A DNA stretch of 64,000 nt from assembly GCA_945878865.1 (NCBI GenBank), contig CAMCUD010000015.1, positions 1 to 64,000 on the forward strand, written 5' to 3'. How positions within the stretch are numbered: position 1 is the stretch's first letter; every line of letters begins with the position of its first letter. Made by a program: the position numbers and the translations under genes. This document shows positions 1 to 64,000 of the stretch, in pieces. A model generated the notes under the pieces. That model saw only the letters and a list, made by a program, of their open reading frames with translations, had not been told where the DNA came from and searched no databases. This DNA is from Bifidobacterium breve (GTDB lineage: Bacteria > Actinomycetota > Thermoleophilia > Solirubrobacterales > Solirubrobacteraceae).

Positions 1-127
1 AGGGCCCTGCCGCCGGCCGACGACTGACGCCCCGAGTTTCCTGGCCGTCCAGGGGAGGCGCGACGACTGCGCTACCATGCTCAGCCCCGCTGCGGGCGCA
101 ATGGTGCGCCCGCGCCCTTCTCTCGCT

Positions 128-739
128 ATGAGCACCGTCATCGACTCCATCGAGCGCGCGCAGCTGCGCCGCGTCCCAAGCTTCCAGGCGGGCGATCGCG
201 TCCGCGTCCACTTCCAGGTCGTGGAGGGCAATCGCCGCCGCACCCAGGTCTTCGAGGGCGTGGTCATCAAGCGCCAGGGCCACGGTGTGCGCGAGACCTT
301 CACGGTCCGCAAGCAGTCCTTCGGCGTCGGCGTCGAGCGCACGTTCCCCGTGCACTCGCCGAAGATCGAGAAGATCGAGGTCCCCGCCCGCGGTGACGTC
401 CGTCGCGCGAAGCTGTACTACCTGCGTGACCGTGTCGGTAAGCGCGCCCGCGTGCGTGAGCGCCGCTACACCGGCCCCGAGGAGCAGGTCACGCCGGGGC
501 TGATCGCCGAGCAGGAAGCGGCGGCGGCTGAGGCCGAGGCCGCTGCGGCGCAGGATGTCGCCGCGGTGGCGGTCGAGGTCGAGGAGGCGCAGGCCCAGGC
601 CGAGGCGCCGGTCGAGGAGACCGCGCCCGAGGCTGAGGCCCCCGCTGAGGAGCCGGCCGCCGAGGCCGCGCCCGAGGCCGAGGCCGCGGCGGAGGAGCCC
701 GCCGAGGGCGACGCCGACGCGGACGCCGACAAGTCGTGA
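128..739 (+). CDS. rplS: 50S ribosomal protein L19 with long acidic C-terminal tail
   Basis: Component of the large ribosomal subunit at the 30S-50S interface. Residues about 1-115 carry the L19 fold, with the typical stretch [20 protein letters not shown] near residues 17-36 and [17 protein letters not shown] before residue 95. The ATG at 128 is preferred over 77 because family similarity starts at MSTVIDSIE. Bacterial L19 is normally about 115 residues; this one is 203, because a roughly 85-residue tail made almost entirely of Ala, Glu, Pro and Val follows. The stop overlaps the GTG of the signal peptidase gene by 4 bases, so the two are probably co-translated. Identification is firm; the role of the tail is unknown. 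Confidence 0.95.
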
Positions 740-1347
740 GCTCGAAGGCCAAGTCGACGGGCAACTCGCTCGTCGAGCTGGTCGTCATCGTCGCTGTCGC
801 GCTCGGCCTCGCGCTGGGTATCCAGGCGTTCCTCGTCAAGCCGTACCGGATTCCGTCTGAGTCCATGGTGCCGACGCTCGAGATCGGCCAGCGCGTACTG
901 GTCAACCGCATCGGCACCCACTTCACCGATCCGAAGATCGGCCAGGTCACGGTCTTTCATCCGCCCAAGGGGTCCGAGACCAACGAGTGCGGCGCCCCGC
1001 AGAAGGAAGGGCAGGCCTGCCCTCGGCCGACGCCGGACAAGTCGGACGTGAACTTCATCAAGCGGATCGTCGCCGGCCCCGGCGACACGATCGCGATCGT
1101 GCGTGGTCACGCGATCCTCAACGGCAAGCGGCAGAGCGAGCCGTTCATCCGCGAGTGCGCGGACCCTGAGGATCCGTCCTGCAACTTCCCGACGCCGCTG
1201 CGCGTTCCCGCCGGGCACTACTTCATGATGGGCGACAACCGCGGAGCGTCTGACGACAGTCGCTTCTGGGGTCCCGTCCCTGATGCCTGGATCATCGGCA
1301 ACGCCTTCGCCACCTACTGGCCTCCCAAGAAGATCGGGATCCTCTGA
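736..1347 (+). CDS. lepB: Signal peptidase I
   Basis: Membrane-anchored serine protease that removes Sec/Tat signal peptides. One hydrophobic segment spans about residues 11-33, followed by the catalytic-serine box [20 protein letters not shown] (Ser43) and the general-base lysine in [12 protein letters not shown] (Lys109). The C-terminal [16 protein letters not shown] box is the usual signature. Start is the GTG at 736, inside the stop region of rplS (GTGA overlap). The 203-residue length fits the compact actinobacterial form with a single N-terminal transmembrane anchor. A Cys-containing insert (ECGAP...ACPRP) near residues 84-98 and a second Cys pair near residue 147 could form disulfides; that is inference. 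Confidence 0.95.
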
Positions 1348-1348
1348 C

Positions 1349-2008
1349 GTGGCGCCGCGTCGGCGGCGCTCGTCCGGCAGCAAGCTGTTCGCGCACGATC
1401 GCGGACTGGGGTATCGCTTCGTCGCCGGCGCCGACGAGGCAGGCCGGGGATGTCTCGCCGGCCCGCTTGTCGCCGGCGCCGTGCTGTTCGACCTGGAGCA
1501 GGTCACCGTCTCCGATGTCCGCGCCCTGGGTGCGCTGAACGACTCCAAGCAGCACGACGCCGAAGCCCGCGAGGCGCTGCTGCCGATCGTCCTGCGCGTC
1601 GCCTGCCGTGTCGCGGTCGTCACGCGATGCGCCCCGGGCATCGACGCCCGCGGTCTGCACCGCACGAATCTCGAGGCACTGCGCACGGCCCTCACGCGCG
1701 TCGCGCGCCCCGACGCGATCTGCCTCTCCGACGGGTTCCCGGTGGGCCAGATCGCGGGCTGCGAGTCGCGGGCGATCGTCGAGGGCGACGCCAAGAGCGC
1801 CGCCATCGCCGCCGCGTCGATCGTCGCCAAGGTCACGCGGGACCGGTTCATGGAGCGCGCGGACACCCGCCATCCCGGGTGGGAGTTCGCCCGGCACGTC
1901 GGCTACTCCACGCCCGAGCACCGCGAGGCCATCCGCCGGCAGGGCGTGTCCCCGCTGCACCGGATGTCGTTCCAGAGCACGGCCTACCAACAGCTCGCGT
2001 TGGGCTGA
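1349..2008 (+). CDS. rnhB: Ribonuclease HII
   Basis: Cleaves RNA in RNA/DNA hybrids and at single ribonucleotides. The metal-binding motif is seen as GADEAGRGCLAGPLVAGAV, followed by NDSKQHDAEAREAL and IVAKVTRDRFM, the conserved order for RNase HII. The reading frame is open upstream to 1283, but that part overlaps lepB; the GTG at 1349, two bases past the lepB stop, gives a normal 219-residue protein. rplS-lepB-rnhB, followed nearby by yraN, is a widespread bacterial order, which supports all these calls. Confidence 0.95.
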   Translation: MAPRRRRSSGSKLFAHDRGLGYRFVAGADEAGRGCLAGPLVAGAVLFDLEQVTVSDVRALGALNDSKQHDAEAREALLPIVLRVACRVAVVTRCAPGIDARGLHRTNLEALRTALTRVARPDAICLSDGFPVGQIAGCESRAIVEGDAKSAAIAAASIVAKVTRDRFMERADTRHPGWEFARHVGYSTPEHREAIRRQGVSPLHRMSFQSTAYQQLALG

Positions 2009-2013
2009 CGCCA

Positions 2014-2388
2014 TCAGAAGCACCCCTCGAGGTGCTCGAGCCCCAGGAGACGGCCCGCCGCATCCACGGTGACGCCGATCGCGTCGAAGCGCAGCTCGGC
2101 GACTCGCGGCCGGTCCGGCGTGCTCGCCAGCCACGAGCGGGCCATCCGGCGGACCTGGCGCTGTTTGGCCGGTGAGACCGCGTCGAACGGTCCTCCCGCC
2201 CCGCCGCGCGGGCGACGTGTCTTGACCTCCACGAACACCAGCGCGCGTCCGTCACACACGATGAGATCGATCTCGCCGTGGCGGGTGCGGTGGTTGCGCG
2301 CGACCAGCGCGTAGCCCCGTCGCTGGAGGTGCTCGAGCGCCTGGTGTTCACCAGTGCGGCCGAGGGTTCGTCGCGGATCTTCGGTCAT
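2014..2388 (-). CDS. YraN family (UPF0102) nuclease-like protein
   Basis: 124-residue protein of the UPF0102/YraN family, a predicted endonuclease-like fold usually linked to rnhB. The sequence shows LGRTGEHQALEHLQRRGY, then GEIDLIVCDGRALVFVEVKT, the D-(x)n-ExK core of PD-(D/E)XK-like folds. The ATG at 2388 is chosen because family similarity starts there; the open frame runs further upstream as a high-GC artefact. It is transcribed towards rnhB (convergent) and away from comM. Confidence 0.88.
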   Translation of the reverse strand: MTEDPRRTLGRTGEHQALEHLQRRGYALVARNHRTRHGEIDLIVCDGRALVFVEVKTRRPRGGAGGPFDAVSPAKQRQVRRMARSWLASTPDRPRVAELRFDAIGVTVDAAGRLLGLEHLEGCF

Positions 2389-2545
2389 GGGTTGGACCGT
2401 AGATCCGCATCTGCGAAGCGTCTGCGCCGCGGTGTGCCAATCGTGCGCAGATCCTGTGCCGGGATGCCGACACGGTGCAAAGCCTGCGGAGAAGCGGTGC
2501 CGTCCTGCGCAGATCCGGCACGTCTTCCGCCGTAGCGTCGCCGCC
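2389..2545. promoter_or_regulatory. Divergent yraN/comM intergenic region with direct repeats
   Basis: The region between the two divergent starts holds two exact copies of the 11-mer TGCGCAGATCC at 2444-2454 and 2506-2516, and a related AGATCCGCATCTGCG stretch near 2401. The repeats are a visible fact; a role as operator sites for comM is only a possibility. Confidence 0.35.
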
Positions 2546-4063
2546 ATGCTCGCTCGAGTCACCTGCTTCGCCCTCGACGGCCTGCGTCCGCGCCGCGTCA
2601 CTGTGGAGGTCGACCTTCGCACAGGCTTGCCGGCGCTCACCATCGTGGGTCGTGCCGACGCCGCTGTGCGCGAGTCGCGTGAGCGCGTGCACAGCGCTCT
2701 GCTGAACTCCGGCTTCGACTTCCCGCAACGCCGCATCACGGTGAACCTCGCGCCGGCGCAGCTGCGCAAGCAGGGGCCTGGGTTCGACCTGGCCACCGCC
2801 TGCGGCATCCTCGCCGCAAGCGGTCAGGTGCCCCCGGAGCGATTGGCGGGCTGGGCGGTGTTCGGAGAGCTCTCCCTCGGCGGTGAGGTGCGACCGTGCG
2901 CAGGCGCACTTGTCGCAGCGGAAGGGGCGCGGGCGGCCGGACTGCAGGGCATCGTCGTGCCCGACGCGTGCGCATCGGAGGCCGGCCTCGTCGCGGGCCT
3001 GCGGGTCGCCGCCGTCGAGAGCCTGGCGGATGTCGCGGCGCTGCTGCGCGGAACCGCCCCGGTGAAGGGCGGGAGGCCCGCGGGCGCGGGGGTCGAGCCG
3101 TCGGCGGACGCCGGCGTGCTGCCTGACCTTGCAGACGTCCGCGGCCACGCGGGCGCGATCCGGGCGTTGGAGATCGCGGCCGCAGGTGGCCACAACCTCC
3201 TGCTTTCGGGGCCGCCCGGCACCGGGAAGACGATGCTCGCGCGGCGGGTCCCCTCGATTCTGCCTGCGCTCGACGATGCTGCCGCCCTCGAGGTCACGAG
3301 GATCCACTCGATCACCGGTCTTCGGGTAGGCGGCGGTCTGGTGCGGCGGCCGCCGTTCCGGGCCCCGCACCACACGATCTCGGCGTCTGGTCTGGTCGGC
3401 GGCGGCACCGGCCCGTCGCCGGGAGAGGCGACCATGGCGCACCACGGGGTGCTGTTCCTCGATGAGCTGTCCGAGTTCGCTCGTCCCGCGCTGGAAGCGC
3501 TGCGCCAGCCGCTGGAGGACGGCGCCGTGACGATCGTGCGCGGCCAGACGGCATCGAGGTTCCCGACAGGCGTGATGCTGGTGGCGGCGACCAACCCGTG
3601 TCCGTGCGGGGAGGGAGGGGACGCGTGCCGGTGCACCGCTGCGGACCTCGCCCGCCATCGCCGCAGGCTGAGCGGTCCGCTGCTCGACCGGCTCGACCTG
3701 CTCGTCGCCGTCCACCGCCCGACTGCGGCGGAGCTCGCCGCCCCGCCGGTGACGTCATCACAGGACGTCAGGGCACGGGTGGCTGCCGCGCGAGACCTCC
3801 AGCTCGGACGGCCTGGCGGCCTCTTGAACGCTGCGATCTCTGCCGACGCGTTGGATCTCGCGATGCGTCCGGGTGCCCGTGCGCTGTTGCGCGAGGTCTA
3901 CGAGCGCGGCACGCTGAGCGCCCGCGGGCAGGTGCGCACGATGCGCGTGGCGCGGACCATCGCAGACCTGGCGGGCACGCCGGACATCGCGGTCGAGCAC
4001 GTCCTGGAGGCGCTCGGCCTGCGGCAGGCCGAGGAGCCGGCAGCGACGGAGCGGGCCGCATGA
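2546..4063 (+). CDS. comM: YifB/ComM family Mg-chelatase-like AAA+ ATPase
   Basis: AAA+ helicase of the ComM family, which in naturally transformable bacteria promotes branch migration during integration of incoming DNA. The N-terminal ChlI-like domain starts MLARVTCFALDGLRP; Walker A is GPPGTGKT at about residues 222-229 and Walker B is VLFLDELSEF near residue 300; CPCGEGGDACRC is the typical Cys-rich insert before the sensor-2 helices. ATG 2546 is chosen because homology starts there. 505 residues is the normal length. It overlaps dprA by 4 bases (ATGA), making a competence-type operon comM-dprA. Confidence 0.93.
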   Translation: MLARVTCFALDGLRPRRVTVEVDLRTGLPALTIVGRADAAVRESRERVHSALLNSGFDFPQRRITVNLAPAQLRKQGPGFDLATACGILAASGQVPPERLAGWAVFGELSLGGEVRPCAGALVAAEGARAAGLQGIVVPDACASEAGLVAGLRVAAVESLADVAALLRGTAPVKGGRPAGAGVEPSADAGVLPDLADVRGHAGAIRALEIAAAGGHNLLLSGPPGTGKTMLARRVPSILPALDDAAALEVTRIHSITGLRVGGGLVRRPPFRAPHHTISASGLVGGGTGPSPGEATMAHHGVLFLDELSEFARPALEALRQPLEDGAVTIVRGQTASRFPTGVMLVAATNPCPCGEGGDACRCTAADLARHRRRLSGPLLDRLDLLVAVHRPTAAELAAPPVTSSQDVRARVAAARDLQLGRPGGLLNAAISADALDLAMRPGARALLREVYERGTLSARGQVRTMRVARTIADLAGTPDIAVEHVLEALGLRQAEEPAATERAA

Positions 4064-5187
4064 GCGCGTGTGACGACTGCCTGCGGCGTGCGTGGCTGCT
4101 CCGCGCGATGAGCGGGCACCTCGAGCGAGGCCGGCGGCAGGGCGGTGTGCTGGCCCTAGAAGACAACCAGCTGATCGAGGCCCTCGGCGGCGCGACGCGC
4201 GAGGAGCTGCGGCGACGCCATGCCGGCTTCGATCCGGCAGCGGCGCGCAAGCTGGTCGCGGCCGCGGGGCTCGCGTCTCGTTGTCGCCACGGCGGACCAT
4301 TCCCGGGAGGACTGCAGGAGGCAGCTGACGCGCCGTGGGCGATCTTCGTCGCCGGCCGCGCCGAGGCGTTTGACGCGCTCGCGGCGGTGGACGACGTCGC
4401 CCCCGCGGTCGCGGTGGTCGGCGCGCGCCGGGCCGCCGGTGAGGGTGAGGAGGTGGCACGGTCGCTGGGCCAGGAGCTCGCCGCGGCGGGGGTCTGCGTC
4501 GTCAGCGGTCTCGCGCTCGGCATCGACAGCGCCGCGCACCGCGGCGCTCTGTCGGTTGTGGCGCCTGCGCCGGATCGCGGTCGGCCACCCACCGTGGCGG
4601 TCTTGGCCGGGGGTGCGGATGTCGTCTATCCGCCCTCAGCGCGAGGGCTGTATGCGCAGATCCTGCGTGCAGGGTGCGTCATCAGCGAGTTGCCGCCCGG
4701 GACACCGCCGCGCAAGTGGGGGTTCCCGGCGCGTAACCGCATCATCGCCGCGCTGGCCGGGATGACGGTGGTGGTGCAGGCGCGTGAGCGCTCCGGGTCG
4801 CTGATCACCGCCGACCTCGCGATGCAGCTGGGTCGGCCGGTCGGTGCCGTTCCGGGGCCGGTCACCCGGCCTCTCTCGCACGGAACCAATGCGCTGCTGG
4901 CCGACGGCGCGCATGTCGTCCGCGACGCCCGCGATGTGCTCGAGGCCCTCCTGCCCGGCCATGCGCTTCCGCAGACTCCTGCGGTCCCGGCGCTGGACGA
5001 TGGACTGCGCGCGGTCCTGGATGCAGTCGGTGACGGCGCGTGCACCGCGGGCGAGCTGGCGGCGCGGCGCGGCGTGGCCGTGGCGGAGGCCACGGCGGAT
5101 CTCACGAGGCTCGAGATGGTCGGGGCGGTATGCCGGGACGGCGCGGGCCGGTACCTGCCGACCGGCCGGATCGGCGCGCTCCTATGA
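4060..5187 (+). CDS. dprA: DNA-processing protein DprA/Smf
   Basis: Loads RecA on incoming single-stranded DNA during transformation. The Rossmann-type core is visible as AVVGARRAAGEGEEVARSL, then VVSGLALGIDSAAHRGAL, FPARNRIIAALAGMTVVVQA and GSLITADLAMQLGRPVGAVP, all family hallmarks. A C-terminal winged-helix-like tail (residues about 305-375) matches the DprA-WH domain. The 375-residue protein starts at the ATG overlapping the comM stop; thiD follows with another ATGA overlap. Whether the organism is competent is unknown. Confidence 0.94.
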   Translation: MSACDDCLRRAWLLRAMSGHLERGRRQGGVLALEDNQLIEALGGATREELRRRHAGFDPAAARKLVAAAGLASRCRHGGPFPGGLQEAADAPWAIFVAGRAEAFDALAAVDDVAPAVAVVGARRAAGEGEEVARSLGQELAAAGVCVVSGLALGIDSAAHRGALSVVAPAPDRGRPPTVAVLAGGADVVYPPSARGLYAQILRAGCVISELPPGTPPRKWGFPARNRIIAALAGMTVVVQARERSGSLITADLAMQLGRPVGAVPGPVTRPLSHGTNALLADGAHVVRDARDVLEALLPGHALPQTPAVPALDDGLRAVLDAVGDGACTAGELAARRGVAVAEATADLTRLEMVGAVCRDGAGRYLPTGRIGALL

Positions 5188-6026
5188 TCGGCTGCGTGCC
5201 GTCGCCCACTCGCCCGATTCCCGTCGTGCTGTCGATCGCCGGGTCGGACTCGGGTGGGGGCGCGGGAATTCAGGCGGACCTGAAGGCGTTCGCGGCGGCT
5301 GGTGTCCACGGGACGACTGCCATCACGGCGATCACGGCGCAGAACACCGTCGGCGTCGCTGCGATTGCACCTGTCGCCCCGGACATGATTCGCGCGCAGA
5401 TGGAGGCCGTCGCGAGCGACATCGGCGTGGATGCGGTGAAGATCGGCATGCTCGGCGATGCCGCCACGATCCACGCGGTGGCAGCGTCGCTCGACGCCCT
5501 GCCCGACAGCGTGCCGATCGTGCACGACCCGGTGATGGTGGCGGAATCCGGCGCTCGCCTCCTCGAGCAGGAGGCGATGCAGGCGCTGGTGGGGGAGATC
5601 CTTCCCCGGGCGACGGTGGTGACGCCGAACCTGCCGGAGGCGCGTGCGCTGGCTGGTGCGCCCGACATCGATGGGGAGGGCCTGGCCCGCGCGGTGCATG
5701 CGCTTGGCCCGGCGTGGGTGATCGTCACGGGTGGTCACCGCGACGAAGCGACCGATCTCGTCTTCGACGGCGCCACCACGACCCCGGTTCCCGGGGAGCG
5801 CCACCCCGACGGTGCGGCCCACGGATCGGGCTGCACGCACTCCTCCACGGTGGCGGCCCAGCTCGCCCTCGGACACGACGTGCTCCAGGCCGCCCGGATC
5901 GCCAGGAAGGTGACGGGTGACGCCGTGCGGGACGGCCTGCGGGGCATCGGCGCGGGGGCGGGACCGGTCGACGTGATGGGACTCGGCGCCCGAACAGGGC
6001 AGCGAACGGCCGGTCCTTTGTCATAA
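5184..6026 (+). CDS. thiD: Hydroxymethylpyrimidine/phosphomethylpyrimidine kinase
   Basis: Phosphorylates HMP and HMP-P for thiamine biosynthesis. Substrate-side motif IAGSDSGGGAGIQADLKAF lies at about residues 18-36, and the catalytic anion-hole motif AHGSGCTHSS near residues 213-222 carries the conserved GxGC. The start could be ATG 5184 (overlapping dprA) or GTG 5196; family similarity begins at PIPVVLSIAGSD, so both are compatible. No other thiamine gene is adjacent, and no THI-box is apparent because the gene is translationally coupled to dprA. Confidence 0.93.
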   Translation: MIGCVPSPTRPIPVVLSIAGSDSGGGAGIQADLKAFAAAGVHGTTAITAITAQNTVGVAAIAPVAPDMIRAQMEAVASDIGVDAVKIGMLGDAATIHAVAASLDALPDSVPIVHDPVMVAESGARLLEQEAMQALVGEILPRATVVTPNLPEARALAGAPDIDGEGLARAVHALGPAWVIVTGGHRDEATDLVFDGATTTPVPGERHPDGAAHGSGCTHSSTVAAQLALGHDVLQAARIARKVTGDAVRDGLRGIGAGAGPVDVMGLGARTGQRTAGPLS

Positions 6027-6035
6027 TCGCGACCG

Positions 6036-6281
6036 ATGAGGTTCCTGCGCATGAAGCCGGGGCACGGCGAGATCGTCCTCGCCGAGGGCGATCCTGAGGT
6101 GCGCGAGGATGAGCAGCTGCTCATCACGGCCTTTCGCGAGCAGCTCGAAGCGGGCATGTGGGCGGCGGTGCCGCGCAACGGCACCGACGGCCGCCGGCAG
6201 GCCGAGATGGTCCGCGACTACCGCGACATCCCGCGCGACGCCGACCGCGTGATCTTCTTCCCGCGCGCGGCCGGGGGCTGA
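6036..6281 (+). CDS. Small hypothetical protein
   Basis: 81-residue soluble protein with many charged residues (MRFLRMKPGHGEIVLAEGDP...). No recognised domain. It begins 9 bases after thiD and runs straight into the next membrane-anchored protein, so it is likely in the same operon. Codon use is like the neighbours, which supports it as a real gene; function is unknown. Confidence 0.65.
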   Translation: MRFLRMKPGHGEIVLAEGDPEVREDEQLLITAFREQLEAGMWAAVPRNGTDGRRQAEMVRDYRDIPRDADRVIFFPRAAGG

Positions 6282-6282
6282 T

Positions 6283-6912
6283 GTGGTCCTCGCGCTCTGC
6301 GCCACGCTGATCGTCATCGCCGTGCTCCTGTCGGAGGTCGTCGGCCCCACGATCTACCAGTGGAACCAGCGTCGACGGGCGCGGCGCGCGAAGCCTGACG
6401 CGGGCGCCATGGAGGGCTACGACCCCGGCCGCGAACGCCGGGCCGAGCAGCGCGCCCGCGCGCTGCTGCGCTCCTGTGTCAACGACGAGGAGTGGGAGAT
6501 GTACCGCGACCTGGGGTTCCTCCGGGTCTGGGGCGGGCTCAGCGACGGTCCCGGCGACCTTCGGGCCGCGGGCGGTGCGCCGTACGCCTACCTCGTCTAC
6601 CCGCACAAGCCGATCGTCGCCTTCCTGCCGCAGACCCGCGAGCTGCTGGCCGAGTACTGCGTCCGGTTCCCCGACGAGACGCGGCCCTACGGCTCGACGA
6701 TGCTGCCCGACAGCGACGACGTGCTCGCCAAGTGGATGGCGCTCACCGGTGACGAGCGGCGTCTGCTGCGCTCCGCCAACCTGCACCTCCCCGGCCGGCA
6801 GGTGGACCCGGATCAGGTCCGTCGCGACCTGTGGCGGCTCACGCAGTGGGAGCAGGAGCGGATGCGCCGGCAGGCCCGTGAGGTCGGCGCGTCGTCGACC
6901 GACGACCGCTGA
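6283..6912 (+). CDS. Membrane-anchored hypothetical protein
   Basis: 209 residues. One N-terminal transmembrane segment (LALCATLIVIAVLLSEVVG), then a basic juxtamembrane stretch (QRRRARRAKP) and a soluble domain of about 160 residues that contains many Arg, Glu and Trp. The GTG start lies directly behind the stop of the 81-residue gene. Not recognised; probably a single-pass membrane protein with a cytoplasmic domain by the positive-inside rule. Confidence 0.65.
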   Translation: MVLALCATLIVIAVLLSEVVGPTIYQWNQRRRARRAKPDAGAMEGYDPGRERRAEQRARALLRSCVNDEEWEMYRDLGFLRVWGGLSDGPGDLRAAGGAPYAYLVYPHKPIVAFLPQTRELLAEYCVRFPDETRPYGSTMLPDSDDVLAKWMALTGDERRLLRSANLHLPGRQVDPDQVRRDLWRLTQWEQERMRRQAREVGASSTDDR

Positions 6913-6914
6913 GC

Positions 6915-6937
6915 CGCCCGCCGGCGATCAGCGGGCG
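6915..6937. terminator. Hairpin between convergent genes
   Basis: CGCCCGC (6915-6921) and GCGGGCG (6931-6937) form a 7-bp stem with a 9-base loop. It spans the end of the 6283 gene and the stop of the convergent hydrolase gene. No T-tract follows, so terminator function is only suggested by position. Confidence 0.4.
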
Positions 6938-7881
6938 ACGCCGGGCTCGCGCAGGAACGCGCGCAGATCCGTGTTGAACCGCGCGGGGCGCTCAAGCTGC
7001 GGCACATGGCCTGTGCGGGGGTAGAGCACCTTGCGCGCCTGCGGGATGAGCTCCTCGAACTCGTGCGCGTCACGGAGCGGGACGAGCTTGTCGCGCGTGC
7101 CCCACACGACGAGCGTCGGGCAGACGATCGCGCCCACCCGGTCGCGGATCGGATACGTCAGCAGCGCCTCACTCGCAGGGAGAAACCCGGGCTTGCCGGC
7201 ACCCTTGATCTGCTCGGCGACGAGCGGCGCCGGCAGCAGCTCCGGCGCGTCGGCGACGATCCCGAAGCCCGCCTGGCGGAGCCGGCGACGTCGGGCGACC
7301 TCGGTCGAGCGGGCGGCCGCCTGGGCGGTGAACATCGTCAAGACGACCTCAAGGCGCTTGAACGCGTCAAGCACCCGGGGCTGGTACTGATCGGCAGAGC
7401 TCAGGCCCGCCGCCGAGACGAGCACGAGCCGCTCGACCCGCTGCGGGTGGCGGGTCGCCAGCTCCGCGGAGATCAACCCACCCATCGAGTTGCCGACCAC
7501 GGCCGCCGCGTCGATCCCGAGGATCGCGAGGAGACGGTCGACGAGGTCCGCGTACCCAGGAATGGTGATCCGCTCCCGTGGCAGCGGCGACGCGCCGAAA
7601 CCGGGCAGGTCGATCGCGACCACGCGATGGTCGACGGCGAACGGCAGCAGATTCTCGATCCAGTTCTGCCACGAGCCGCCGAGGCCGTGGATGAAGACGA
7701 TCGCCGGGCGGCCCGGCTCGTCGCCGAGGTCGACGAGGTTGACGAAATCGCCGTCGACATCGATCCAGCGCAGGTGCTCGCGCCAGTCGACGTCCATCCA
7801 GGACGAACGTCCGAGCGGCCCGTAGGCGTCGAGCTCGTCGGGCGAGTACCGGGGTGAAGTCGCGACCGCCATGGGGCGCAT
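6928..7881 (-). CDS. Alpha/beta-fold hydrolase
   Basis: Serine hydrolase of the alpha/beta-hydrolase superfamily; substrate cannot be told. The oxyanion motif FIHGLGGSWQNW occurs near residue 64, the nucleophile elbow GNSMGG (Ser near 131), an acid candidate in VVWGTRDKLVPL, and the catalytic His in TGHVPQLERP. 317 residues with a cap-like segment around residues 160-215. Start at 7881 or the ATG at 7872 (MAVATS) are both possible. It diverges from the HAD-like gene at 7899, so the two starts share a short promoter region. Confidence 0.85.
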   Translation of the reverse strand: MRPMAVATSPRYSPDELDAYGPLGRSSWMDVDWREHLRWIDVDGDFVNLVDLGDEPGRPAIVFIHGLGGSWQNWIENLLPFAVDHRVVAIDLPGFGASPLPRERITIPGYADLVDRLLAILGIDAAAVVGNSMGGLISAELATRHPQRVERLVLVSAAGLSSADQYQPRVLDAFKRLEVVLTMFTAQAAARSTEVARRRRLRQAGFGIVADAPELLPAPLVAEQIKGAGKPGFLPASEALLTYPIRDRVGAIVCPTLVVWGTRDKLVPLRDAHEFEELIPQARKVLYPRTGHVPQLERPARFNTDLRAFLREPGVAR

Positions 7882-7898
7882 AGCCTAGTCAGAACGCC

Positions 7899-8456
7899 AT
7901 GCGGATCGCCATCGACATCGACTCCACGCTCCACCACTACTGGGACCAGCTCGCTGAGGAGGCTCGTCGCCGGTTCGGCATCGTTCTGCCGTATGACCAG
8001 CAGCTGGACTGGGGCATCTCCCGCCTGCGCCCCGAGCAGCTGCACGCGTGCATCGCGGCAACGCATTGCGAGCAGTCGATCCTCGCCGCCGAGCCCTACC
8101 CGGGTGCGGTCGAGACGGTCACGGCATGGCACGAGGCCGGGCACTTCGTCCACATCACCAGCCACCGCGTCGACGACGCGTACGAGCCGACCACCCGGTG
8201 GCTCGAGCGGATCGGCCTCCCGTACGACGAGCTGTACCTGAGCTTCGACAAGGTCACCCGATGCCGCGAGATCGGCATCGACGTGCTCATCGACGACAGC
8301 CCGCTGAACCTCCGCGGCGCCGTCGACGCGGGCATCGTCCCCGCGACGCTCGAGCATCCCTGGAACGCCGACGTCCGCGACGAGGAGGACGTCATCTCCG
8401 GAAAGGACTGGCTGACCCTGGCCACCGCGCTGGAGCCGGTGCTGCTGCGCGACTGA
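7899..8456 (+). CDS. HAD-superfamily 5'(3')-deoxyribonucleotidase-like protein
   Basis: 185 residues. Motif I is IAIDIDSTLHHYW, with the two aspartates of the HAD DxD core; motif IV is LIDDSPLNLRG, and THITSHR-type residues (HITSHRVDD) provide motif II. The layout matches the NT5C family of bacterial 5' nucleotidase-like proteins, which dephosphorylate (deoxy)nucleotides. Substrate specificity is inferred only. Divergent from the alpha/beta hydrolase. Confidence 0.8.
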   Translation: MRIAIDIDSTLHHYWDQLAEEARRRFGIVLPYDQQLDWGISRLRPEQLHACIAATHCEQSILAAEPYPGAVETVTAWHEAGHFVHITSHRVDDAYEPTTRWLERIGLPYDELYLSFDKVTRCREIGIDVLIDDSPLNLRGAVDAGIVPATLEHPWNADVRDEEDVISGKDWLTLATALEPVLLRD

Positions 8457-8510
8457 CCCCGCGGAGCGGCCGCACACGACCGCACGGGGTGGGCCGGTAC
8501 TCTCGCGCAG

Positions 8511-9353
8511 GTGGATGTGAGCGACGCAGCCGACGGCGACGGCGCGACGCGGCCCGATCCCGCCGCGCAGCTCGTGGCCGCCTCGGCTTCCCCCGGGCGG
8601 GAGTCCGACCTGCGGGCGCACCTTCCGGGACTGGAACCTGAGCGCCGCGTGACCGACTGGGGCCGCTCCGAGCGGCTCGAGGAGGCCGTCGATCGAACGG
8701 TCGGCGACGCGCTTTACCACGTGTGGCATCGCGTCACCGTCGACGGCGCCGAGCATGTGCCCTCACAGGGCGGCGCCCTGCTGGTCTGCCACCGGGCCGG
8801 CGCGGCGGCCCTCGACGCGCTGCTCGTCAGCAAGGCGGTGGCCGAGACGCACACGCGCCCGCGTCCGGTCGTCCCGCTCGTCGCGGCGGGCGCGCTCGCC
8901 CAGCCGGGGCTGGCGATGCTGCTGCCCAAGCTCGGCGCGGTCGCCGACCATCCCGCGAACGTCCGGCGCCTCCTCGCCGAGGAGGGCCAGCTCGCGCTCG
9001 TGTTCCCCGAGGACGGCGGACCGCGGCTGCTGCGCGACCGCTACCGGGTGCGCCGGCTGCGCGACGAGGTCCTGGCGGCCGCGCGCGTCGCGCGGGTGCC
9101 CGTCGTCCCGGTGGCGATCGTCGGCACCGAGGAGGTCACGCCGGTCCTCGGGCGCATCCCGCTCCCCGGTGGACATCGCCTCCCCGTCCCGATCCCGGCG
9201 CTCCTGCCGGCAAAGGTCGCGATCAGGTTCCTGGCGCCGATCGATCCAGGCGGCCCCGCGTCGGTGCGCGAGCTCGCCGACGAGACCGGCGCGGTGCTCC
9301 AGGCGGCGCTCGTCGATCTCGTGGCCGACCGCAGATCGGTGTGGCTGGGATGA
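8511..9353 (+). CDS. PlsC-like lysophospholipid acyltransferase
   Basis: 280 residues resembling the 1-acylglycerol-3-phosphate acyltransferase family: GGALLVCHRAGAAALDALLV around residues 88-107 corresponds to the catalytic HX4D box, and LVFPEDGGPRLL to the FPEG box. The spacing between His and Asp is longer (H-x7-D) than the canonical H-x4-D, as in a variant actinobacterial subfamily. The first about 50 residues are low-complexity. GTG start at 8511; it overlaps the epimerase gene by 4 bases, a pairing that suggests joint work in lipid or glycolipid metabolism. Confidence 0.75.
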   Translation: MDVSDAADGDGATRPDPAAQLVAASASPGRESDLRAHLPGLEPERRVTDWGRSERLEEAVDRTVGDALYHVWHRVTVDGAEHVPSQGGALLVCHRAGAAALDALLVSKAVAETHTRPRPVVPLVAAGALAQPGLAMLLPKLGAVADHPANVRRLLAEEGQLALVFPEDGGPRLLRDRYRVRRLRDEVLAAARVARVPVVPVAIVGTEEVTPVLGRIPLPGGHRLPVPIPALLPAKVAIRFLAPIDPGGPASVRELADETGAVLQAALVDLVADRRSVWLG

Positions 9354-10393
9354 GCCGGCGGATCCTCATCGCCGGCCTGGCCGGCCCGCTCGGCGCGCAG
9401 CTGGCCCGCGAGCTCGAGCTCGACGCCCGCGTCGACGCGCTGGTCGGCATCGATGAGCGCGACCCGCCGATCGCCCTGGATCGCACCGAGTTCGTCCGTG
9501 TGGGCGTCGACGGCCTCACGGTGCGCCGGGTGCTGGAGGCAGCCGCGATCGACACGGTGGTCGACGCGCGGCTGATCACCGACACAACGGTGGCGTCCGA
9601 GCGCGCGAGGCGGCGCATCAACGTCGAGGAGACGCGCACGCTCGTCGCCGCGGCCGCCGCCGCAGGGGTGGCGCAGTTCGTCCTCGCGTCAAGCGCGCAC
9701 GTCTACGGCTGCGCCGCCGGGGACCCCGCGTACTTCCGCGAGGACATGGCGCTTGCGCCGCGTCCGACCACGCTCGAACAGCAGCTGCGCGACGCCGAGG
9801 ACGCGGCCGGCGAGCTGCGAACGCTGCGCCCGGGCGCACGGGTGGCCGTGCTGCGACTCGTCGACGTCGCCGCTGCGGACCGTCCCAGCGCCCTGAGCCG
9901 GCTGCTGGCCCTGCCGGGCGTCGTGCCCACCGTCGCCGGGTTCGACCCGCGCGTGCAGCTCCTGCACCCTGACGACGCGACCGCGGCCCTCGAGCACGCC
10001 ACCACCGAGCGGCTGGACGGCACGTTCAACGTCGCCGCCGACGGGGTGCTCGCCCTCTCCGAGCTCGCGTCGCTGCTGGACCGGCGTCCCGTCCCCGTTC
10101 TCCCGCCGTGGGGCACCAGTCTGGCCGCCGCGCCGCTGCGCCGGCTCGGCGCGCCGCTCCCGGGCGAGCTCCTCGCGCTGCTGCGCCACGGACGCGCGGT
10201 TGACAACCGGCGGCTGAAGGCCAGCGGGCTGCGCCTGCGCTACACCGCCCGCGAGGCGGCCGTCGAGCTCCGCCGCAGCCAGCGTGTCGCCACGCTCGTC
10301 GGCGCCGCAGCGGAGTACCGCTACGACGAGGGACTTGAGGACTTCCTCAAGCGCAGCCCCGCTGTCCGGGACCGTCCCGTCGCGCCAGGCTGA
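9350..10393 (+). CDS. NAD-dependent epimerase/dehydratase family protein
   Basis: 347-residue extended short-chain dehydrogenase. The N-terminal nucleotide-binding motif is the variant ILIAGLAGPLGAQLAREL (normally GxxGxxG). FVLASSAHVYG carries the SSA/VYG signature, but the usual YxxxK is not clearly present (the stretch after VYG reads CAAGDPAYFRED), so catalysis may be altered. Actinobacterial relatives lie next to acyltransferase genes, as here (ATGA overlap with the upstream gene). Substrate unknown. Confidence 0.8.
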   Translation: MSRRILIAGLAGPLGAQLARELELDARVDALVGIDERDPPIALDRTEFVRVGVDGLTVRRVLEAAAIDTVVDARLITDTTVASERARRRINVEETRTLVAAAAAAGVAQFVLASSAHVYGCAAGDPAYFREDMALAPRPTTLEQQLRDAEDAAGELRTLRPGARVAVLRLVDVAAADRPSALSRLLALPGVVPTVAGFDPRVQLLHPDDATAALEHATTERLDGTFNVAADGVLALSELASLLDRRPVPVLPPWGTSLAAAPLRRLGAPLPGELLALLRHGRAVDNRRLKASGLRLRYTAREAAVELRRSQRVATLVGAAAEYRYDEGLEDFLKRSPAVRDRPVAPG

Positions 10394-10457
10394 GCGGACG
10401 CGAACTTGCACCGGTGGATGCCATCGGAGCGGATGGCTAGCCTGTAGCACCGGGAGT

Positions 10458-11498
10458 ATGGGCCGGAAGTCTGTCATCGCCGTCATCGTCGTCGCCGCCA
10501 CGGTGTTGCTGGTCGGAGCCGCCGTGGTCTTCGGCTACGACGAGACGCAGAAGGACAAGATCGCCAAGGGCGTGACCGTCGGCGGCGTCGACGTCGGCGG
10601 CCAGACCGCATCGCAGGCGCGCGCCACGCTTCAGCGCGAGCTCGTCGCCCCGCTGAACCGCACGATCGTCGTGCGCACGAAGGACGGCACGTTCCGCCTC
10701 ACCGCCAAGGAGGCGAAGACGTCGATCAACCTCGACGCCAGCGTCGACCAGGCGCTGGCGCAGAGCCGCGACGGCAACGCCGCGTCGCGGACGTGGCGCG
10801 GGATCACGGGCGGCAAGGTCAACGCGCGCATCACGCCGCAGATCACCTACAACCACGATGCCGTCTCCCGCCTCGTCGACCGGGTGCGTGTCAACACCGA
10901 CGTCAAGCCCCAGGACGCCAAGGTGGACTTCAGCGCCGACGCGGTGAAGGTCGAGCGCGGGCACTCCGGCAAGGCGGTCAATGTCACGACGCTGCGCACG
11001 AACGTCAAGCGCGCGCTCGCTGACCCGTCGGAGTCCCGCGAGATCACCGCGACGATGCGGCGCGTCAAGCCGAAGGTCAGCACCGCCGAGGTCGCCAAGA
11101 AGTACCCGACGATCATCACGGTGGATCGCGGCGCGTTCACCCTCCGGCTGTGGAAGAACCTCAAACTCGAGAAGACGTACGGGATCGCCGTCGGGCAGCA
11201 GGGCCTGGAGACGCCCGCGGGCCTCTACGACATCGAGAACAAGCAGATCAATCCGTACTGGCACGTCCCGAACTCCGACTGGGCCGGGAGCTTGGCCGGT
11301 CAGGTGATCCCGCCGGGCCCGCAGAACCCGATCAAGGCTCGCTGGATGGGCATCATCGGCGGGGCCGGAATTCACGGAACCAGCGACGACGCGTCGATCG
11401 GGTCGAACGCCTCGCACGGCTGCATCCGGATGCACGTCCCGGATGTCGAGGATCTCTACGACCGCGTGTCGGTGGGCACGCCGGTCTACATCGCCTAG
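10458..11498 (+). CDS. L,D-transpeptidase (YkuD) with peptidoglycan-binding-like domain
   Basis: Forms 3-3 crosslinks or attaches proteins to peptidoglycan. 346 residues: N-terminal signal anchor (VIAVIVVAATVLLVGAAVVF), then a repeat-like PG_binding_4 type region (VTVGGVDVGGQTASQARATL), then the YkuD domain from about residue 215, ending in the catalytic motif SHGCIRMHVPDVEDLYDRV with the nucleophilic Cys. GIHGT supplies the conserved upstream His. ATG 10458 gives a clean signal anchor; the frame is open further upstream without similarity. Acts outside the membrane. Confidence 0.92.
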   Translation: MGRKSVIAVIVVAATVLLVGAAVVFGYDETQKDKIAKGVTVGGVDVGGQTASQARATLQRELVAPLNRTIVVRTKDGTFRLTAKEAKTSINLDASVDQALAQSRDGNAASRTWRGITGGKVNARITPQITYNHDAVSRLVDRVRVNTDVKPQDAKVDFSADAVKVERGHSGKAVNVTTLRTNVKRALADPSESREITATMRRVKPKVSTAEVAKKYPTIITVDRGAFTLRLWKNLKLEKTYGIAVGQQGLETPAGLYDIENKQINPYWHVPNSDWAGSLAGQVIPPGPQNPIKARWMGIIGGAGIHGTSDDASIGSNASHGCIRMHVPDVEDLYDRVSVGTPVYIA

Positions 11499-11785
11499 AA
11501 CGGGTTCGGCGCCGCCGGCCCGATGTCCTCGACGGGAACCTCCTGCCATCCGCGCTGCAGGAGCAGGGCATGGTGGTCGCTGTGGCGAATGACCAGCGAC
11601 CCGATGAAGATCCCCTTCTCCTGCCTGCGCATGACCGCGTACCAGAGCGTGGTGGCGTCATCCGTGCCTTGGATGCGGTGCCACGGTTTCGGCGGCACAC
11701 CGTCGTCGCCGGCGATCCCGGCTTCCATGAGCTGCCGCTGGGTGGCCACGGCGCCCTGACGCGTATCGATGAAGAACTTGCCCAC
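11495..11785 (-). CDS. Hypothetical protein
   Basis: 96 residues from a GTG at 11785 (MGKFFIDTRQGAVATQRQLM...). The start overlaps the start of xerD on the other strand, and the stop overlaps the L,D-transpeptidase stop. Compositional pattern (hydrophobic strands ending in VIRHSDHHALLLQRGWQEVP) looks like a folded small domain. No family recognised. The longer frame to 11929 reads as antisense of xerD and is not used. Confidence 0.6.
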   Translation of the reverse strand: MGKFFIDTRQGAVATQRQLMEAGIAGDDGVPPKPWHRIQGTDDATTLWYAVMRRQEKGIFIGSLVIRHSDHHALLLQRGWQEVPVEDIGPAAPNPF

Positions 11786-12689
11786 GAGCCAAGACCCTAG
11801 CGACGGGTGGCAGCGCGCCCTCGCGCTCCACGAGGCGGATCTCGCCCGGCGCGGGGCGGCCGAGAAGACCCGGCGTGCGTACACCTCCGATCTCGTCGCG
11901 CTGGCGATCTGGTGCACCGGCCAGGGCATCGAACCCGAGCAGGCATCGGGGCGCGTCCTGCGGCGCTACGCCGCGTCGCTGTCAGCGGCCGGGCTGGCGC
12001 CTGCGAGCACGTCGCGCAAGCTCGCGGCGATCCGCAGCCTCTACCGCAGCCTGCGCGAGCACGCGATCGTCCCGGCCAACCCGGCCGATCTCATCGCGGC
12101 GCCGAAGAAGCCCCAGTCCCTACCGAAGGTGCTGACGTCCGAGCAGATGTCTGCGCTGCTGGACCGGATCCCGTCCTCGACGCCGCTCGAGCTGCGCGAC
12201 CGTGCCCTGTTCGAGCTGGCGTACTCCTCCGGCCTGCGTGCCGAGGAGCTCATCTCGCTGCTCGTCGCCGCCGTGGACTTCGACCGTGAGCAGGTCCGGG
12301 TGGAGGGCAAGGGCGCCAAGACGCGGTTCGTCCCCGTCGGCGAGAGCGCGCTGGCCGCGCTCAGCCGTTGGCTGGAGCGGGGTCGCCCGGCGCTGCGACC
12401 ACCCGTCGAGGAGCAGGCACTGTTCGTCAGCAAGTCCGGCCGGAGGCTCTCCACGTCGGACGTTCGTCGCCGGCTGCGCACGTGGGCGCGGCAGGCCGCA
12501 CTGCAGGGCGGCGTGTCGCCACACGCCCTGCGTCACTCGTTCGCGACGCATCTGCTCGATGGCGGCGCGGACCTCCGGTCGATCCAGGAGTTGCTCGGAC
12601 ACAGCTCCATCTCCACGACGCAGGTCTACACTCGGGTAGAGTCCGCGCGGCTGAAGTCCGCGTACGCCCGGGCGCACCCGAGGGCGTAG
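11769..12689 (+). CDS. xerD: Tyrosine recombinase XerD/XerC
   Basis: Site-specific recombinase that resolves chromosome dimers at dif. 306 residues: SAM-like N-terminal domain (residues about 13-100) and catalytic domain with SSGLRAEEL (Arg), VEGKGAKTRFVP (Lys), HALRHSFATHL (His-x-x-Arg), LGHSSISTTQVYTRV (His, Tyr nucleophile). ATG 11769 is the first start; a TTG at 11778 is an alternative. It is immediately followed by the sigma-factor gene, and no phage-type arm-binding domain is present, which supports a housekeeping Xer protein. Confidence 0.92.
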   Translation: MKNLPTSQDPSDGWQRALALHEADLARRGAAEKTRRAYTSDLVALAIWCTGQGIEPEQASGRVLRRYAASLSAAGLAPASTSRKLAAIRSLYRSLREHAIVPANPADLIAAPKKPQSLPKVLTSEQMSALLDRIPSSTPLELRDRALFELAYSSGLRAEELISLLVAAVDFDREQVRVEGKGAKTRFVPVGESALAALSRWLERGRPALRPPVEEQALFVSKSGRRLSTSDVRRRLRTWARQAALQGGVSPHALRHSFATHLLDGGADLRSIQELLGHSSISTTQVYTRVESARLKSAYARAHPRA

Positions 12690-13484
12690 GTGGGGGAGGG
12701 AAGCACCCTGGAAACGAACGTCAAGGCGATCGAGCTCAAAGATCTGTGGCGCCGGTACAAGTCGACCGGTGATGAGCGCGCGCGCGAACGGCTGGTGGTG
12801 GCGTATTCGCCGCTGGTGAAGTACGTGTCGGGCCGGATGGCGTCCGGCCTGCCCGCGCACGTGGAGGAGGCCGACCTCATCTCGTACGGCCTCGTCGGGC
12901 TCATCAGCGCCATCGAGCGGTTTGACCTCGAGCGCGAGATCAAGTTCGAGACGTACGCGATCACCCGCATCAAGGGCGCGATCATCGACGAGCTGCGGTC
13001 CCTGGACTGGGTCCCGCGGTCCGTCCGTGCCCGCGCCCGCGAGATCGAGCGCGCGAACTCCAAGCTCGAGCACGAGCTCCAGCGGGCGCCCTCCGATGAG
13101 GAGATGGCGTCGGAGCTGGACTGCACGGTCGAGGAGTTCCAGGAGTCGCTCCTGCAGATCTCGAATTCCTCGGTGGCGGCGCTCGACGAGCTGTGGACCG
13201 TCAGTGACTCGTCGGGCGACCAGGTGTCGCTCCTCGACACGCTGCAGGATCCCGGCGCGCCCGATCCGGCGCACGTCATGGACATCACGGACCTCAAGGA
13301 CCGGGTGGCCGACGCGATCGCCCGGCTGCCCGAGCGTGAGAAGCTCGTGGTGGCGCTCTACTACTACGAGAACCTGACGCTGCGCGAGATCGGCGAGGTC
13401 CTCGGCGTGACCGAATCGCGCATCAGCCAGCTGCACACGAAGGCCGTGCTGCGCCTGCGCTCTCGCCTGCAGGGCGAAGACTGA
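12690..13484 (+). CDS. FliA/WhiG-type RNA polymerase sigma factor
   Basis: Group 3 sigma-70 factor, 264 residues. Region 2 reads LVVAYSPLVKYVSGRMASGLP then EEADLISYGLVGLISAIERFD, region 3 follows, and region 4 is LPEREKLVVALYYYENLTLREIGEVLGVTESRISQLHTKAV. This resembles WhiG (sporulation, Streptomyces) and FliA (motility). The GTG at 12690 touches the xerD stop; the run GGGGGAGGGAAG just inside the frame looks like a ribosome-binding site for a start further in (CTG at 12708), so the true N-terminus is uncertain. No sporulation or motility genes are adjacent. Confidence 0.88.
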   Translation: MGEGSTLETNVKAIELKDLWRRYKSTGDERARERLVVAYSPLVKYVSGRMASGLPAHVEEADLISYGLVGLISAIERFDLEREIKFETYAITRIKGAIIDELRSLDWVPRSVRARAREIERANSKLEHELQRAPSDEEMASELDCTVEEFQESLLQISNSSVAALDELWTVSDSSGDQVSLLDTLQDPGAPDPAHVMDITDLKDRVADAIARLPEREKLVVALYYYENLTLREIGEVLGVTESRISQLHTKAVLRLRSRLQGED

Positions 13485-13501
13485 TCTGGGGCGTCCGCCC
13501 G

Positions 13502-13534
13502 AACTTGGGTGGACGTCCAAGTTACCCATGGGTA
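13502..13534. promoter_or_regulatory. Overlapping dyads upstream of the penicillin-acylase gene
   Basis: AACTTGG-N8-CCAAGTT (13502-13523) is directly followed by the perfect 12-bp palindrome TACCCATGGGTA (13523-13534), and a -10-like TAGGAT begins at 13533. The first dyad may close the sigma-factor operon or, with the second, act as operator for the acylase gene at 13577. Confidence 0.45.
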
Positions 13535-13576
13535 GGATCGCTCCCGTTCATCTGACCGGGAGGGGTTGGGTCGTCC

Positions 13577-16084
13577 ATGCGTGCTCCATTGCTGAAGGTC
13601 GTCGCCGTGATGCTGGTGGCGTGCTGCGCCGCCGTCGCCCCGGCGGCCGCTGCGCCACCGCCTGACCGCGCCACCACGGCGTTCTCCGTCCTGCCCCCGG
13701 GCAATGGCGACGTCTGGGGGCCGACGTCGGACCACCGTGCCGACCAGATCCGGCTCTACGACGGGCTGGAGACCGCGGCGGGCGCCGGGACGCTCGGTCA
13801 GCCGGGCAGCGCGGCGCCCTGGTACAAGCAGGCCGGCTTCGAGCCCAAGCAGGTCAAGCGCGAGGAGCGCCCGAGGCCCGGCGTCCTCATCCGGTGGGAC
13901 CAGGACGGCGTCCCGTACATCTCCGCGCCGGACATCGGAGGTGCGTCCTTCGGCGCCGGCTGGGTGATGGCCGAGGCGCGGCTGTCGCTGCTGGAGGCGC
14001 TGCGCACGCTCGGGCGCGCGGGCACCGTCGAATCGCTGACCAGCACCGGCGTTCCCGGCGGCGGCTCACGCCCGGCGCTGAACTACTCCGACGAGGAGCT
14101 CCAGGCGGGCATCGACGAGCTGTACGCCCAGGCGGGCCCCGATGAGGCCGACCTCCGGGCCGGTCTGAACGGCTACGTCGACGGCATCAACGCGTGGCTT
14201 GCGGCCAACCGCAGCCGCATCCCGTGGCGGATGCAGCTGCCGTTCGGCCTGGGGACCATCGGCGACGTCAAGCCGTGGCGCTCGCTGGACGTCGCAGCCG
14301 CGGCGGTCGTCATCAACGATGTCTTCGGCGTGGGCGGCGGCGGGGAGCTCGGCGCCGCCCGGGCGCTGCGCGAGTTGCAGGGCAAGCTGGGGCAGGAGGC
14401 CGGCCTCTCGCTCTACGAGGACCTGCGGGTTCCCGACCCGGGGGCGACGACGCACACCCAGACGCGCTACGACTATCCGGAGTTCGCCGCCAAGGCCGGC
14501 GACGCGCCGACGGGGGACGGCGGGCCGGTCGATCCCAAGGCGATCGCCATGCCGGACGCCGACACGCCGGTGAGCGCCGCCGACATGCCGCGCAAGCCGA
14601 GCATGAGCAACTGGGTCGTGTTGGGCGCCAGCCGCATGTCGACAGGCCATCCGCTGCTGATCGGCGGCCCGCAGATGGGCTACTTCTCCCCGGAGATCGT
14701 CATGGAGGCCGTCGTGAAGACCGACAGCTTCCAGGCGCGCGGGATCGCCGTCCCGGGTCTCGGGCCGATCCTCATCGCCGGGCGCACCACCGACTATGCG
14801 TGGTCGCCGACCTCCGGCGGCACCGATGCGACCGATGTGCGCGCCGAGCAACTCTGCGAGCCGGACGGCGCTGCCCCGACCCGCCAGAGCACGCACTACG
14901 TCTACGACGGCGAGTGTCGCGCGATGACGCGACCCGCGAACGCGCCGGCGAACACCGCGTGGCGGACCGTCCACGGCCCGGTGCTCAGCCGCGGCACCGT
15001 GGACGGCAAGCCCGTCGCGTTCTCCTACGAGCGCTTCGACCGCATGTCGACGCCCGTCAGCGCGCTGGGCTTCTACCGGATGCAGACCGGGAAGACGAAG
15101 ACGGCGCAGGAGTTCGTCGACGCGGCCCGGACGATCACGCTCTCGCTGAACCTCGGCTACGTCAACAGCGACCAGATCGCCTACGCGCACACCGGGCGCT
15201 ACCCGGTGCGCGCGCCCGGCACCCGCAACGATCTGCCCACGTGGGGCACCGGCCAGTGGGAGTGGAAGGGACGCCTGGACCCGAAGCTCCAGCCGGCCGA
15301 GATCGCGCCCAAGAGCGACCTCGCGCTGAGCTGGAACAACATCCCGGCGCCCGGCTGGACCGGGGAGGGCTGGTGGGGCGGCAACGTCCGCCACCGCGCC
15401 GACGCGCTGGCCGACCGCTTCAAGGACGCGACGAACGTCACGCCCGACCAGGCGGTCGCCAAGCACCAGGACGCGGCGACCGAGGACGTCGAGGCCGTCA
15501 CGCTCGACCGGTCGATCGAGCGGCTCCTGGGCGCCTCGGCGGCGCCGACGACGGGTGCGGCGCGGGCCCGGCAGATGCTGCGCGACTGGGTGGCGACCGG
15601 CGCACACCGCCGCGACGTCAACCGCGACCAGCAGACCGACGCGCCCGCGGCGACCCTGGTGGCGCCCCTGGCCGATGCGCTGCTGGACCGCACGTACCGG
15701 GCGCTGCTGGGCGACGAGACGGTGCGCATCCTGCCGATCAGCGAGGACCGTCCCGGGCCGACGGGCAGCGCCTACCAGCACGGGTGGTTCTCGCCGCTGG
15801 CCCGCGAGCTCGACCGGACGTCCGGCGCGGCGACGCGGCCGGCGGGTGTGCCGGCGGCGTGCGGCGGCGGAGACGCCGCGGCATGCCGCGCGATCGTCTG
15901 GCAGGCCCTCGACATCGCCTACACCCGCGCGCGCAACTCGCAGCTGTGGCTGGTCAAGGACCGGCCGGACCGCTGGCGCCAGACCGCGGCGAACATCCTG
16001 TTCGTCCCGTTCGTGACGCTCCCGACGGCGATGCGCTGGCAGAACCGCCCGACGTTCGAACAGGTGTCGTCCTTCGGGGGATAA
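13577..16084 (+). CDS. Penicillin acylase family protein (Ntn hydrolase)
   Basis: Secreted, self-processing N-terminal-nucleophile amidohydrolase; family members cleave penicillins or acyl-homoserine lactones. 835 residues: signal peptide (VVAVMLVACCAAVAPAAAAP), alpha-subunit-like part, then the autocleavage/nucleophile site MSNWVVLGASRMSTGHPLL with Ser near residue 344 as the mature beta-chain N-terminus, and downstream SNDQIAYAHTGRYPVR and LALSWNN typical of the beta chain. Good Shine-Dalgarno GGGAGGGG upstream. The real substrate is not predictable; quorum-quenching acylase is one possibility. Confidence 0.9.
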   Translation: MRAPLLKVVAVMLVACCAAVAPAAAAPPPDRATTAFSVLPPGNGDVWGPTSDHRADQIRLYDGLETAAGAGTLGQPGSAAPWYKQAGFEPKQVKREERPRPGVLIRWDQDGVPYISAPDIGGASFGAGWVMAEARLSLLEALRTLGRAGTVESLTSTGVPGGGSRPALNYSDEELQAGIDELYAQAGPDEADLRAGLNGYVDGINAWLAANRSRIPWRMQLPFGLGTIGDVKPWRSLDVAAAAVVINDVFGVGGGGELGAARALRELQGKLGQEAGLSLYEDLRVPDPGATTHTQTRYDYPEFAAKAGDAPTGDGGPVDPKAIAMPDADTPVSAADMPRKPSMSNWVVLGASRMSTGHPLLIGGPQMGYFSPEIVMEAVVKTDSFQARGIAVPGLGPILIAGRTTDYAWSPTSGGTDATDVRAEQLCEPDGAAPTRQSTHYVYDGECRAMTRPANAPANTAWRTVHGPVLSRGTVDGKPVAFSYERFDRMSTPVSALGFYRMQTGKTKTAQEFVDAARTITLSLNLGYVNSDQIAYAHTGRYPVRAPGTRNDLPTWGTGQWEWKGRLDPKLQPAEIAPKSDLALSWNNIPAPGWTGEGWWGGNVRHRADALADRFKDATNVTPDQAVAKHQDAATEDVEAVTLDRSIERLLGASAAPTTGAARARQMLRDWVATGAHRRDVNRDQQTDAPAATLVAPLADALLDRTYRALLGDETVRILPISEDRPGPTGSAYQHGWFSPLARELDRTSGAATRPAGVPAACGGGDAAACRAIVWQALDIAYTRARNSQLWLVKDRPDRWRQTAANILFVPFVTLPTAMRWQNRPTFEQVSSFGG

Positions 16085-16162
16085 GCGCGCACGCGCCAAG
16101 TGCGTCCCGCCGATAAAGGGTGAGGCAGCGTGCCCCGATAGGGGACTGTCGGGCCGCTGCCA

Positions 16163-19100
16163 ATGACGACTGACGCCGTAGCTCCACACCGCGGGAAGGG
16201 TGAGCGCCTGTTGCTCGCTCTGATCGCGGTGTGTCTGCTCGCGTGGCCCCTCGTGCTGCCGTTCGCCGACGGGGCGCTCCACGCCGCGGTGCGCTGGGGC
16301 CTCGACTGCGTCGTCTATTCGGCGGCCGCCGCTTCGTGCCTCGTGCGTGCGGTGAAGGTCGAGCGTGACCGTGTCGCGTGGGGGCTCATCGGCGCGGGAA
16401 TCACGTGCTACGCCCTCGGCACGATCCCCGGGTCGGTCGGCGCGACGGCCTTCGCCCACGCAGGATGGCTCGCGTTCTATCCGCTCGCGTACGCGGGGGT
16501 CGTGGTGCTCGCGCGGGCCACGCTGCGCCCGTTCACGATCGCGTTCGCCCTGGACGGCCTCCTGGCCGCGCTCGCGCTGGCCGCCGTCGCCACCGTCGTC
16601 GCCAGCCCTTCGGGCGACGGCCGGATCACCGAGCTCGACATGGCCATCGGCCTCGCCTATGCCGCCGGCGATCTCCTGCTGTTCGGCTTCACGCTGTGGG
16701 TCGCCCGCATGGCGGGATGGGGGGTGCAGCCGATGTGGCGCTGGCTCACGCTGGCGTTCGCCGTGCTCCTGGCCGGCGATCTCGGCCTGATGATTCAGAC
16801 GAGCGTGGCCTCGTTCGATCGCGACTCGCTCATCACCGTGTGCTTCCCGGTGGCCATGGCCTGCATGGGGCTTGCGGCCTGGCGCCCGCGCGGTGCTCCG
16901 CGGGTGATGCGGCCGCGGCTGGGCGGTCTCGTCGCGTTGCCCGCCGTCAGCGTCGCCGTGGCGTGCCTCCTGCTGCTCGCGACATCGGCAGACCGCCTCT
17001 CCGACGGGTTGGCGCTCGCCGTCCTCGCCCTGGCGACGGTCAGGATGCTGCTCGTCTACGGCCACCTCGCGTCCATCCAGGGCAGCCTGCAGTTCCGTCG
17101 CGGGTTCGACGAGGCGACGGTCGGCATGGCCCTGCTGGATGCGAACCTGCGGTGGGTCCGCGTCAACGGCGCGCTCGCCGATCTGCTCGGAGTGGACAGG
17201 GAGGCGCTCACCGGCGCCGCCGCTCCGGACGTCTTCACGGGTGATCCGGAGCTGGGCGCCGCGATCGACGCCGCGTTCTCGGGCGGAGAGCCGCTGCGGG
17301 CCGTGCCGGCTCGGCTGCGTCGGCCCGACGGCGCAACGGTCGAGGTGGAGGTGACGGGCAGCGTCGTCGAGGGCGAACAGGGCGAGCCGCAGCTCTTTGC
17401 GCAGGCCCGCGACGTGACCGCCGAGCGGAAGGCCGACCGGTGGGCCGCGGCAGTCGCGCGCCTCACCCGCCTGGCGCTCGACGAGCCGAGGGTCTCGGTG
17501 CTCATGCGCGAAGCCGCGGGAGTGATCGCGGACGCGCTGCCGGCCAGAGGCTGCGTGGTGCTGACCGCCGAGCGCGACGCGCCCATGGCCGGGCTGCTCG
17601 CCGCGGCCGGGGACGCCGACCCGTCGATCGGCATCGCGCCGCTGAAGGGGACGATCGCCGCGTCGCTGGAGCGCGGACGCAGCCTGACCGTCGAGCAGAT
17701 CGAGGCCGCGGAACCGTTCGTCCCGGCGGACGCCGCCCGGCTGCTCACGATGCCGGTCCTGCCGACGGGCGCGCCCCGCTCGGTCATCGCGGCCTATCGC
17801 GGCCCGGGCACGCCGGCGTTCGCCGCCGACGACGCGCGCTTCCTGCAGGCGATCGCCAACGTGCTCACCAGCGCGCAGGAGCGCGCGGCGGCCGAGGACG
17901 AGCAGCGTCACCGCGCGCTCCACGACCCGCTGACGGGACTGGCGAACCGCGCCCTGCTCGCCGATCACCTGCGTCGCACGCTGGCCAACGCCTCCCGGAG
18001 GTCCGGACGTGTCGCGCTGCTGCTCGTCGATCTCGATCGCTTCAAGAGCGTCAACGACACCCTCGGACATCGCGCCGGCGACAACCTGCTCCTCGTCGTG
18101 GCCGACCGCCTGCGCGAGCACGCGCGCGGGGGTGACCTGGTCGCCCGGCTCGGCGGCGACGAGTTCGTCGTCGTGTTCGACGAGGTCGAGTCCGTCCTCG
18201 AGGCGGTCGCGGTCGCGCGCAGGATCATCGAGGCGATGAGCGCGCCCGTGCAGGTCGGCGGGCGGGAGCTGGTGGTGTCCGCGAGCGTCGGCGTCGTCCT
18301 CGCCGACGACCACGTCGTCGAGCCGGACGTGCTGCTTCGCGACGCCGATGTCGCGATGTACCGGGCGAAGGCCGGCGGGGGCGGCCGCCATGAGGTCTTC
18401 GACGCCGAACTGCGCGCCCAGGTCATCGACCGCCTCGCGATCGAAAGCGACTTGCGGCAGGGGATTAATCGCGGCGAGCTCGTCCTGCACCTCCAGCCGC
18501 TGATCGATCTGCGCTCGCGCCGGCCGCTCGCCTTCGAGGCGCTTGTGCGCTGGGAACGGCCCGGGCGCGGGCTGGTCCCGCCCGGCGACTTCATCGGCCT
18601 CGCGGAGGACACGGGGCTGATCGAGCCGATCGGGCGCTGGGTCCTTCAGCGCGCGTGCGCGCAGGTCGCCTCGCTGAACCAGGCGCGCGGCACCGAGATC
18701 GGCGTGTCGGTGAACGTCTCGGCGAGGCAGATCACCGAGGACCTCATCGCCGACGTGCGCGCGGTGCTCGCGGACACCGGCCTGCCCGCCCGGCTGCTGA
18801 CCCTTGAGATCACCGAGTCGCTCGTCATCGAGGAACGTGGTGCGTACGGCGTGCTCCAGGCGGTGCGCGACATGGGGGTGACGCTCGCGCTCGACGACTT
18901 CGGCACCGGGTTCTCGTCGCTCGGCGCCCTCCAGCGCCACCGCGTCGACGAGCTGAAGCTCGACCGCACGATGGTCGATTCCGTGCCGACGTCGACCACC
19001 GCGGCCGCCATCGCGCGGGCCACGGTGCAGATGGCGGGCGCGCTCGGTCTCGGCGTGGTCGCCGAGGGCATCGAGGACGCGCGCCAGCTGCAGGCGGTCG

Positions 19101-19225
19101 CCGGCCTCGGCTGTCACGTCGGCCAGGGATTCCTCTTCGGGCGGCCGATGCCGGCCGCCGACATCGGCGCCTATCTCGACGAAGGCAGCTGGACGCGGGC
19201 CTTCACCCCGGGCCTTCGCGGCTGA
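16163..19225 (+). CDS. Membrane PAS-GAF-GGDEF-EAL cyclic-di-GMP protein
   Basis: 1020-residue signalling protein. About eight hydrophobic segments in residues 15-285 form a membrane sensor, followed by a PAS-like domain (about 310-420), a GAF-like domain (about 430-590), a diguanylate cyclase domain with intact GGDEF near residue 664 and the inhibitory-site RGGD five residues before it, and a phosphodiesterase domain with FEALVRW near residue 790, DDFGTGFSS and VVAEGIED. Both catalytic motifs look complete, so it may make and break c-di-GMP. No partner gene is adjacent; the 3' neighbour is unrelated. Confidence 0.92.
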   Translation: MTTDAVAPHRGKGERLLLALIAVCLLAWPLVLPFADGALHAAVRWGLDCVVYSAAAASCLVRAVKVERDRVAWGLIGAGITCYALGTIPGSVGATAFAHAGWLAFYPLAYAGVVVLARATLRPFTIAFALDGLLAALALAAVATVVASPSGDGRITELDMAIGLAYAAGDLLLFGFTLWVARMAGWGVQPMWRWLTLAFAVLLAGDLGLMIQTSVASFDRDSLITVCFPVAMACMGLAAWRPRGAPRVMRPRLGGLVALPAVSVAVACLLLLATSADRLSDGLALAVLALATVRMLLVYGHLASIQGSLQFRRGFDEATVGMALLDANLRWVRVNGALADLLGVDREALTGAAAPDVFTGDPELGAAIDAAFSGGEPLRAVPARLRRPDGATVEVEVTGSVVEGEQGEPQLFAQARDVTAERKADRWAAAVARLTRLALDEPRVSVLMREAAGVIADALPARGCVVLTAERDAPMAGLLAAAGDADPSIGIAPLKGTIAASLERGRSLTVEQIEAAEPFVPADAARLLTMPVLPTGAPRSVIAAYRGPGTPAFAADDARFLQAIANVLTSAQERAAAEDEQRHRALHDPLTGLANRALLADHLRRTLANASRRSGRVALLLVDLDRFKSVNDTLGHRAGDNLLLVVADRLREHARGGDLVARLGGDEFVVVFDEVESVLEAVAVARRIIEAMSAPVQVGGRELVVSASVGVVLADDHVVEPDVLLRDADVAMYRAKAGGGGRHEVFDAELRAQVIDRLAIESDLRQGINRGELVLHLQPLIDLRSRRPLAFEALVRWERPGRGLVPPGDFIGLAEDTGLIEPIGRWVLQRACAQVASLNQARGTEIGVSVNVSARQITEDLIADVRAVLADTGLPARLLTLEITESLVIEERGAYGVLQAVRDMGVTLALDDFGTGFSSLGALQRHRVDELKLDRTMVDSVPTSTTAAAIARATVQMAGALGLGVVAEGIEDARQLQAVAGLGCHVGQGFLFGRPMPAADIGAYLDEGSWTRAFTPGLRG

Positions 19226-19295
19226 GGGCGGTTCGCGCTGGACCGCACGTACCGCGGTCCGTAGTGTCGGCCGCACCCGAAGAGAGGAGGCCGCC

Positions 19296-21368
19296 ATGCC
19301 CACTCAGGCGGACCGCATTCGCAACGTCGCCCTCGTCGGCCACCGTGGTGCCGGCAAGACGTCGTTGCATGAAGCCCTGCTCTTTCAAGCCGGCTCGGTG
19401 TCCCGGCTCGGCAACGTCGCCGAGGGCACCACCGTCTCCGACAGCGAGGACGACGAGCAGGCCCGGCGGATGTCCATCTCCGCGCACCTGTCGTCCTTTC
19501 ACTGGCAGGACCGCAAGATCAACCTCATCGACACCCCGGGTGAGCCGAGCTTCGTCGCCGACGCGCTGGGCGCGATGCAGGTCTGTGAATCGGCCGTCTT
19601 CGTCGTCAACGCGGTGATGGGGGTCGAGGTCGGCACGCAGCGCCTCTTCAAGCAGGCGGCCGAGCTCGATCTCGCGCGGCTCATCTTCGTCAACATGCTC
19701 GACCGCGAGCGGGCGGACTTCTTCCGCACCCTCGAGGGCCTCAAGGCCGCGTTCGGGCCGCACGTGGTCGCCACCGAGATCCCGATCGGGCGCGAGCACG
19801 AGGTCCGCGGCGTCGTCGATCTCGTCGACATGCAGGCGTACGCCTACGACGGCGACGGGACCGCGACCCCGATCGACATCCCCGAGGACCTGCTCGAGGT
19901 CGCCGAGGAGTACCGCGACCGGATGATGGACGAGGTCTGCGAGGTCTCCGACCGGCTCACCGAGCGCTACCTCGAGGGGGAGGAGATCTCCCACGAGGAG
20001 ATCGTCGCGGCGCTGAAGGACGGCACGAACCACGGGGACCTGTTCCCGGTCACGTGCGGTGTGGCCACGCGCAACCTCGGCTCGGACCGGCTCCTCGACG
20101 CGATCGTCGAGGACCTGCCCTCTCCGGTGAAGCACGGCGCGCTCGAGCTGCCGGAGGTCACGCTGGAGGCCGATCCCGAACGCGAGCTGTTCGCCTACGT
20201 CTTCAAGACGCGCGCCGACCCGTACGCGGGGCGCATCAATCTCTTCCGCGTCTATCAGGGCGTCATGGACCACGACACGACGGTTATGAACACCCGGACG
20301 CACCACAAGGAACGCATCGGCCAGCTCATCGTCTTCGCGGGCCGCGACACCGAGCACGCCGACGCGTTCGGGCCCGGCGACATCGGCGCCGTGGCCAAGC
20401 TCAAGGAGACCCGCGCCGGCGACTGGCTGGCCGAGCGTGACGAGCCGATCACGATGCCGCCTGTGCGCTTCCCCGCGCCGGTGATGGCGTTCGCCATCGA
20501 GCCGTCGAGCCCCGGTGACGAGGAGAAGGTCTTCACCGCGCTGCGCCGCCTCCAGGAGGAGGACCCGACGATCGACCTGCATCGCGACCCGCAGACCGGC
20601 GAGCAGATCGTCGCGGGGCTGTCCCAGGTGCATGTCGAGGTCATCGTCGGCCGGCTGAAGGACCGCTTCGGCGCCGAGGTGACGCTGAAGCCGCCGCGCG
20701 TGCCCTACCAGGAGACGATCACCGCGTCGGCGAAGGCGCACGGGCGCCACAAGAAGCAGACCGGCGGGCGCGGGCAGTTCGGCGACTGCCACCTCGAGGT
20801 CGAGCCGCTGGGCGCTGGCGACCCGCACGATCTCGTCTTCGAGGACCGGATCAAGGGCGGCGTCATCCCACAGGGATTCATCCCGGCGGTCGAGAAGGGC
20901 GTGCGCGACGCGCTGGCGCACGGGCCGATCGCCGGCTACCCGGTGCGCGGGGTGCGCGTGCGGCTCGTCGACGGCAGCTACCACAGCGTCGACAGCTCCG
21001 AGCAGGCATTCCGCACCGCCGGGTCGATCGCGATGCGCGCGGCGCTCGAGGCGGCGGCGCCCGTGCTGCTCGAGCCCGTGATGCTCGTCACGCTGTCCGT
21101 CCCCGAGGCGAGCGTCGGCGACGTGATCGGCGATCTCAACGCACGCCGGGGCCACCCGCTGGGCATGGAGCAGCAGGGCGAGATGACCGAGGTCCGGGCA
21201 GAGGCGCCGATGGCAGAGCTCCTCGACTTCGCGCCGGATCTGCGGGCGCTGACGGGCGGCCAGGGCGACTACACGCTGGAGCTCTCGCGCTACCAGGAGG
21301 TGCCCGGCCACCTCGCCCAGAAAGTGGTGCAAAGCGGGGAGGATGCGGCCGCCGCGCTGCGCGCCTGA
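19296..21368 (+). CDS. Elongation factor G-like protein (EF-G2 type)
   Basis: 690-residue translational GTPase paralogue. P-loop is GHRGAGKTSLHEALL rather than GHIDAGKTT; G2/G3 contain NLIDTPGEPSF; G4 reads VNMLDRERADF where canonical EF-G has NKMD, so nucleotide recognition differs. Domains II-V follow in normal order (GRGQFGDCHLEVEPL, PQGFIPAVEKGVRDAL, GHPLGMEQQGEMTEV). Such paralogues usually lie away from the ribosomal str operon, as here. Role may be ribosome recycling or stress; unknown. The RBS AGAGAGGAGG precedes the ATG. Confidence 0.88.
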   Translation: MPTQADRIRNVALVGHRGAGKTSLHEALLFQAGSVSRLGNVAEGTTVSDSEDDEQARRMSISAHLSSFHWQDRKINLIDTPGEPSFVADALGAMQVCESAVFVVNAVMGVEVGTQRLFKQAAELDLARLIFVNMLDRERADFFRTLEGLKAAFGPHVVATEIPIGREHEVRGVVDLVDMQAYAYDGDGTATPIDIPEDLLEVAEEYRDRMMDEVCEVSDRLTERYLEGEEISHEEIVAALKDGTNHGDLFPVTCGVATRNLGSDRLLDAIVEDLPSPVKHGALELPEVTLEADPERELFAYVFKTRADPYAGRINLFRVYQGVMDHDTTVMNTRTHHKERIGQLIVFAGRDTEHADAFGPGDIGAVAKLKETRAGDWLAERDEPITMPPVRFPAPVMAFAIEPSSPGDEEKVFTALRRLQEEDPTIDLHRDPQTGEQIVAGLSQVHVEVIVGRLKDRFGAEVTLKPPRVPYQETITASAKAHGRHKKQTGGRGQFGDCHLEVEPLGAGDPHDLVFEDRIKGGVIPQGFIPAVEKGVRDALAHGPIAGYPVRGVRVRLVDGSYHSVDSSEQAFRTAGSIAMRAALEAAAPVLLEPVMLVTLSVPEASVGDVIGDLNARRGHPLGMEQQGEMTEVRAEAPMAELLDFAPDLRALTGGQGDYTLELSRYQEVPGHLAQKVVQSGEDAAAALRA

Positions 21369-21407
21369 CCGTTGCGAGACGGCGGGGACCGCTATCCTCG
21401 CCGTCTC

Positions 21408-22181
21408 GTGAGTCGCAAGCAGATCACTACGCGCCACCAGGCCGTCTCCTGTGACGTGTGCGGTCGCACGCTGCTGCGCGGCGAGCACGCCGAGCCGTTC
21501 CTGGCCGGCGGCTCGCGCCGGCTTGTCTGCGAGCTGTGCACCCAGCGCGCCACCCACGAGGGCTGGATCCGCGAGGGTGTCGGCGGGGCGGCCAACGGCC
21601 ACGGCACCGGCCGCGAACGCCGCGGGTCGCTGCTGCGGCGCCTGCGCCGGCGTGAGGGCACGCCCCGGCCGGCGACGCGCGCGACGCTGAGCGGCTCCGC
21701 ACCGGAGGCCGCGCCGCTGCTGGACGAGTGGCCCGACGAGGGCACCGACCCGATCGCCGAGCCCGCCTACAGCGAGCCGGCGCCGTCACCGCCTCCGGCC
21801 AAGGCGAAGGCCAGTCGCCTGGAGAGCGAGATCGAGCGGGTCAACCGCACGGTGCACGCCGTGCCCACGAACACGCAGATGAAGCTCGAGCGGGCGCTGG
21901 AGATCTTCAACCGCAGCGACGCGCCACGGAAGGTGGCGGGCATCGCCCGCTCGCTGGGCGCGCCGATCGTCTCGGTGCATCCGTCGATGACCGAGGGCGC
22001 GATCGTCTCGATCGTCGTCGCGTGGGAACTGTGCTGGTACCGGTACGAGGTGGACCTGGCCGATGAGGCCTCGGGGGTGCGGCTCGTGGCGCAGGGGGCG
22101 GAGCTCGAGGAGCTCGCCGTGGAGGAGCAGACCGCAAACGCGGCTGCTGATGAACGCGGAGGGCTGGTGATGGCTGCGTGA
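21408..22181 (+). CDS. Hypothetical protein with N-terminal zinc-ribbon-like motif
   Basis: 257 residues from GTG 21408. Two CxxC pairs (SCDVCGRTLLRGEH... and LVCELCTQRATHEGW) within the first 50 residues suggest a zinc-binding domain. A Pro/Arg-rich linker follows, and a C-terminal domain of about 110 residues (NTQMKLERALEIFNRSDAPR... IVSIVVAWELCWYRYEVDL) is predicted to be folded. The pattern is conserved among actinobacteria in my recollection but no function is known. Overlaps the next gene by 4 bases. Confidence 0.7.
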   Translation: MSRKQITTRHQAVSCDVCGRTLLRGEHAEPFLAGGSRRLVCELCTQRATHEGWIREGVGGAANGHGTGRERRGSLLRRLRRREGTPRPATRATLSGSAPEAAPLLDEWPDEGTDPIAEPAYSEPAPSPPPAKAKASRLESEIERVNRTVHAVPTNTQMKLERALEIFNRSDAPRKVAGIARSLGAPIVSVHPSMTEGAIVSIVVAWELCWYRYEVDLADEASGVRLVAQGAELEELAVEEQTANAAADERGGLVMAA

Positions 22182-22402
22182 TCTACTGCGTGGTACCGCA
22201 GGAGCTGGCGCCCGAGCTGCTGCAGCAGCTCGAGGACTACTACGCCGACGATCCCAACGTGAAGGTCATCGTCGACCGCCGTCAGGGCGAGCGGCGCGAC
22301 ACGTCGACCGAGAACGAGGGCCCGGCGCTCCGCTTGGTGCGCGACCGGCGCCGGCCGCGCGTGGTGGGCGAGTTCCCGCCCGTCGATCCGCCTGCCGCGT
22401 GA
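22178..22402 (+). CDS. Small hypothetical protein
   Basis: 74 residues, GTG start overlapping the previous stop (GTGA), and its own stop overlaps the RNase HI-like GTG by 4 bases. The core VIVDRRQGERRD is a motif often seen in short actinobacterial proteins of unknown role. The tight coupling on both sides supports expression as part of a three-gene operon. Confidence 0.7.
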   Translation: MIYCVVPQELAPELLQQLEDYYADDPNVKVIVDRRQGERRDTSTENEGPALRLVRDRRRPRVVGEFPPVDPPAA

Positions 22403-22800
22403 AGGTCGTCGTCCACGTTGACGGCGGCTCGCGGGGCAACCCCGGGCCGGCCGCCGCGGGCGCCGTGGTCTCCACGCCGGACGGTGAGGTGCTCGACGAA
22501 TCTGCCGAGACCCTGGGCGTCTGCACGAACAACGTCGCGGAGTACCGCGGGCTGCTCCTCGGCCTGCAGCGCGCGAAGGACCTGGGTGCCACCGAGGTCG
22601 AGGTCGTCAACGACTCCGAGCTCGTGGCCAAGCAGGTCAACGGGCAGTACAAGGTCAAGCACGCCGACATGAAGCCGCTGCACGCCGCAGCGCTGCAGGT
22701 GCTCGGCGAGTTCGCGGCCTGGAAGGTCCGCTCCGTTCCGCGGGCGCAGAACGCGCACGCCGACGCGCTCGTCAACCAGGCGCTCGACGCCGCACGCTAG
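22399..22800 (+). CDS. RNase HI family protein
   Basis: 133-residue RNase H-fold protein. All four acidic positions are visible: Asp in HVDGGSRGNPGPAA, Glu in NNVAEYRGLLLG, Asp in VVNDSELVAKQ and Asp in NAHADALVNQAL. It resembles the stand-alone RNase HI-like (reverse-transcriptase-like Pfam label) proteins of actinobacteria that complement RNase HII. Start GTG 22399 by the coupled overlap. Converges on the MpaB-like gene by 4 bases. Confidence 0.9.
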   Translation: MKVVVHVDGGSRGNPGPAAAGAVVSTPDGEVLDESAETLGVCTNNVAEYRGLLLGLQRAKDLGATEVEVVNDSELVAKQVNGQYKVKHADMKPLHAAALQVLGEFAAWKVRSVPRAQNAHADALVNQALDAAR

Positions 22801-23735
22801 GCGACCACGGCGAGCGTCCGCGCCGCCGAGGCGGGCTTCAGCGGCGACGTCTGGCCGTCTGCGCGCCGGGCGCGCATCGACGCGACCGACGGCGCGCCCC
22901 ACTCCGCGCGGATGCCTTCGCCGAGCGAGCCGCTGTGGCGCCCGACGACGGCGGTGAGGAGCTTGCGGCCCACGGGTGTGCCGAGCGCTTGCACCCACGG
23001 CCTGGCGGCGGCGATCGCGGCGGCGTCGACGACGGGCGACCGGTCGATCCCGGCGAGGTGACGGAGCTCCCGGGGGACGAGCGCGACCGCGGCGCTGGCG
23101 AACACCCGCAGCGGCACCTGGAACGGGAGGAGCTCGCGGGTGATCGGCGGCGAGGCGACGAAGTCGATGGCGTCCCGGGCCGCGGCACCCACGCACAGGT
23201 GGGGGCGCACGTCGTCGAAGTACTCGTGCATCTGCGCGACCGAGGCGGGGACCAGCCGCTCGGGCGTACCGAGGAGCGCGGCGATCACGACGCCCTCGGC
23301 GATGTAGGCGTCCTCTTCGGCGGCGGTCAGGCGCGGGCCGAACACCCGATGGGCGGCCAGAAACGAGTGCCACTCGACGCTGTGGACCCACACCTGCGTG
23401 TCGGGATCGTCGGCGCTGTACTTCCAGCCTGTGATCGGATCGACGCCGCGGACGCGCGAGTGCAGCCGCCGCACCCGGGCCGCGGCCTCCTCGGCCGTCG
23501 CGCTGTCCCCGAAGGCGGTCGCGCCCACGTAGGCCGAGGTGCGCTGCAGGCGGTCCAGCGCGCGGTGGCGGTAGTCGCTGTGCTCGGCGACGCCGGCCAT
23601 CGCGAGCGGATGCAGCGACTGGATGAGCAGCGCGCGCAGCCCGCCGATGAGCGACCCGGGGTGCGCGAGCACCGGCCACGTCACCGCGGCGGGGCCGAGA
23701 TAGCCGCGGTCCGCCGGATTCGAGGGCGTCGTCAT
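22797..23735 (-). CDS. Oxygenase MpaB family (DUF2236) protein
   Basis: 312 residues. The stretches LLIQSLHPLAMAGVAEHSDYR and VWVHSVEWHSFLAAHRVFG show the conserved histidines of the MpaB/DUF2236 family, haem-binding oxygenases that include latex-clearing protein (Lcp). Start ATG 23735 gives similarity from the first residues; the upstream open frame is antisense to the next gene. Substrate unknown. Divergent from the 23794 gene. Confidence 0.85.
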   Translation of the reverse strand: MTTPSNPADRGYLGPAAVTWPVLAHPGSLIGGLRALLIQSLHPLAMAGVAEHSDYRHRALDRLQRTSAYVGATAFGDSATAEEAAARVRRLHSRVRGVDPITGWKYSADDPDTQVWVHSVEWHSFLAAHRVFGPRLTAAEEDAYIAEGVVIAALLGTPERLVPASVAQMHEYFDDVRPHLCVGAAARDAIDFVASPPITRELLPFQVPLRVFASAAVALVPRELRHLAGIDRSPVVDAAAIAAARPWVQALGTPVGRKLLTAVVGRHSGSLGEGIRAEWGAPSVASMRARRADGQTSPLKPASAARTLAVVA

Positions 23736-23752
23736 GCCAGGATGGTCCCAAC

Positions 23753-23770
23753 TGACAACGCCGAATGTCA
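23753..23770. promoter_or_regulatory. Small dyad in a divergent promoter
   Basis: TGACA-N8-TGTCA (23753-23770) sits between the divergent starts at 23735 and 23794; on the minus strand it includes a perfect TTGACA -35-like box. It could be an operator or simply two overlapping -35 elements. Confidence 0.35.
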
Positions 23771-23793
23771 ATGGGGCTCGTAGGGTGCCGGGC

Positions 23794-24651
23794 ATGGATG
23801 TCGACCTCGACGCGCTGCGCGGTGCCGCCGGCATCGGCGTGGCCGGGAACTTCGCCGGGCACCTGGAGCAGGCGGGGGAGGCCGCGGACTTCGTCAGCGT
23901 CGCGACCGAGGGCGAGGCGCCGAAGGGCATCTTCCCGTGGTACGTGCCGGGCGCCTCGTCGTTCCTCGGGCAGTTCCCGCTCGCGAGCGACCGCATCGAG
24001 CTGCCGCGCAGCGATGCGCCGCTGAACCTGCAGATCGAGCCGGAGGTCGGGGTCCTGTTCGACCTGGAGGCCGCCGCCGATGGATCGGTGGCGTCGCTGG
24101 CGCCGACGGCGATCATGGCCTTCAACGACTGCTCGATCCGCCGGCCGGGTGCGAAGAAGATCAGCCACAAGAAGAACTGGGGCCCCGCATCGAAGGGCGT
24201 CGCGCGCGCGGCGTTCGATGTGACCGACCTCTCGCCCGGTGGCCCGACGTCGACGTTCCGCCTGGCGTCCTTCCTGCGCCGCGGCGATGAGACGCACCCC
24301 TACGGCGTCGATAGCCCGCTGCCTGGCTACTCGTACTACGGCGACCAGCTCATCGACTGGATCGTCGACCGGCTCAACCATCAGCACGGCAGCGACGACA
24401 CCCCGCTCGAGGATGTCGGCGCGCTCCTCCGCGTGGATGGACCGCCTGCGCAGCTGCTTGTCGGGATCGGCGCGACCCGCTACACCGAGGTGGGCGAGAC
24501 GACGTTCCTGGCACCGGGCGACGAGGCGATCGTCATCGTGTACGACAGCCTGCAGCACACACCCGAGCGCGTCGAGGACGCCGTGCGCCGGCGGTTCGAG
24601 GACGGGATCGCCGCGTCCGTGCTGCGCCAGGTCGTCGTGGAGGCGACCTGA
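23794..24651 (+). CDS. DUF5718-like protein
   Basis: 285 residues from ATG 23794. Stretches such as IEPEVGVLFDLEAAADG, AFNDCSIRRPGAKKISHKKNW and SYYGDQLIDWIVDRLNHQ resemble the DUF5718 family, whose core looks like a fumarylacetoacetate-hydrolase-type fold; that fold assignment is from memory and inference. No catalytic role is known. It may be co-transcribed with the DUF1905 gene 18 bases downstream. Confidence 0.65.
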   Translation: MDVDLDALRGAAGIGVAGNFAGHLEQAGEAADFVSVATEGEAPKGIFPWYVPGASSFLGQFPLASDRIELPRSDAPLNLQIEPEVGVLFDLEAAADGSVASLAPTAIMAFNDCSIRRPGAKKISHKKNWGPASKGVARAAFDVTDLSPGGPTSTFRLASFLRRGDETHPYGVDSPLPGYSYYGDQLIDWIVDRLNHQHGSDDTPLEDVGALLRVDGPPAQLLVGIGATRYTEVGETTFLAPGDEAIVIVYDSLQHTPERVEDAVRRRFEDGIAASVLRQVVVEAT

Positions 24652-24668
24652 GCGACGCGGCGTACACC

Positions 24669-24947
24669 GTGACGGCGCCGCTCTGGCGCCATGATGGCGG
24701 CGCGGCGTGGCACTTCGTCACGCTGCCCGAGGAGCTGGCCGACGAGATCCACGCCCGGTTCGCGCACGGCGCGTTCGGCATGGTCGCGGTCCGTGCGACC
24801 ATCGGAGCGAGCAGCTGGACGACGAAGCTGTTCGCCGACACGAAGCGGGACTCGTACCTGCTGCCGGTCAAGGCCGACATCCGGCGTCGTGAGGGTGTCG
24901 GTGACGGCGACGAGGTGACCGTGCGGCTGGAGCTCGACGCCGTCTGA
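24669..24947 (+). CDS. DUF1905 domain protein
   Basis: 92 residues matching the short DUF1905 beta-barrel domain (WHFVTLPEELADEI near the start, SSWTTKLFADTKRDSYLLPVKADIRR in the middle, VGDGDEVTVRLEL at the end). GTG 24669 is the likely start. Function unknown; often found alone or next to YdeI-like proteins. Confidence 0.85.
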   Translation: MTAPLWRHDGGAAWHFVTLPEELADEIHARFAHGAFGMVAVRATIGASSWTTKLFADTKRDSYLLPVKADIRRREGVGDGDEVTVRLELDAV

Positions 24948-24997
24948 CCGCGCAGTCAGCGTGCCGGGACAACGCGTCTTGGCCATCCGCCCAAAAC

Positions 24998-25013
24998 TGA
25001 ACGCATGCGTTCA
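24998..25013. promoter_or_regulatory. Perfect 16-bp palindrome upstream of the propeller gene
   Basis: TGAACGCATGCGTTCA is a perfect palindrome 71 bases before the ATG at 25085. The size and symmetry fit a TetR-type operator or similar repressor site. No regulator gene is adjacent. Confidence 0.5.
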
Positions 25014-25084
25014 CGCGGCTGGTACGGTCGCGCTCGTCCAAGCGGGCACGAGGGGTGGCCCGCGCAGGAGGAGGAGAGAAGTCC

Positions 25085-26308
25085 ATGTCTCGACGGCATC
25101 GATCCGTCGCGGCGCGCACACGCCTGCGCCGCGGCGCGATCACCGCTGCCCTGCTCGGGGTCGCGGGACTCGGCGTCATGCCCGCGGCGGGTTCGGCCGC
25201 GACGCGCGACGTCGTGGTGGTCGGCAACGCGTTCGCCGGCACGGTGAGCTTCCTCGACGGTTCCACGTTCCAGAACCTCGGGTCGTTCAACGCCGTGCCC
25301 GACCTCGCCAGCCGGAAGGCCGCGCTGCTGCTCAACCCCGTCAGCCTCGTCGGCTGGAACGTGGTCAAGAGCCAGAAGGGCGGCGAGAACTACATCGACG
25401 ACGTCGCGCTTTCGCCGGACGGCAGACGCCTGTACGTCTCGCGCGGCATCCTCGAGGACGTCGCGGCGTTCGACATCCAGACGAAGAAGATGCTCTGGCG
25501 GGTCGGGGTCAACAGCTTCAACTCCGATCACATGGCGCTGTCACCCGACGGCTCGAAGCTCGTGGTGTCGGCGACGACCTCCGGGCGTGACCGCGTGATC
25601 GACACCGCCACGGGCGCGCTGATCACGACGTTCGCGGCCGGGGACTACCCGCACGGCGTCGACTACTCGGCCGACGGCAAGCGCGTGTACGTCGGCAGCA
25701 TCGGGACGACCGCGCTGCCGTACGCCTTGAACGCGCTGAAGGGCGACAAGCTCCTGACCGTCGCCGACGCGACCACATGGCAGGTGCTGAAGACGTTCAA
25801 GTTCGACTACGGCGTCCGCCCGACGGTCATCACGAGCGACGAGCGCTACGCCTACATCCAGCGGTCCTACAACCGCGGGTTCATCGAGTTCGACCTGAAC
25901 GCGGGGAAGACCACGCGGACGGCGACGCTCCCCGGCACGAAGGCCGGCGACGCGCTGTTCCCGGACAACCTCCCGGCGAACTCGATGCACCACGGCCTGG
26001 CGTTCAACGGCAGCGAGACGAAGCTGTGCAACGCGGGCACGATCGACAACCAGATCTCGATCGTCGATCGCGCGACGTTCGCCGTGCAGAGCACCGTCAG
26101 CGGCTACGCCAAGCCGTACTGGGCGACGACCGACCGCTCGGGCACGAAGTGCATCGTGTCCAACAGCACCGGCAACTACATCGCCGTCATCGACTACGGG
26201 ACGGGCAGGGAAGTCGCCCGTACACCGGTCGGCTGGTACCCGCAGCGCGAGCGTCTGGGGGTGCTCGACACGGCCGCTGCGGCTGCGCTCTCGGCGAGCG
26301 CCGGCTGA
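25085..26308 (+). CDS. Secreted YncE-like beta-propeller protein
   Basis: 407 residues. A twin-arginine-rich N-terminus (SRRHRSVAARTRLRRG) and hydrophobic segment ITAALLGVAGLGVMPAAGSAA form the export signal. The mature part consists of YVTN-type blades: DVALSPDGRRLYVSRGI, MALSPDGSKLVVSA, VDYSADGKRVYVGS, ISIVDRATFAVQSTV. A strong Shine-Dalgarno (AGGAGGAGA) precedes ATG 25085. Extracellular binding or scaffold protein; ligand unknown. Confidence 0.82.
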   Translation: MSRRHRSVAARTRLRRGAITAALLGVAGLGVMPAAGSAATRDVVVVGNAFAGTVSFLDGSTFQNLGSFNAVPDLASRKAALLLNPVSLVGWNVVKSQKGGENYIDDVALSPDGRRLYVSRGILEDVAAFDIQTKKMLWRVGVNSFNSDHMALSPDGSKLVVSATTSGRDRVIDTATGALITTFAAGDYPHGVDYSADGKRVYVGSIGTTALPYALNALKGDKLLTVADATTWQVLKTFKFDYGVRPTVITSDERYAYIQRSYNRGFIEFDLNAGKTTRTATLPGTKAGDALFPDNLPANSMHHGLAFNGSETKLCNAGTIDNQISIVDRATFAVQSTVSGYAKPYWATTDRSGTKCIVSNSTGNYIAVIDYGTGREVARTPVGWYPQRERLGVLDTAAAAALSASAG

Positions 26309-26403
26309 CCACCGGCACCGGAGGGTCCCCGGTGATGGGGGCGGGGACCCTCCGGGTGGCGGAAGCGGAGCCGCGGCGCGGTGCTTCTCGGTACCTTCGA
26401 GCG

Positions 26404-27954
26404 GTGACTGGGACGAGGTACGACGAGGCCCGCGCCGCCCACCGCTGGGACGTGCCGGCGCGCTACAACATCGCCGCGGACGTCTGCGACCGCTGGCCAC
26501 GTGATCGGCTCGCGATGCTGCACGAGCGCTACGACGGCGAGAAGCGCGAGGTGACCTGGGGTGAGCTGCAGGACCTCGCCGGACAGGCGGCGCACGCGCT
26601 GGCGGCGGCAGGCGTGCAGCGCGGCGATCGCGTCGCGGTGGTGCTGCCGCCGACTCCGGAGACGGCGGGCGTCTTCTTCGGCACGTGGAAGCTCGGTGCG
26701 CTGCTGCTGAGCATGAGCGTGCTCTACGGCGACGAGGGCATCCGCCACCGCCTCACCGACTCCGGGGCGAAGGTCGTCGTCACGAACGCCGAGAACGCCT
26801 CGCGGTTCGACGGCATGGGGGCGGAGGTCCTGATCCTCGACGAAGGGCTGCTCGACGGCCATCCCACCGAGCACCCGACGGCCGACACGTCCGCCGACGA
26901 TCCGGCGCAGCTCTACTACACGTCGGGTACCACCGGCCTGGCCAAGGGGATCCTGCACGCCCACCGGTATCTGCTGGCGCACGTCGAGTTCGACTACTGC
27001 CATGAGGTCCAGGACGGTGAGCTGTTCCACGGCATGGGGGAGTGGGCGTGGGCCGCGGGGATCGCGCCGCTGCTCGGCCCGTGGCGCAAGGGCGCCGTCC
27101 AGTGCGTCTATCAGCGCAAGGGCGGCTTCGACCCGCACGACCAGCTGCGGTTCCTCTCCGAGCACGGCGTCACGAACGTCTTCACGACCCCCACGGCGAT
27201 GCGGTCGATGATGTCGATCGCCGACGCCGGGACGCGGTACCCGCAGAAGTTCCGCATCGTCTGCAGCGCGGGCGAGCCGCTGAACCCGGAGGCGATCCGG
27301 TGGTTCCGCGAGCAGTACGGGCTCACGGTCCTCGACTACTACGGCATGACCGAGAGCTACCCGATGGTGGCCAACTATCCGTGGATGGAGGTCCGCGAGG
27401 GTTCGATGGGCAAGCCGTGCCCGGGGTGGGAGATGGCGATCCTCGACGAGGACGGCAACGTGGTCACGGAAGCGGGCGTGACCGGGGAGCTGTGCCTGAA
27501 GGCGCGGTCGAACCCGCACTACCCGCTGGGCTACTGGAACCGGCCCGAGGACAGCGAGCGTGTCTTCGGCGGCGAGTGGTTCCACACAGGAGACGCGGCG
27601 TCCTTCGATGAGGACGGCTACGTCTGGTACGAGGGTCGCGCCGACGACCTCATCATCGCGGCGGGCTACCGGATCGGCCCGTTCGAGGTCGAGTCCGTCT
27701 GCCTGGAGCATCCGGCGGTCGCCGAGGCGGCGGCGGTCGGCATCCCCGACGAGCGGCGCGGCAACGTCGTCAAGGCCTTCGTGGTCGTCGCCGACGGCGC
27801 CGAGCGCTCCGATGCGCTGGCGCGGGACATCCAGGAGTTCGTCCGCGACCGGCTCAGCGCCTACGCCTACCCGCGGGTCATCGAGTTCGTCGACGACCTG
27901 CCCAAGACGCTGACGGGCAAGATCAGGCGGATCGAGTTGCGCCAGCGCGGTTAG
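26404..27954 (+). CDS. Acyl-CoA synthetase (AMP-binding)
   Basis: 516-residue adenylate-forming ligase that activates a carboxylic acid to acyl-CoA. The P-loop-like motif is YYTSGTTGLAKGILHAHRY, A5 is YGMTESYP, A7/A8 are GEWFHTGDAASFDEDGYVW and GYRIGPFEVES, and the A10 lysine is in PKTLTGKIRRIEL. GTG 26404 is chosen because homology begins at TRYDEARAAHRWDVPARYNIA, as in medium-chain acyl-CoA synthetases of the ACSM type. Substrate unknown. Converges with the methyltransferase-like gene by 4 bases. Confidence 0.9.
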   Translation: MTGTRYDEARAAHRWDVPARYNIAADVCDRWPRDRLAMLHERYDGEKREVTWGELQDLAGQAAHALAAAGVQRGDRVAVVLPPTPETAGVFFGTWKLGALLLSMSVLYGDEGIRHRLTDSGAKVVVTNAENASRFDGMGAEVLILDEGLLDGHPTEHPTADTSADDPAQLYYTSGTTGLAKGILHAHRYLLAHVEFDYCHEVQDGELFHGMGEWAWAAGIAPLLGPWRKGAVQCVYQRKGGFDPHDQLRFLSEHGVTNVFTTPTAMRSMMSIADAGTRYPQKFRIVCSAGEPLNPEAIRWFREQYGLTVLDYYGMTESYPMVANYPWMEVREGSMGKPCPGWEMAILDEDGNVVTEAGVTGELCLKARSNPHYPLGYWNRPEDSERVFGGEWFHTGDAASFDEDGYVWYEGRADDLIIAAGYRIGPFEVESVCLEHPAVAEAAAVGIPDERRGNVVKAFVVVADGAERSDALARDIQEFVRDRLSAYAYPRVIEFVDDLPKTLTGKIRRIELRQRG

Positions 27955-28877
27955 GCGCGGTCGAACAGGTAGACGGCGGACTCCAGCTCCGGCGGGAGGA
28001 CGAGGCGGCTCAGCGCGGGGAGCTCCTCGAACGTGAACGCCGTCTGGCGGCGGTAGTCGCCCCAGTTGCCGGCGGCGAACTCGTGCCGGCTGGCGATCAC
28101 GATGTAGCGCTCGACGCTCGCGGTCGTGAAGACGTGGCGCTCGAACCCGTTGCCTGCAGGCGGCCATGAGCACAGGACCACGCGGGGCTGCCGGCCCGCA
28201 AGCGCTGTGACCGCGTCCTCCTCGATGACGTCGTCGGCGACGGCGACGTCCTTCCAGCTGTGGTCGTCGGTGGCTGTGATGTCGACGCCCCGTGCGCGCA
28301 GGAAGCGCGAGAGGGTGCCGTCGCCCGCGGCGATCTCCAGGCACGGCCGGTCGCCGATCAACCCCTCGAGCTCGCGCAGCAGCGGCTTGGAGTAGAAGCA
28401 GTAGATCCCGCGGGGTTGCACGAGCGGCATGAGGAACCGGCGCTGGGTGAGCAGCGGCCAGGTCAGCCGGAAGCGCAGCATCGACACCGGCTTGCGTTGC
28501 AGTCCGCCGCCGCGGAAGAGCAGCCGCTGCGCCAGCCAGCCGTTGATGAGGTTGAAGCGCACCTTGCCGGTGGTCACGCCGGTCGCGGCCGCGACGCACA
28601 TCCGCCGCACGGTCTCGGCCGCCATGCGCTGGCGGATCGTCGCGCTGGCCAGCGCCTCCTGGCGTTTGACGCGACCCTTTCCTGCCGCGACGGGGTCCGG
28701 TGAGGCGAGGGACTGGACGTAGGCGCGCAGCCCCGCGGCGCCGCCACTGGCCAGGCGGGCGCCGATCTCGGTCTGGACGGCCTCCCAGTCGTCGGGGTAG
28801 GCGTCGCGCAGGTCGTCGAGCGACGGGTCGGTGGCGAGGAACGCCTCGACGTCGGCGGGGCGCGGGGGCCGGCTCAT
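27951..28877 (-). CDS. SAM-dependent methyltransferase-like protein
   Basis: 308 residues. A C-terminal Rossmann-type region contains CLEIAAGDGTLSRFLRARGVDITATDD (motif I plus the acidic end of beta-2) and VVLCSWPPAGNGFERHVF (motif IV-like). The N-terminal 110 residues are helical and not recognised. Substrate not predictable. Confidence 0.65.
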   Translation of the reverse strand: MSRPPRPADVEAFLATDPSLDDLRDAYPDDWEAVQTEIGARLASGGAAGLRAYVQSLASPDPVAAGKGRVKRQEALASATIRQRMAAETVRRMCVAAATGVTTGKVRFNLINGWLAQRLLFRGGGLQRKPVSMLRFRLTWPLLTQRRFLMPLVQPRGIYCFYSKPLLRELEGLIGDRPCLEIAAGDGTLSRFLRARGVDITATDDHSWKDVAVADDVIEEDAVTALAGRQPRVVLCSWPPAGNGFERHVFTTASVERYIVIASRHEFAAGNWGDYRRQTAFTFEELPALSRLVLPPELESAVYLFDRA

Positions 28878-28980
28878 CTCGTGTGTCCTACACGACGGGG
28901 GCGACGGGAGCCACGAACTGGCAATCCGCGCGCGTTTACACTACTCTACATCTGTGCAGTTGTGAAACGAGAGGTGCACC

Positions 28981-29436
28981 ATGGCAGTCCGTTCGCGTGA
29001 ATTTCATTTCCCCGTCGACGTCGAGTGGTCCGGCGGGCGTCGCACGACGGCCCGGGTCGAAGGCAAGGCGCCGCTCGACATCGCCACGCCCCCGGAGTTC
29101 AAGGGCACCGACCCGACCGTCTGGTCCCCGGAGGACGCGTTCGTCGCCGCGGCCGCGTCGTGTCTGGCCGTGACGATCGCCGGCATGGCCGATCGCGAGG
29201 GCCTGGCGATGCGTGCGCTCTCGGTATCGGCGGACGGCGTCGTCGGCCGCCGCGAGGACGGGGCGTTCGGCTTCACCCGCATCACCCAGCAGGTGTCGCT
29301 GGCCGTCGGCGCCGAGCACGAAGACGCTGCCCGCGCGCTGGTCGAGAAGGCGCACGCGACGTGCCTCGTCGCCGTGTCGCTCGACCTGCCGGTCGACACC
29401 ACGATCGAGATCCGTCACGATCTGGCGGAGGTGTAG
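28981..29436 (+). CDS. OsmC family protein
   Basis: 151-residue peroxiredoxin-like protein that reduces organic hydroperoxides or acts on reactive sulfur. Both catalytic cysteines are present (AAASCLAVTIAG and EKAHATCLVAVSL), as well as the N-terminal acidic/arginine region FPVDVEWSGGRR. ATG 28981 is preceded by GAGAGG. Upstream, the AT-richer segment near 28935-28965 likely holds the promoter. It is followed 2 bases later by the SQR-like gene, which makes a sulfur/redox role plausible. Confidence 0.88.
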   Translation: MAVRSREFHFPVDVEWSGGRRTTARVEGKAPLDIATPPEFKGTDPTVWSPEDAFVAAAASCLAVTIAGMADREGLAMRALSVSADGVVGRREDGAFGFTRITQQVSLAVGAEHEDAARALVEKAHATCLVAVSLDLPVDTTIEIRHDLAEV

Positions 29437-29438
29437 CG

Positions 29439-30881
29439 ATGTCCCGTGTTGTCGTTCTCGGAGCGGGGATCGCCGGCCACACCGCCGTCGCGTATCTCCG
29501 CCGCTGGCTCGGCCGTGACGACACCGTCACGGTCATCTCACCCCGCCCGGACTACAACTGGGTGCCGTCGAACATCTGGGTCGGCGTCGGGCTCATGAAG
29601 CCCGACAAGGTGACGTTCCCCCTCGCGCCGATCTACGAGCGCAAGGGCATCGAGTTCGTTCAGGCCGCGGCGACGCAGCTTCACCCTGAGGGCGATGCGC
29701 AGGACAGCACGCCGTACGTCGTCGCCGCGTCGGACGACGGCAAGGTCCACCGGGTGCCCTACGACTTCCTCATCAACGCGACCGGCCCCGCCCTGCGGTT
29801 CGACAAGACCGAGGGCCTCGGGCCGGAGGGCCACAGCCTCTCGGTCTGCCTGCCCGATCACGCGGCAGAGGCGTCCCGCGCGCTCGACGAGGAGGTCGAG
29901 CGCATGAAGCGCGGCGAGCGCCGCAAGTTCCTCGTCGGCGTCGGCCACGGCACGTGCACCTGCGAAGGCGCGGCCTTCGAGTACATCGTCAACCTCGAGT
30001 TCGAGCTGCGCCACCGCGGTGTCCGCGACAAGGCGGACATCACGTGGATCACCAACGAGTACGAGCTCGGCGACTTCGGCATGGGCGGGATGCAGCTCAA
30101 GCACGGCGGGTACGTCACGCCGAGCAGCATCTTCAACGCGTCGCTCTTCGCCGAGCGCGGGATCGACTGGATCACGCGCGCGCACGTGGAGAAAGTCGAA
30201 CCCGACCGCGTGCAGTACGAGACGCTGGACGGCGCGAAGGCCGAGCAGGAGTTCGACTTCGCGATGCTGCTGCCGCCGTTCTCAGGCGTCGGGCTGACCG
30301 CGGTCGACGCCCACGGGGCGGACATCACCGACAAGGTGTTCGCGCCCAACGGCTTCATGCGCGTCGACGCCGACTACTCCGGCAAGCCCTACGAAGAGTG
30401 GAAGGCGTCGGACTGGCCGCGCACGTACCAGTCGCCGGTCTACCCGAACCTGTTCGCCGCGGGCATCGCGTTCGCCCCGCCGCACGCGATCTCCGTTCCC
30501 CGCAAGAGTCCGAACGGCACGGTCATCGCGCCCGCGCCGCCGCGCACCGGGATGCCGTCGGCGACGATCGCCAAGGCGGTCGCCGCGAGCGTCACAGACA
30601 TGGTCCGCGGAGGGGAGGGGCCGACGCACACCGCGTCGATGGCGGAGATGGGCGCGTCATGCGTCGCGTCGGCCGGCGCGAACCCGTTCACCGGCACGGC
30701 GGCCGCGATGACGGTCTTCCCGATCGTCCCCGACTGGGACGAATACCCCGAGACCGGGCGCGACATCAAGCGCACGTTCGGCGAGATCGGCCTGGCGGGC
30801 CACTGGATCAAGATCCTGCTGCACCACATGTTCCTCTACAAGGCGCGCCTGCGGCCCGGCTGGCGCCTCATCCCGGAGTGA
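29439..30881 (+). CDS. Sulfide:quinone oxidoreductase-like FAD/NAD(P) flavoprotein
   Basis: 480 residues. N-terminal dinucleotide motif VVVLGAGIAGHTAVAYL, second segment INATGPALRFD, and C-terminal FAD contact PNLFAAGIAFAPPH fit the SQR/NDH-2 superfamily. Cysteines in GHGTCTCEGAAF and MGASCVASAG are candidates for the redox centre that accepts sulfide. 3' end ends in a basic amphipathic tail (KILLHHMFLYKARLRPGWRLIPE) able to bind membrane. Quinone as acceptor is inferred. Between osmC-like and a 52-residue gene. Confidence 0.85.
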   Translation: MSRVVVLGAGIAGHTAVAYLRRWLGRDDTVTVISPRPDYNWVPSNIWVGVGLMKPDKVTFPLAPIYERKGIEFVQAAATQLHPEGDAQDSTPYVVAASDDGKVHRVPYDFLINATGPALRFDKTEGLGPEGHSLSVCLPDHAAEASRALDEEVERMKRGERRKFLVGVGHGTCTCEGAAFEYIVNLEFELRHRGVRDKADITWITNEYELGDFGMGGMQLKHGGYVTPSSIFNASLFAERGIDWITRAHVEKVEPDRVQYETLDGAKAEQEFDFAMLLPPFSGVGLTAVDAHGADITDKVFAPNGFMRVDADYSGKPYEEWKASDWPRTYQSPVYPNLFAAGIAFAPPHAISVPRKSPNGTVIAPAPPRTGMPSATIAKAVAASVTDMVRGGEGPTHTASMAEMGASCVASAGANPFTGTAAAMTVFPIVPDWDEYPETGRDIKRTFGEIGLAGHWIKILLHHMFLYKARLRPGWRLIPE

Positions 30882-31039
30882 TGGCGATGGATCACGACCA
30901 GGCGATGTACGCCACGAAGCCGACCCGGCGCACCGTGTTCATGCGGACGTTCCTGCCCTGGCAGATGTGGCGGTTCGCGGTGATCAACGTGAAGATGATC
31001 GAGCTGATCCGGCGAGGGCACCGGGGGACGAAGCGCTGA
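30881..31039 (+). CDS. Small protein in the SQR operon
   Basis: 52 residues from ATG 30881 (TGATG overlap with the SQR-like stop; a GTG at 30878 is also possible). Sequence has an amphipathic/hydrophobic middle (FMRTFLPWQMWRFAVINVKM) flanked by basic residues. Short proteins with this F-LPWQ-RF pattern are seen after SQR genes in actinobacteria from memory; function unknown. The overlap argues it is translated. Confidence 0.6.
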   Translation: MAMDHDQAMYATKPTRRTVFMRTFLPWQMWRFAVINVKMIELIRRGHRGTKR

Positions 31040-31075
31040 CCCGGCGGGCGGCGGGCCCGCGTCGGCCGTCGGCTA

Positions 31076-31669
31076 ATGTCCGCCGCGCCCATGAGCAAGC
31101 GTGACATCACCGATGCCGTCGCGACCGGCCTCGCCGCCGGCGCCGTCTTCCTCCAGATCCTGGTCGCCATCGTCGTCCTCGTGGCGCTGGCGGCGCTCGT
31201 CTTCAAGCCGGCGCGGCGACTGCTCGTCGAGATGCGGGAGACACTGCTCGGCACGGAGCTCTGGATCGCCTGGGGCATCGCGCTCATCGCGGTGCTCGGC
31301 AGCCTGTTCTTCTCCGAGTACGCCGACTTCGTCGCCTGCCGGCTGTGCTGGTACCAGCGGATCTTCATGTATCCGTTGGCGTTCCTGCTGCTCGTCGGCG
31401 CGCTGCGCAAGGACGTCCGCACGGCGGTGCAGTACACGTTCCTGCTGCCGATCATCGGCGCGGGCGTCTCGATCTACCACCTCTACATCGAGCACAACCC
31501 CGACGCCGAGTCCGCCGGCTGCAAGATCGGCGGCGGCTCGTGCGCGACGAAGTGGATCGACGAGTTCGGCTACATCACGATCCCGACGCTGGCGCTCACG
31601 GCGTTCGCGGCGATCGGGGTGCTGCTGGCGTTCGTGTGGTCGCGCCGCGAGGCCGCCGAGCCGCGGTGA
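31076..31669 (+). CDS. DsbB-like disulfide oxidoreductase
   Basis: 197-residue integral membrane protein with four or five transmembrane helices. Motif CRLCWYQRIFMYPL (CxxC) sits after the second helix, and a second Cys pair appears in SAGCKIGGGSCATKW, the same arrangement as DsbB, which re-oxidises DsbA with quinone. Start 31076 or ATG 31091 (MSKRD). Neighbour SQR and OsmC genes fit a thiol/sulfide redox cluster. Confidence 0.88.
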   Translation: MSAAPMSKRDITDAVATGLAAGAVFLQILVAIVVLVALAALVFKPARRLLVEMRETLLGTELWIAWGIALIAVLGSLFFSEYADFVACRLCWYQRIFMYPLAFLLLVGALRKDVRTAVQYTFLLPIIGAGVSIYHLYIEHNPDAESAGCKIGGGSCATKWIDEFGYITIPTLALTAFAAIGVLLAFVWSRREAAEPR

Positions 31670-31675
31670 GACGGG

Positions 31676-31693
31676 CTCGCCGTCGACGGCGAG
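31676..31693. terminator. 18-bp palindrome between convergent genes
   Basis: CTCGCCGTCGACGGCGAG is a perfect palindrome lying just between the dsbB-like stop and the stop of the convergent 31696 gene, the place for a bidirectional terminator. No T-tract is visible. Confidence 0.5.
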
Positions 31694-31695
31694 TC

Positions 31696-32049
31696 TCATG
31701 AGGGTTCGAGCGGCAGGCGTTTGGCGGCGTCCGGCTGCCCCAGGTCGTACATCAGCGCTCTGAGCGCCCGTCGGCCTGCGGGCGCCGCCAGGCCTCGGCG
31801 ACGCAGCGCATCCGCGGCGGCGGCTGCCTCCTCGATGGTCACGGCGGGCAGGTCGACCAGGAGGGCGAGCCAGCGGGCGGCTGCGCGGTCGTATCTGGCG
31901 GGATCGGCCTGGGCGTAGAGCAGGGTGAGGGCGAGCGCGTCGGCCAGCGAGATGCGTGGCAGGTCGGCGGCGTGGATGCGGGCGGTGAGGAGGTCGCCGG
32001 CGTTGAGGGCGCGGGCGAAGCGTTCGTAGGGGCTGGGGGCGGCAGACAC
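31696..32049 (-). CDS. Hypothetical protein behind an SOS-box-like site
   Basis: 117 residues from the GTG at 32049 (GTG 32055 is an alternative; the frame is open to 32085). Helical Ala/Leu-rich protein (FARALNAGDLLTARIHAADLP... AALAD RRRGLAAPAGRRALRALMYDLG). Not recognised. The dyad CGAACACATGTTCG covers the start region, so transcription would begin very close to the start codon. Confidence 0.6.
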   Translation of the reverse strand: MSAAPSPYERFARALNAGDLLTARIHAADLPRISLADALALTLLYAQADPARYDRAAARWLALLVDLPAVTIEEAAAAADALRRRGLAAPAGRRALRALMYDLGQPDAAKRLPLEPS

Positions 32050-32062
32050 GAACACATGTTCG
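32049..32062 (-). promoter_or_regulatory. LexA/SOS-box-like dyad
   Basis: CGAACACATGTTCG agrees with the Gram-positive LexA box CGAAC-N4-GTTYG/C in all but the last base of the strict form. It overlaps the start of the 31696 gene. Confidence 0.5.
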
Positions 32063-32219
32063 CATTGCGGCGCGAGGGTGTGCAACGCCTGTTGCGGTCA
32101 CGACGCCTGTGGCTCGCGGTTTGCCTGTGTCGCCAACGTGACACTGCGGAGCGGGAATTTCCCCTGTGTCGGCCGCGTCCCTGTGGGCATAACCGACGTT
32201 CGACCGTGAGGAGCCCACT

Positions 32220-32555
32220 GTGTCCACCCGAATCAACTTGCGCGCCGCTGCCGCGACCCTGGCCGCTCTCGGTGTGTTCGCCGCGACGACGGTTGACGCC
32301 GGCGCTGCGCCGAAGGGCGGTGCGAGCCACGCCCGTCCGGTGGCCGTGTCCACCACGACGAAGATCCAAGCCGCACCCACCGACCCTTCGAGCAAGCAGC
32401 AGCGTCAGAAGTGCACGCAGTGGACGGCCCGTCTCCAGGCGGCCGCGGGGTTCACGCTCCAGATCAACGGCACCGTGAGCGCGGCGCAGCCCAGCGCCGA
32501 AGTCGAGGCTGTGGCGGACCAGGCCATGGACGACGGCTGCTTCGTCGTCTACTGA
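32220..32555 (+). CDS. Small secreted hypothetical protein
   Basis: 111 residues, GTG start after GTGAGGAGCC (good Shine-Dalgarno GAGGAG). Signal peptide RAAAATLAALGVFAATTVDAGA; mature chain contains two cysteines (KCTQW and DGCFVVY) that could form one disulfide. No domain recognised. Ends at a strong terminator. Confidence 0.7.
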   Translation: MSTRINLRAAAATLAALGVFAATTVDAGAAPKGGASHARPVAVSTTTKIQAAPTDPSSKQQRQKCTQWTARLQAAAGFTLQINGTVSAAQPSAEVEAVADQAMDDGCFVVY

Positions 32556-32561
32556 GAGACG

Positions 32562-32589
32562 CGAACGGCCCGCGAGTGCGGGCCGTTCG
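32562..32589. terminator. Strong hairpin terminator
   Basis: CGAACGGCCCGC and GCGGGCCGTTCG form a perfect 12-bp stem with loop GAGT, 6 bases after the stop of the secreted-protein gene and just before the tRNA fragment. It likely ends transcription from both sides. Confidence 0.75.
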
Positions 32590-32593
32590 GTGA

Positions 32594-32640
32594 AGCGGAT
32601 GAAGGGACTCGAACCCTCGACCTTCTGCATGGCAAACAGA
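32594..32640 (-). other. 3' fragment of tRNA-Gly(GCC): element attachment site
   Basis: Read on the minus strand, the sequence supplies anticodon stem TCTGT/GCAGA, loop TTGCCAT (anticodon GCC), variable region AGGTC, T-arm GAGGG-TTCGAGT-CCCTT, acceptor strand CATCCGC and discriminator T. The D-arm and 5' acceptor strand are missing beyond 32640. This is the usual scar left where an element integrates in the 3' half of a tRNA gene. The integrase gene starts about 160 bases away. Confidence 0.75.
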
Positions 32641-32719
32641 CAGATCGGCGCCGACACGCGGATTCGTGGGCTGACTGAGACGCGTAGACGTCAGTAAACA
32701 CGGGCAAATCATGACAGAT

Positions 32720-32780
32720 TGGTCCGCCCGGTGGTCCGCCCGAAGGGTTGGTCCGCCCCGCCTTTTCAGCTGGTCCGCCC
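32720..32780. repeat. Four TGGTCCGCCC direct repeats upstream of the integrase
   Basis: Exact copies of TGGTCCGCCC at 32720, 32732, 32749 and 32771 (spacing 12, 17, 22). They lie between the tRNA fragment and the integrase start, the place where arm-type sites of tyrosine integrases or excisionase sites are found. Function inferred from position. Confidence 0.7.
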
Positions 32781-32802
32781 GGCGGTACCGTGCCAGGGAG
32801 TC

Positions 32803-34239
32803 ATGGCCGAGCACGCTCCTGATCCCGTGTCCACCGCGTTCCTGTTGGTCGAACGTCGTAAGAAGACGGGAGCCCCGGTCTGGGCGGTGAAGTGGCGGAC
32901 CGCCAGTGGCGAACGCGTGCGTCGACGGCTTGGCGCTGATGCTTGGGTCGAGCCGGCAGAGGGCGGGGGATGGCGTCCCCGGAACGGACGTGCGCCCGCG
33001 GGCACGGCGCTCACGGAGTTCCAGGCCCGCCGGCACATGCCGGAGTTCGTGCGGGCCGCCGAGGCGGAGTTTGCGGCGGCAGCCGTCAGGCGATCACAAG
33101 CGGCCGAGGCAGCGAGCGCGCGCACGTTTCGCCAGCTCGCGCACGCGTGGCTCGACCACCTGGCCGATGTTCGCGCTGCCAAACCCTCGACCCTGCGGGA
33201 CTATCGCTCCATGCTCGCTGAGCCCGGCGTCCCTCATCGGCGTGGCAGCGGGACGACGGTCGGTCGCATCATGGGCGCCCTTGGTGATCTGCCCGCATCG
33301 GCCGTGACCACACGCGATGTCGAGAAACTCCTCGCCGCGCACGCCCGCGAGGGCGTCGGCGCGCGCAGCGTCAACAAGCATCGTCAGGTGATCGCGACGA
33401 TCTTCAACTACGGGCTCCAGCCCGCTCACGCGACTGAGTGGGGCCTGATCTCAAATCCCGCCGCTGCGGCACCGAGGCGGAGGGAGGACGACCCGGTCCG
33501 TCTCGAGGTGTTCACCGTCGAGCAGATTGAGCAGCTCGCACGGGTCGCGGCATCGGGCGCGTGGCGGGCGGAGGGGACGACCGGCGAAGACGGCGAGGAC
33601 GAGCAACTGGCAGAGTTGCTGCGCGTCGCGGCGTACACAGGGCTACGCCGCGGCGAGCTAGTGGTGCTGCGCTGGCGCGATGTGCGCTGGTCCGAACGCG
33701 TCCTCGTGGTGGAGCGCGCGCTGTCTGGCGACGTTGAGGGGAGCACGAAGAGCCGCAAACCGCGATACGTGCCACTTGGCGATCAGCCTCTCGGAGCCCT
33801 TGATCGCCTCTCGCGACGCGCGAACTTCACCGGGGCGGATGACTACGTGTTCGCCGGCATTGCAGGGGACCGGCTGGACCCGTCAGCGCTTCGAAGGCGA
33901 TACGTTGCCGCCCGAGATACGGCAGGTCTCCCACCGCTGCGGTTTCACGATCTTCGCCATACCGCCGGGACGCTCCTGACTCGCGTTCTCGACCCGGTCA
34001 CGGTTCGCGACATCCTCGGGCACGCGGATCTCAAGACGACCGAGCGCTATCTCCACGCCGTTCGTGCGTCTCGCCTTGCCGATGTCGCAACTCGCGCGTT
34101 CGCCGAGGCGGCGCCGGCGGACGCGGATTCAACGGTGCGGGCGGCGCTCGAAGCGGCCGTTGCGCGGTTGGCACCGGAAGAGGCTGAGCGTCTTCTGGAA
34201 AGTATGACGAGACTGGGCGAGGAGCGGCACGTCTCGTGA
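32803..34239 (+). CDS. int: Phage-type tyrosine integrase
   Basis: 478-residue integrase with an AP2-like arm-binding N-terminus (WAVKWRTASGERVRRRLG), a SAM-like core-binding domain (about residues 110-215) and a catalytic domain: YTGLRRGELVVLRWRDV (Arg), KSRKPRYVPL (Lys), FHDLRHTAGTLLTR (His-x-x-Arg), LGHADLKTTERYLHAV (His, Tyr). ATG 32803 excludes the repeat-coded upstream frame. Located next to the tRNA-Gly fragment and pointing into the element, as usual for integrative elements; it should recombine at the tRNA 3' half. Confidence 0.9.
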   Translation: MAEHAPDPVSTAFLLVERRKKTGAPVWAVKWRTASGERVRRRLGADAWVEPAEGGGWRPRNGRAPAGTALTEFQARRHMPEFVRAAEAEFAAAAVRRSQAAEAASARTFRQLAHAWLDHLADVRAAKPSTLRDYRSMLAEPGVPHRRGSGTTVGRIMGALGDLPASAVTTRDVEKLLAAHAREGVGARSVNKHRQVIATIFNYGLQPAHATEWGLISNPAAAAPRRREDDPVRLEVFTVEQIEQLARVAASGAWRAEGTTGEDGEDEQLAELLRVAAYTGLRRGELVVLRWRDVRWSERVLVVERALSGDVEGSTKSRKPRYVPLGDQPLGALDRLSRRANFTGADDYVFAGIAGDRLDPSALRRRYVAARDTAGLPPLRFHDLRHTAGTLLTRVLDPVTVRDILGHADLKTTERYLHAVRASRLADVATRAFAEAAPADADSTVRAALEAAVARLAPEEAERLLESMTRLGEERHVS

Positions 34240-34276
34240 AGGTCGACCGAGGCCGCGGGGTTTGCTCGCCTTGGTC

Positions 34277-34337
34277 GTGATGGGCGCGCGAGGCTGATCC
34301 GGTCGGCCGGTTGCGCGGGCGGGCGCGGGCCCATCAC
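34277..34337. terminator. Hairpin after the integrase gene
   Basis: GTGATGGGC (34277-34285) and GCCCATCAC (34329-34337) are perfect arms around a GC-rich loop. It sits 38-98 bases after the integrase stop and may terminate it. The rest of 34240-34607 shows no gene I can support. Confidence 0.4.
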
Positions 34338-34607
34338 CAAAGCCGGCATTCGTACTAGGGGAGTCGCGAGCCGTCTCGCCCCGGTCACCGAATCACGCTG
34401 CCTCTCGGCAGAGAAGTCAGTGGCGTGTACTGGAGCTTGGCGTTGGCCACGTGCTTCGGCGCAAGGACGTTCGATGTTCACGCCTCTGGCAAGCGCGCCC
34501 TGTGGGAGCTGGTGGCGGCGGAGGCGGCGGCTGGTGACCTCATCGGGATGCCAACCGGCAGGAGGGGGGGCGACGACTAGCCGCGCGAACGGCTCGTGGC
34601 GTGGGCG

Positions 34608-35633
34608 TCAGGTCTCGTCGGGTCCACGAAGCGCGTGAGCAATGAGCTCGGGCACCCGCCGCTCGGCGATTCGCAGTCCGTCCTCCAGCTCGACAGTCAT
34701 GGGCGAGCGGTCGACATCTAGCGCTGCCGTCCATGACGAAGGGTGGTAACGGGCCAGCGAGGAGAGGGCGATGAGCAAGGCCCACCAGACAAGGAGTCGC
34801 GATGGAGCGGATGGAGGATCGCCAAGTCGTGGCTGGAGGAACCAGCTGCCATCCACATAGTCAGCGATAGAGTGGATCGATCGAAAGGCCTTCGTGCCCG
34901 GCGTGGCCATGACCGACGGCTCCGCGGGCCAGTGCAGGAGCGCGCTGCACGTTCCTGGCGTGACCGGTGTGACGTCCCCAACGAGCTGGTAGCCCTCCGT
35001 TCGGGCATATCGGTTGAGAATGCTTGCGAGTGCTACCTCGGTTGCCTCGCCCGCCACGACAACCGAGCCTTGTGCGGGCTCGAGCATGGAGCCCAGCATG
35101 CTTGAGTGTGCCGCTGGGAGCGCTATTCGCAACGCCCGCGTCTCACCTGCGGCGATGTGCTGGGCGTCGTGCAGTTCTGGTGTCGCGGCCCACAGCGCTC
35201 CCAGGGTTGTCGCACCCGCCAGCGTGGGTGAGTGGGTGGCTGCCGCGACCGAGGAATACGCGTCGGCCTGGTCCTTTCGCGGCACTGGTATGACCACGGC
35301 GCTCCCAAGGCTGGGGCCGCCGTTGCGCACCTTCAGGCCGTGGCCAAGGATCCTCCAAGTGCCCGACTCGTTGTGAGCCGCGGCGATCGCGCGCCCGGCC
35401 TGGCTAAGCCCATAGAAGAGCAAGAGCGGCTTGGACGCGGGGCCGACAGTGGCCGCTGCGGTGAACAACTCCTCGCTCTGTTCTAGAGAAGCTGCGAAGA
35501 CCCCGCGGCGGGCGTTGTCAGAACCGGCCAGACCCGGCGGGGCTGAGCGAAGTGTTCGAATGCTGCGCCACGCGGTGGACAGGACCATGAAGAGGATCTT
35601 GACGGCGAGATCCGACATAGTGTGACTTTCCAA
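34608..35633 (-). CDS. YaaC-like protein
   Basis: 341 residues. The motifs LLLFYGLSQAGRAIAAAHN near residue 70 and LSSLARYHPSSW near residue 287 are characteristic of the YaaC family of uncharacterised proteins. Lower-GC, different codon use from region 1 fits horizontal origin. It sits next to DUF2971-like and DUF4263-like genes in the integrase-proximal part, where cargo is expected. Activity unknown; a phage-defence role is speculation based on neighbours. Confidence 0.75.
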   Translation of the reverse strand: MESHTMSDLAVKILFMVLSTAWRSIRTLRSAPPGLAGSDNARRGVFAASLEQSEELFTAAATVGPASKPLLLFYGLSQAGRAIAAAHNESGTWRILGHGLKVRNGGPSLGSAVVIPVPRKDQADAYSSVAAATHSPTLAGATTLGALWAATPELHDAQHIAAGETRALRIALPAAHSSMLGSMLEPAQGSVVVAGEATEVALASILNRYARTEGYQLVGDVTPVTPGTCSALLHWPAEPSVMATPGTKAFRSIHSIADYVDGSWFLQPRLGDPPSAPSRLLVWWALLIALSSLARYHPSSWTAALDVDRSPMTVELEDGLRIAERRVPELIAHALRGPDET

Positions 35634-35757
35634 ATGCCACGCGGGTGTTCGCGAATAAAGACACCAGGGGACACCGACGCATCCGGCGAGTGGCTGTCCG
35701 GGTGTCTCCTGCCCGGGGAACGATCAAGCGGCGTCGGTGACCCCTACCGTCTGATTG

Positions 35758-36510
35758 ATGGCGGCGTCTGACTTCCCAGGTTTCGAAGCTCCTGACGACA
35801 CGCGGATCTGGCGATACTTTCCGCACGAGCGCTTCTCGGACGTGCTCAACGGGGCGCTCTACTTCGCCGCGGCGCAACAGTTTGGGGACCTCTTCGAGGG
35901 AGCGATGACTGCAGCCGCTCGGGCGCGCCGGGACCAGGCGACGCCGAGCTTCCTCACGCCTGAGCAACATGAGCGGTACGAACGTGATCTCGGGGGTGCA
36001 TTTCAGGATCTCCGTCGCATGACGAAGATCAACTGTTGGCACGCGAGAGCGCACGAGAACGTGAGCATGTGGGAGCGCTATTGCCCGCGTGGCGGGGTGG
36101 CCGTGCGGTCGACCGTGGGACGACTCAAGCGAGCCCTCGAAGACTTCCGTCTTGATCCTAGATATGGAGCCGAACCCATCAGGATCGGACGCGTGAAGTA
36201 CCTTGACTACGACGCGGACGACTTCGCGGATGGGTCGATGCTCGGCATCTTCTTCCACAAGCGGGCAGCGTTCGAGGACGAGTCGGAGGTTCGAGCGATC
36301 CTGTCTCTCCGAATGGCTGTCGAGTTTGGTGTCCCGATCCCCGACGCTGGGGTGCCGGTCGCGGTTGACCTCACCGAACTGATCGATCAGGTACGCGTGG
36401 GGCCCCACCATGACCCCGGGATGGTTGAGCGCGTTGAAGCCGATCTCCGAGCGGTCGGTGTGGACTGTGAAGTGCGCACGACTACCCTCGCCGACCCTCC
36501 GGCATACTGA
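35758..36510 (+). CDS. DUF2971 family protein
   Basis: 250 residues from ATG 35758. WRYFPHERFSDVLNGALYFAAAQQFGDLFEGAM, then NCWHARAHENVSMWERYCP and VKYLDYD, FFHKRAAFEDESEVRAIL are the successive conserved blocks of DUF2971, a family common in mobile elements and near restriction or defence genes. Catalytic function is unknown. Divergent from the YaaC-like gene. Confidence 0.82.
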   Translation: MAASDFPGFEAPDDTRIWRYFPHERFSDVLNGALYFAAAQQFGDLFEGAMTAAARARRDQATPSFLTPEQHERYERDLGGAFQDLRRMTKINCWHARAHENVSMWERYCPRGGVAVRSTVGRLKRALEDFRLDPRYGAEPIRIGRVKYLDYDADDFADGSMLGIFFHKRAAFEDESEVRAILSLRMAVEFGVPIPDAGVPVAVDLTELIDQVRVGPHHDPGMVERVEADLRAVGVDCEVRTTTLADPPAY

Positions 36511-36771
36511 TGGCGGGGTAGGAGGCGAGCGACGAAATTTGTGCCCTGGCTGCCCGTCATCGTCAACGCGGATCGGTCGGTCGGTCGGGCGTACTGCTCC
36601 GGACCTCACGAGCCGGCCGACAGATGAGGATTGGTCCAGGACCCCGAGGTCGTGCCGAAGACGGGCGACCATCTCGCGGCTCAACGGTCCGGCGGTGGTG
36701 CTGCTGCTGATCGCTCACGCGGGATGTGATCCCACGCGCAAATCCCCGGATAATCTGCCTCGCACCCAGCC

Positions 36772-37776
36772 ATGAGCGACCTCCTGGCCAAGACCTACGA
36801 ATTGCATCCAGCTCCGCCTCCCGCGCTGCCGTGGGAGGACTACGTCAACCGCATGCAGACCGGTTGGCAGGACCTGCTGGCATCTCACCCGTCGGAGCGC
36901 GAGGTGCAAGCGTTCTTGGAGCGTCATCCCTCGCTCGTCCCCGGCGCGCACGTGGTTCCGGGTCAGCTTCGGAGCGGGCATGCTCCTTTCCCTTGCTCGC
37001 TGGTGACACAGCCGACCCTGACTGGCCTCACGCAGAGAACTCCGGATTTCCTGTGGATGAGCTCGGACAGCCTGACTTTCTCCCCGGTATTCGTGGAGCT
37101 CGAGGCTCCCGACAAGCCCTGGCTGACGGCCGCCGGGTACCAGAGTCACCAGCTGACCCAGGCACTGCATCAGGTCGACGAGTGGTCCGAGTGGTTCGGT
37201 CGCCTCGAGAACCGGCAAGTGTTTCTGGAGGCCTTTGAGGTCCCGTCGTACCTACGCCAGCGGAAATGGAGTCCCGTCTGGCTGTTGGTCTACGGGCGCC
37301 GCGACGAGGATCCGGAGGCCGTCAGCCGGCTTCGCTCGAGGCTGCAAACTGCCAACAGAATTGTCATGGCATACGAGCACCTTCGGCCGGACCGCGACTG
37401 CGACGACTACCTGTGCGTTCGGCGCACGTCGAACGGTTACCGGGCTGTCACAGTGCCGCCCACCGTTCGCCTTGGTCCAAGCACGGCGCGCGACCTGGCG
37501 ATCGTTGCCGGGAAAGCGGAGGCCGCTGCGATCCAGGAATGGGTCACACCTGAACGACGAGAGTTTCTCGCGGACCGATTCTCGTATTGGGACGAATGGG
37601 CGCAAGGGCAGCACGGTCTCATCTCAACTGCCGACCGCAGGTTCTTGCGACCGACATTGCTCTTCTTCAACCGACTGAACTTGATCTCCGTGGTCGTGTT
37701 TGCCGAGCGTGCAAGAGCAGCGGACACAGCCTGCTCGGCGACTGAGCGCTCCAAACGAACGGCCGCCAACGAGTAG
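36772..37776 (+). CDS. Shedu/DUF4263-like nuclease candidate
   Basis: 334 residues. The segment SEREVQAFLERHPSLV resembles the region preceding the nuclease core in Shedu (SduA) and other DUF4263 proteins, and TPDFLW (Asp92) followed by VFVELEAPDKPW (Glu109, Glu111, Lys115) resembles a PD-(D/E)XK active site with an altered third position. Shedu is an anti-phage system in other bacteria. The last about 35 residues overlap a broken DUF3800 gene on the other strand, so the native C-terminus may have been changed. Confidence 0.6.
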   Translation: MSDLLAKTYELHPAPPPALPWEDYVNRMQTGWQDLLASHPSEREVQAFLERHPSLVPGAHVVPGQLRSGHAPFPCSLVTQPTLTGLTQRTPDFLWMSSDSLTFSPVFVELEAPDKPWLTAAGYQSHQLTQALHQVDEWSEWFGRLENRQVFLEAFEVPSYLRQRKWSPVWLLVYGRRDEDPEAVSRLRSRLQTANRIVMAYEHLRPDRDCDDYLCVRRTSNGYRAVTVPPTVRLGPSTARDLAIVAGKAEAAAIQEWVTPERREFLADRFSYWDEWAQGQHGLISTADRRFLRPTLLFFNRLNLISVVVFAERARAADTACSATERSKRTAANE

Positions 37777-37850
37777 ACGGGCTGTGCCGCATCAAGGAGG
37801 TTCTCGCCGGTGTGCCCGGCTTCGTCCAACACGACGATCGGCACGCTCAT
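37638..37850 (-). pseudogene. DUF3800 gene fragment
   Basis: From ATG 37850 the minus strand reads about 71 residues beginning MSVPIVVLDEAGHTGENLLD and ending TEIKFSRLKKSNVGRKNL, the N-terminal block of DUF3800 proteins (DE-x-GHTG, QP, KFSRLK). Then the similarity stops and the frame continues as antisense of the Shedu-like gene to 37437. DUF3800 proteins are normally 200-300 residues, so this is a remnant cut by recombination. Confidence 0.65.
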
Positions 37851-37944
37851 CGCGCGCAGTCTCTCACCGAGACCAACGCGGCATCCCGCGGTCGGGAAGT
37901 CGCCCGAAGACTTCACGGCATCCGCACGTGGCAGCAGCACGCCC

Positions 37945-37995
37945 GTTGATCTCTATCTGTTGATCTCTATGCGTTGATCTCTTGGGGTTGATCTC
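37945..37995. repeat. Four iteron-like GTTGATCTC repeats, 14-bp period
   Basis: GTTGATCTC occurs at 37945, 37959, 37973 and 37987, exactly 14 bases apart; the first two extend to GTTGATCTCTAT. The 3' end of each unit is variable. Such tandem repeats resemble replication-initiator or partition iterons. It marks the start of a non-coding stretch between cargo and replication genes. Confidence 0.8.
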
Positions 37996-38053
37996 AGAGC
38001 TCAACAGGCCGCCGCCGCGCCGCCGGCCAAGAATCCCCGTCACGCCTGACCTT

Positions 38054-38100
38054 TCGAGGAAGGGGGGTCCACCGCTTCGCGCTGGACCCCCCTTCCTCGA
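38054..38100. repeat. Perfect 18-bp inverted repeat
   Basis: TCGAGGAAGGGGGGTCCA (38054-38071) and its exact complement (38083-38100) enclose an 11-base loop. It is far stronger than a normal terminator hairpin and lies 60 bases from the GTTGATCTC repeats. From about 38110 to 38380 the + strand is purine-rich and shows no gene I can support. Candidate origin, transfer or single-strand initiation structure. Confidence 0.8.
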
Positions 38101-38609
38101 CCTGCCAGATAAACCGGGCAGGGCTGTAGGAGAGGGCGGTGAAGGCCGGCGGCGCGGCGGCGGCTGGGGAAGCCAGAAGAGATCGGAGGGAGTCGGCAAA
38201 GCAGAGATGAGTGGATGAAGCAATAGGTGGGTGAAGCAGGTAGGTGGAGAGAAGGACCGAGAAGCGTGAGGTTGTCGGAAGGCCAGGGGTCGGTCGGAGA
38301 CAGGATGAGACGACCAGGTAGGGATGCGAGGTAGGAGGAGCGAGCGGGGCCAGGGGGAGTGTGCGTCCCTCTTGGGCGGTAGAGGCGCATGTCATCGATC
38401 CGCACTCCGCACTTGATGGTCCTTGTCGCGTTCACAGCGGGCGGCGCATGTGCACGTTGGAGCGGCATCCGCCGGGGCACCGAAGACGGGCGCTGGTCCC
38501 GAGCCACGGCGGGCACGCAGGTGGAGCCAGCGACCAGCGGTGGGTTCCCGCGCTCCCGTGAGGCGGGTTGCGTGGCTGCCCGCGGCTGCATCGTCGGCAC
38601 CCCCCACGC
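38101..38609. other. Non-coding stretch upstream of ssb
   Basis: No ORF with recognisable similarity. The first 270 bases are rich in G and A on the + strand; the remaining part has several overlapping high-GC frames that read as artefacts. Position between iteron-like repeats and ssb makes it a candidate replication-control region. Confidence 0.4.
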
Positions 38610-38675
38610 GGGGCTGTCAAGCGCCGCCCTGTGGGTCGCTGCGCGAGTCCTGACGGACCGTCGCTTGACAGCCCC
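38610..38675 (+). promoter_or_regulatory. Structured leader type 1, copy 1 (before ssb)
   Basis: Perfect 14-bp arms GGGGCTGTCAAGCG / CGCTTGACAGCCCC enclose 38 bases that include GTCC-TGAC-GGAC. A 54-base core (38616-38669) is 49/54 identical to 40360-40413. It ends 73 bases before the ssb ATG. Confidence 0.7.
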
Positions 38676-38742
38676 ACTCGCGGGCGCCGGTAGCCGCCTT
38701 GTCAGCCACGCGACCCGCCCCCACTGGGGCAAGGAGAACACC

Positions 38743-39138
38743 ATGAACCGCTGGACCGGTACCGGGCACCTCACCAAGGACCCAAAGCTCCTCGAGACCA
38801 GCAACGGCACCTCGATCTGCACGCTGCGGATCGCCGTCAAGCGCGCCGGCAAGCAGGGCCAGGACGGCTACTTCGACGTCAAGTGCTTCGACGCGCAGGC
38901 GTCGGCGTGCATGCAGTACCTGAAGGCCGGACGCGAGGTCGCCATCGACGGCCGCCTGCTGTTCGACGAGTTCAAGACGCAGGACGGCGCGTACGCCTCC
39001 CGGGTCTACATCGTCGGCGAGCGCGTCGAGTTCCTCGCCAGCCGCAACCGCACCAACGGTCAGGCCAGCCCCGAGCCGTCGCCCGATGAGCCCGTCGCCG
39101 CTGGCGGCGAGGCGCGCGAGGCCGACCCGGCCGCCTGA
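38743..39138 (+). CDS. ssb: Single-stranded DNA-binding protein
   Basis: 131-residue OB-fold protein: MNRWTGTGHLTKDPKLLETS, then VKRAGKQGQDGYFDVKCFDAQASACMQYLKAGREVAIDGRL, the usual SSB core, and an acidic, Pro-rich C-terminus lacking the canonical DDDIPF tip. AAGGAG lies 8 bases before ATG 38743. An element-coded SSB next to a primase is typical for mobile elements that replicate or transfer as single strands. The hairpin GGCCCGCGGCC-ACGAC-GGCCGCGGGCC follows the gene. Confidence 0.92.
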   Translation: MNRWTGTGHLTKDPKLLETSNGTSICTLRIAVKRAGKQGQDGYFDVKCFDAQASACMQYLKAGREVAIDGRLLFDEFKTQDGAYASRVYIVGERVEFLASRNRTNGQASPEPSPDEPVAAGGEAREADPAA

Positions 39139-39149
39139 CCCACATCGCG

Positions 39150-39176
39150 GGCCCGCGGCCACGACGGCCGCGGGCC
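39150..39176. promoter_or_regulatory. 11-bp hairpin between ssb and primase genes
   Basis: GGCCCGCGGCC and GGCCGCGGGCC pair perfectly around ACGAC; the hairpin ends 22 bases before the primase ATG and starts 11 bases after the ssb stop. It may be a terminator for ssb or a leader for the primase gene. Confidence 0.6.
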
Positions 39177-39198
39177 TGACGACCTGAACGGAACGCTC

Positions 39199-40134
39199 AT
39201 GACCACAACCACTCTCACCAGGCACGAGACGGTCCTGCAGTTCCTGTCAGCGCTCGTCCGGAGCGACACGACGGACGAGCTGCTCGAGTTGCGTTACCGG
39301 CTCGAGGACGGGCAGGGGATGGGGCAGGTCTTCTACCGGCCCTCGCAGCTGCGAGGGCTCGCGACACGTGCGATCTCGCTCGGGCGGCGGACCGACGTCT
39401 ATGTCGGCTGCGCTCCCCGCACGCGCCGGTTCGGCGGCCGCGACGCGGTGCGCCAGGCGCACGCGCTGTGGGTCGACTGCGATGGAGATGAAGCCGTCGC
39501 CGCCCTCCGTGCGTTCCGCCCAGAGCCGGCGATCGTGATCGCCTCGGGGAGCGGCTCGAACTGCCACGCCTACTGGCCGCTGGCCGCTCCGCTTCAGCGA
39601 GACGAAATCGAGCGGGCCAATCGCCGCCTCGCGTGTGCACTTGGTGCTGACCCGGCGTCGGCTGACGCCGCGCGGATCCTGCGCGTCCCCGCGACGTGGT
39701 CGCACAAGCATCAGCCGCCGACCCCGGTCGACGCCACCGTGTTGGACCCGGGGCATCGGTTCTCCGCTGACGAGATCGTCGGCGAGCTTGCTGATCCACC
39801 GGATGAGGCGACGCCGGCGCGCGCGCTGCCCGCGCCTCGCGACAGCGGCCCCGACCCGTTGCGGAGCATCTCGCCGGACGTCTACGTGCAGCGGTTACTC
39901 GGAGTGACCGTGCCGCGGCACCGCAAGGTGCCGTGTCCGTTCCACGACGACAAGCATGCAAGCCTGCACGTCTACGGGACGCCCGAGCGCGGCTGGTACT
40001 GCTTCGGGCGCTGTCGCCGCGGCGGGTCGATCTACGACCTCGCCGGCCCGCTGTTCGGATACGCCACGACCGGCCAGCAGTTCCTGCAGCTCCAGACAGA
40101 GCTGCGGCGACTCTTCGGACTGGACCACGAGTGA
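39199..40134 (+). CDS. Primase: RepB-type AEP domain with C-terminal CHC2 zinc finger
   Basis: 311 residues. N-terminal part has the archaeo-eukaryotic-type (RepB_primase) features: DVYVGCAPR, the metal-binding pair in ALWVDCDGD (Asp93, Asp95), SGSGSNCHAYWPL with His123, and RILRVPATWSHK. The C-terminal part is a CHC2 finger, VPCPFHDDKHASLHVYG with Cys246 and His249 and YCFGRCRRGG with Cys268 and Cys272, which in DnaG-type primases is N-terminal. No TOPRIM domain follows. Likely primes replication of the element. The next small gene overlaps the stop (GTGATG). Confidence 0.85.
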   Translation: MTTTTLTRHETVLQFLSALVRSDTTDELLELRYRLEDGQGMGQVFYRPSQLRGLATRAISLGRRTDVYVGCAPRTRRFGGRDAVRQAHALWVDCDGDEAVAALRAFRPEPAIVIASGSGSNCHAYWPLAAPLQRDEIERANRRLACALGADPASADAARILRVPATWSHKHQPPTPVDATVLDPGHRFSADEIVGELADPPDEATPARALPAPRDSGPDPLRSISPDVYVQRLLGVTVPRHRKVPCPFHDDKHASLHVYGTPERGWYCFGRCRRGGSIYDLAGPLFGYATTGQQFLQLQTELRRLFGLDHE

Positions 40135-40397
40135 TGGGCCAAGCGCGGCCGTCGCACGACTTCTCCTACGTCACGACAGAGATCCCGGAAGGCATGACGA
40201 TCCGCGAGTGGCGCCGCCAGCGCGACCCCAAGCCGGCCAGCTCACCCAACCGGCGGTCGCAAGTCCACGCGACGGTCCGAGCATTCGTCCACACCCTGGT
40301 ACGTCGCGGAGGTGGCGCTCGGTCAGGGCTCGCAGCCAAGCACGGCGTGCTCGGCGGCCGTCAAGCTCCGCCCTTCGGGTCGCTCCGCGAGTCCTGA
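40134..40397 (+). CDS. Small mobile-element hypothetical protein
   Basis: 87 residues from ATG 40134 (GTG 40131 is possible). The block DFSYVTTEIPEGMTIREWRRQR is a conserved-looking helix-rich motif; the C-terminal 15 residues are encoded by the repeated leader type 1 copy 2, so the stop codon lies inside that structure. No function known. Confidence 0.6.
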   Translation: MGQARPSHDFSYVTTEIPEGMTIREWRRQRDPKPASSPNRRSQVHATVRAFVHTLVRRGGGARSGLAAKHGVLGGRQAPPFGSLRES

Positions 40398-40418
40398 CGG
40401 ACCGTGGCTTGACCGCCA
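40356..40418 (+). promoter_or_regulatory. Structured leader type 1, copy 2
   Basis: GTCAAGC / GCTTGAC arms (40360-40366, 40407-40413), with three further pairs outside after one mismatch. The 54-base core differs from copy 1 at five positions; the pair next to the 7-bp arms changes from G-C to T-G, keeping pairing. It ends 29 bases before ATG 40443. Confidence 0.65.
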
Positions 40419-40442
40419 CGCACACCGCGCCCTGGCGCGGCC

Positions 40443-40754
40443 ATGACCAATCACCACCAGCCGGCGAGCACCCCAAGCGGTCCGCCGCCCACACCGCGCC
40501 AGCAGCGCTACCTCCGCCAGCTGGCCATCCAGCGAGGCGTCACGTTCGTCGTCCCGACGACCCGCGCCGAAGCATCCCGCGCCATCGACGCGCTGAAGCG
40601 CCGCAAGCCCGAGCCGTTCGCTGACCGGAGCCGCGAGATCCGCGCTGTGCAGCGCGACATGGCGTGCAACCGGGGCGACGACGCTCGCGTCCTGCACGAC
40701 GTCGAGACCGAGGGCTACGGACGCACCGCCACTTGGAAGCGGGACGACTCATGA
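40443..40754 (+). CDS. Small hypothetical protein
   Basis: 103 residues. The region PTPRQQRYLRQLAIQRGVTFVVPTTRAEASRAIDALKRRK resembles the short DUF3072-like helix domain found in actinobacterial mobile elements and prophages. C-terminus is charged. ATGA overlap with the following gene shows translational coupling. Confidence 0.65.
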   Translation: MTNHHQPASTPSGPPPTPRQQRYLRQLAIQRGVTFVVPTTRAEASRAIDALKRRKPEPFADRSREIRAVQRDMACNRGDDARVLHDVETEGYGRTATWKRDDS

Positions 40755-41035
40755 GCGCCATCGCCCAGCGCCGCGGCGCGACGAATCCGCGCGTCGAACT
40801 CGCTCGCTACCGCATTAGCGAAGGCGAGCACGTCATCTACGGACAGCGCATCAACGGCGTCGTCCGCCTGGTCGACGAGCGCGCGGACGCTCGCGGCCGA
40901 CGGTACGTCATCGAGCGCGAGCTGGACAGCATGGCCGAGCTCGAGGCGATCGTCGCTGACTACGTCGGACAGGCCGCGCGGTGGGACGCTGTCCCGGCAC
41001 GGCCGGTCTGCCTGGACCACACCCGGTCGTCCTGA
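40751..41035 (+). CDS. Small hypothetical protein
   Basis: 94 residues from ATG 40751. Contains RYRISEGEHVIYGQRINGVVRLVD and YVIERELDSMAELEAIVADY, resembling a small beta-sheet domain plus helix. Coupled to the previous gene; found in the same replication/maintenance operon. No function known. Confidence 0.65.
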   Translation: MSAIAQRRGATNPRVELARYRISEGEHVIYGQRINGVVRLVDERADARGRRYVIERELDSMAELEAIVADYVGQAARWDAVPARPVCLDHTRSS

Positions 41036-41053
41036 TCGCGGCCACCCGTCGAC

Positions 41054-41116
41054 GGGCCGACCGCCACCCGAGGATGGCACGCCCTGGCGGGCGCGCGGGT
41101 GGCGGGGGATCGGCCC
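41054..41116 (+). promoter_or_regulatory. Structured leader type 2, copy A (before parB-like gene)
   Basis: Nested stems: GGGCCGA/TCGGCCC (outer, 41054-41060 with 41110-41116), GCCACCCG/CGGGTGGC (middle, 41063-41070 with 41096-41103), CGCCC-TGGC-GGGCG (inner). 63 bases, ending 39 bases before ATG 41156. 54/63 identical to copy B at 42811-42873, which sits at the same distance from its gene. Confidence 0.75.
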
Positions 41117-41155
41117 GCCAACGGGGCGGGCCAGCCGAGGTCCAGGAGGACCCAG

Positions 41156-42796
41156 ATGACCACCGCCACGCAATCCGGTCAGCGCGTCGAAGTCGCTCGG
41201 ATCCACATCCCGGAGAACATCCGCGGGCTCGACGACGAGCACGTCGCGGCCCTCGCGGGCTCCATCCAGCTGCAAGGGGTCCTCGTCCCACTGGTCGTCC
41301 GGGAGATCGCGGACGGCTACGAGCTCGTCGCCGGATTCCACCGCATCGCCGCCGTCCAGTCCCTCGGCCTGACCGAGGTGCCCGTCGTCATCCGCGAGGC
41401 CGACAACGAGGACGCCGACCGCGCGGTCGAGAACATCGCGCGCAAGCAGCTCAACCCGTACGAAGAGGCCAAGGCGGTCAGCGCAATGCTCGCCCGAGGC
41501 TTCAGCGAAGACGGGACCGCGCAGGCCCTCGGCTGGTCCAAGGCCCGCATCACCGCGCGGATGAAGATCCTCGAGCTGCCCGAGCGCGCGCAGGAGATGA
41601 TCGGCGAGAACCTGATCCCGCTCAGCGCCGTCGACCAGCTGCGCTCGATCGGCACCGTCTCGCCCGACCTGCTGGACCTCGTCGTCCGCTACCTCGACGG
41701 CGACAACGCGTGGGCGGCCGAGCGACTCGCGCGCGAGCCCGGCTGGGTGCTCGACGCGGCCATGTCGCAGGGCGAAGACCGGCGCGTATTCGCCGCCTAT
41801 CTCGACCGCGCGAGCGGGCACCAGATCGCCGAGCTGCGGCTCGGCAAGAAGACCGACCAGCTGTACGCCAAAGCCGACGAGCTTCACCACCAGCTCGACC
41901 GCTACGCCTATGGCCCGCCCGACATCCGCTTCATTGACGACGACATCGACCGAGCGCGCGCCGCGGGCGTGCTGATCGAGTTCGAGCACCGCCGGCCGGT
42001 CATCGTCGACCGCGCCGTCTACCGAGAGCTCGTCCGCGACGCGGTCAAGCGCACCGTCACCGAGCTCGAGACGAAAATCGCCGAGGCCGCCGCAGCCAAG
42101 AAGTCGGCCCGCTCCACCGCGAAGCCGGCCGATCCCGTAGCCGTCGCCAAGCGCGAGCGCGACGGCCAGCTGCGCGAGCTCGCCGACCAAGCGCACAGCG
42201 TCAACCTCGACCTCGGCCACGCGCTGCTCCACGACCTGGCCGCCGTTGACCCCACGGACATGAACGTTGCCCGGTTCTTCGTCTACGCGCTGCTCGGCGC
42301 TGACCACGACAGCTCCCCGTACACGCAGACCGGCGAGCGCATCGTCCGGATCGCCGCGGGCGGCGTCCGTCTCATGGTCGAGGAGCTGCGCACCGACGTC
42401 ACGAAGACCAAGAAGGACGGCAGCCGCGGCCGGCTGCGGATCGACTACGGCGATCACCGCGACCCGCAGGCCGCGATCGCCTGGCTATGGAAGTTCGTCG
42501 ACGGCGCGAAGACCGCGGGCGAGCTCTACGGCCGGGCGCTCGTCGTCATCGCCGCCGAGCAGCACGCGAGCCGGCTCGTCGTCAGCCCGAGTCAGCGGAC
42601 GCCGGCGACCCGGTGGAGCTCCCACAAGGACCACGCCGAGAAGGCGCTGCGGAAGCTCGCGGGGCCCCACGTCCCGGCGTCCCTGACGAAGCTCGAGCGG
42701 TCCGTCAAGCGGGTGCATGCGGCGTACGAGCGCGCGGAGACCGAGGCGCGCACCAGCGGTGGCACGTTCTCCTCGGACGAGGAGCGCGCCGCGTAG
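41156..42796 (+). CDS. ParB/Spo0J-like nuclease-domain protein
   Basis: 546 residues. The N-terminal ParB domain shows VARIHIPENIRGLDDEHV, SIQLQGVLVPLVVREI, YELVAGFHRIAAVQSLG and NEDADRAVENIARKQLNPYEEAKAVSAML (boxes I-II), then an HTH-like AQALGWSKARITARMKILELP. The long C-terminal half (residues about 210-546) is not recognised. Such large ParB-like proteins occur in actinobacterial plasmids and integrative elements; no ParA is nearby, so a role in segregation is uncertain. Good Shine-Dalgarno CAGGAGGA. Confidence 0.85.
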   Translation: MTTATQSGQRVEVARIHIPENIRGLDDEHVAALAGSIQLQGVLVPLVVREIADGYELVAGFHRIAAVQSLGLTEVPVVIREADNEDADRAVENIARKQLNPYEEAKAVSAMLARGFSEDGTAQALGWSKARITARMKILELPERAQEMIGENLIPLSAVDQLRSIGTVSPDLLDLVVRYLDGDNAWAAERLAREPGWVLDAAMSQGEDRRVFAAYLDRASGHQIAELRLGKKTDQLYAKADELHHQLDRYAYGPPDIRFIDDDIDRARAAGVLIEFEHRRPVIVDRAVYRELVRDAVKRTVTELETKIAEAAAAKKSARSTAKPADPVAVAKRERDGQLRELADQAHSVNLDLGHALLHDLAAVDPTDMNVARFFVYALLGADHDSSPYTQTGERIVRIAAGGVRLMVEELRTDVTKTKKDGSRGRLRIDYGDHRDPQAAIAWLWKFVDGAKTAGELYGRALVVIAAEQHASRLVVSPSQRTPATRWSSHKDHAEKALRKLAGPHVPASLTKLERSVKRVHAAYERAETEARTSGGTFSSDEERAA

Positions 42797-42810
42797 CGCG
42801 CTGCGGCGCG

Positions 42811-42873
42811 CGGGCCGATCGCCACCCGAGCGTGGCACGCCCTGGCGGGCGTGCGGGCGGCGAGACTTCGGCC
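42811..42873 (+). promoter_or_regulatory. Structured leader type 2, copy B (before ardC-like gene)
   Basis: GGGCCGA/TCGGCCC, GCCACCCG/CGGGCGGC (one A-C mismatch), GCACGCCC-TGGC-GGGCGTGC inner stem (perfect 8 bp here, interrupted in copy A). Ends exactly 39 bases before ATG 42913, as in copy A. Confidence 0.75.
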
Positions 42874-42912
42874 CGCGCACCCGGCGCGGGCGACCCGAAG
42901 CAGGAGCCCGTC

Positions 42913-43818
42913 ATGGCCCGCCGATCCACGAAGAAGTCCCTCTCGCCCGCCGAACGCGAGGCGCGTCGCAAGGCCGACCGCGAGCGCCTCGAGCAGGCGG
43001 CTCGCGCTCTCCTGACCACGGACGGATGGCAGCGCTGGATTCGCGTGCGCGCGCGCAACGGCCTCTCGCGCTACAGCGTCGGCAACCAGCTGCTCATCGC
43101 CATTGACTGCCACCTGCGCGGGATCACGCCGACCTACGTCGCCGGCTTTCGCACCTTCCTCGACCTGAACCGCTGCGTGCGCAAGGGAGAGCGCGCGATC
43201 AAGATCCTCGCGCCGTGCCCGGTCAAAGAGCGCGACGACACCGGCGAGGAGACGGGGGAGAGGAAGGTCTTCTTCCGGTCCGTTCCCGTCTTTGACGTGA
43301 GCATGACCGAGCCGCTCCCGGGGAAGGAAGCCATCGCGCTCGAGCCGCCCTGCGAACCGATCATCGGCGAGAGCCACCAGCACCTGGTCGGGCCGCTCGT
43401 CGCGCTCGCCTCTGACCTCGGCTACGCGGTCGAGTTCCGCGACCTCCAGGAGCACGGGCCGCAGGGCTGGTGCGACGCGAAGGCCAAGCGGATCGTCATC
43501 GCGAGCGGTCCGGCCAACGGCCAGGTCCGAACCCTCACACACGAGATCGCGCACGCACTCGGCATCGGATACGAGCAATACGGCCGCGAGCACGCCGAGG
43601 TCCTCGTCGACTGCGTCACCTATGTCGTCTGCTCGTCGGTCGGTCTCGACATCGGCGGCGAGTCCATCCCCTATGTCGCCGGCTGGGGCGAAGACGGAGC
43701 CCTCGAAGCCGTCCGCGAGTACGCCGACACGGTGGACGCGCTCGCCCGGCGCATCGAAGACGCCCTGACGGCAAGCAGCGAGCCGGCACCGGCGGACCTC
43801 CCCGAGTCGATCGCCTAA
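42913..43818 (+). CDS. ArdC-like antirestriction/ssDNA-binding metallopeptidase-fold protein
   Basis: 301 residues. The N-terminal region (YSVGNQLLIAIDCHLRGI... RTFLDLNRCVRKGERAIKIL) matches the ArdC ssDNA-binding domain (DUF1738), and the C-terminal half is an ImmA/IrrE-like zincin with HEIAH at residues 210-214 and a second acidic region GREHAEVLVD. In plasmids ArdC protects entering DNA from restriction. The protein is shorter than classical ArdC but has both parts. The upstream leader type 2 may control it. Confidence 0.82.
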   Translation: MARRSTKKSLSPAEREARRKADRERLEQAARALLTTDGWQRWIRVRARNGLSRYSVGNQLLIAIDCHLRGITPTYVAGFRTFLDLNRCVRKGERAIKILAPCPVKERDDTGEETGERKVFFRSVPVFDVSMTEPLPGKEAIALEPPCEPIIGESHQHLVGPLVALASDLGYAVEFRDLQEHGPQGWCDAKAKRIVIASGPANGQVRTLTHEIAHALGIGYEQYGREHAEVLVDCVTYVVCSSVGLDIGGESIPYVAGWGEDGALEAVREYADTVDALARRIEDALTASSEPAPADLPESIA

Positions 43819-43834
43819 CCCGGTGGCAGCGGCC

Positions 43835-43941
43835 GGGCTGCATGCCCCATGGTCGGACGCCGCGACGGCCAGGGCGGCGCGGACAGGGTGCGTGGCGGTG
43901 CTCTCGCCGACGCGGCGTCCGCGGTGCGGAGCATGCAGCCC
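43835..43941 (+). promoter_or_regulatory. Long nested dyad before the sigma-factor gene
   Basis: GGGCTGCATGC (43835-43845) pairs perfectly with GCATGCAGCCC (43931-43941), and inside it GGACGCCGCG (43855-43864) pairs with CGCGGCGTCC (43911-43920). It ends 27 bases before ATG 43969. Different from leader types 1 and 2 in sequence. Confidence 0.6.
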
Positions 43942-43968
43942 CGAACCGCATCCACCACAGCTGCCGTC

Positions 43969-44469
43969 ATGGGCGACGAAGAGGCCCTATTCCGCCGGCA
44001 CCACGCCGAGCTCCGACGCGCGGTCCGGCACGTCGTCAACGCGTCGCCCGAGCTGGTCGAGGACGCCTGCCAGATCGCCTGGACGCAGCTGCTCCGCAAC
44101 CAGCCCCGCCGCGAGTCCGTCTTCGGCTGGCTGCGGCAGGTCGCGATCCACGAGGCGTATCGCCTCTCCCGGATCGAGCGGCGCGAGCTCCGACTCGACC
44201 TGCTCCCGGGCGACCGACAGCGCGCGATCCGCGACGGGTTCGACCTCGACAACTCCGTCCGCGCGCGCGAGGCGCTCCGCCTGCTCGCCTCGCTGCCGGA
44301 GAAGCAGCGCCGCGACTACGCCCTCCACGCCGCCGGATTCACCTACAAGGAGATCGCCGAGCTGAGCGGCCGGACCCGCACCAACGTCGACAAGACGCTG
44401 GACAGAGCCCGCGCCCGCATCAGGCTCGAGCGCCTGCGGGCACACCCCGGCGCGCGAGGGGCCAAGTAG
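43969..44469 (+). CDS. ECF-type sigma-70 family factor
   Basis: 166 residues from ATG 43969 (43933 is possible but lies in the dyad). Region 2 appears as EEALFRRHHAELRRAVRHVVNASPELVEDACQIAWTQLLRNQ with ESVFGWLRQVAIHEAYRL, region 4 as LASLPEKQRRDYALHAAGFTYKEIAELSGRTRTNVDKTLDRARARI. No anti-sigma gene adjoins, only a 55-residue protein. A sigma factor in a mobile element may control element functions or cargo. Confidence 0.85.
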   Translation: MGDEEALFRRHHAELRRAVRHVVNASPELVEDACQIAWTQLLRNQPRRESVFGWLRQVAIHEAYRLSRIERRELRLDLLPGDRQRAIRDGFDLDNSVRAREALRLLASLPEKQRRDYALHAAGFTYKEIAELSGRTRTNVDKTLDRARARIRLERLRAHPGARGAK

Positions 44470-44531
44470 CTGCACCAAACCTCTTGTACTGCAATGACCA
44501 CAGTTGCCTCGCAGCTCGGCGGGAGGACGAC

Positions 44532-44699
44532 GTGCAGCGGCTCCTGATCGACCTCGAAGTACTCAGCCCCGCAGAGCGACGCGACCTCGCCAACGCACTG
44601 CTCCGGGCCGCCTGGAGCGCCGCGCTCGAGGAGACGCGCATCATGCTCCTCGACCTGTTCCTTGACCTCGATCCCGAGCTCCCTCCGTGCGAGCCGTGA
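44532..44699 (+). CDS. Small protein after the sigma-factor gene
   Basis: 55 residues, GTG start with GGGAGGACGAC upstream (good Shine-Dalgarno). Hydrophobic-acidic sequence (RLLIDLEVLSPAERRDLANALL... LLDLFLDLDPELPP). It overlaps the 3' end of a convergent gene by 59 bases. Might be a sigma regulator, but nothing in the sequence proves it. Confidence 0.5.
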   Translation: MQRLLIDLEVLSPAERRDLANALLRAAWSAALEETRIMLLDLFLDLDPELPPCEP

Positions 44700-44892
44700 C
44701 GTGACGCTGTAAGGCCAGCGTCTCCTCCGGCGTCAGGTCACGGCTGCCGGCACCGGCTCCATCGGCGGCCCGGATCTCGAACCCGTCGGCGTCGGGCTGT
44801 GCGGCCAACGCAGCGGCAAGCTCTCCCAGATCCTGGGCCGCGAAGGCGACGATCCAGGGACGGGCGCGGTCAGCAGCAATAAAGGTGGGCAC
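44641..44892 (-). CDS. Hypothetical protein behind an SOS box
   Basis: 83 residues from GTG 44892 (MPTFIAADRARPWIVAFAAQDLGELAAALAAQ...). No domain recognised. The frame is open to 44994 but the perfect SOS-box palindrome at 44908-44921 lies just upstream of the GTG, which supports the short start. Convergent overlap with the 44532 gene makes one of the two less certain. Confidence 0.55.
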   Translation of the reverse strand: MPTFIAADRARPWIVAFAAQDLGELAAALAAQPDADGFEIRAADGAGAGSRDLTPEETLALQRHVTARTEGARDRGQGTGRGA

Positions 44893-44907
44893 GACCTCGA
44901 CGCTACA

Positions 44908-44921
44908 CGAACATATGTTCC
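44908..44921 (-). promoter_or_regulatory. LexA/SOS box
   Basis: CGAACATATGTTCC fully fits the Gram-positive SOS-box consensus CGAACRNRYGTTYC; the central GAACATATGTTC is a perfect palindrome. Sixteen bases upstream of the start of the 44641 gene. Confidence 0.6.
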
Positions 44922-45036
44922 CATGCAATCGGCGGTACGTGTCAGGCTGGAGGGCAGTTGAAGTACGCGAATGCGCCGCACTTCGCGCGCTCAACGGTGC
45001 CGCGCGAGCGCGATCATCGCCTGCCGCCAGGCAGGT

Positions 45037-45447
45037 CTATCGCGTCGGCGCGACGTGGAGGACCGGAAGTGACGTGATCGCCGTGCCGGTCTCCGCAGAG
45101 AACAGGCCGCAGAGATCGAGATCGTCGCAGCCACATGACGTTGCGGTCGCGAGCCAGCCGCGAATGATCTGTGCGCGTGCGATCAGTGCGTCGACGTCGG
45201 GCAGCTTGCGTACGGCGAGCGCCTGAAGCTGTTCATGGGCGGGTTGCCCGTCCCCGGTCGAGGCGAGCAGGACCTTGATCTCGTCGAGTGTGAACCCAGC
45301 GTGCTGGGCGACGCTGATGATGCGCAGCCGAGTGAGTGTGTCCTCGGAGTAGCGTCGCTGCCCGCTAACTCGGACGGGCGTGGGGAGGACGCCGTTTCGC
45401 TCGTAGTAGCGGATGGCTGAAGCATTGATGCCGGCGTCCTGCCGCAA
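45037..45447 (-). CDS. MerR-family transcriptional regulator
   Basis: 136 residues from a TTG at 45447. The HTH and wing read INASAIRYYERNGVLPTPVRVSGQRRYSEDTLTRLRII, the dimerisation helix DVDALIARAQIIRGWLATA, then SCGCDDLDLCGLF, a C-x-C-x5-C cluster that resembles the SoxR/metal-sensor cysteine region without its first Cys. The first DNA-binding helix is shorter than in other MerR proteins (normally MxIGELAxxAGV); no ATG or GTG is available upstream in this frame, so either the TTG is used or the N-terminus has decayed. Confidence 0.75.
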   Translation of the reverse strand: MRQDAGINASAIRYYERNGVLPTPVRVSGQRRYSEDTLTRLRIISVAQHAGFTLDEIKVLLASTGDGQPAHEQLQALAVRKLPDVDALIARAQIIRGWLATATSCGCDDLDLCGLFSAETGTAITSLPVLHVAPTR

Positions 45448-45624
45448 TCGTGATCGCGCGCGTTCGCGCGACGCTCGCCGTTGTGGCCCGCGCGCCCTGC
45501 ATCCAGAGCGGGTGCAGCCCCATCTACGACGGGGCGTAGTTGATATCCGTCCAGCGGTCACGGAACCGCTCGGTAGGGGCCCGTCGCCTGCCGACCAACA
45601 GGGTGTCGTTCCCTCTCCGGACCC

Positions 45625-46089
45625 ATGAAGAAGAAACTCCCCATCATCCTCGTCGCTGCGCTGCTTCTTGCCGGCGGCGTCTACAAGTTCGCCCTGGCGG
45701 AACCCGCAGCGAAGCCGAAGCACAAGATCGAAGGGGAGGTCTACGTGCTCCCGACCGAGTTCGTCGTCAACCTTCGAGACGGTCGGTTCGCCAGGCTCAA
45801 CGTCGGGCTGATCTTCGACCACAGCTACTCGTCGGCCATTGCGGCCGAAGAGGCTGCGAAGCACGCAGGGGGCAAGACTGCCGCAAAGCTGGTGGAAGGC
45901 TTCGGCATCCTGCCTCAGGAGCCGTTCGTTCGGGACATCGTCACCGACACGCTCTCAGCTTCAACCGCGGGCCAGATCGCCTCTCGCGAGCGACGCGAGC
46001 GGCTGAAGAAGCGGATCGCTCGCAAGATCAACAAGACGACCGACGTCAAGGTCGAAGAGGTGCTCTTCACCGACGTCGCCGTCCAGTAG
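45625..46089 (+). CDS. FliL-like membrane protein
   Basis: 154 residues: one N-terminal transmembrane segment (LPIILVAALLLAGGVYKFAL) and a periplasmic-type domain with VYVLPTEFVVNLRDGRFARLNVGLIFD, DIVTDTLS and KINKTTDVKVEEVLFTDVAVQ, the usual FliL pattern. FliL stabilises flagellar stators, but no flagellar gene lies in the window, so another role or remnant motility locus is possible. Confidence 0.8.
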   Translation: MKKKLPIILVAALLLAGGVYKFALAEPAAKPKHKIEGEVYVLPTEFVVNLRDGRFARLNVGLIFDHSYSSAIAAEEAAKHAGGKTAAKLVEGFGILPQEPFVRDIVTDTLSASTAGQIASRERRERLKKRIARKINKTTDVKVEEVLFTDVAVQ

Positions 46090-46093
46090 CTCG

Positions 46094-46729
46094 TCAGGGC
46101 ACGAGTTCAGGCGCCTGATCGACGAAGCGGCCGCGGAACGCGCGAACCGCGTCGAGCGACGGCTCATCGGCGCCGGCGCACGTGATCGCGCGCGTCCAGG
46201 TTGTCGCGGCGAGGGCAGGACGCATCTCCGTGTTGTTCTGGACGAGAACCGTGTGGTAGCCGGGGGAGCCCTTGACGGGTTCGGCGACGAGCTCCTCGAG
46301 GGCGAGCCGACGATCCTCCGCGATGCCGGGCCGATACTGAATGACGACCCGGCCGTGCTCCAGCGTGTGGACGAGAGCTTCGGGGCTCGGCTCGTTTCCC
46401 GGTTCATAGATGCCGTCCTGCGCCGGCTCCGGTGCGTGGTCTCCGGACGTCGGCGGATTCGTGCCGTACGAGATACGCCGCGTCGTGTGTTCCGCGCCTT
46501 CGTCGGGGTGCTCGCGGACACTGCAGTTCGCCGCCTTGGCCATGGACGAGAGGCTTGACTTATCGCCATTGACGTCGTCGCCGGTCGATGCATCGCCGAC
46601 GTTCAGTACGCGAGCCGCGACGATGACCACCACGAGGATCGCGGCCGCCGACAGGGCGGCGAGCATCGGCCGATGGCGTCGATTCGGCTCCGCAACGTCG
46701 GCGGTGGGGTCGTCGGCGTGGTCAGGCAC
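46094..46729 (-). CDS. DUF3105 family membrane-anchored protein
   Basis: 211 residues from GTG 46729. One transmembrane segment (MLAALSAAAILVVVIVAARVL), then the DUF3105 core: HTTRRISYGTNPPTSGDHAPEP, YEPGNEPSPEALVHTLEHGRVVIQYRP. Histidines in these motifs may bind metal. Members often occur near copper or cytochrome genes. The dyad CTACTAC-N5-GTAGTAG lies 11 bases upstream of the start. Confidence 0.82.
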   Translation of the reverse strand: MPDHADDPTADVAEPNRRHRPMLAALSAAAILVVVIVAARVLNVGDASTGDDVNGDKSSLSSMAKAANCSVREHPDEGAEHTTRRISYGTNPPTSGDHAPEPAQDGIYEPGNEPSPEALVHTLEHGRVVIQYRPGIAEDRRLALEELVAEPVKGSPGYHTVLVQNNTEMRPALAATTWTRAITCAGADEPSLDAVRAFRGRFVDQAPELVP

Positions 46730-46739
46730 CCCCGGAATT

Positions 46740-46758
46740 CTACTACGGTGTGTAGTAG
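46740..46758. promoter_or_regulatory. BlaI-type dyad, site A
   Basis: CTACTAC-GGTGT-GTAGTAG, perfect 7-bp arms and 5-bp spacer, just upstream of the DUF3105 gene and after the M56 stop. The same dyad lies before blaI-like/CDF (48054), the ICMT-like gene (50861) and the lipoprotein/M23 pair (51977, 52024). Confidence 0.8.
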
Positions 46759-46762
46759 GCAG

Positions 46763-47644
46763 TCAGGCGGCGCGTACGGTCCTGTGGCGGAGGGCGCCGA
46801 TCAGGAGGATCGGCGTCATCGCCAGCGCGAGCCCGACGACAGCGTGCGGCGCGACGACCAGCACAGCCACGCTGCCTCTCGCCGCGCCCATGGCGACCGC
46901 TGCGGTCGCCCCGGCCAGGCCCGTCATCGCCACTGCGGCCCAGAACAGCGGGGTCAGGGGGAGGTCAACGCCCTGGCCCGAGCCACAGAGTCGATCGACT
47001 CTCTGGGGGGCGACGCCGGCTCCAGCGTCGTCGAACACCAACAACGCTGCCGCGAGCGCGCGCCGGCGATCGGGCGTCTCGCACGCAGCGTCGTCCGCAG
47101 CGAACTCTGCGAGATCGGCATACCGATCGAGCAGGCGACGGAGGACTGGGAGGAAGAACAGACCGCTCGCGGCGCTCGCCGCGAGGACCAGGCGAAGCGG
47201 GTCGCGGCGCACGGCGTGGTGGCGCTCGTGTGCGATCACGCTGGCGAGCTCATCCGGCTCGAGGGCGGTGGTCGCCCCGGCGCTGACGTAGATGCGTGGG
47301 CGGAGCAGCCCTGCGCAGAAGGCGCTCGGCCGGCTGCCTTCGACGATCACGACGTCATCGCGACACGCAACCGGTCTCAGATTGCTCGTCACACGGCAGT
47401 GGGCTCGGACGAGGCGCAGAAAGGTCACGGAGAACCGGGTGGTTGCGACCGCGCCCAGCGCGAGGAGCGCGAGGCATCCCGACGCCAGGACGTCGTGGCG
47501 CGACAGCAGGTCGGCGCAGGCACCGCCAAGCCCGGGATCCAGCCGAAAACGCGTCGCCGCGACGCCGACGGCAATGCCGACGACGAGCGCGCCGAGCACG
47601 ACGATCGACGCATGCAGTCGATAGAGACGGCGCGCGTCAGTCAC
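46763..47644 (-). CDS. M56 family (BlaR1/MecR1-like) membrane metallopeptidase
   Basis: 293 residues from GTG 47644. Three or four transmembrane helices surround IAHERHHAVRRDP, the HExxH zinc site. In the BlaR1/MecR1 family such peptidases cleave a BlaI repressor after sensing cell-wall stress; no penicillin-sensor domain is present here, as in actinobacterial versions. It overlaps the BlaI-like gene by 8 bases, so the pair forms a sensor-repressor unit. Confidence 0.88.
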   Translation of the reverse strand: MTDARRLYRLHASIVVLGALVVGIAVGVAATRFRLDPGLGGACADLLSRHDVLASGCLALLALGAVATTRFSVTFLRLVRAHCRVTSNLRPVACRDDVVIVEGSRPSAFCAGLLRPRIYVSAGATTALEPDELASVIAHERHHAVRRDPLRLVLAASAASGLFFLPVLRRLLDRYADLAEFAADDAACETPDRRRALAAALLVFDDAGAGVAPQRVDRLCGSGQGVDLPLTPLFWAAVAMTGLAGATAAVAMGAARGSVAVLVVAPHAVVGLALAMTPILLIGALRHRTVRAA

Positions 47645-48029
47645 GGCGCGCGAGGCGCTGCAGTCGGCGGCGCCGGTCAGGGTCAAGCTGAGACATCTCG
47701 CGCGCGAAGCTGACGAGCGCCTCGTCGCCGTAGCGCGCGACGAGCTCCTCGACATCAGCGGCGGCACGCCGCGCGCGGTACTCATCGGCGGTGAGCGCCG
47801 CCTCGTAGACATCGGTCCTGCCTTCGCGCCGACGGATTAGCAGCCCCTTGCCGTCGAGGCGGTTCATGATCGTCATGACCGTCGTGTACGCGCGCTGGCG
47901 CTCGTCGCTGGCGTTCAGCGCGTCCAGCGTCTGCCGGACGGTGACCTCGCCGGCGTCCCAGACGTGGTCCATGACGAGAGCCTCGAGCTCGTGGAGCTCA
48001 GGTGGCGTCTGCGGATCGGAGGGCATCAC
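47637..48029 (-). CDS. BlaI/MecI/CopY family repressor
   Basis: 130 residues. Winged-helix segment ELEALVMDHVWDAGEVTVRQTLDALNA and YTTVMTIMNRLDGKGLLIRRREG RTDVYEAAL, then dimerisation helices, as in BlaI/MecI and CopY. It sits in front of the M56 gene. Between its start and the divergent CDF gene lies the dyad TACTAC-TGTGT-GTAGTA (site B), so autoregulation is likely. Confidence 0.9.
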   Translation of the reverse strand: MMPSDPQTPPELHELEALVMDHVWDAGEVTVRQTLDALNASDERQRAYTTVMTIMNRLDGKGLLIRRREGRTDVYEAALTADEYRARRAAADVEELVARYGDEALVSFAREMSQLDPDRRRRLQRLARRD

Positions 48030-48053
48030 GTCAGAGTAATCGGCACGCGAGCC

Positions 48054-48070
48054 TACTACTGTGTGTAGTA
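48054..48070. promoter_or_regulatory. BlaI-type dyad, site B
   Basis: TACTAC-TGTGT-GTAGTA, 25 bases upstream of the repressor start and 45 bases upstream of the CDF transporter start. Same 5-bp spacer as site A. Confidence 0.8.
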
Positions 48071-48114
48071 CCTAGGGGCGGGTGCGACGCTTGCGCCTGC
48101 TGACCCGAGCGAGC

Positions 48115-49044
48115 ATGTCGAACCAGGCACATCATCACGATCACGCCGGCCACTCCCACGGGGTCAGTGCCGGAAGCGACACGCGGTGGCTGCTCGTCGC
48201 GCTCGCGATCAACGGGCTGTTCATGGGCGCCGAGGTCGTGGTGGGCCTCCTCGCCGATTCGCTCGCGCTGCTCTCAGACGCCGCGCACATGCTCACCGAC
48301 ACCTTCGCAATCGGGCTCGCGATCGTCGCGCTGCGGTTGGCCCGCCGTCCCCCGTTCGGAGCGTTCACCTTCGGGCTCAAGCGTTCGGAGATCCTGAGCG
48401 CGCAGATCAACGGCGTGGTGCTACTCGTGCTCGCGGGCGTCATCGGCATTGAGGCCATCGGCCGGATCATCGCGCCACCAGACGTAGACGGGGCGTTCGT
48501 GCTCTGGACCGGGGTCATCGGCGCCGGCGTCAACGGTGCGGCGGCATCGGCGCTCGCGCGCGCCAACCGCGACAGCCTGAACGTCCGGGGCGCTTGGCTC
48601 CACAATCTCTACGACATGCTGTCGTCCGTCGCCGCGGCCGCAGCCGGTCTGCTGATCGTCGCGACCGGCTGGCTCGAGGCCGACGGCCTGGCCGCGCTCG
48701 TGGTCGCCGGCGTCATGCTGATAGGAGGCTGGGGGTTGGTTCGCGACTCGGGCCGCGTGCTGCTCGAAGGCGCGCCGAAGGGACTCGACCCTCAGGAGAT
48801 CGGCAACGCGATGGCGCGTGTCCCCGGCGTGGTTGAAGTGCACGATCTCCACGTCTGGGAGGTCACGTCCGGCTTCCCCGCACTGGCTGCGCACCTCATC
48901 GTCGAACCGGACGCCGACTGCCATGGGCTTCGACAGCAGACCGCTGCACTGCTGCACGACCGGTTCGACATCGAGCACACGACGCTCCAGGTCGAGCATC
49001 GAATACACGCCGGTCTGGTGGACATCGAGATTCCAGATCCGTGA
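48115..49044 (+). CDS. CDF-family cation efflux transporter (ZitB/CzcD-like)
   Basis: 309 residues, six transmembrane helices. His-rich N-terminus QAHHHDHAGHSHG binds metal. The four-site motif SDAAHMLTD (helix 2) and LHNLYDML (helix 5) give the tetrahedral zinc site, and the C-terminal domain (VHDLHVWEVTSGFPALAAHL) is the usual CDF cytoplasmic domain. Exports Zn/Co/Cd; copper is less likely for this class. ATG 48115 avoids a spurious upstream start. Coupled to tlpA-like gene. Confidence 0.9.
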   Translation: MSNQAHHHDHAGHSHGVSAGSDTRWLLVALAINGLFMGAEVVVGLLADSLALLSDAAHMLTDTFAIGLAIVALRLARRPPFGAFTFGLKRSEILSAQINGVVLLVLAGVIGIEAIGRIIAPPDVDGAFVLWTGVIGAGVNGAAASALARANRDSLNVRGAWLHNLYDMLSSVAAAAAGLLIVATGWLEADGLAALVVAGVMLIGGWGLVRDSGRVLLEGAPKGLDPQEIGNAMARVPGVVEVHDLHVWEVTSGFPALAAHLIVEPDADCHGLRQQTAALLHDRFDIEHTTLQVEHRIHAGLVDIEIPDP

Positions 49045-49667
49045 CCACTCGCGCCGACTCTTCTCTGGGCCGTTGGTCGGTCGTCACGGTGATCGTCGTC
49101 ATGAGCGCGTCGCTGATCGCGCTCCTGCTCTACGGCGTACTCGGACGTCCGACGCAGAGCACGCTGGGCGACGCCCTCCGGCGCGGCGAAGCCGTCGCGA
49201 TGCCCGACTTCAACCTCGAGGTCCTCGTGCGAGGCGAGCTGCCTGCCACCCTCGCGCGAGCCGCGGGGCCGACGCTCTCCGACGGCGCGCTCAGTCCACG
49301 CGAGCTACGTGGCACACCCATGCTCATCAACGTGTGGGCCTCGTGGTGCGGCCCGTGCCGTGAGGAGTCGCCCGCGCTCCGGGCCGCGTGGGCGCAAGCG
49401 CGGCGAACGGGAGTGCTGGTGCTCGGACTCAATCAGCAGGACGTCCGTGCGGGGGCCCGTCGCTTCGCGCGGAAGGAGGGCCTGACGTACCCGAGCGTGC
49501 GCGATCCGACCGACGAGACGTCAAAGCGCCTCGGCGCGACCGGAGTCCCCGAGACCTTCGCGATCGACGCAGCCGGCCGGATCGTCGGACACCGGGCCGG
49601 GGCCATCGATCGGGAGACGGCGCTGGCGCTGGTGCGCGCCGCGTCCTCGGGGCGCATCGCCCGCTGA
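49041..49667 (+). CDS. TlpA-like thioredoxin
   Basis: 208 residues: transmembrane anchor (VVTVIVVMSASLIALLLYGVL), then a thioredoxin domain with the redox motif ASWCGPCREE near residues 102-111 and VPETFAIDAAGRIVGHRAG containing the cis-proline. Starts at the GTG overlapping the CDF stop. Reductant for periplasmic/extracytoplasmic thiols, perhaps cytochrome or metalloprotein maturation. Confidence 0.88.
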   Translation: MTTRADSSLGRWSVVTVIVVMSASLIALLLYGVLGRPTQSTLGDALRRGEAVAMPDFNLEVLVRGELPATLARAAGPTLSDGALSPRELRGTPMLINVWASWCGPCREESPALRAAWAQARRTGVLVLGLNQQDVRAGARRFARKEGLTYPSVRDPTDETSKRLGATGVPETFAIDAAGRIVGHRAGAIDRETALALVRAASSGRIAR

Positions 49668-49670
49668 CCG

Positions 49671-50279
49671 TCAGGTGCCGCGCAGCAGCACCTTGAGATC
49701 ACGCGCCATGTCCTCCGGGTCGTCGGTCGCGTTGTAGCCGACGCGCTGCATCCCCCGCGGATCGACAAGCGTGATCCTCGCCTGATGCTCGGACTCCGCC
49801 GTTTGCGGGGCGACCGCGAACCCACGCCAGACCGGCTCGAGCTGGTCGCGCGTCCCGAGGACGAAGCGGATGCGGCCGACGACCTTCTGGTCGAGGAGGA
49901 AGCGACGGGCGCGTGCTGGCGTGTCGCGCGGGGGATCGACGGCAACAGCCAGCGCGACGACGCGCTCCGCATCGTCACCGAGGCGCTCGAGCGCCCGGCG
50001 CACGAGCTGTGCCTCGATGGGGCAGCTGTCGCGACATGTCGTGTAGAGGAAGGCGACGACCACCGCGCGCCCGCGCAAGGCCCGCATCCGGATGGTGTTG
50101 CCACGCTCATCGGCAAGGGAGAAGTCCGGCGCCGGGACACCGGGCGGCATCAGGGCACCGCGAAACGGCGAGCGCGAGTCCGGTGGCGGCCGGCGGTCTC
50201 GATCGGGGATGACGGCGATGCCTGCGGCGGCAGTCGCGAGGGCGACGACAAGGACCCCGACCAAGTGCGCGCGGGTCAC
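49671..50279 (-). CDS. SCO1/SenC family copper chaperone-like protein
   Basis: 202 residues. N-terminal transmembrane/signal segment (HLVGVLVVALATAAAGIAVI), then FSLADERGNTIRMRALRGRAVVVAFLYTTCRDSCPIE with the CxxxC copper motif, and distal His in SEHQARITLVDPRG. SCO proteins deliver copper to cytochrome oxidase or act as thiol reductases. GTG 50279 overlaps the ICMT-like stop by 4 bases. Confidence 0.87.
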   Translation of the reverse strand: MTRAHLVGVLVVALATAAAGIAVIPDRDRRPPPDSRSPFRGALMPPGVPAPDFSLADERGNTIRMRALRGRAVVVAFLYTTCRDSCPIEAQLVRRALERLGDDAERVVALAVAVDPPRDTPARARRFLLDQKVVGRIRFVLGTRDQLEPVWRGFAVAPQTAESEHQARITLVDPRGMQRVGYNATDDPEDMARDLKVLLRGT

Positions 50280-50848
50280 GCGGGCTGGCGCAGAAACGGC
50301 GCGGCGATCCACGGCACGGCCGGCGTCGCGTCGCGGTACCGCTCGTACTCGGGGCCGAACGCCTCCGCGAGCTGCTCGTCTTCGATGCGAACGAACCGAT
50401 CGGCGAACACCACGAAGAGAAGGACGAGCGCGAGCGCCAGGAGACTGCGTCCACCGATCGCGGTGCCAGTCAGGACCAGCGCCCACCCGGTGTTCTGCGG
50501 GTGGCGACCCCATCGGTACACCCCGCTGGTGACGAGCCGCGTGGGCCGCATCTGGCTGAAGTCCGCCCGCGTGCCCAGCTGCACGCTGGAGACGAGGAAG
50601 AGCACGAACCCCAGGCCACCGACCACGATCCCGACGACTAGAGCAGGGCCCTCGGGGATCCCAACGAGCGCCATCTGCCCCCAGGCCGCCCAGGCCACCG
50701 AATCGGCGTGCAGCACGTAGAGCAGCCACGCGGCAACCGCGGACCTCGTCGTCGGTCCGCCGTTCTCGCGAAGGTCGGCGCGTGCCCAACGCAAGACGAG
50801 GGCCGCGAGGAGCACGAATACGACGATCGATACGGCGAACCCAACCAT
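50276..50848 (-). CDS. Isoprenylcysteine carboxyl methyltransferase-like protein
   Basis: 190 residues, about five hydrophobic helices. GVYRWGRHPQNTGW and EDEQLAEAFGPEYERYRDAT are the SAM- and metal-binding-like motifs of the ICMT family (bacterial members methylate unknown substrates). Upstream of it is the dyad TACTAC-GCCGC-GTAGTT (site C), 12 bases before the start. Confidence 0.83.
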   Translation of the reverse strand: MVGFAVSIVVFVLLAALVLRWARADLRENGGPTTRSAVAAWLLYVLHADSVAWAAWGQMALVGIPEGPALVVGIVVGGLGFVLFLVSSVQLGTRADFSQMRPTRLVTSGVYRWGRHPQNTGWALVLTGTAIGGRSLLALALVLLFVVFADRFVRIEDEQLAEAFGPEYERYRDATPAVPWIAAPFLRQPA

Positions 50849-50860
50849 CGGACCTCAGGC

Positions 50861-50877
50861 TACTACGCCGCGTAGTT
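50861..50877. promoter_or_regulatory. BlaI-type dyad, site C
   Basis: TACTAC-GCCGC-GTAGTT with the same 5-bp spacer and one mismatch in the second arm; upstream of the ICMT-like/SCO operon on the minus strand. Confidence 0.65.
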
Positions 50878-50939
50878 TCCACGAGTCTCGGCGACCGGGA
50901 ACTGGGCCACGAACAAGCTCCTGGGCTAGCTCGAAGCGA

Positions 50940-51965
50940 TCACAGCGCGCTTCGCAATGCCTGCTCGACCGCGTTGAAGCCGAACGAGCCCTCCAGCCGC
51001 GCCGTCACGCGGCCGTCGGCGCCCACAACGAACAGCCACGGCTCGGTCGGGACGCCAAAGCGCTTCAGCGGCTCGCGCAGTCCGCCATCGACCTGGTTGT
51101 CGACGTAGACCTCTTGGTGGATGAACTCGATCCGGTTGCCGTAGCGCTCGCGCAGCTGCAAGGCGATGTCAACCACAGGGCCGCAGACGCGCGACTGGCA
51201 GAGCTGCGGTGTCGCGAACAACAGCGCGACGGGCTTGCGCCCAACGACGTCCGCGAAGTCGGCGTCGTGCATGTCATCGGGCGGGACGCGGGTGTCAATC
51301 TCGCTGATGTCCGCAGTTTCGTCGGCCGTGTCCGTCGGAGTCCGCGGCGCACGCTCCCCGACGCGAACGACCGGGTCATCCCGGGCGCTGACCACCGTGA
51401 GGGCACCCGGCGAGGCCACGAGATCCTCGCCGACCTTCGTGACGGCAAGCACCGAGACTGCACCCGCCTTGGGCATAGGCACCTGCGCGGAGTAGATCGC
51501 CGCGAACGGGTCATCCTCCGTCGCCGCCTGCTTGCTGCGAAACGGCGGATCGGTCACCAGCAGATCTGCCGGGGCGGGGTACGGCCCGGTTGCCGGCGAA
51601 TCGGGCGACCGCGCGACGTACAGCGCCGTGGGCCCGTAGACGAATCCGGTCTTGGGGTCGATGACACCGAACGCGACGCGGTTGCGGCCCGGCGTGTACA
51701 CGCTGCCGGCGGCAGCGAACTGCGGGCCCGTCGCGCCAACACCATCGGCGACCTGCTGCAGCGTCCGACCCCGAACCGCGGGGAAGTCCGAAGCCCGCGA
51801 CGAGGTCGCGCCCCGAAGCTGCTTGCGGAGCTCTGCCGATGACGCGGCGCGCGGCTCGGTGTCGCCGGTCTCGGCGTCATCGGACCCACAGCCCGAAAAG
51901 AGTGCGGCCGCGAGCACTGCGGCGATACCGAAGCGACGCGAGCGAGAACGTGACGAAGGCAGCAC
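50940..51965 (-). CDS. Lipoprotein with C-terminal thioredoxin-like domain
   Basis: 341 residues from GTG 51965. Signal peptide with lipobox LFSGC (FGIAAVLAAALFSGC). The N-terminal 200 residues are not recognised; the C-terminal domain has LLFATPQLCQSRVCGPVVD, a CxxxxC in place of the thioredoxin CxxC, and VPTEPWLFVVGADGRVTARLEG with a cis-Pro-like site. Probably anchored outside the membrane and involved in redox or metal delivery. Preceded by site D. Confidence 0.75.
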   Translation of the reverse strand: MLPSSRSRSRRFGIAAVLAAALFSGCGSDDAETGDTEPRAASSAELRKQLRGATSSRASDFPAVRGRTLQQVADGVGATGPQFAAAGSVYTPGRNRVAFGVIDPKTGFVYGPTALYVARSPDSPATGPYPAPADLLVTDPPFRSKQAATEDDPFAAIYSAQVPMPKAGAVSVLAVTKVGEDLVASPGALTVVSARDDPVVRVGERAPRTPTDTADETADISEIDTRVPPDDMHDADFADVVGRKPVALLFATPQLCQSRVCGPVVDIALQLRERYGNRIEFIHQEVYVDNQVDGGLREPLKRFGVPTEPWLFVVGADGRVTARLEGSFGFNAVEQALRSAL

Positions 51966-51976
51966 ACGGTGGACGC

Positions 51977-51993
51977 TACTACGCGCCGTCGTA
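51977..51993. promoter_or_regulatory. BlaI-type dyad, site D
   Basis: TACTAC-GCGCC-GTCGTA, one mismatch in the second arm, 12 bases upstream of the lipoprotein start. Confidence 0.55.
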
Positions 51994-52023
51994 CGCGCCA
52001 GCGAATCGACGAGCCGATACATC

Positions 52024-52040
52024 TACTACGGCAAGTCGTT
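52024..52040. promoter_or_regulatory. BlaI-type dyad, site E
   Basis: TACTAC-GGCAA-GTCGTT, two mismatches in the second arm; on the M23 side of the divergent region. It lies 47 bases from site D, a spacing that could bring two dimers to the same face only loosely. Confidence 0.45.
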
Positions 52041-52116
52041 GATGCGCCGTCCGAATTGCTAACGTCCCGGCCGAGCCGAGTCGTGGCCGCCCTGCGGCCG
52101 TGTACGGGGGACCCAG

Positions 52117-53052
52117 ATGTCCCGGGGCGAATCGGTCGGTCTCGGCCGTAGCGCGTCAGCGCAAGCCCGTCAGCTAACCCCGGAGGCTCGACGACGACCA
52201 CAACACCATCGCGTGCTGCGCCGAGCTGCCTTCATCCCGATCGTCGCCTCCACGATCCTGCTGATCTCGACCGAGCCAGCACAGGCGGAGGGCGGAGCCG
52301 CGGCGTTCGCCGAGCCCGAGCTCGAACGCATCGAGTGCGTCACCCCGAAGGGCGAGGCCTGCTCGACCGAACGGGTTCCCGCCGGCGCACAGGTGCGCAT
52401 GCTCGGGACGGACCTTCGCCAAGTGCGGCAAGTCGTGTTTCGCGGTGGGTCCGGCGGGCGCGACGACATCGCGGCGCGCGTCACCCACGCTGGAGCGCGC
52501 CACGCCGACGTCCAGGTACCGGGGAAGGCCCGCACCGGACCACTCGACCTCGTGGTCCTTGGTGGGACCACAACCCGCGCGGTGCGGCGGCTGGTCGTCG
52601 AAACGCTGGCGCTCCCTGCCGCGCAGCGCGACGACCACGTCTTCCCGATCCAGGGCCGCCACGACGTCGGGCAGAGCGAGACGAACAACTTCGGCGGCGG
52701 GCGAGGCCACCAGGGGCAGGACATGTTCGCGGACTGCGGCACCCCGCTGGTGGCCGCCCAGGGCGGGACCGTGCGGATCGCAAAGGCCGACCACCCTCGC
52801 GCCGGGAACTATCTCGTGATCACCGGTGCGACCAGCGGACTCGACTACGTCTACATGCACCTGCAGGCCCCGCCCACCGTCGAGACCGGCGACCCGGTGA
52901 CGACGGGACAGCCCCTCGGTGCGGTCGGCGACACCGGCAATGCCTCCGGCTGCCACCTGCACTTCGAGCTGTGGTCCGCGCCCGGCTGGTACCGCGGCGG
53001 CGCGCCCATCGACCCGCTCCCGCGCGTGCGGGCGTGGGATCCAGACCACTGA
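52117..53052 (+). CDS. Secreted M23 (LytM-type) peptidase
   Basis: 311 residues. A hydrophobic signal follows residue 33 (VLRRAAFIPIVASTILLISTEPAQA), giving either a long n-region from ATG 52117 or a GTG start at 52213. The C-terminal M23 domain has GHQGQDMFADCG (HxxxD) and SGCHLHFELW (HxH), the zinc ligands. Middle region (about residues 60-160) is a beta-rich domain of unknown type (IPT-like). Cuts peptidoglycan peptide bridges; with the BlaI-type dyad it suggests a cell-wall response. Confidence 0.87.
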   Translation: MSRGESVGLGRSASAQARQLTPEARRRPQHHRVLRRAAFIPIVASTILLISTEPAQAEGGAAAFAEPELERIECVTPKGEACSTERVPAGAQVRMLGTDLRQVRQVVFRGGSGGRDDIAARVTHAGARHADVQVPGKARTGPLDLVVLGGTTTRAVRRLVVETLALPAAQRDDHVFPIQGRHDVGQSETNNFGGGRGHQGQDMFADCGTPLVAAQGGTVRIAKADHPRAGNYLVITGATSGLDYVYMHLQAPPTVETGDPVTTGQPLGAVGDTGNASGCHLHFELWSAPGWYRGGAPIDPLPRVRAWDPDH

Positions 53053-53053
53053 G

Positions 53054-53854
53054 ATGCCGCGACGACCTCTCGGTTCGGCCGCGTGCGACGCCTGGCCGTG
53101 GTGGTTCGCGCCGGCCGGGGTGCTGTGCGCCTTCGCCGCCACGGGTCTGCTCGCGGCCGTCGTCATCGGGATCGTCACTGCGAGCTCGTCGGCCGATGCC
53201 AATGCATCCGGCGTCGCACTGGCGCTCACCGCAGTCCAAGACGCAGTCTTCATCGTCACGGCCGTGGCCTTCGCCGCCGCCGGCGGAACCCTGTCGGCAG
53301 CCGCACTCGGCCTGCGGCCGGTTGGGCGGACGCGACTTGCGGTCTCGGTCGCCGGCGGGCTCGTCGCGTTCCTCGTGTTCGCAGCTACGTGGACCGCGGT
53401 CACCGGGCAGTCGGCCGAACAGGACACCCTTGAATCCCTGGGAACAGACGACAGCACGACGAACCTGGTGCTCACTGCGCTGCTGGTCGTCGTCGCCGCT
53501 CCCGTCGCCGAGGAGCTTCTCTTCCGCGGATTGGCCTACCGCGCGCTGCGCAATGCGATGGCGCCCGGCATCGCGGCGGCGGTCGTCGGCGTCGGCTTCG
53601 GTGCGATCCACTACTCCGGGCCGGACAGCGCCGGTGTGATCGTTCCGCTCGCCGTGCTCGGCGCGCTGTTCTGCCTCCTGTACGAGTGGACCGGTTCGCT
53701 CTGGCCGTCGATCGGCCTCCACGTCGCCAACAACACGCTCGCCCTGGCGGCGACCAGCGAGAGCACAGCGGCCCCGCTGGCGTCAGCGTCGGTCGGACTC
53801 GTCATGCTCGCGGTCGTGGCTGTGATCTCGTCGCGTCCGGAGCGCTCGTCGTGA
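53054..53854 (+). CDS. CPBP family intramembrane metalloprotease
   Basis: 266 residues, seven or eight hydrophobic helices. Motif 1 AEELLFRGLAYRAL (EExxxR), motif 2 FGAIHYSGPD and motif 3 SIGLHVANNTLAL are the CPBP/CAAX-protease sites. Starts one base after the M23 stop; the next membrane protein gene overlaps the stop (GTGA), so the three may be one operon. Substrate unknown. Confidence 0.87.
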   Translation: MPRRPLGSAACDAWPWWFAPAGVLCAFAATGLLAAVVIGIVTASSSADANASGVALALTAVQDAVFIVTAVAFAAAGGTLSAAALGLRPVGRTRLAVSVAGGLVAFLVFAATWTAVTGQSAEQDTLESLGTDDSTTNLVLTALLVVVAAPVAEELLFRGLAYRALRNAMAPGIAAAVVGVGFGAIHYSGPDSAGVIVPLAVLGALFCLLYEWTGSLWPSIGLHVANNTLALAATSESTAAPLASASVGLVMLAVVAVISSRPERSS

Positions 53855-54453
53855 GGGCTCTCTCACCCCTCGGCCACGGTCGGCGGCTGCGTGCGATGTG
53901 CGCGGTGCTCGTCGGCGCATACATGGTGCACCAGCTCCGGTACGTCCTTGCGTATCGCTCTGGCGCGGCGGATGCGCTCGCCGAACAGGGACACACCTAC
54001 CTGGCGCAGGCCGTGTGCCCGCTGATCGGATCCCTGCTCGCGCTCGCCGCGGGCCAGCTCTTGTGGGCCCTGGCGCGGCCGGTGCCGATCAGCCGGCGGG
54101 GAGCCAGCCGTCTGGCGCTGGCCGCATCCGCAGCGGGCGCAGTGCTCGGTGTCTACACCGCGCAGGAGTTGCTCGAAGGCGCCCTGGCCGCCGGACACCC
54201 GGTTGGGCTCGATGGCGTGATCGGATCGGGGGGCTGGCTGGCGTTGCCTCTCTCGCTCCTGGTCGGTATCGGCGTGGCTCTCCTGCTGGTGCACGTCGAG
54301 GAGGCAGCAGAGGACACCCGCGTGCGCGTCCCGTTCTCGATCCGCCTGACGCTGCCGCTCGTGGTCCTCACCCCGGCGGCTCCTGAGCGCCCCCGCAACC
54401 TCTGCATCGGGCGCCACATCGCAGGACGCGGCCCGCCTCTCCCGATGTTGTGA
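53851..54453 (+). CDS. Polytopic membrane protein of unknown function
   Basis: 200 residues, about four hydrophobic segments (RLRAMCAVLVGAYMVHQLRYVLAY, PLIGSLLALAAGQLLWAL, LALAASAAGAVLGVYTAQELLEGALA, LALPLSLLVGIGVALLLVHV). The H-Q-L-R-Y motif early in the protein is seen in other actinobacterial proteins of the same size. Coupled to the CPBP gene. No further assignment. Confidence 0.65.
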   Translation: MRALSPLGHGRRLRAMCAVLVGAYMVHQLRYVLAYRSGAADALAEQGHTYLAQAVCPLIGSLLALAAGQLLWALARPVPISRRGASRLALAASAAGAVLGVYTAQELLEGALAAGHPVGLDGVIGSGGWLALPLSLLVGIGVALLLVHVEEAAEDTRVRVPFSIRLTLPLVVLTPAAPERPRNLCIGRHIAGRGPPLPML

Positions 54454-54515
54454 CACCTCGCGCCGGCGCATCACCGCGTCGGCGCATCGTCCACATCAAC
54501 ACGAGGAAACGATTC

Positions 54516-54977
54516 ATGTCCCGCACCCAACGCACCGCGCTGGTGGCCGCCGCGCTTGTCGTGCTCGTCGCCGGCTTCTTCGTCCTGCGACCGTCTGATA
54601 ACGACCCGACGCCGACGGCCGATACAACCGCGCAGACAGTCGACGCCGCTGCGCCTCCCGCGTCGACGCAAGCCACGGACACCGTCGAGCAGGCGACGAC
54701 ACGGACCACGACGCTCAAGCCCGAGGCCCAGCCCAAAGCACCCCTGCTGACAACGGCGAAGGTCACCGAGATCGAGGTGGAGAAGGGCGACACCGTGCGC
54801 TTCCGTGCAGTGTCGAGCGCCGGCGACGAAGTGCACGTCCACGGCTACGACATCAGCAAGGACGCGCCGGCAGGCAAGACCATCAGCATGTCGTTCAAGG
54901 CCGATCTCGAAGGCATCTTTGAGATCGAGTTCGAGCACAGCGGCACCGAGATCGGGCGCCTGAAGGTGACGCCGTGA
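54516..54977 (+). CDS. Secreted cupredoxin-like protein
   Basis: 153 residues: N-terminal membrane anchor or signal (ALVAAALVVLVAGFFVL), a Thr/Ala/Pro-rich linker, and a C-terminal beta-domain with VEKGDTVRFRAVSSAGDEVHVHGYDISKDAPAGKTISMSF and GIFEIEFEHSGTEIGRLKVTP. The fold resembles cupredoxins; HVHGYD carries histidines but the usual type-1 Cys is missing, so copper may be bound differently. RBS ACGAGGAAAC precedes ATG 54516. Confidence 0.75.
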   Translation: MSRTQRTALVAAALVVLVAGFFVLRPSDNDPTPTADTTAQTVDAAAPPASTQATDTVEQATTRTTTLKPEAQPKAPLLTTAKVTEIEVEKGDTVRFRAVSSAGDEVHVHGYDISKDAPAGKTISMSFKADLEGIFEIEFEHSGTEIGRLKVTP

Positions 54978-56386
54978 ACCGGGCCGCGCTCACCGCGGCA
55001 TGGACGGCGTCGGCAGCGTGCGCCTCGCTCGTTGCCGCGACGCCGGCCGCGGCCCATGGCCTCGTCGGCAAGCAGGACCTGCCGATCCCGCGATGGATGT
55101 TCGCCTGGTCGGCGACGATCGTGCTGGTCATCTCGTTCGTCGGCCTGGCCGCCCTGTGGACCAAGCCGATCCTCGTGGCCGCCCACGCGAAGCGCGTCAT
55201 CGGCTTGCCTGCGCTGCTCGACCCTCTGCTCGGGGCAATCGGCGTCGCATGGTTTGCGCTGCTGATCTACGCCGGATTCGCCGGATCGCAGGTTGAGACG
55301 GCGAACCTCGTCCCGACATCGGTGTACGTCATGTTCTGGGTCGGGATCCCGATGCTGTCGCTGGTCTTCGGCGACGTGTTCCGCCCGCTCAACCCGTGGC
55401 GAGCCATCGGCAGATTCACCGGATGGATCGTTCAGAAGGCGATGGGAGACGTGCCCGACCCCATTGCCTATCCCACGGGTCTCGGCCACTGGCCGGCGGC
55501 GATCGGGATCTTCCTGTTCGCCTGCTTGGAGCTCGTCTACTCCGACGGGACCGACCCCAGCCACCTTGCGGCGCTGATCGTCGCGTACAGCGTCGTGCAG
55601 TTCCTCGGCATGGCGATCTTTGGTGTCCGCCCGTGGTGCGCGCACGGCGACGCATTCGGCGTCTATTTCGGGCTCTTCGCGACGCTCTCATTCCTCCGTC
55701 TGTCGCCGCGGGCGATCGCCCGCCGCGTGCCGCTCAGCGGGACCGCACAGGTCGTCCCGATCGCCGGGACGATCGGATTGCTCTGCGTGATGATCGGCTC
55801 GACGAGCTTCGATGGCTTCACCTCGACGGAGGTCTGGCGGACGATGGCCGACTGGCTGCGAGAGCGATACCTCGACATCGGCCTGTCGCTTCGGCCGGCG
55901 GTCGAGTTGACGTTCCTCACCGGCCTGGTCCTGTGCACAGCGGCCATCAGCGCGCTCTATCTGCTCGGCGCCCGCGGGATCCGCACCGTCGACCGGACGC
56001 GCACGACGATGGAACTCGCTCGGAAATTCGCGCCGAGCTTGATTCCGATCGCCCTGGCGTACGTGCTGGCGCACTACTTCGGCATGTTCGCCTACCAAAG
56101 TCAGGCAATGGCGTTCCTCGTCAGCGACCCGCTAGGACGCGGATCCGACCTGTTCGGCACCGCCAGCGCCACCATCGACTACGGGTGGATCAGCGCCACG
56201 GCGATCTGGTACGTGCAGATCACCGTGCTCGTCCTCGGGCACGCCGCCGGACTCGCACTCGCGCACGACCGTGCGCTCGAGCTCTACGGCTCGGGGCGCA
56301 AGGCAACCCAATCGCAGTACTGGATGCTCGGCGTGATGATCACGTTCACGTGCCTTGCACTCTGGCTGCTCTCGAATGTCGACTGA
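54974..56386 (+). CDS. Large polytopic membrane protein, copper-linked context
   Basis: 470 residues with about 12 hydrophobic segments and an N-terminal signal (SAACASLVAATPAAAHG). Conserved-looking polar motifs are FGVRPWCAHGDAFGVYF, LAHYFGMFAYQSQAMAF and GHAAGLALAHDRAL, with repeated His residues facing the membrane. Overlaps the cupredoxin-like gene by 4 bases, and the two probably work together. Not assigned to a transporter family by me. Confidence 0.65.
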   Translation: MNRAALTAAWTASAACASLVAATPAAAHGLVGKQDLPIPRWMFAWSATIVLVISFVGLAALWTKPILVAAHAKRVIGLPALLDPLLGAIGVAWFALLIYAGFAGSQVETANLVPTSVYVMFWVGIPMLSLVFGDVFRPLNPWRAIGRFTGWIVQKAMGDVPDPIAYPTGLGHWPAAIGIFLFACLELVYSDGTDPSHLAALIVAYSVVQFLGMAIFGVRPWCAHGDAFGVYFGLFATLSFLRLSPRAIARRVPLSGTAQVVPIAGTIGLLCVMIGSTSFDGFTSTEVWRTMADWLRERYLDIGLSLRPAVELTFLTGLVLCTAAISALYLLGARGIRTVDRTRTTMELARKFAPSLIPIALAYVLAHYFGMFAYQSQAMAFLVSDPLGRGSDLFGTASATIDYGWISATAIWYVQITVLVLGHAAGLALAHDRALELYGSGRKATQSQYWMLGVMITFTCLALWLLSNVD

Positions 56387-56395
56387 GGGAGTGCC

Positions 56396-56545
56396 GTGCC
56401 GATCCTCGCGCACACCGGCCACTGGGCGGTGAGCCTCATCTACTTCTCGCCGGTGGTCGTCGTCACCGGCGGGATCGCAGTCACCGCCTGGCGGGATAGG
56501 CGACGGGAGCGACGCGAGGAGGACGACAGCGAGCGCGCTGCGTGA
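56396..56545 (+). CDS. 49-residue membrane protein
   Basis: GTG start at 56396 with GAGGGAG upstream, TGA at 56543. Sequence MPILAHTGHWAVSLIYF then VVVVTGGIAVTAW and a highly charged tail (RDRRRERREEDDSE): one transmembrane helix with a cytoplasmic tail. Short subunit of the preceding membrane-protein module is a guess based on 9-base spacing. Confidence 0.6.
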   Translation: MPILAHTGHWAVSLIYFSPVVVVTGGIAVTAWRDRRRERREEDDSERAA

Positions 56546-56553
56546 CCACCTGC

Positions 56554-56582
56554 TTGACCTAACATCTCAATGGACGTTAGAT
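56554..56582 (+). promoter_or_regulatory. CadC-type operator/promoter
   Basis: TTGACC (-35, 56554-56559), 17-base spacer, TTAGAT (-10, 56577-56582) overlaps the dyad CTAAC-N12-GTTAG (56559-56563 with 56576-56580). The -10 ends 8 bases before the ATG at 56591, so the transcript would be leaderless. Layout typical for ArsR/SmtB repressors. Confidence 0.6.
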
Positions 56583-56590
56583 TGTTGCCC

Positions 56591-56944
56591 ATGGGTGGCG
56601 AGCACACATGCGATCTTCTCTGCCTCGACCTCGAGAAAGCCGAGGCACTGCGAGCCGCGCTTCCCGCGTCCGCGGCGGTTGAGGCCGCCGCGGCCCGTGC
56701 GAGGGCGCTCGGTGACCCGACCCGCCTCAGTCTTGCGCTCGCGCTCGCGGCAACCGACGAGCTGTGCGTCTGCGACCTCGCGTGGATCAGCAGCCGCGCC
56801 GAGAACCTCGTCTCGCACCATCTTCGCGCGCTGCGCGCTGCCGGGCTCGTGACGAGTCGCCGCAAGGGCAAGATGGTCCTCTACGCGGTCACTGAGACGG
56901 GACACGCCCTTCTCCGCACGCTCAGGACCGAGGCGGCGGCATGA
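56591..56944 (+). CDS. CadC/CmtR-type ArsR-family metal repressor
   Basis: 117 residues from ATG 56591. Cys7 and Cys11 (HTCDLLCLDLE) and Cys59 and Cys61 (ELCVCDLAW) correspond closely to the four cysteines of CadC (C7, C11, C58, C60), which binds Cd, Pb and Bi. HTH: SHHLRALRAAGLVTSRRKGKMVLY. Should repress its own operon with the downstream transporter until metal binds. ATGA overlap with the transporter gene. Confidence 0.9.
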   Translation: MGGEHTCDLLCLDLEKAEALRAALPASAAVEAAAARARALGDPTRLSLALALAATDELCVCDLAWISSRAENLVSHHLRALRAAGLVTSRRKGKMVLYAVTETGHALLRTLRTEAAA

Positions 56945-57645
56945 GCGCGTCGCTGCCCTTGTCGGGCTCTCCGGCGACGGACGGCTCGACCGTCGAGCAT
57001 CTGGCCCGCCGGGCCCGGATTCTCTCCTGGTTGTCGCTGGCCTGGATGACCGTCGAAGGTGCCGTCGCGATCGGCAGCGGCATCGTCGCCGGCTCCATCG
57101 CGCTCATCGGATTCGGCCTCGACTCGGTCATCGAAGGCTTCGCGTCGATCGTGATCGTGTGGCGCTTCACCGGCGCACGGATCCACTCCGAGGCGGCAGA
57201 ACGCCGCGCGCAGCAACTCGTCGCGGCCCAATTCTTCCTGCTCGCCCCCTACGTCGCGTTCGAGTCCGTACGCGCGTTGGGCAGCGGAGAGCGGCCCGAC
57301 GAAACCATCGTCGGGATCGCACTGGCCGCGAGCTCGGTCGTGATCATGCCCATGCTGGGCAGCGCCAAGCAGCGGATCGCCGACGGTCTCGGGTCACCCG
57401 CGACCCGTGGCGAGGGGCGGCAGAACCTGCTGTGCGCCTACCTCGCCGGCGCGCTGCTCGTCGGTCTCCTCGGCAATGCGCTCTTCGGCGCCTGGTGGCT
57501 CGACCCGGTCGTCGGCCTGCTGATCGCCGGTGTCGCTGTGAAGGAGGGCATCGACACGCTCCAGGGCGAAGGCTGCTGCGCCGCACCGCCGATTCCCGGC
57601 GCGACCGCCTGCGACGACGACTGCTGCGCGCCGGAGCCGTCATGA
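56941..57645 (+). CDS. CDF-like cation transporter with Cys-rich C-terminus
   Basis: 234 residues, about six transmembrane segments (ILSWLSLAWMTVEGAVAIGSGIVAGSIALIGFGLDSVIEGFAS...). It resembles cation transporters of the CDF superfamily lacking the cytoplasmic C-terminal domain; a tail of GEGCCAAPP and CDDDCCAPEPS provides five cysteines for metal binding. Co-transcribed with the CadC-type repressor, hence a probable Cd/Zn/Pb exporter. Confidence 0.8.
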   Translation: MSASLPLSGSPATDGSTVEHLARRARILSWLSLAWMTVEGAVAIGSGIVAGSIALIGFGLDSVIEGFASIVIVWRFTGARIHSEAAERRAQQLVAAQFFLLAPYVAFESVRALGSGERPDETIVGIALAASSVVIMPMLGSAKQRIADGLGSPATRGEGRQNLLCAYLAGALLVGLLGNALFGAWWLDPVVGLLIAGVAVKEGIDTLQGEGCCAAPPIPGATACDDDCCAPEPS

Positions 57646-58271
57646 CCGAACTCGCGCTGGTCCTCTACGTCGCCTACCTGGTCCTCGCGTTCGGCCTGCG
57701 CAGCGTCCTGCAGCGCCGCCGGACGGGCTCCTCCGGCTTCCGCGGCGTCAGCGGACGACCCGGATCGGCTGAGTGGCTCGGCGGCGTGCTGTTCGTCGTC
57801 GCAGTCGTCGCCGGGCTGGCCGCCACCCTCCTCGCCCTACTCGATGTCGTCCCGACAATCGCCAGGTTCCAATCGACTGCCGCCGGGGTCGTCGGAGCGG
57901 CGCTCGTGTGCGCTGGGATCGTCCTGTCCCTCGTCGCGCAGCACGCGATGGGGGCCTCGTGGCGAATCGGCGTCGACGAGAGCGAACGTACGGCGCTCGT
58001 GACGACCGGGATCTTCGCCCTTGTGCGTAACCCGTTCTTCAGCGCGACCGCACTAGTCGCCATTGGCTTGGTTCTGATGGTGCCGAGCGTGCTGGCCGGA
58101 GCAGCGCTGATCGCGCTCCTGTTCGCGGTCGAGCTGCAGGTCCGGGTGGTCGAAGAGCCGTACCTGCTTCGTGCTCAGGGCGGCTCCTACCGCGAGTACG
58201 CCTTCAGGACTGGACGCTTTGTGCCCGGTCTCGGCAGGATTGCGCGCACCCGCGCGTCCCTGTCCGAGTAG
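57642..58271 (+). CDS. Isoprenylcysteine methyltransferase-like membrane protein
   Basis: 209 residues, five hydrophobic segments; GIFALVRNPFFSATAL and EEPYLLRAQGGSYREYA resemble the ICMT/NnrU-like methyltransferase motifs. Coupled to the transporter gene (ATGA). In actinobacterial genomes such genes commonly follow metal-efflux operons. Substrate unknown. Confidence 0.78.
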   Translation: MTELALVLYVAYLVLAFGLRSVLQRRRTGSSGFRGVSGRPGSAEWLGGVLFVVAVVAGLAATLLALLDVVPTIARFQSTAAGVVGAALVCAGIVLSLVAQHAMGASWRIGVDESERTALVTTGIFALVRNPFFSATALVAIGLVLMVPSVLAGAALIALLFAVELQVRVVEEPYLLRAQGGSYREYAFRTGRFVPGLGRIARTRASLSE

Positions 58272-58352
58272 ACGCGTCCTTCGTCCGATCTACCACGGCG
58301 TGTCGCAATGCCAGGGGCCGTCCGCCGCCGGTTGGCTGCGGGTGGAGGTGGG

Positions 58353-58694
58353 TCAGTGCATCCCCATGTCGTCGTCATGCCAGTTGTGCAGGCTTGACGC
58401 GATCCACCTGCCGTGCCTGCGGTAAGCGCGCACGTCCATATGACGCCCGGGATTCATGCTGTCCCAGTCGCAGTCATCCCACCGTGTGTCGCTGTTGGTG
58501 TGGATCTTGAGGGACCTGTGCGTCGTGGTGCGCATCCGGAACCAGTGGTGGGACTGGCTCGAAGAGGTCACCGTGCCGCGAAAGTGATGTGTGGGCCGCG
58601 CCGCGACGGCAGTGGCGGCACCGGGGCTCAGGGCCAAGGCCGCGACGAGCGTGAGAGCCGCGACCGCACGGCGGCCAGTCGATGCGGGGGGCAT
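58353..58694 (-). CDS. Secreted His-rich hypothetical protein
   Basis: 113 residues. Signal peptide AVAALTLVAALALSPGAATAVA, mature domain with many His (FRGTVTSSSQSHHWFRMRTTTHRSLKIHTNSDT, NWHDDDMGMH). Small beta-barrel-like domain possibly OB-fold. Metal binding by His/Asp/Met is a suggestion only. Confidence 0.65.
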   Translation of the reverse strand: MPPASTGRRAVAALTLVAALALSPGAATAVAARPTHHFRGTVTSSSQSHHWFRMRTTTHRSLKIHTNSDTRWDDCDWDSMNPGRHMDVRAYRRHGRWIASSLHNWHDDDMGMH

Positions 58695-58715
58695 TGGGAA
58701 AGCCTATGGCGCTGG

Positions 58716-59000
58716 ATACAGACTGGCGTCCGTACGAATCCGCAACCGTCCGAGCGTCGCGCCGCACTCTTCCGCGGGTTTGCCGACCGCGACCGCGTGC
58801 TCACCGTCGAGCAGCTCATCGGCGGGGAGCAGCGCGTCACCCACATCGTGCGCCCGACCGGACGGGCTCAGCCCGACGTATCCGCGCACCTCTCGTGCCT
58901 GTGGGATCGAGTGCGCACCCCGCGGGCCTGAGGTGCACTTCCGCCTTGCTGACGGGGTTGCCGAGCTGCTCGGCGGCCGCTGACGCGATCCTCTTCCGCT
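58716..59000 (+). pseudogene. Broken ArsR-type regulator gene
   Basis: Three consecutive frames carry pieces of one ArsR protein: ERRAALFRGFADRDRVLTVEQLI and GRAQPDVSAHLSCLWD (frame ending at 58931), then EVHFRLADGVAELLGG (frame ending 58983), then AAADAILF. A small deletion after CLWD, where ...CGLVxxERRGR... is expected, and frameshifts inactivate it. Confidence 0.7.
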
Positions 59001-59039
59001 AGGCGTCGGTGTTCGTGATCTGGGTTCTACCGGCTCTGC

Positions 59040-59245
59040 GTGCCTGATCAAGGCCCGTCAGGGCGCAGCACGCTTCCGGATGGCACCGATGTCGTTACCG
59101 TGACCGGGATGCCGCAGCCGACCGTCTCCACCCACCTCGCCTGCTTGTGGGAGTGCGGGCTCACGGACCGCGAGCGCTGCGCCGAGGTGTACTACTCGTT
59201 GGCCGAGGGTGCGGAATCACGGCCGCGGCCGGGGGCTGAGGCAGC

Positions 59246-59249
<4 letters not shown>
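59040..59249 (+). pseudogene. ArsR C-terminal fragment before the P1B ATPase
   Basis: 69-residue frame; VTGMPQPTVSTHLACLWECGLTDRERCAEVYYSLAEG is the recognition helix, wing and C-terminal part of an ArsR/CmtR-type regulator; the N-terminal half is missing. Overlaps the ATPase start (GTGA). Could still be expressed as a truncated protein, but it lacks the dimerisation and metal-binding parts. Confidence 0.6.
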
Positions 59250-61192
<1,943 letters not shown>

Positions 61193-61290
61193 GGAGGTTC
61201 TCAAGAGTCCAGCCGGCTCCGTAGTTGGCCACCCAGCGGCCAGCGGGCCATACGGATGCGTCGCCCGACCGTCGCTGCGAGCCTACGGAT

Positions 61291-61926
61291 ATGAACCGGC
61301 GACTCACCTGCCTTCTTCTCGCGCTAGCTCTCGGCGCAGCGGCCCCAGCTCCGGCCTCGGCGTCGCTGAGCGACGAGGTCAGCGCGGGGCAGTCAGTCGC
61401 CCAGCAGCTGAAGGGCGGGAAAACGAGCTGCGAAAGGCTCGCCACGGCTGATTTCGAGCACCTCGGCGAGTTCGTCATGAACCGGATGACGGGTTCGCTC
61501 CAGCTGCACGGCGCGATGAACGAGCGGATGCGCTCCGTCATGGGCGCCGAGAACGAAGAGCGCATGCACGTCCTCATGGGCCGGCGCTACGCGGACTGCA
61601 CGTCGAGCGGCAGCGCCGGACCCATGATGGGGCCCGGCATGATGGGCGGCGAAGGCTGGAGCGACGACAGCACGTGGGGCTCGATGATGGACACGCGCGA
61701 CTGGGACTGGATGCGCGACGGCAACTGGCAGGACATGAGCCGCGCGGACTGGGAACGCGTCAGCGACCAGTGGATGGGACCCGGCATGATGCGCTCCGAC
61801 GACAACGGCTGGCGGGCGCGCGACTACGTGCTTGGCGGCCTCGGCCTGCTGCTCGCCGCAGGGCTCATAGGAGTCCTGTTGGCCTGGCGGCCGTGGCGCC
61901 GTCCCCGCGACGCCGCGACGCCGTAG
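61291..61926 (+). CDS. Secreted Met-rich membrane-anchored protein
   Basis: 211 residues from ATG 61291. Signal peptide RLTCLLLALALGAAAPAPASA, helical region with FVMNRMTGSLQLHGAMNERMRSVMG, Met-rich loop PMMGPGMMGGEGWSDD and WMGPGMMRSDD, then a C-terminal transmembrane helix (YVLGGLGLLLAAGLIGVLLAW) and basic tail. Met-Gly motifs suit Cu(I)/Ag(I) binding. No family assigned. Lies between the P1B ATPase and integrase remnant. Confidence 0.7.
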   Translation: MNRRLTCLLLALALGAAAPAPASASLSDEVSAGQSVAQQLKGGKTSCERLATADFEHLGEFVMNRMTGSLQLHGAMNERMRSVMGAENEERMHVLMGRRYADCTSSGSAGPMMGPGMMGGEGWSDDSTWGSMMDTRDWDWMRDGNWQDMSRADWERVSDQWMGPGMMRSDDNGWRARDYVLGGLGLLLAAGLIGVLLAWRPWRRPRDAATP

Positions 61927-62162
61927 CGCCTGGCGCGCGTGCTGCGGCCGTCGGTACAGGGACTTTCGTCGCCGTGGCGCCGCACGCGCGCGACCACGTC
62001 AGGAAGGTGCCCGGTCACGGCGCTCGTCGTGCGCGCCGACGCTGCGAGCCCATCCGCCCTGGCTGCCTGTCCGTCTCGGCCGGTGCGTCCGGTACCGACC
62101 GTCAGCGACCGAGGCCTGGATGGCGCGTATGGAGCAGGGACACTCGTACGAAGGGCGGGATG

Positions 62163-62620
62163 ATGGCCGTCATGGCCAAGCGCTCGTTCGGAACACGGGC
62201 CTTGTTTGTGCGCCTCGACGCCGCCGGTCGCGAGGCTTGGTACGGCCAGCGGCGAGTGGGTGACGCTCTGATCAAGCGCAAGCCCGGCGAGAAGCGCAGG
62301 CGTGCCGGGCGGACTGGTTTGACCAAAGCGCAAGCGGAGGCTGATCTCCGTCGGCGTATCACGGCCGAGCGGCCGAGCCCGGTCACCGCACGAGCGACTC
62401 TGTGTCCAGGACGGCCGGCGGCCGGTACATCGATCACCTCGCCGCACTCGGGCGAAAGCGTTCGAAGCTCATGGACTGCGAGTCGTATCTTCGCGTTCAC
62501 TTGGCGCCGTTCTTCGGTAGCAAGTCGCTGAACCGCATCGAGCCGCGCGACATCGAGGGGTTCATCTCGGCCAAGCGTCGTGCCGGGCGCGCGCCGAAGA
62601 GCATCCTGGCTCGAGGCGCT
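62163..62620 (+). pseudogene. Truncated, frameshifted tyrosine integrase
   Basis: N-terminal arm-binding part MAKRSFGTRALFVRLDAAGREAWYGQRRVGDAL... RTGLTKAQAEADLRRRITAERPSPVTARAT, then a frameshift near 62400-62430, then in another frame GRYIDHLAALGRKRSKLMDCESYLRVHLAPFFGS and LNRIEPRDIEGFISAKRRAGRAPKSIL. The entire catalytic domain is missing. It ends about 40 bases before a tRNA-His-like 3' fragment. Confidence 0.8.
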
Positions 62621-62664
62621 GCTGTAAGCGACGTCGGATGGCGATTACCGGCGTCAGCCCCGGG

Positions 62665-62712
62665 TCACGAGTTGTGGTCCAAGCGGTCGTGGGTTCGACT
62701 CCCCTCGCTCAC
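62665..62712 (+). other. tRNA-His(GTG)-like 3' fragment: old attachment site
   Basis: TTGTGGT (anticodon loop with GTG), CCAAG, CGGTC, T-arm GTGGG-TTCGACT-CCCCT with one mismatch, acceptor strand CGCTCAC and then CCC. The preceding bases do not form the 5' side of the anticodon stem, so only the 3' half remains. With the integrase remnant it marks a second integration event. Confidence 0.6.
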
Positions 62713-62857
62713 CCCTCGTGAGGGCCCGGCACAGCGGGGCCTTCTGTGTCTCGGGGCCGGTGTGTTCGTCCCGTACGCGGGTGAGGCGGGGCCGGACGCG
62801 AACGCCCGGCCCCAACCTCGGCGACGTGCTCGTCCTGAGGAGGCGCGGACGCGGAGC

Positions 62858-63499
62858 TCAGTTGCCGATGGGCATGGATTCGTCTGTCGATGTGCCTGCG
62901 TCATTGTGCGTGCTCATCGAGGAGCTGTTGCTGCCGTACCACGCCTTGCGCCAGGCTTCCATCTGCGCGATTTCCTTGGTCTGCGCGGCGATGATGTCGT
63001 CCGCCATCTTGCGCAGTCCAGGCTGCTCCCCCTTCTTCTGCAGTGCCTTGGCCATCGCGATGGCACCCTGGTGGTGGGGGATCATCGCGTCGATGAACGC
63101 CTTGTCGAACGGCTTGGCGTTCTCCAGGGCGGTCATGTTCATGTCCATCCCCATGTCGTGCTGGCTCATGCCCATGTGGCCGGACTCGTGCATGCCCATC
63201 GCGTTCATGTCATCCATGACGGATTTCATCGTGGCGATTTCGCCTTCTTGCGCGGAGATGATGTCGTCGGCGAGGGTGCGGATCTCGGGGTGGTCTGCCT
63301 TCGTCTGGGCGACCTTGGCCATGTCGATGGCGCCCTGGTGGTGAGCCGTCATGTCGGTGATGAAGGCGGCGTCGGTCGCGTTGCCCGACGAGCTGGACGT
63401 GGCGTTGTTGTCGTCGCCTCCGCAGCCGGCGGCCACGGCGGCGAACGCGATGACGGCCAGGCCGGCGAGCAGCGCCAGCCAGGTGTTCTTGGTCTTCAT
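62858..63499 (-). CDS. DUF305 family lipoprotein, metal-stress linked
   Basis: 213 residues. Lipoprotein signal (LALLAGLAVIAFAAVAAGC, Cys26). Two DUF305 repeats: TDMTAHHQGAIDMAKVAQ and DAMIPHHQGAIAMAKALQ, with a His/Met-rich insert between (MNAMGMHESGHMGMSQHDMGMDM). DUF305 proteins are often found in copper-resistance regions and have ferritin-like four-helix bundles. Upstream lies a three-way-junction-like structure. Confidence 0.9.
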   Translation of the reverse strand: MKTKNTWLALLAGLAVIAFAAVAAGCGGDDNNATSSSSGNATDAAFITDMTAHHQGAIDMAKVAQTKADHPEIRTLADDIISAQEGEIATMKSVMDDMNAMGMHESGHMGMSQHDMGMDMNMTALENAKPFDKAFIDAMIPHHQGAIAMAKALQKKGEQPGLRKMADDIIAAQTKEIAQMEAWRKAWYGSNSSSMSTHNDAGTSTDESMPIGN

Positions 63500-63521
63500 T
63501 GGATTTGGTTCCTTTCGAGGT

Positions 63522-63590
63522 GTGAGTTCGTGGGCGCGCGGGAAACGCGCAGCCCGATGCGCGGGCGCCTGGCTAGGCGCCCGAACTCAC
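63522..63590 (-). promoter_or_regulatory. Three-way-junction-like leader before the DUF305 gene
   Basis: On the minus strand, GTGAGTTCG/CGAACTCAC (9-bp closing stem) encloses two hairpins: GGGCGCC-TAGCCA-GGCGCCC and CGCGCA-TCGGGC-TGCGCG. The region is the end of one gene and the leader of DUF305, ending 23 bases before its start. Confidence 0.6.
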
Positions 63591-63889
63591 AGCCGGAAGA
63601 CCTGCAGCAGCGGCGGGCCCCCGCGGGCGCGGATGTCCACACGCGAAGGCGCGAACGGAAGCTCGGGCGTGGCCGGCTCGGGAAGCAGCCACAGCGGCCG
63701 GCGCATCCAGGTGCCGAGCGCGAGCGCGACGCCGACGGCCACGACCGCGGTCTCGGCGACCGCCAGGCAGACGACGAGGGCGTCGCCCATGTGGTCGTGG
63801 CCCATGGCGCTGTGCGCGACGACGACGGTGCCCGCCAACCCGAGCATGACCGCGAGTACCAACAGGCGGCGCCGTTGACGGCGCAGCAT
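63587..63889 (-). CDS. Small membrane protein next to DUF305
   Basis: 100 residues from ATG 63889. Two transmembrane segments (LLVLAVMLGLAGTVVVAHSAMG and LVVCLAVAETAVVAVGVALAL), with HSAMGHDHMGD between them, then a Pro-rich tail. Similar proteins accompany DUF305 genes. The open frame to 63985 upstream has no similarity. Function unknown. Confidence 0.6.
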   Translation of the reverse strand: MLRRQRRRLLVLAVMLGLAGTVVVAHSAMGHDHMGDALVVCLAVAETAVVAVGVALALGTWMRRPLWLLPEPATPELPFAPSRVDIRARGGPPLLQVFRL

Positions 63890-64000
63890 GCTGTTCAGCG
63901 CGCAGAACACGTGGTGAGGGTACTCCCGACGGGTGTGAGTCCCGTTCCGGGTTCGCAGTGCTGGCGCATCAGGCTGCACACGCACGATCTCATGCCGCCG
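63890..64000. other. Window end, no gene seen
   Basis: Upstream region of the 63587 gene; AT content is slightly higher (CACGTGGTGAGGG...). No complete gene or tRNA is seen before the window ends. Confidence 0.3.

What the first reader, a model, noticed from the sequence alone, without database searches (positions are those of the whole stretch)
38610..40418. Repeated structured leader, type 1
A 54-base core occurs before ssb and again before the 40443 gene with 49/54 identity. The conserved part has long pairing arms, and one outer pair changes from G-C to T-G while still pairing. In copy 2 it also encodes the end and stop of the preceding gene. This may be a regulatory RNA motif shared by the element's genes.
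Basis: partly seen in the sequence, partly recalled or inferred. Interest (0 to 1): 0.65.

Follow-up and report, generated by a model that had tools for sequence, protein, structure and literature searches.

The report
Folded single-strand DNA site before ssb
A mobile DNA element carries the same intricate folded hairpin in front of two sets of genes that protect newly arrived DNA, and comparison across relatives suggests that the DNA strand itself folds, perhaps to switch those genes on just after transfer, rather than the RNA copy.

Summary
The repeat is real: two copies of a 54-base core, 49/54 identical, at window 38616 and 40360. Relatives share one fold: stem GTCAAG/CTTGAC closing a four-way junction of three tiny hairpins. 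On 33 sequences, 12 base pairs show double compensatory changes (shuffles 7.8). No Rfam family matches. A covariance model finds it at E<=1e-4 in 23 of 232 genomes of the order. In 14 of 18 loci it lies near relatives of the window's integrase, ssb, ArdC, ParB, primase or DUF3072 genes; none of 18 control stretches has any. The window copies lie in a 73.5-kb tRNA-integrated element.

The RNA-leader reading is weakened: the core shows almost no G-U pairs, and in most copies the complement of the mRNA (template of the downstream genes) folds better. F plasmid's region upstream of ssb, where Frpo2 lies, leans the same way, more weakly.

Best reading: a single-stranded-DNA signal working like F's Frpo promoter, with a novel head, that starts leading-gene transcription or priming on entering DNA. 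No conserved -10 box was found, so I do not file it as Frpo. Another ssDNA priming site or oriT is the main rival. No experiment supports any reading.

The parts
38616..38671 (+). motif copy 1 core (upstream of ssb): P1 GTCAAGCG/CGCTTGAC, three hairpins P2-P4 at a four-way junction without linkers
   Evidence: R1 hit
38562..38719 (+). whole imperfect hairpin of copy 1 (outer arms GGCGGGTTGCGTGGCTG / CAGCCACGCGACCCGCC), ending 23 bases before the ssb start codon
   Evidence: self-complementary match 38562-38719; minus-strand DNA fold -75.5 kcal/mol for 38535-38745, z -5.6
40360..40415 (+). motif copy 2 core (upstream of the DUF3072-like gene)
41053..41128 (+). second kind of hairpin leader, before the ParB-like gene; also folds better on the minus strand
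42811..42886 (+). second kind of hairpin leader, before the ArdC gene; 83% like 41053-41128
38743..39138 (+). ssb
   Evidence: Pfam SSB E=3e-19
39199..40134 (+). RepB-type primase with DnaG-like zinc ribbon
   Evidence: Pfam RepB_primase E=1.3e-5 and Zn_ribbon_DnaG E=1.5e-5
40134..40397 (+). 87-aa ORF ending inside copy 2
40443..40754 (+). DUF3072-like gene
   Evidence: Pfam DUF3072 E=9e-5, below the curated cut-off
41156..42796 (+). ParB-like gene
   Evidence: Pfam ParB_N E=3e-14, HTH_ParB
42913..43818 (+). ArdC-like antirestriction gene (start codon read)
   Evidence: Pfam ArdcN E=1e-9 on the enclosing ORF 42487-43818
43849..44469 (+). ECF-like sigma factor; relatives of it lie beside two other motif loci
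   Evidence: Pfam Sigma70_r4_2 E=8e-11; cluster 7
32719..34239 (+). tyrosine recombinase (integrase) of the element
   Evidence: Pfam Phage_integrase E=6e-28
32595..32635 (.). left attachment repeat, 41 bp, identical to contig C15 106138-106178 (outside the window); resembles the 3' part of a tRNA gene
   Evidence: the similar stretch C54:5461-5547 overlaps a tRNA

Best explanation
A cis-acting single-stranded-DNA signal of an integrative (probably conjugative or mobilisable) element. Shown: the structure, its covariation, its place before ssb, DUF3072 and (as a second kind of hairpin) ParB and ArdC-type genes, and a fold that is stronger on the strand complementary to the genes' mRNA. Inferred: when that strand enters a recipient (or is exposed during replication) it folds into a long hairpin with a four-way-junction head. 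The host polymerase, perhaps with the element's own sigma factor, or a primase, recognises the folded DNA (TTGAC sits double-stranded in P1) and starts RNA there. That RNA expresses the establishment genes (SSB, ArdC, ParB-like) before the second strand exists and/or primes that strand. When the DNA becomes double-stranded the fold and its activity disappear. It works like Frpo of plasmid F, with a different sequence and head.
For: Covariation: on 33 distinct rows, 12 pairs with double changes against 7.8 +- 0.9 in shuffles, 104 cells against 35.6 +- 4.4; on the first 7 rows, 5 pairs against 1.5. Place: ssb, primase, DUF3072, ParB, ArdC in one direction, like the F leading region: antirestriction, ssb, ParB-like, psiB. 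At least one of six window proteins has a relative in 14 of 18 motif loci and 0 of 18 control stretches. In G169 the order is ArdC, motif, DUF3072, sigma, TrwC relaxase, an F-like geometry. Strand: A-C 36 against G-T 7 in type A outer arms; the minus strand folds better in 13 of 14, 16 of 20 and 2 of 2 copies of type A, type B and second-kind leaders, z<0 in 13 of 14, 15 of 20, 2 of 2 after dinucleotide shuffles. F positive control: the region upstream of ssb leans the same way, -56.3 against -50.7 kcal/mol. Almost no wobble in the core against 4% G-U in tRNAs. The P4 loop is TNNC on the mRNA strand, so GNNA on the other, in 33 of 33 rows. Two sites in one element fit a promoter better than an oriT.
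Against: No -10 box: within 15-20 bases of TTGAC no TANNNT is conserved; type A has TNGGCT-like, type B GCTAC bases. The strand bias partly reflects composition (shuffled expectation A-C:G-T about 1.66:1), and copies are not independent. In type B, A-C does not exceed G-T (17:23). The F control exceeds its own shuffles only slightly (-5.6 against -3.0, sd 2.4). The tRNA control shows no strand lean either, so the test is of unknown power. In L291, L295, L299, L300 and L054 the next downstream gene called reads towards the motif, and in L294 a called gene overlaps it (heuristic gene calls). The TrwC relaxase model has no match in G000; the window element has a coupling-protein-like ATPase and a Replic_Relax protein more than 50 kb away on the contig, and no complete transfer apparatus was shown. 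In G208 the relaxase lies on the opposite strand. Streptomyces toxytricini carries motif-like copies in palindromic dispersed repeats.
Confidence: 0.42

Rival explanations
1. Another single-strand site: a primase start site (like ssi of RSF1010 or the phage G4 origin, both recalled) or part of an oriT, serving DNA synthesis or nicking rather than gene expression.
For: A RepB-type primase gene lies between the two window copies. CTA/CTG-like bases sit at the hairpin foot on the minus strand. G169 has a TrwC relaxase 1.5 kb downstream. Same strand and covariation evidence as the best reading.
Against: A relative of the primase is near only 1 of 18 motif loci. Two same-direction copies in one element do not suit a single oriT. 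No conserved nick-like sequence was recognised. The site stands directly before leading genes in type A.
Confidence: 0.25
2. An RNA leader: the mRNA folds and a protein (SSB, DUF3072 or other) or ligand controls translation or stability of the downstream genes.
For: It stands shortly upstream of start codons in type A. Covariation is what structured RNA shows. The commonest P2/P3 loops read TNC closed by C-G, which can also be read as UNCG tetraloops on the mRNA strand.
Against: G-U pairs are rare in the core and fewer than A-C in type A outer stems. The complementary strand folds better. No Rfam match. In several loci the next gene called reads the other way.
Confidence: 0.13
3. A double-stranded DNA element: an operator or extruded cruciform bound by an element protein (ParB-like, DUF3072, integrase or sigma factor).
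For: P1 is a strong palindrome GTCAAG/CTTGAC. The motif goes with ParB and DUF3072 genes. Streptomyces toxytricini carries it in palindromic dispersed repeats.
Against: A dimer operator would not need the covariation of three separate inner hairpins. A cruciform would not favour one strand.
Confidence: 0.1
4. A non-coding RNA transcribed from the minus strand, antisense to the leader.
For: The minus strand folds better, and the A-C excess in type A equals G-U on the minus strand.
Against: In the core, A-C is 8 of 978 cells, well below the G-U share of tRNAs of the same genome (28 of 705). No promoter or terminator for such an RNA was sought.
Confidence: 0.07

Closest known systems
Frpo / ssi single-stranded promoters of F and ColIb-P9 (PMC9849209, passages read; PMC11541004, passages read)
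   Same: upstream of ssb and other leading genes; a long imperfect hairpin on the template strand; several per element; TTGAC in the stem; similar size
   Different: no DNA match to the plasmid collection; head is a four-way junction of three mini-hairpins; no recognisable -10 box; other phylum, integrated element; no experiment
STAXI motif, RF01728 (PMC2864571, one section and passages read)
   Same: same neighbourhood: ssb, antirestriction, XerDC-type integrase; repeated; the paper itself weighs single-stranded DNA against RNA
   Different: STAXI is built of tandem pseudoknots; this is one hairpin with a four-way junction; the Rfam STAXI model does not match (in one search the control genomes were silent too)
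Single-strand initiation sites (RSF1010 ssi, phage G4 origin; recalled only)
   Same: hairpins on single-stranded DNA; here near a RepB-type primase gene
   Different: a primase relative is absent near most copies; the sites precede genes

Membership tests
Frpo-type single-stranded promoter | lies in the leading region upstream of ssb/anti-defence genes | tested here: met
   gene set met; that the region enters first was not shown
Frpo-type single-stranded promoter | long imperfect hairpin formed by the template strand | tested here: met
   F control
Frpo-type single-stranded promoter | -35 and -10 boxes reconstituted in the stem | tested here: not met
   TTGAC is conserved in P1; no conserved TANNNT at 15-20 bases
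Frpo-type single-stranded promoter | RNA polymerase transcribes the single-stranded form | not testable with these tools
   needs in vitro transcription
STAXI (RF01728) | match to the covariance model | tested here: not met
   no match; 0 of 232 genomes, but no control genome rang
STAXI (RF01728) | tandem pseudoknots | tested here: not met
   the structure found is nested with a four-way junction; no separate pseudoknot search was run
known cis-regulatory RNA (any Rfam family) | match above the gathering score | tested here: not met
   the only match in the window is a c-di-AMP riboswitch at 52074-52188; searches give chance-level matches only
oriT of a MOBF element | one site per element beside the relaxase gene with a nick sequence | tested here: inconclusive
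   TrwC 1.5 kb downstream in G169; two sites in the window element; no TrwC match in G000

The most novel reading that the evidence does not exclude
A new class of single-stranded-DNA promoter in actinobacterial integrative elements: a cloverleaf-headed hairpin on the incoming strand, read by RNA polymerase with an element-encoded sigma factor, so that genes are expressed only while the element is single-stranded. The second kind of leader before ParB and ArdC would be a second design of the same device.
Probability: 0.28. Interest if true: 0.85.

Novelty: new variant of a known kind. Interest (0 to 1): 0.62.

Why it matters
Expression from incoming single-stranded DNA is known from a few plasmids of enterobacteria. 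A covarying structure of similar design in integrative elements of Solirubrobacterales would suggest that the strategy is general, and its strand-asymmetric fold gives a sequence-only way to look for others. It would also bear on an open doubt about STAXI: whether structures beside ssb, antirestriction and integrase genes are RNA or folded DNA. The stable-loop argument alone is ambiguous, because TNC loops closed by C-G on one strand read as GNA loops on the other.

Tried and rejected
Known RNA family: rejected, no Rfam match. Close DNA relatives in plasmids and phages: none for 38500-40450. Virus element: one viral contig (L058) fits the strict pattern and scores 54 bits with R1. The genome contigs pattern scan found 106 stretches (L059-L164); I gave R1 the first 80 plus L058, and most of those without a strong score are probably chance matches.

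Simple sigma-70 promoter in the stem: a -10 box was sought in both arms. The best TANNNT-like score on the minus strand is above shuffles (type A 2.57 against 1.82; type B 3.01 against 1.87), but T at -7 is not conserved, so I do not claim a promoter consensus.

Stop codon in the hairpin as a regulatory feature: rejected, it is TGG in Svornostia abyssi. Type B was first taken for a host repeat; integrases nearby put it in mobile elements too. Rows dropped: the model alignment A2 holds 70 matches, of which I used the 52 sense rows, 50 distinct, then 33 from Solirubrobacterales. The association test used 18 of 20 fetched loci, leaving out L303 (short) and L304 (near relative of the window), and 18 of 20 control places (two did not exist). 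The assignment to type A or B was by eye and gene context. The gene calls come from a simple GC-position heuristic.

Full report
What is there. Two copies of one repeat lie at 38612-38701 and 40356-40445. The 54-base cores are 49/54 identical, and the 20-mer in their centre occurs only there (expected 0.03). The core forms a stem GTCAAG/CTTGAC that closes a four-way junction of three small hairpins with no linkers. DNA folding finds this form on both strands of copy 1 and on the minus strand of copy 2, while RNA folding of either strand prefers a different interior. Copy 1 extends to a 158-nt imperfect hairpin, 38562-38719.

It is a family. A BLAST search of 232 genomes of the order gave both copies in the same genus (G195, which by contig match is Svornostia abyssi J379) and diverged copies in G111, G169 and G147. 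Seven of these (A1) gave covariance model R1. With R1, 46 of 232 genomes match at E<=0.05 and, by my count of the list, 23 at E<=1e-4. At phylum level 4 of 396 genomes match at E<=0.001, the window's own included. A pattern scan of GTDB contigs gave 106 stretches, of which I gave 80 to R1. Outside the order, the strongest scores came from Streptomyces toxytricini, an alphaproteobacterial MAG (3 copies) and a Microbacteriaceae MAG.

Covariation. On 33 distinct rows from the order, 95% of cells pair (79% in shuffles), 12 pairs show double changes (7.8) and 104 cells do (35.6); no shuffle of 500 reached these. Shuffles do not correct for relatedness. P1 positions 1-6 hardly vary; P2, P3 and P4 swap C-G, G-C and T-A freely. 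The P4 loop is TNNC in 33 of 33 rows.

Where it lies. The window copies stand before ssb and before a DUF3072-like gene, in a row ssb, RepB-type primase, small ORF, DUF3072, small ORF, ParB, ArdC, sigma factor. A second hairpin kind stands before ParB and ArdC. A perfect 41-bp repeat at 32595 and at contig position 106138 bounds a 73.5-kb tRNA-type insertion with an integrase at one end and a serine recombinase at the other, a coupling-protein-like ATPase and a Replic_Relax protein. Elsewhere the motif occurs as type A (DUF3072, ArdC, ssb, integrase downstream; in G169 ArdC upstream, a sigma factor and a TrwC relaxase downstream) or type B (often an ATPase with weak HerA/TrwB-like matches and an M48 or other gene upstream, a small gene, in some HTH_17, and an integrase downstream). 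In 18 motif loci of 14-20 kb, relatives of the window integrase were found in 10, ArdC in 8, ssb in 6, DUF3072 in 6, ParB in 4, primase in 1; any of them in 14. In 18 control stretches of the same genomes or near relatives there were none.

RNA or DNA, and which strand. In the core, 926 of 978 lettered pair cells are Watson-Crick, 12 G-T, 8 A-C and 32 other. tRNAs of the window's genome, scored by ARAGORN, have 28 G-T of 705 and no A-C; ARAGORN may not admit A-C, so only the G-T figure is a fair comparison. In the 60-nt arms outside P1, mismatches flanked by pairs are A-C 36 and G-T 7 in type A (shuffled arms 431:260), 17 and 23 in type B (459:576), and 8 and 6 in five distant copies. The minus strand folds better under DNA parameters in 13 of 14 type A (one tie), 16 of 20 type B and 2 of 2 second-kind leaders. 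Against dinucleotide shuffles z<0 in 13 of 14, 15 of 20 and 2 of 2; with RNA parameters 14 of 14, 20 of 20 and 2 of 2. For the bare cores the lean is small. Fourteen tRNAs show no lean (z<0 in 7 of 14 with DNA parameters, 8 of 14 with RNA parameters), so the test is of unknown power for known RNAs. The region upstream of ssb in F leans the same way (-56.3 minus, -50.7 plus; difference -5.6 against -3.0 +- 2.4 in shuffles), as does that upstream of the antirestriction gene; a third F stretch leans the other way. The folded strand is thus more probably the template strand of the downstream genes, which an ordinary leader RNA does not explain. Copies within a genus are related, so the counts overstate independence.

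How it may work. In F, Frpo1 and Frpo2 fold on the entering strand, carry -10 and -35 boxes, and drive ssb and other leading genes early (PMC9849209, passages). Leading-region surveys find such promoters upstream of ssb and anti-defence genes; the word beginning 'actinobacteri' does not occur in the main text of PMC11541004 (passages). The F stretch fetched here shows antirestriction, ssb and ParB-like genes in one direction, the same kind of set as in the window. I infer the same kind of device. TTGAC is conserved and paired in P1, but no conserved TANNNT follows; type A shows TNGGCT-like and type B GCTAC bases about 16-21 positions away. A primase start or another polymerase-sigma pair remains open, so I do not file it as Frpo.

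Novelty. No paper in the searches I ran describes it: Frpo with leading-region terms, DUF3072 (0 papers), ssDNA-promoter, Actinobacteria and folding terms, RNA motif with ssb, Solirubrobacter with integrative elements. I read search listings and, for three papers, passages or one section. The library is open-access only. The nearest in neighbourhood is STAXI (one section read), which differs in structure and does not match by model.

Against. No -10 box, no demonstrated transfer system, no A-C excess in type B, several loci with the next called gene reversed, one relaxase on the opposite strand, and palindromic repeats in Streptomyces toxytricini that carry the core. The strand evidence is statistical and the function is inferred.

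Noticed in passing
window 37944-38164: Four TTGATCTC repeats at a 14-base spacing, then a 21-bp perfect inverted repeat (38008-38028/38144-38164) enclosing another near-perfect one (38054-38100), the latter conserved in Svornostia abyssi: a possible origin or oriT upstream of ssb.
   Followed up: partly
window 41053-41128 and 42811-42886: Second kind of hairpin leader before ParB and ArdC; it also folds better on the minus strand. Its distribution in other genomes was not searched.
   Followed up: partly
window 43849-44469: ECF-like sigma factor in the leading region; relatives beside the motif in G169 and G118. It might read the hairpin promoter.
   Followed up: partly
window 52074-52188: c-di-AMP riboswitch match (52 bits, RF00379) inside the element.
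   Followed up: no
window 36772-37776: Shedu (SduA C-terminal) defence-like protein inside the element, near a YaaC-like protein gene (34608-35633).
   Followed up: no
L307, L310, L311, L313-L322 (Streptomyces toxytricini, G232): 13 motif-like copies, several in roughly 1-kb imperfect palindromic dispersed repeats with internal tandem repeats of about 62 bp.
   Followed up: partly
L094, L099, L125 (alphaproteobacterial MAG): Three copies followed by a conserved stretch GGGACGGAGAAACNGCTC...GCCGAACAAAGAAAC of unknown role; a similar stretch follows weaker matches in Bradyrhizobium (L077) and a Myxococcota MAG (L066).
   Followed up: no
type B loci, e.g. L032, L035, L298: A second, sequence-variable hairpin (such as GTCGGCAGG/CCTGCCGAC) follows the motif at a near-constant distance, and GTAGC is conserved at the foot.
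   Followed up: partly

What the first reader, a model, noticed from the sequence alone, without database searches (positions are those of the whole stretch)
41054..42873. Repeated structured leader, type 2, at a fixed 39-base distance
Two 63-base copies (54/63 identical) fold into three nested stems and end exactly 39 bases before the starts of the parB-like and ardC-like genes. Fixed distance and structure point to post-transcriptional or operator control coordinating entry-related functions.
Basis: partly seen in the sequence, partly recalled or inferred. Interest (0 to 1): 0.7.

Follow-up and report, generated by a model that had tools for sequence, protein, structure and literature searches.

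The report
Hairpin switches before plasmid-entry-type genes
Two copies of a complex hairpin sit about 38 bases before the parB-like and ardC-like genes of a mobile DNA island, and at least 65 relatives sit at the same distance before the same kinds of genes in mobile islands of related soil bacteria; their pattern of change suggests that the DNA itself, not the messenger RNA, folds, perhaps to switch these genes on while the island enters a new cell.

Summary
A covariance model found about 67 curated elements in 27 of 146 same-family genomes (Solirubrobacterales) and in none of 295 other sampled genomes of the phylum, only a few of which were same-family. All share three stacked helices, a 7-base bulge with near-invariant A and T (66/67 each), one orientation, and a 30-44 base gap to the start codon in 60 of 63. 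Downstream genes are ParB (21), ArdC (19), DUF932 (8), regulators and a sigma factor. Most pairs covary. New finding: the outer 3' arm can instead pair with a segment just downstream (44/67; chance 2%), so two hairpins exclude each other. Known RNAs in these genomes show G.U far above A.C (SRP RNA 110:9); the element shows 17:30, so folding in the sense mRNA is unlikely and folding as DNA is favoured. Conjugation genes adjoin the module in two relatives, and the gene set resembles the F leading region. Best reading: a DNA hairpin acting on the incoming single strand, Frpo-like in role, but without a -35 box or family-level sequence similarity. Strand, oriT and transcription start remain untested.

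The parts
41053..41117 (+). Element copy 1 (core): outer helix 41053-41060/41110-41117, middle helix, 7-nt bulge GAGGATG, inner helix GCACGCCC/GGGCGCGC with TGGC loop, 4-nt 3' bulge; outer stem can extend to 41045-41125
42811..42875 (+). Element copy 2 (core), bulge GAGCGTG; outer stem can extend to 42805-42881
41112..41132 (+). Alternative hairpin of copy 1: GGCCCGCC-AACGG-GGCGGGCC, uses the outer 3' arm, so excludes the outer helix
42871..42891 (+). Alternative hairpin of copy 2: GCCCGCGC-ACCCG-GCGCGGGC
   Evidence: (same place found there; 8-bp register read from the sequence)
41156..42796 (+). ParB-like gene (ParB_N + HTH_ParB, 546 aa)
   Evidence: homologues at 44-76% identity
42913..43818 (+). 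ArdC-like gene (ArdcN, 301 aa)
43849..44469 (+). Sigma-70-family (ECF-like) gene; start uncertain
   Evidence: relatives in module; relatives preceded by the element in two loci
38743..39138 (+). ssb gene of the same module
39199..40134 (+). RepB-type/CHC2 primase-like gene
40443..40754 (+). DUF3072-like gene
37943..38100 (.). Left edge of the shared module: four 14-bp-spaced GTTGATCT repeats and an inverted repeat at 38054-38100 (oriT-, iteron- or centromere-like; unassigned)

Best explanation
A cis-acting hairpin family belongs to the establishment (leading-region-like) module of integrative conjugative elements in Solirubrobacterales. One hairpin stands before each of several key genes and ends about 38 nt before the start codon. 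The fold is probably formed by DNA, most likely the strand that is the template of these genes while it is single-stranded after transfer, and it probably allows early transcription of parB, ardC and similar genes, as Frpo does on F. The alternative hairpin would form where the 5' outer arm is absent or occupied, for example in a transcript that starts inside the element, or in the incoming strand before the far arm has arrived. Shown: the element family, pairing, covariation, alternative pairing, distance, gene context. Inferred: DNA rather than RNA. Weakly supported: template strand. Untested: promoter activity.
For: Covariation: 20 of 25 pairs change on both sides, 0/500 shuffles reach it. 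Constant orientation and 30-44 nt spacing in 60/63. Downstream genes ParB, ArdC, DUF932, regulators, sigma. In relatives a T4SS/T4CP block lies next to the module. F carries ssb, a ParB-family gene, an antirestriction gene and DUF932 in its leading region, all in one direction and followed by traM/traJ, and its early expression depends on Frpo1 (before ygeA/ygeB) and Frpo2 (before ssb ... psiB) (PMC9849209). Wobble test against sense RNA: 17 G.T: 30 A.C versus 110:9 in SRP RNA, Fisher p 2e-13 counted without correction for relatedness. Bulge reads NANNNTN with A and T in 66/67 each, the spacing of the -11A and -7T of a -10 element (general knowledge).
Against: No -35 box was seen by eye in the folded element, and a sigma-70 scan of 40.7-43.1 kb finds no site. 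The -10 resemblance is symmetric between strands, and the 7-nt bulge has no bases opposite it, an awkward geometry for a promoter. The template-strand bias is weak (30:17, p 0.08; 35:20, p 0.06, relatedness ignored). No oriT or relaxase was located; if the repeats at 37.9 kb are oriT, the transferred strand would be the non-template one. The island in this window shows no conjugation genes among those examined.
Confidence: 0.45

Rival explanations
1. Structured mRNA leader: the hairpin forms in the 5' UTR or between genes, and a protein, ligand or ribosome shifts it to the alternative hairpin next to the ribosome-binding site (attenuator-like control).
For: Near-fixed distance to the start codon with a Shine-Dalgarno sequence; two mutually exclusive hairpins in 44/67 elements, classic for RNA switches; asymmetric bulges with near-invariant bases look like a protein or ligand site.
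Against: G.U is not preferred over A.C on the mRNA strand in the outer and inner helices (17:30) or the alternative helix (12:13), unlike known RNAs of the same genomes. No Rfam match. No T-run terminator at the element.
Confidence: 0.22
2. Double-stranded operator: inverted and direct half-sites (O5, O3, X) bound by a module-encoded regulator.
For: O3 and X form an 8-5-8 dyad; the module encodes HTH proteins (ParB, sigma); wobble neutrality fits duplex DNA.
Against: Elements in one genome differ in arm sequence but keep pairing (107 compensated differences in the outer helix), which sequence reading by one protein does not predict; long stacked helices with conserved bulges are not needed for an operator.
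Confidence: 0.17
3. Single-strand priming site (ssi/sso-like) recognised by the module's RepB-type primase for complementary-strand synthesis.
For: A RepB_primase/CHC2 protein is encoded in the module; DNA-level folding fits.
Against: Constant placement about 38 nt before start codons of particular gene families is not expected for priming; no primase homologue was detected in several loci with elements.
Confidence: 0.08

Closest known systems
Frpo / ssi single-stranded DNA promoters of F and ColIb-P9 leading regions
   Same: Repeated hairpin elements before leading genes; the F leading region holds the same gene kinds (ssb, ParB-family, antirestriction, DUF932), all in one direction; F Frpo1 and Frpo2 are near-identical copies, as here
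   Different: Frpo rebuilds -35 and -10 boxes (PMC9849209); here no -35 box, about 80% G+C, near-fixed 38-nt spacing to the ATG, an alternative hairpin, and no family-level sequence similarity: one 13-14-nt self-complementary GC stretch is shared (E 0.03 or worse)
Rfam structured leaders / riboswitches
   Same: Conserved secondary structure with bulges close upstream of start codons; mutually exclusive helices
   Different: No Rfam match at 41-43 kb; wobble pattern not RNA-like
RNA-polymerase-dependent single-strand origins (sso) and RSF1010 ssi sites
   Same: Hairpins that act on single-stranded transfer or rolling-circle DNA (general knowledge)
   Different: Those are origins, not gene-start-linked, and are not repeated per gene

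Membership tests
Frpo/ssi single-stranded promoter | Lies upstream of leading-region genes of a conjugative element | tested here: inconclusive
   Gene content fits and T4SS/T4CP genes adjoin the module in two relatives, but oriT was not located
[quoted passage not shown]
Frpo/ssi single-stranded promoter | Fold reconstitutes -35 and -10 boxes | tested here: not met
   No -35-like hexamer seen and no sigma-70 site in the scan; only a NANNNT bulge
Frpo/ssi single-stranded promoter | Sequence similarity to known Frpo | tested here: not met
   Only short matches at E 0.03 or worse; the shared 13-14-mer is a self-complementary GC stretch
Frpo/ssi single-stranded promoter | Folded strand is the template and is transcribed as single strand | not testable with these tools
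   Strand bias weak, 30:17 and 35:20; transcription needs an experiment
Sense-strand structured RNA leader | Pairing maintained with G.U tolerated on the mRNA strand | tested here: not met
   17 G.T: 30 A.C versus SRP 110:9 and TPP 7:1
Sense-strand structured RNA leader | Matches a described RNA family | tested here: not met

The most novel reading that the evidence does not exclude
A previously undescribed, gene-start-linked family of DNA hairpins with two mutually exclusive folds that acts as single-strand-activated promoters during conjugation in Actinomycetota, possibly read by the island's own sigma factor.
Probability: 0.3. Interest if true: 0.85.

Novelty: new variant of a known kind. 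Interest (0 to 1): 0.68.

Why it matters
If the hairpins work on the incoming strand, single-strand promoters exist in a high-G+C Actinomycetota lineage, with an architecture unlike the Frpo sequences so far used as search queries, and the family can be found by covariance search. It would make testable how conjugative elements outside enterobacteria express anti-restriction genes before they become double-stranded. Even under the RNA or operator readings it is a large undescribed cis-regulatory family with a built-in conformational choice.

Tried and rejected
Rfam search of the window and a relaxed search of 40.9-43.0 kb: only a c-di-AMP riboswitch at 52 kb, nothing at the element. ParB and element-pattern searches of viral contigs: one distant ParB relative, no element. 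ParB in plasmids: only partial, mostly N-terminal ParB similarity. G.U/A.C calibration by GU-blind single-sequence folds of TPP gave too few informative cells and was replaced by alignment-based counts on TPP and SRP. Energy of the F Frpo region as a strand control: dropped, because the stem found is probably not the published Frpo core. The -10-like bulge as a promoter on the + duplex: no -35 at the right distance. Short F Frpo matches: treated as chance or hairpin-apex convergence. Of the 77 model matches, ten reverse-strand rows were left out of the element set: nine are the opposite strand of an element already counted, one (L069:754-808) is a weak separate match (E 0.21). Weak members remain in the 67 (E up to 0.12).

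Full report
Observation. They end 38 and 37 bases before the ATG of parB (41156) and ardC (42913). Both fold strongly on both strands. No Rfam family matches there.

Architecture. Read on +: an outer helix (8 bp core, extendable to about 14-17 bp in many copies), a middle helix of about 9 bp, a 7-nt bulge on the 5' side, an inner helix usually starting GCAC, a 3-4 nt loop (about 30 nt in the Solirubrobacter loci), and a bulge of usually 3-4 nt on the 3' side. Bulge positions 2 and 6 are A and T in 66 of 67 elements each.

Family. ParB homologues with the same neighbours (ssb, primase, DUF3072-like, a small ORF, ArdC, sigma, in varying combinations) were found in Solirubrobacterales including Svornostia abyssi, Paraconexibacter antarcticus and Solirubrobacter. 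A covariance model built in two rounds finds elements in 27 of 146 genomes of the family. A sample of 296 genomes of the phylum gave only the window's genome; few of those were same-family. In the 27-sequence alignment 20 of 25 pairs have changes on both sides, 89.5% of cells pair (76.9% after shuffling), and slid controls fall to 38-48%. 67 curated elements share one orientation relative to the downstream gene, and 60 of 63 scorable ones end 30-44 nt before the start codon, median 38. Downstream genes: 21 ParB, 19 ArdC, 8 DUF932, 5 response-regulator-like, 2 sigma factors, the rest unknown or single cases.

Alternative hairpin. The 3' arm of the outer helix can pair with a segment just downstream (8 bp, 5-nt loop, for example GGCCCGCC-AACGG-GGCGGGCC). 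At least 7 of 8 Watson-Crick pairs occur in 44 of 67 elements against 2% after shuffling the downstream segment; all 8 in 22 against 0.1%. The register is nearly constant, and changes on both sides exceed shuffles (37 against 22.9). It uses bases of the outer helix, so only one of the two can form. Because the long hairpin is more stable, the short one makes sense only where the 5' outer arm is missing or blocked.

Which molecule folds. In RNA, G.U is tolerated and A.C is not. In the two well-aligned helices the mRNA strand shows 17 G.T and 30 A.C cells, although the alignment was fitted with a model of that strand; the alternative helix shows 12:13. Controls from the same family of genomes: SRP RNA 110:9 on the sense strand, and 14:1 sense with 1:14 antisense when the consensus is folded without G.U; TPP riboswitch 7:1. 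The difference from SRP is large (p 2e-13 counted naively; related sequences are not independent). The template strand is only mildly favoured (30:17, p 0.08; GU-blind folds 35:20, p 0.06). My reading is that DNA folds, with the template strand slightly more likely. The middle helix was left out because it aligns poorly (65% Watson-Crick).

Not a simple operator. In within-genome comparisons the outer helix shows 107 compensated differences, so pairing rather than one fixed sequence is kept, although one-sided differences (144) are also common.

Context. In Svornostia (G258) a TrbL-like protein, a TraG/VirB4-type ATPase, an M23/SLT protein and a TrwB/TraD-type coupling protein lie directly before the module; in Solirubrobacter (G157) a coupling protein and a VirB4-type ATPase do. 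Tyrosine integrases lie near, in this window at 32698-34236. The block shared with relatives runs from about 37943, where four 14-bp-spaced repeats and an inverted repeat stand, to about 44691. The F leading region has an antirestriction gene, ssb, a ParB-family gene, psiB and DUF932, all in one direction, followed by traM and traJ; the ParB N-terminal domains are related. [quoted passage not shown]

Mechanism. The best reading is a single-strand-activated expression element analogous to Frpo. It cannot be filed as Frpo: no -35 box and no family-level sequence match were found, and transcription was not testable. The bulge resembles an unpaired -10 element, but this holds on either strand and the geometry is awkward, so it carries little weight. 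The position of oriT is the main open fact that could overturn the strand assignment.

Noticed in passing
window 38612-38673 and 40356-40417: A second hairpin family ('type 1') stands before ssb and the DUF3072-like gene: outer stem GTCAAGC/GCTTGAC around what read as small inner hairpins with CTGACGG; also found in L061, L065 and L072, in L065 apparently again just before the DUF3072-like gene.
   Followed up: partly
window 37943-38100: Four 14-bp-spaced GTTGATCT repeats and an inverted repeat mark the left edge of homology with G258 (also present, from 37958, in G356); could be oriT, iterons or a ParB centromere.
   Followed up: partly
L041, L044 (ArdC near residue 55) and L048, L050, L054 (ParB): Homologous genes are split by inserts of roughly 4-5 kb; the one in L044 carries a phage-integrase-family protein.
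   Followed up: partly
window 36772-37776: Shedu (SduA C-terminal domain) defence-type gene beside the module.
   Followed up: no
window 52074-52188: c-di-AMP riboswitch (RF00379) on +.
   Followed up: no
L044:512-2602: 697-aa protein between the coupling protein and the module in Svornostia, without Pfam or PDB match and only a sub-threshold NCBIfam hit; candidate for an unrecognised relaxase.
   Followed up: partly

Follow-up and report, generated by a model that had tools for sequence, protein, structure and literature searches.

Six copies of a palindromic element, TACTAC-N5-GTAGTA, are present at gene starts around a BlaI-type repressor and an M56 membrane protease in the 64-kb stretch of DNA analysed here (hereafter the window). 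Sequence comparison suggests that BlaI dimers probably repress copper, thiol-redox and some envelope operons through this element, and that M56 would cleave BlaI upon copper or disulfide stress. Switches of the BlaI type are normally associated with penicillin resistance; in this soil-type actinobacterium the sites at copper and disulfide genes, kept in many relatives, point instead to control of metal and redox balance outside the membrane.

The distribution of the dyad in the window was analysed by allowing up to two mismatches, which gave six matches compared with a mean of 0.03 in dinucleotide shuffles of the window. They are distributed as follows. Operator 1 (45525..45541, TACGACGGGGCGTAGTT, two mismatches) is located between a MerR-family regulator gene (45037..45447, minus strand, PF13411), which is divergent from the operator and is a possible target of it, and a gene for a FliL-like membrane protein (45625..46089, plus strand, PF03748); counterparts upstream of the FliL-like gene are found in loci L057 (12881) and L058 (18184). 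Operator 2 (46741..46757, TACTACGGTGTGTAGTA) is exact, and the start of the DUF3105 gene (46094..46729, minus strand, PF11303), which adjoins an operator in another genus too (L104), is 12 bp downstream. Operator 3 (48054..48070, TACTACTGTGTGTAGTA), also exact, separates the divergent blaI and CDF genes; it provides the promoter of blaI itself with a palindromic TAC/GTA operator 25 bp upstream of the gene, and is kept in relatives. The CDF cation efflux gene (48115..49044, plus strand, PF01545 and TIGR01297) is overlapped at its stop by the gene of a TlpA/ResA-like thiol-disulfide protein (49041..49667, plus strand, PF00578/PF08534 and DsbE/ResA models), which suggests an operon. Operator 4 (50861..50877, TACTACGCCGCGTAGTT, one mismatch) is 13 bp upstream of a further predicted operon, composed of overlapping genes for a PEMT/ICMT-type membrane methyltransferase (50276..50848, minus strand, PF04191 and PF04140) and a SCO1/SenC copper chaperone-like protein (49671..50279, minus strand, PF02630, E=2e-21), and this position is shared with L057 and L059. 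The CDF and PEMT/ICMT genes have no copper specificity.

Operators 5 (51977..51993, TACTACGCGCCGTCGTA, one mismatch) and 6 (52024..52040, TACTACGGCAAGTCGTT, two mismatches) form a pair 47 bp apart, and the same pairing is observed in L055 and L059. Operator 6 is on the M23 side of a divergent promoter region; the M23 peptidase gene (52213..53052, plus strand, PF01551, with a possible start at 52117) heads a tight plus-strand run extending to 56386, which contains a CAAX protease, two unknown proteins and a cupredoxin-like protein. Operator 5 falls within the longest open reading frame of a lipoprotein (50940-52022), for which a GTG start at 51965, followed directly by the signal peptide, is likelier; the operator is upstream of the gene so defined (50940..51965, minus strand), 12 bp from this probable start. 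The lipoprotein matches no Pfam family. Its C-terminal thioredoxin fold was recognized by alignment and by Foldseek matches of its structural model to ResA/TlpA structures (best E=9e-6), and its invariant C-x4-C-G-P motif reads CQSRVCGP here, so that the label "thioredoxin-like", proposed by an earlier sequence-only reading of this DNA, is correct. Two congeners keep operators at the FliL-like gene, at the PEMT/ICMT-SCO1 operon and, as a pair spaced by 46-47 bp, in the interval separating the lipoprotein and M23 genes. The M23 and FliL-like genes are envelope genes, outside the copper and thiol theme described below.

The sequence-only reading had listed five sites, all of which are real, with correct mismatch counts and coordinates at most one base off: 46741 (0), 48054 (0), 50861 (1), 51977 (1) and 52024 (2). 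The list was incomplete, as the sixth site at 45525 (two mismatches) had been missed. The placement at gene starts, also proposed there, holds for all six sites, for 51977 through the GTG start at 51965. When the 64 kb were scored with a matrix trained on 95 sites from other genera, the six sites took ranks 1 to 6, with scores from 32.0 to 17.5, the next best being 13.6 and 8.6; this ranking is partly circular, as the training sites were gathered with the window's own pattern, and the intergenic palindrome census presented below is free of this circularity. An overlap between the operators and a TANNNT -10 box, visible by eye at four minus-strand sites of the window, was found in only 32 of 148 site-gene orientations overall and was not retained.

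The dyad was then examined around BlaI orthologues. Sixty relatives were searched with the BlaI protein and 26 stretches were taken, the selection being made on BlaI alone. With at most one mismatch, 27 matches have a gap of 5 and five have a gap of 4, shuffles giving none; gaps of 3, 6, 7, 9 and 10 gave zero matches in the same 26 stretches. The matches at gap 8 are gap-5 sites read with a shifted arm, and nearly all one-mismatch gap-4 sites belong to three genomes with a more distant BlaI (about 50% identity). The 5-bp spacing described for the window is sharp around these orthologues. A scan of named genomes yielded 79 further loci. It identified one congener as Svornostia abyssi J379, which places the window in that part of the Solirubrobacterales. 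Exact or near-exact dyads beside BlaI also occur in Desulfosporosinus, Acidobacteriota, KSB1 and candidate-phylum genomes.

The non-redundant loci contain 125 intergenic sites and 4 within genes; 109 sites are at most 350 bp from a gene start, the gene calls in relatives being simple and their starts accurate to within tens of bases. All perfect gapped palindromes were also counted in 136 kb of intergenic DNA from BlaI neighbourhoods of other genera, with no motif assumed: the top one is TACTA-N7-TAGTA, which corresponds to the dyad of the window, with 22 occurrences compared with 0.008 expected. (Over whole loci, GC-rich codon patterns dominated the count, an effect that disappeared with the restriction to intergenic DNA.) This palindrome and the intergenic position of 125 of 129 BlaI-associated sites strongly support the proposal of a local regulon under a BlaI-like repressor. 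Across loci the dyad follows the repressor gene rather than its other neighbours. The MerR gene at 45037-45447 adjoins operator 1, and the dyad could in principle belong to this or some other regulator; we consider this very improbable, since the dyad tracks BlaI in loci chosen by BlaI, over many genera and phyla and mostly with no such MerR gene, and since a BlaI paralogue with Gln in its recognition helix has a variant dyad of its own.

Results of a genome-wide scan (4.96 Mb, 79 contigs) indicate that the exact dyad is present at 46741 and 48054 only. Eight places have at most one mismatch: four in the 5-kb region from 46740 to 52040 and four inside reading frames. A total of 52 places, all but about two of them listed, have at most two. 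Among the matches listed for other contigs (one or two mismatches, flanks inspected), genes contain 35 of 40; the remaining five are intergenic, about as many as expected by chance. Single-mismatch matches thus exist in coding DNA elsewhere, as a chance or codon-driven repeat would have it. The probability of this explanation is nonetheless negligible, as the counts already refute it: shuffles, intergenic placement, gap specificity and conservation at orthologous genes all speak against it. Counts of matches with at most one mismatch per genome did not discriminate between genomes with and without BlaI, conserved coding matches being dominant. One distal operator was identified on the same contig, outside the window (contig 15:107972, TACTATGACGAATAGTA), with a CopC-CopD gene on one side and a BNR lipoprotein gene on the other. 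The CopC frame contains an in-frame stop; the BNR lipoprotein is 45-62% identical to relatives, several of which are at operators. The target list of the sequence-only reading is extended by the FliL-like gene (45525) and by CopC-CopD with the BNR lipoprotein (107972).

The repressor (130 aa, 47637..48029, minus strand) has a whole-domain match to PF03965 (E=4e-21; 75.9 bits for a cut-off of 22.6) and matches PDB 2g9w, MecI and BlaI; its recognition helix is AYTTVMTIMNRL. No cysteine is present in its 130 residues, and hence no C-terminal CxC of the CopY subfamily, whose model TIGR02698 scores 40 bits for a cut-off of 122; BlaI therefore cannot sense copper in the CopY manner. The end of blaI is overlapped by the start of the gene for the M56 membrane zinc protease (308 aa, 46763..47689, minus strand, PF05569, E=6e-10), which points to an operon (46763-48029). 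The protease contains the HExxH...E motif (HERHH...E195), of which H154, E155, H158 and E195 are invariant in 38 homologues, and its structural model (pLDDT 84) has BlaR1, Ste24p and other M48/M56 zinc proteases as nearest, weak PDB matches. Residues 280-307 form its last predicted membrane helix, beyond which the protein stops. The profiles that it matches are all M56/M48, and a penicillin-binding C-terminal sensor domain was not found in it; beta-lactam sensing by M56 is unlikely for this reason. S. aureus BlaI is cut at Asn101-Phe102 (PMC9834060), and the invariant Phe108 of the window BlaI aligns with MecI at this cleavage position.

From the M56 motif with no sensor domain and from the alignment of Phe108 we infer a chain of signal, M56 activation, BlaI cleavage and regulon release. 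A BlaI dimer would bind TAC(T/G)AC-N5-GTAGTA at the six places of the window and at the distal one, and would repress its own operon with M56, plus copper, extracytoplasmic thiol-disulfide and a few envelope operons. M56 would answer an extracytoplasmic signal, most likely copper excess or the resulting disulfide stress, and would cleave BlaI near Phe108, whereupon the regulon would be released. Operator, conservation, targets and protease motif come from sequence comparison; binding, repression, cleavage and signal are what this model adds to them. The pair might instead be a BlaR1/MecR1-type sensor of beta-lactams or cell-wall stress, with M23 and the envelope genes as its true output. The two protein families, the M23 and FliL-like genes at operators, and a second paralogous pair lying among CHAP, C39, M23 and methyltransferase genes would fit such a sensor. 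We give it only a small chance, because the protease ends after its last predicted helix with no penicillin-binding domain, no beta-lactamase or PBP was found among the targets, and the genes at operators in other genera are mainly copper and thiol genes.

To describe what the regulon would control, we considered the genes adjacent to operators in other genera. These are small membrane proteins sharing the conserved segment LACPxGMGxMMWFM (11 loci), BNR lipoproteins (8), TlpA proteins (7), small Met-rich proteins (6), Rieske proteins and His-rich secreted proteins (4 each), CopC-CopD, DsbA-like thioredoxins, LGT, DUF305 and DUF4396 (3 each) and P-type ATPases (2). Matches to CopD and SCO1 are also found close to this type of BlaI (within 20 kb): about 5 of 48 for CopD compared with about 0.2 expected, and 7 of about 105 for SCO1 compared with about 0.4, the places being counted by hand and the expectations being estimates. 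Together with the distal CopC-CopD, these results suggest a common theme of copper handling and extracytoplasmic disulfide chemistry. The "unusual mix" of functions noted by the sequence-only reading gains coherence in relatives, in which copper handling and extracytoplasmic thiol redox account for most targets.

The nature of the signal can be approached through the outer loops of M56, whose outward orientation is borrowed from BlaR1. All 22 homologues whose first outer loop contains a Cys also contain a Cys or His in the second loop; among the 16 that lack the first Cys this is true of 10, a modest association (Fisher p=0.003, uncorrected for relatedness). Most homologues have the Cys pair; the proteins of this genus have His in place of the second Cys. 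As a lead, these residues possibly form a metal or thiol site. A protease sensing the extracytoplasmic thiol/disulfide state, or quinone/cytochrome oxidase biogenesis, rather than copper would agree with the Cys pair of most homologues and with the TlpA, DsbA-like, CcdA/DsbD, thioredoxin lipoprotein and Rieske genes found at operators. We regard this as possible but rather doubtful, given that CopC-CopD, an HMA chaperone and P-type ATPase are at operators of relatives, CopC-CopD also here, and that the His of this genus is a better ligand for a metal than partner for a disulfide.

A comparable system is the PetR/PetP copper switch of Synechocystis, reportedly the subject of work by Garcia-Canas in 2021, in which a BlaI-type regulator is also found beside an M56 protease and copper proteins are among the targets. 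A commentary and a review present it as a copper-dependent BlaI-family regulator with a BlaR1-family protease, the latter proposed as the copper sensor (PMC7896320, PMC12292863). PetR/PetP swaps plastocyanin and cytochrome c6 within a four-protein regulon, whereas six to eight copper/thiol operons are predicted here. Two features of a PetRP-type system are present: overlapping BlaI-M56 genes, and copper genes in the form of SCO1 in the window and CopC-CopD at the distal site.

BlaI (Rv1846c) of Mycobacterium tuberculosis, on which Sala is said to have reported in 2009 (cited in PMC8265638), belongs to the same family, and its structure 2g9w is matched by the window BlaI. Orthologues of Rv1846c (83-93% identity to the segment) have TACGAC-N5-GTAGTA or TACTAC-N5-GTCGTA about 75 bp upstream of blaI, and in 30 actinobacterial loci, at most one mismatch being allowed, gap 5 gives 20 matches and gaps 4 and 6 give none. 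The targets differ: the M. tuberculosis regulon exceeds beta-lactam resistance and includes ATP synthase (PMC5874750), whereas neither a beta-lactamase nor an ATP synthase target is seen here. BlaI/MecI-BlaR1/MecR1 of Staphylococcus and Bacillus share the repressor fold, the M56 HExxH...E motif and the Phe at the cleavage position, but have a PBP sensor domain and a TACA/TGTA core (TAC-GTA with gap 4), neither of which is found here, where the gap is 5. CopY/CopR (PMC7253601) share the protein superfamily, a similar half-site and the copper theme; they differ by a CxC metal motif and a gap of 4, compared here with no cysteine, a gap of 5 and a protease gene as partner. For BlaI_0696 of C. thermocellum, DAP-seq gave inverted repeats five nucleotides apart and EMSA was performed with single repeats (PMC8457756); the five-nucleotide gap and the site pairs at targets are alike, but the half-site is GTCTAT and the targets are its own operon and one unknown gene. 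On the sequences compared, the operator type is thus already known: mycobacterial BlaI relatives carry it, so it is not special to this locus. A copper-linked BlaI pair is known from cyanobacteria, and our literature searches found no description of this regulon and nothing specific to the lineage.

One further BlaI-M56 pair is present in the genome, 24 kb away and outside the window (contig 15:71.9-73.2 kb). The recognition helix of its BlaI has TTVQT where the first has TTVMT, and its operator is TCCTAC-N5-GTAGGA. Exact copies of this operator number 18 in 61 genomes, 15 of them at most about 10 kb from a BlaI of this second kind, the Gln being read directly in the aligned members, a subset. 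In congeners such sites are associated with P-type ATPase, M23, CHAP, C39, polysaccharide deacetylase-like, methyltransferase and FliL-like genes. We tentatively propose, as a conceivable extension, that M56 senses copper or thiols directly through its loop Cys and Cys/His, and that the genus runs two neighbouring, insulated BlaI-M56 circuits, one for copper and thiols and one for the envelope, distinguished by a single operator base (TACTAC or TCCTAC) that Met/Leu or Gln in the recognition helix would read. A genome with two pairs is a natural test case for operator choice by BlaI proteins. If the proposed regulon is true, control of copper by BlaI and a membrane protease would extend from cyanobacteria to a little-studied actinobacterial class, and predicted functions would be gained for DUF3105, BNR lipoproteins and small Met/Cys membrane proteins. 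It would also mean that BlaI-M56 pairs can act as metal or redox switches instead of resistance switches.

A second BlaI-M56 pair was found outside the window, at positions 71884-73222 of contig CAMCUD010000015.1 (11885-13223 of the fetched stretch L018). Its dyad, TCCTAC-N5-GTAGGA, also lies outside the window, at 71770-71786 (L018 11771), and in same-genus relatives exact copies of it occur around the second pair (n = 5 and n = 4). In the recognition helix, the second BlaI carries Gln where Met or Leu stands in the first kind. Alignment A4 of M56 homologues, in which outward loops were assigned by analogy with BlaR1, showed that a Cys of the first outer loop never occurs without a Cys or His in the second; the window protein has C58 and H282.

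ParB-like and ArdC-like genes (window 41156-43818), directly upstream of the BlaI-M56/dyad cluster, hint at an adjacent mobile element. Additional metal genes were observed at window 56941-63499: a second CDF, a P1B-type ATPase (59246) and DUF305 (62858). The dyad is absent from these genes, so the metal island extends beyond the predicted BlaI regulon. A distal predicted operator at 107972-107988 of the contig (L024 10972) has a CopC-CopD gene on one side and a BNR lipoprotein on the other; in this assembly the CopC reading frame contains an in-frame stop.

Within the fetched stretches L060-L104, predicted BlaI operators in 11 loci adjoin genes for small membrane proteins of 67-82 aa (e.g. 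L069 9377-9592) sharing a conserved LACPxGMGxMMWFMxKGM. This family, without match in Pfam, possibly binds copper. At more distant BlaI relatives (L074, L077 and L078) the dyad gap is 4 bp, not 5 bp, providing a natural series for studying the spacing set by the BlaI dimer.
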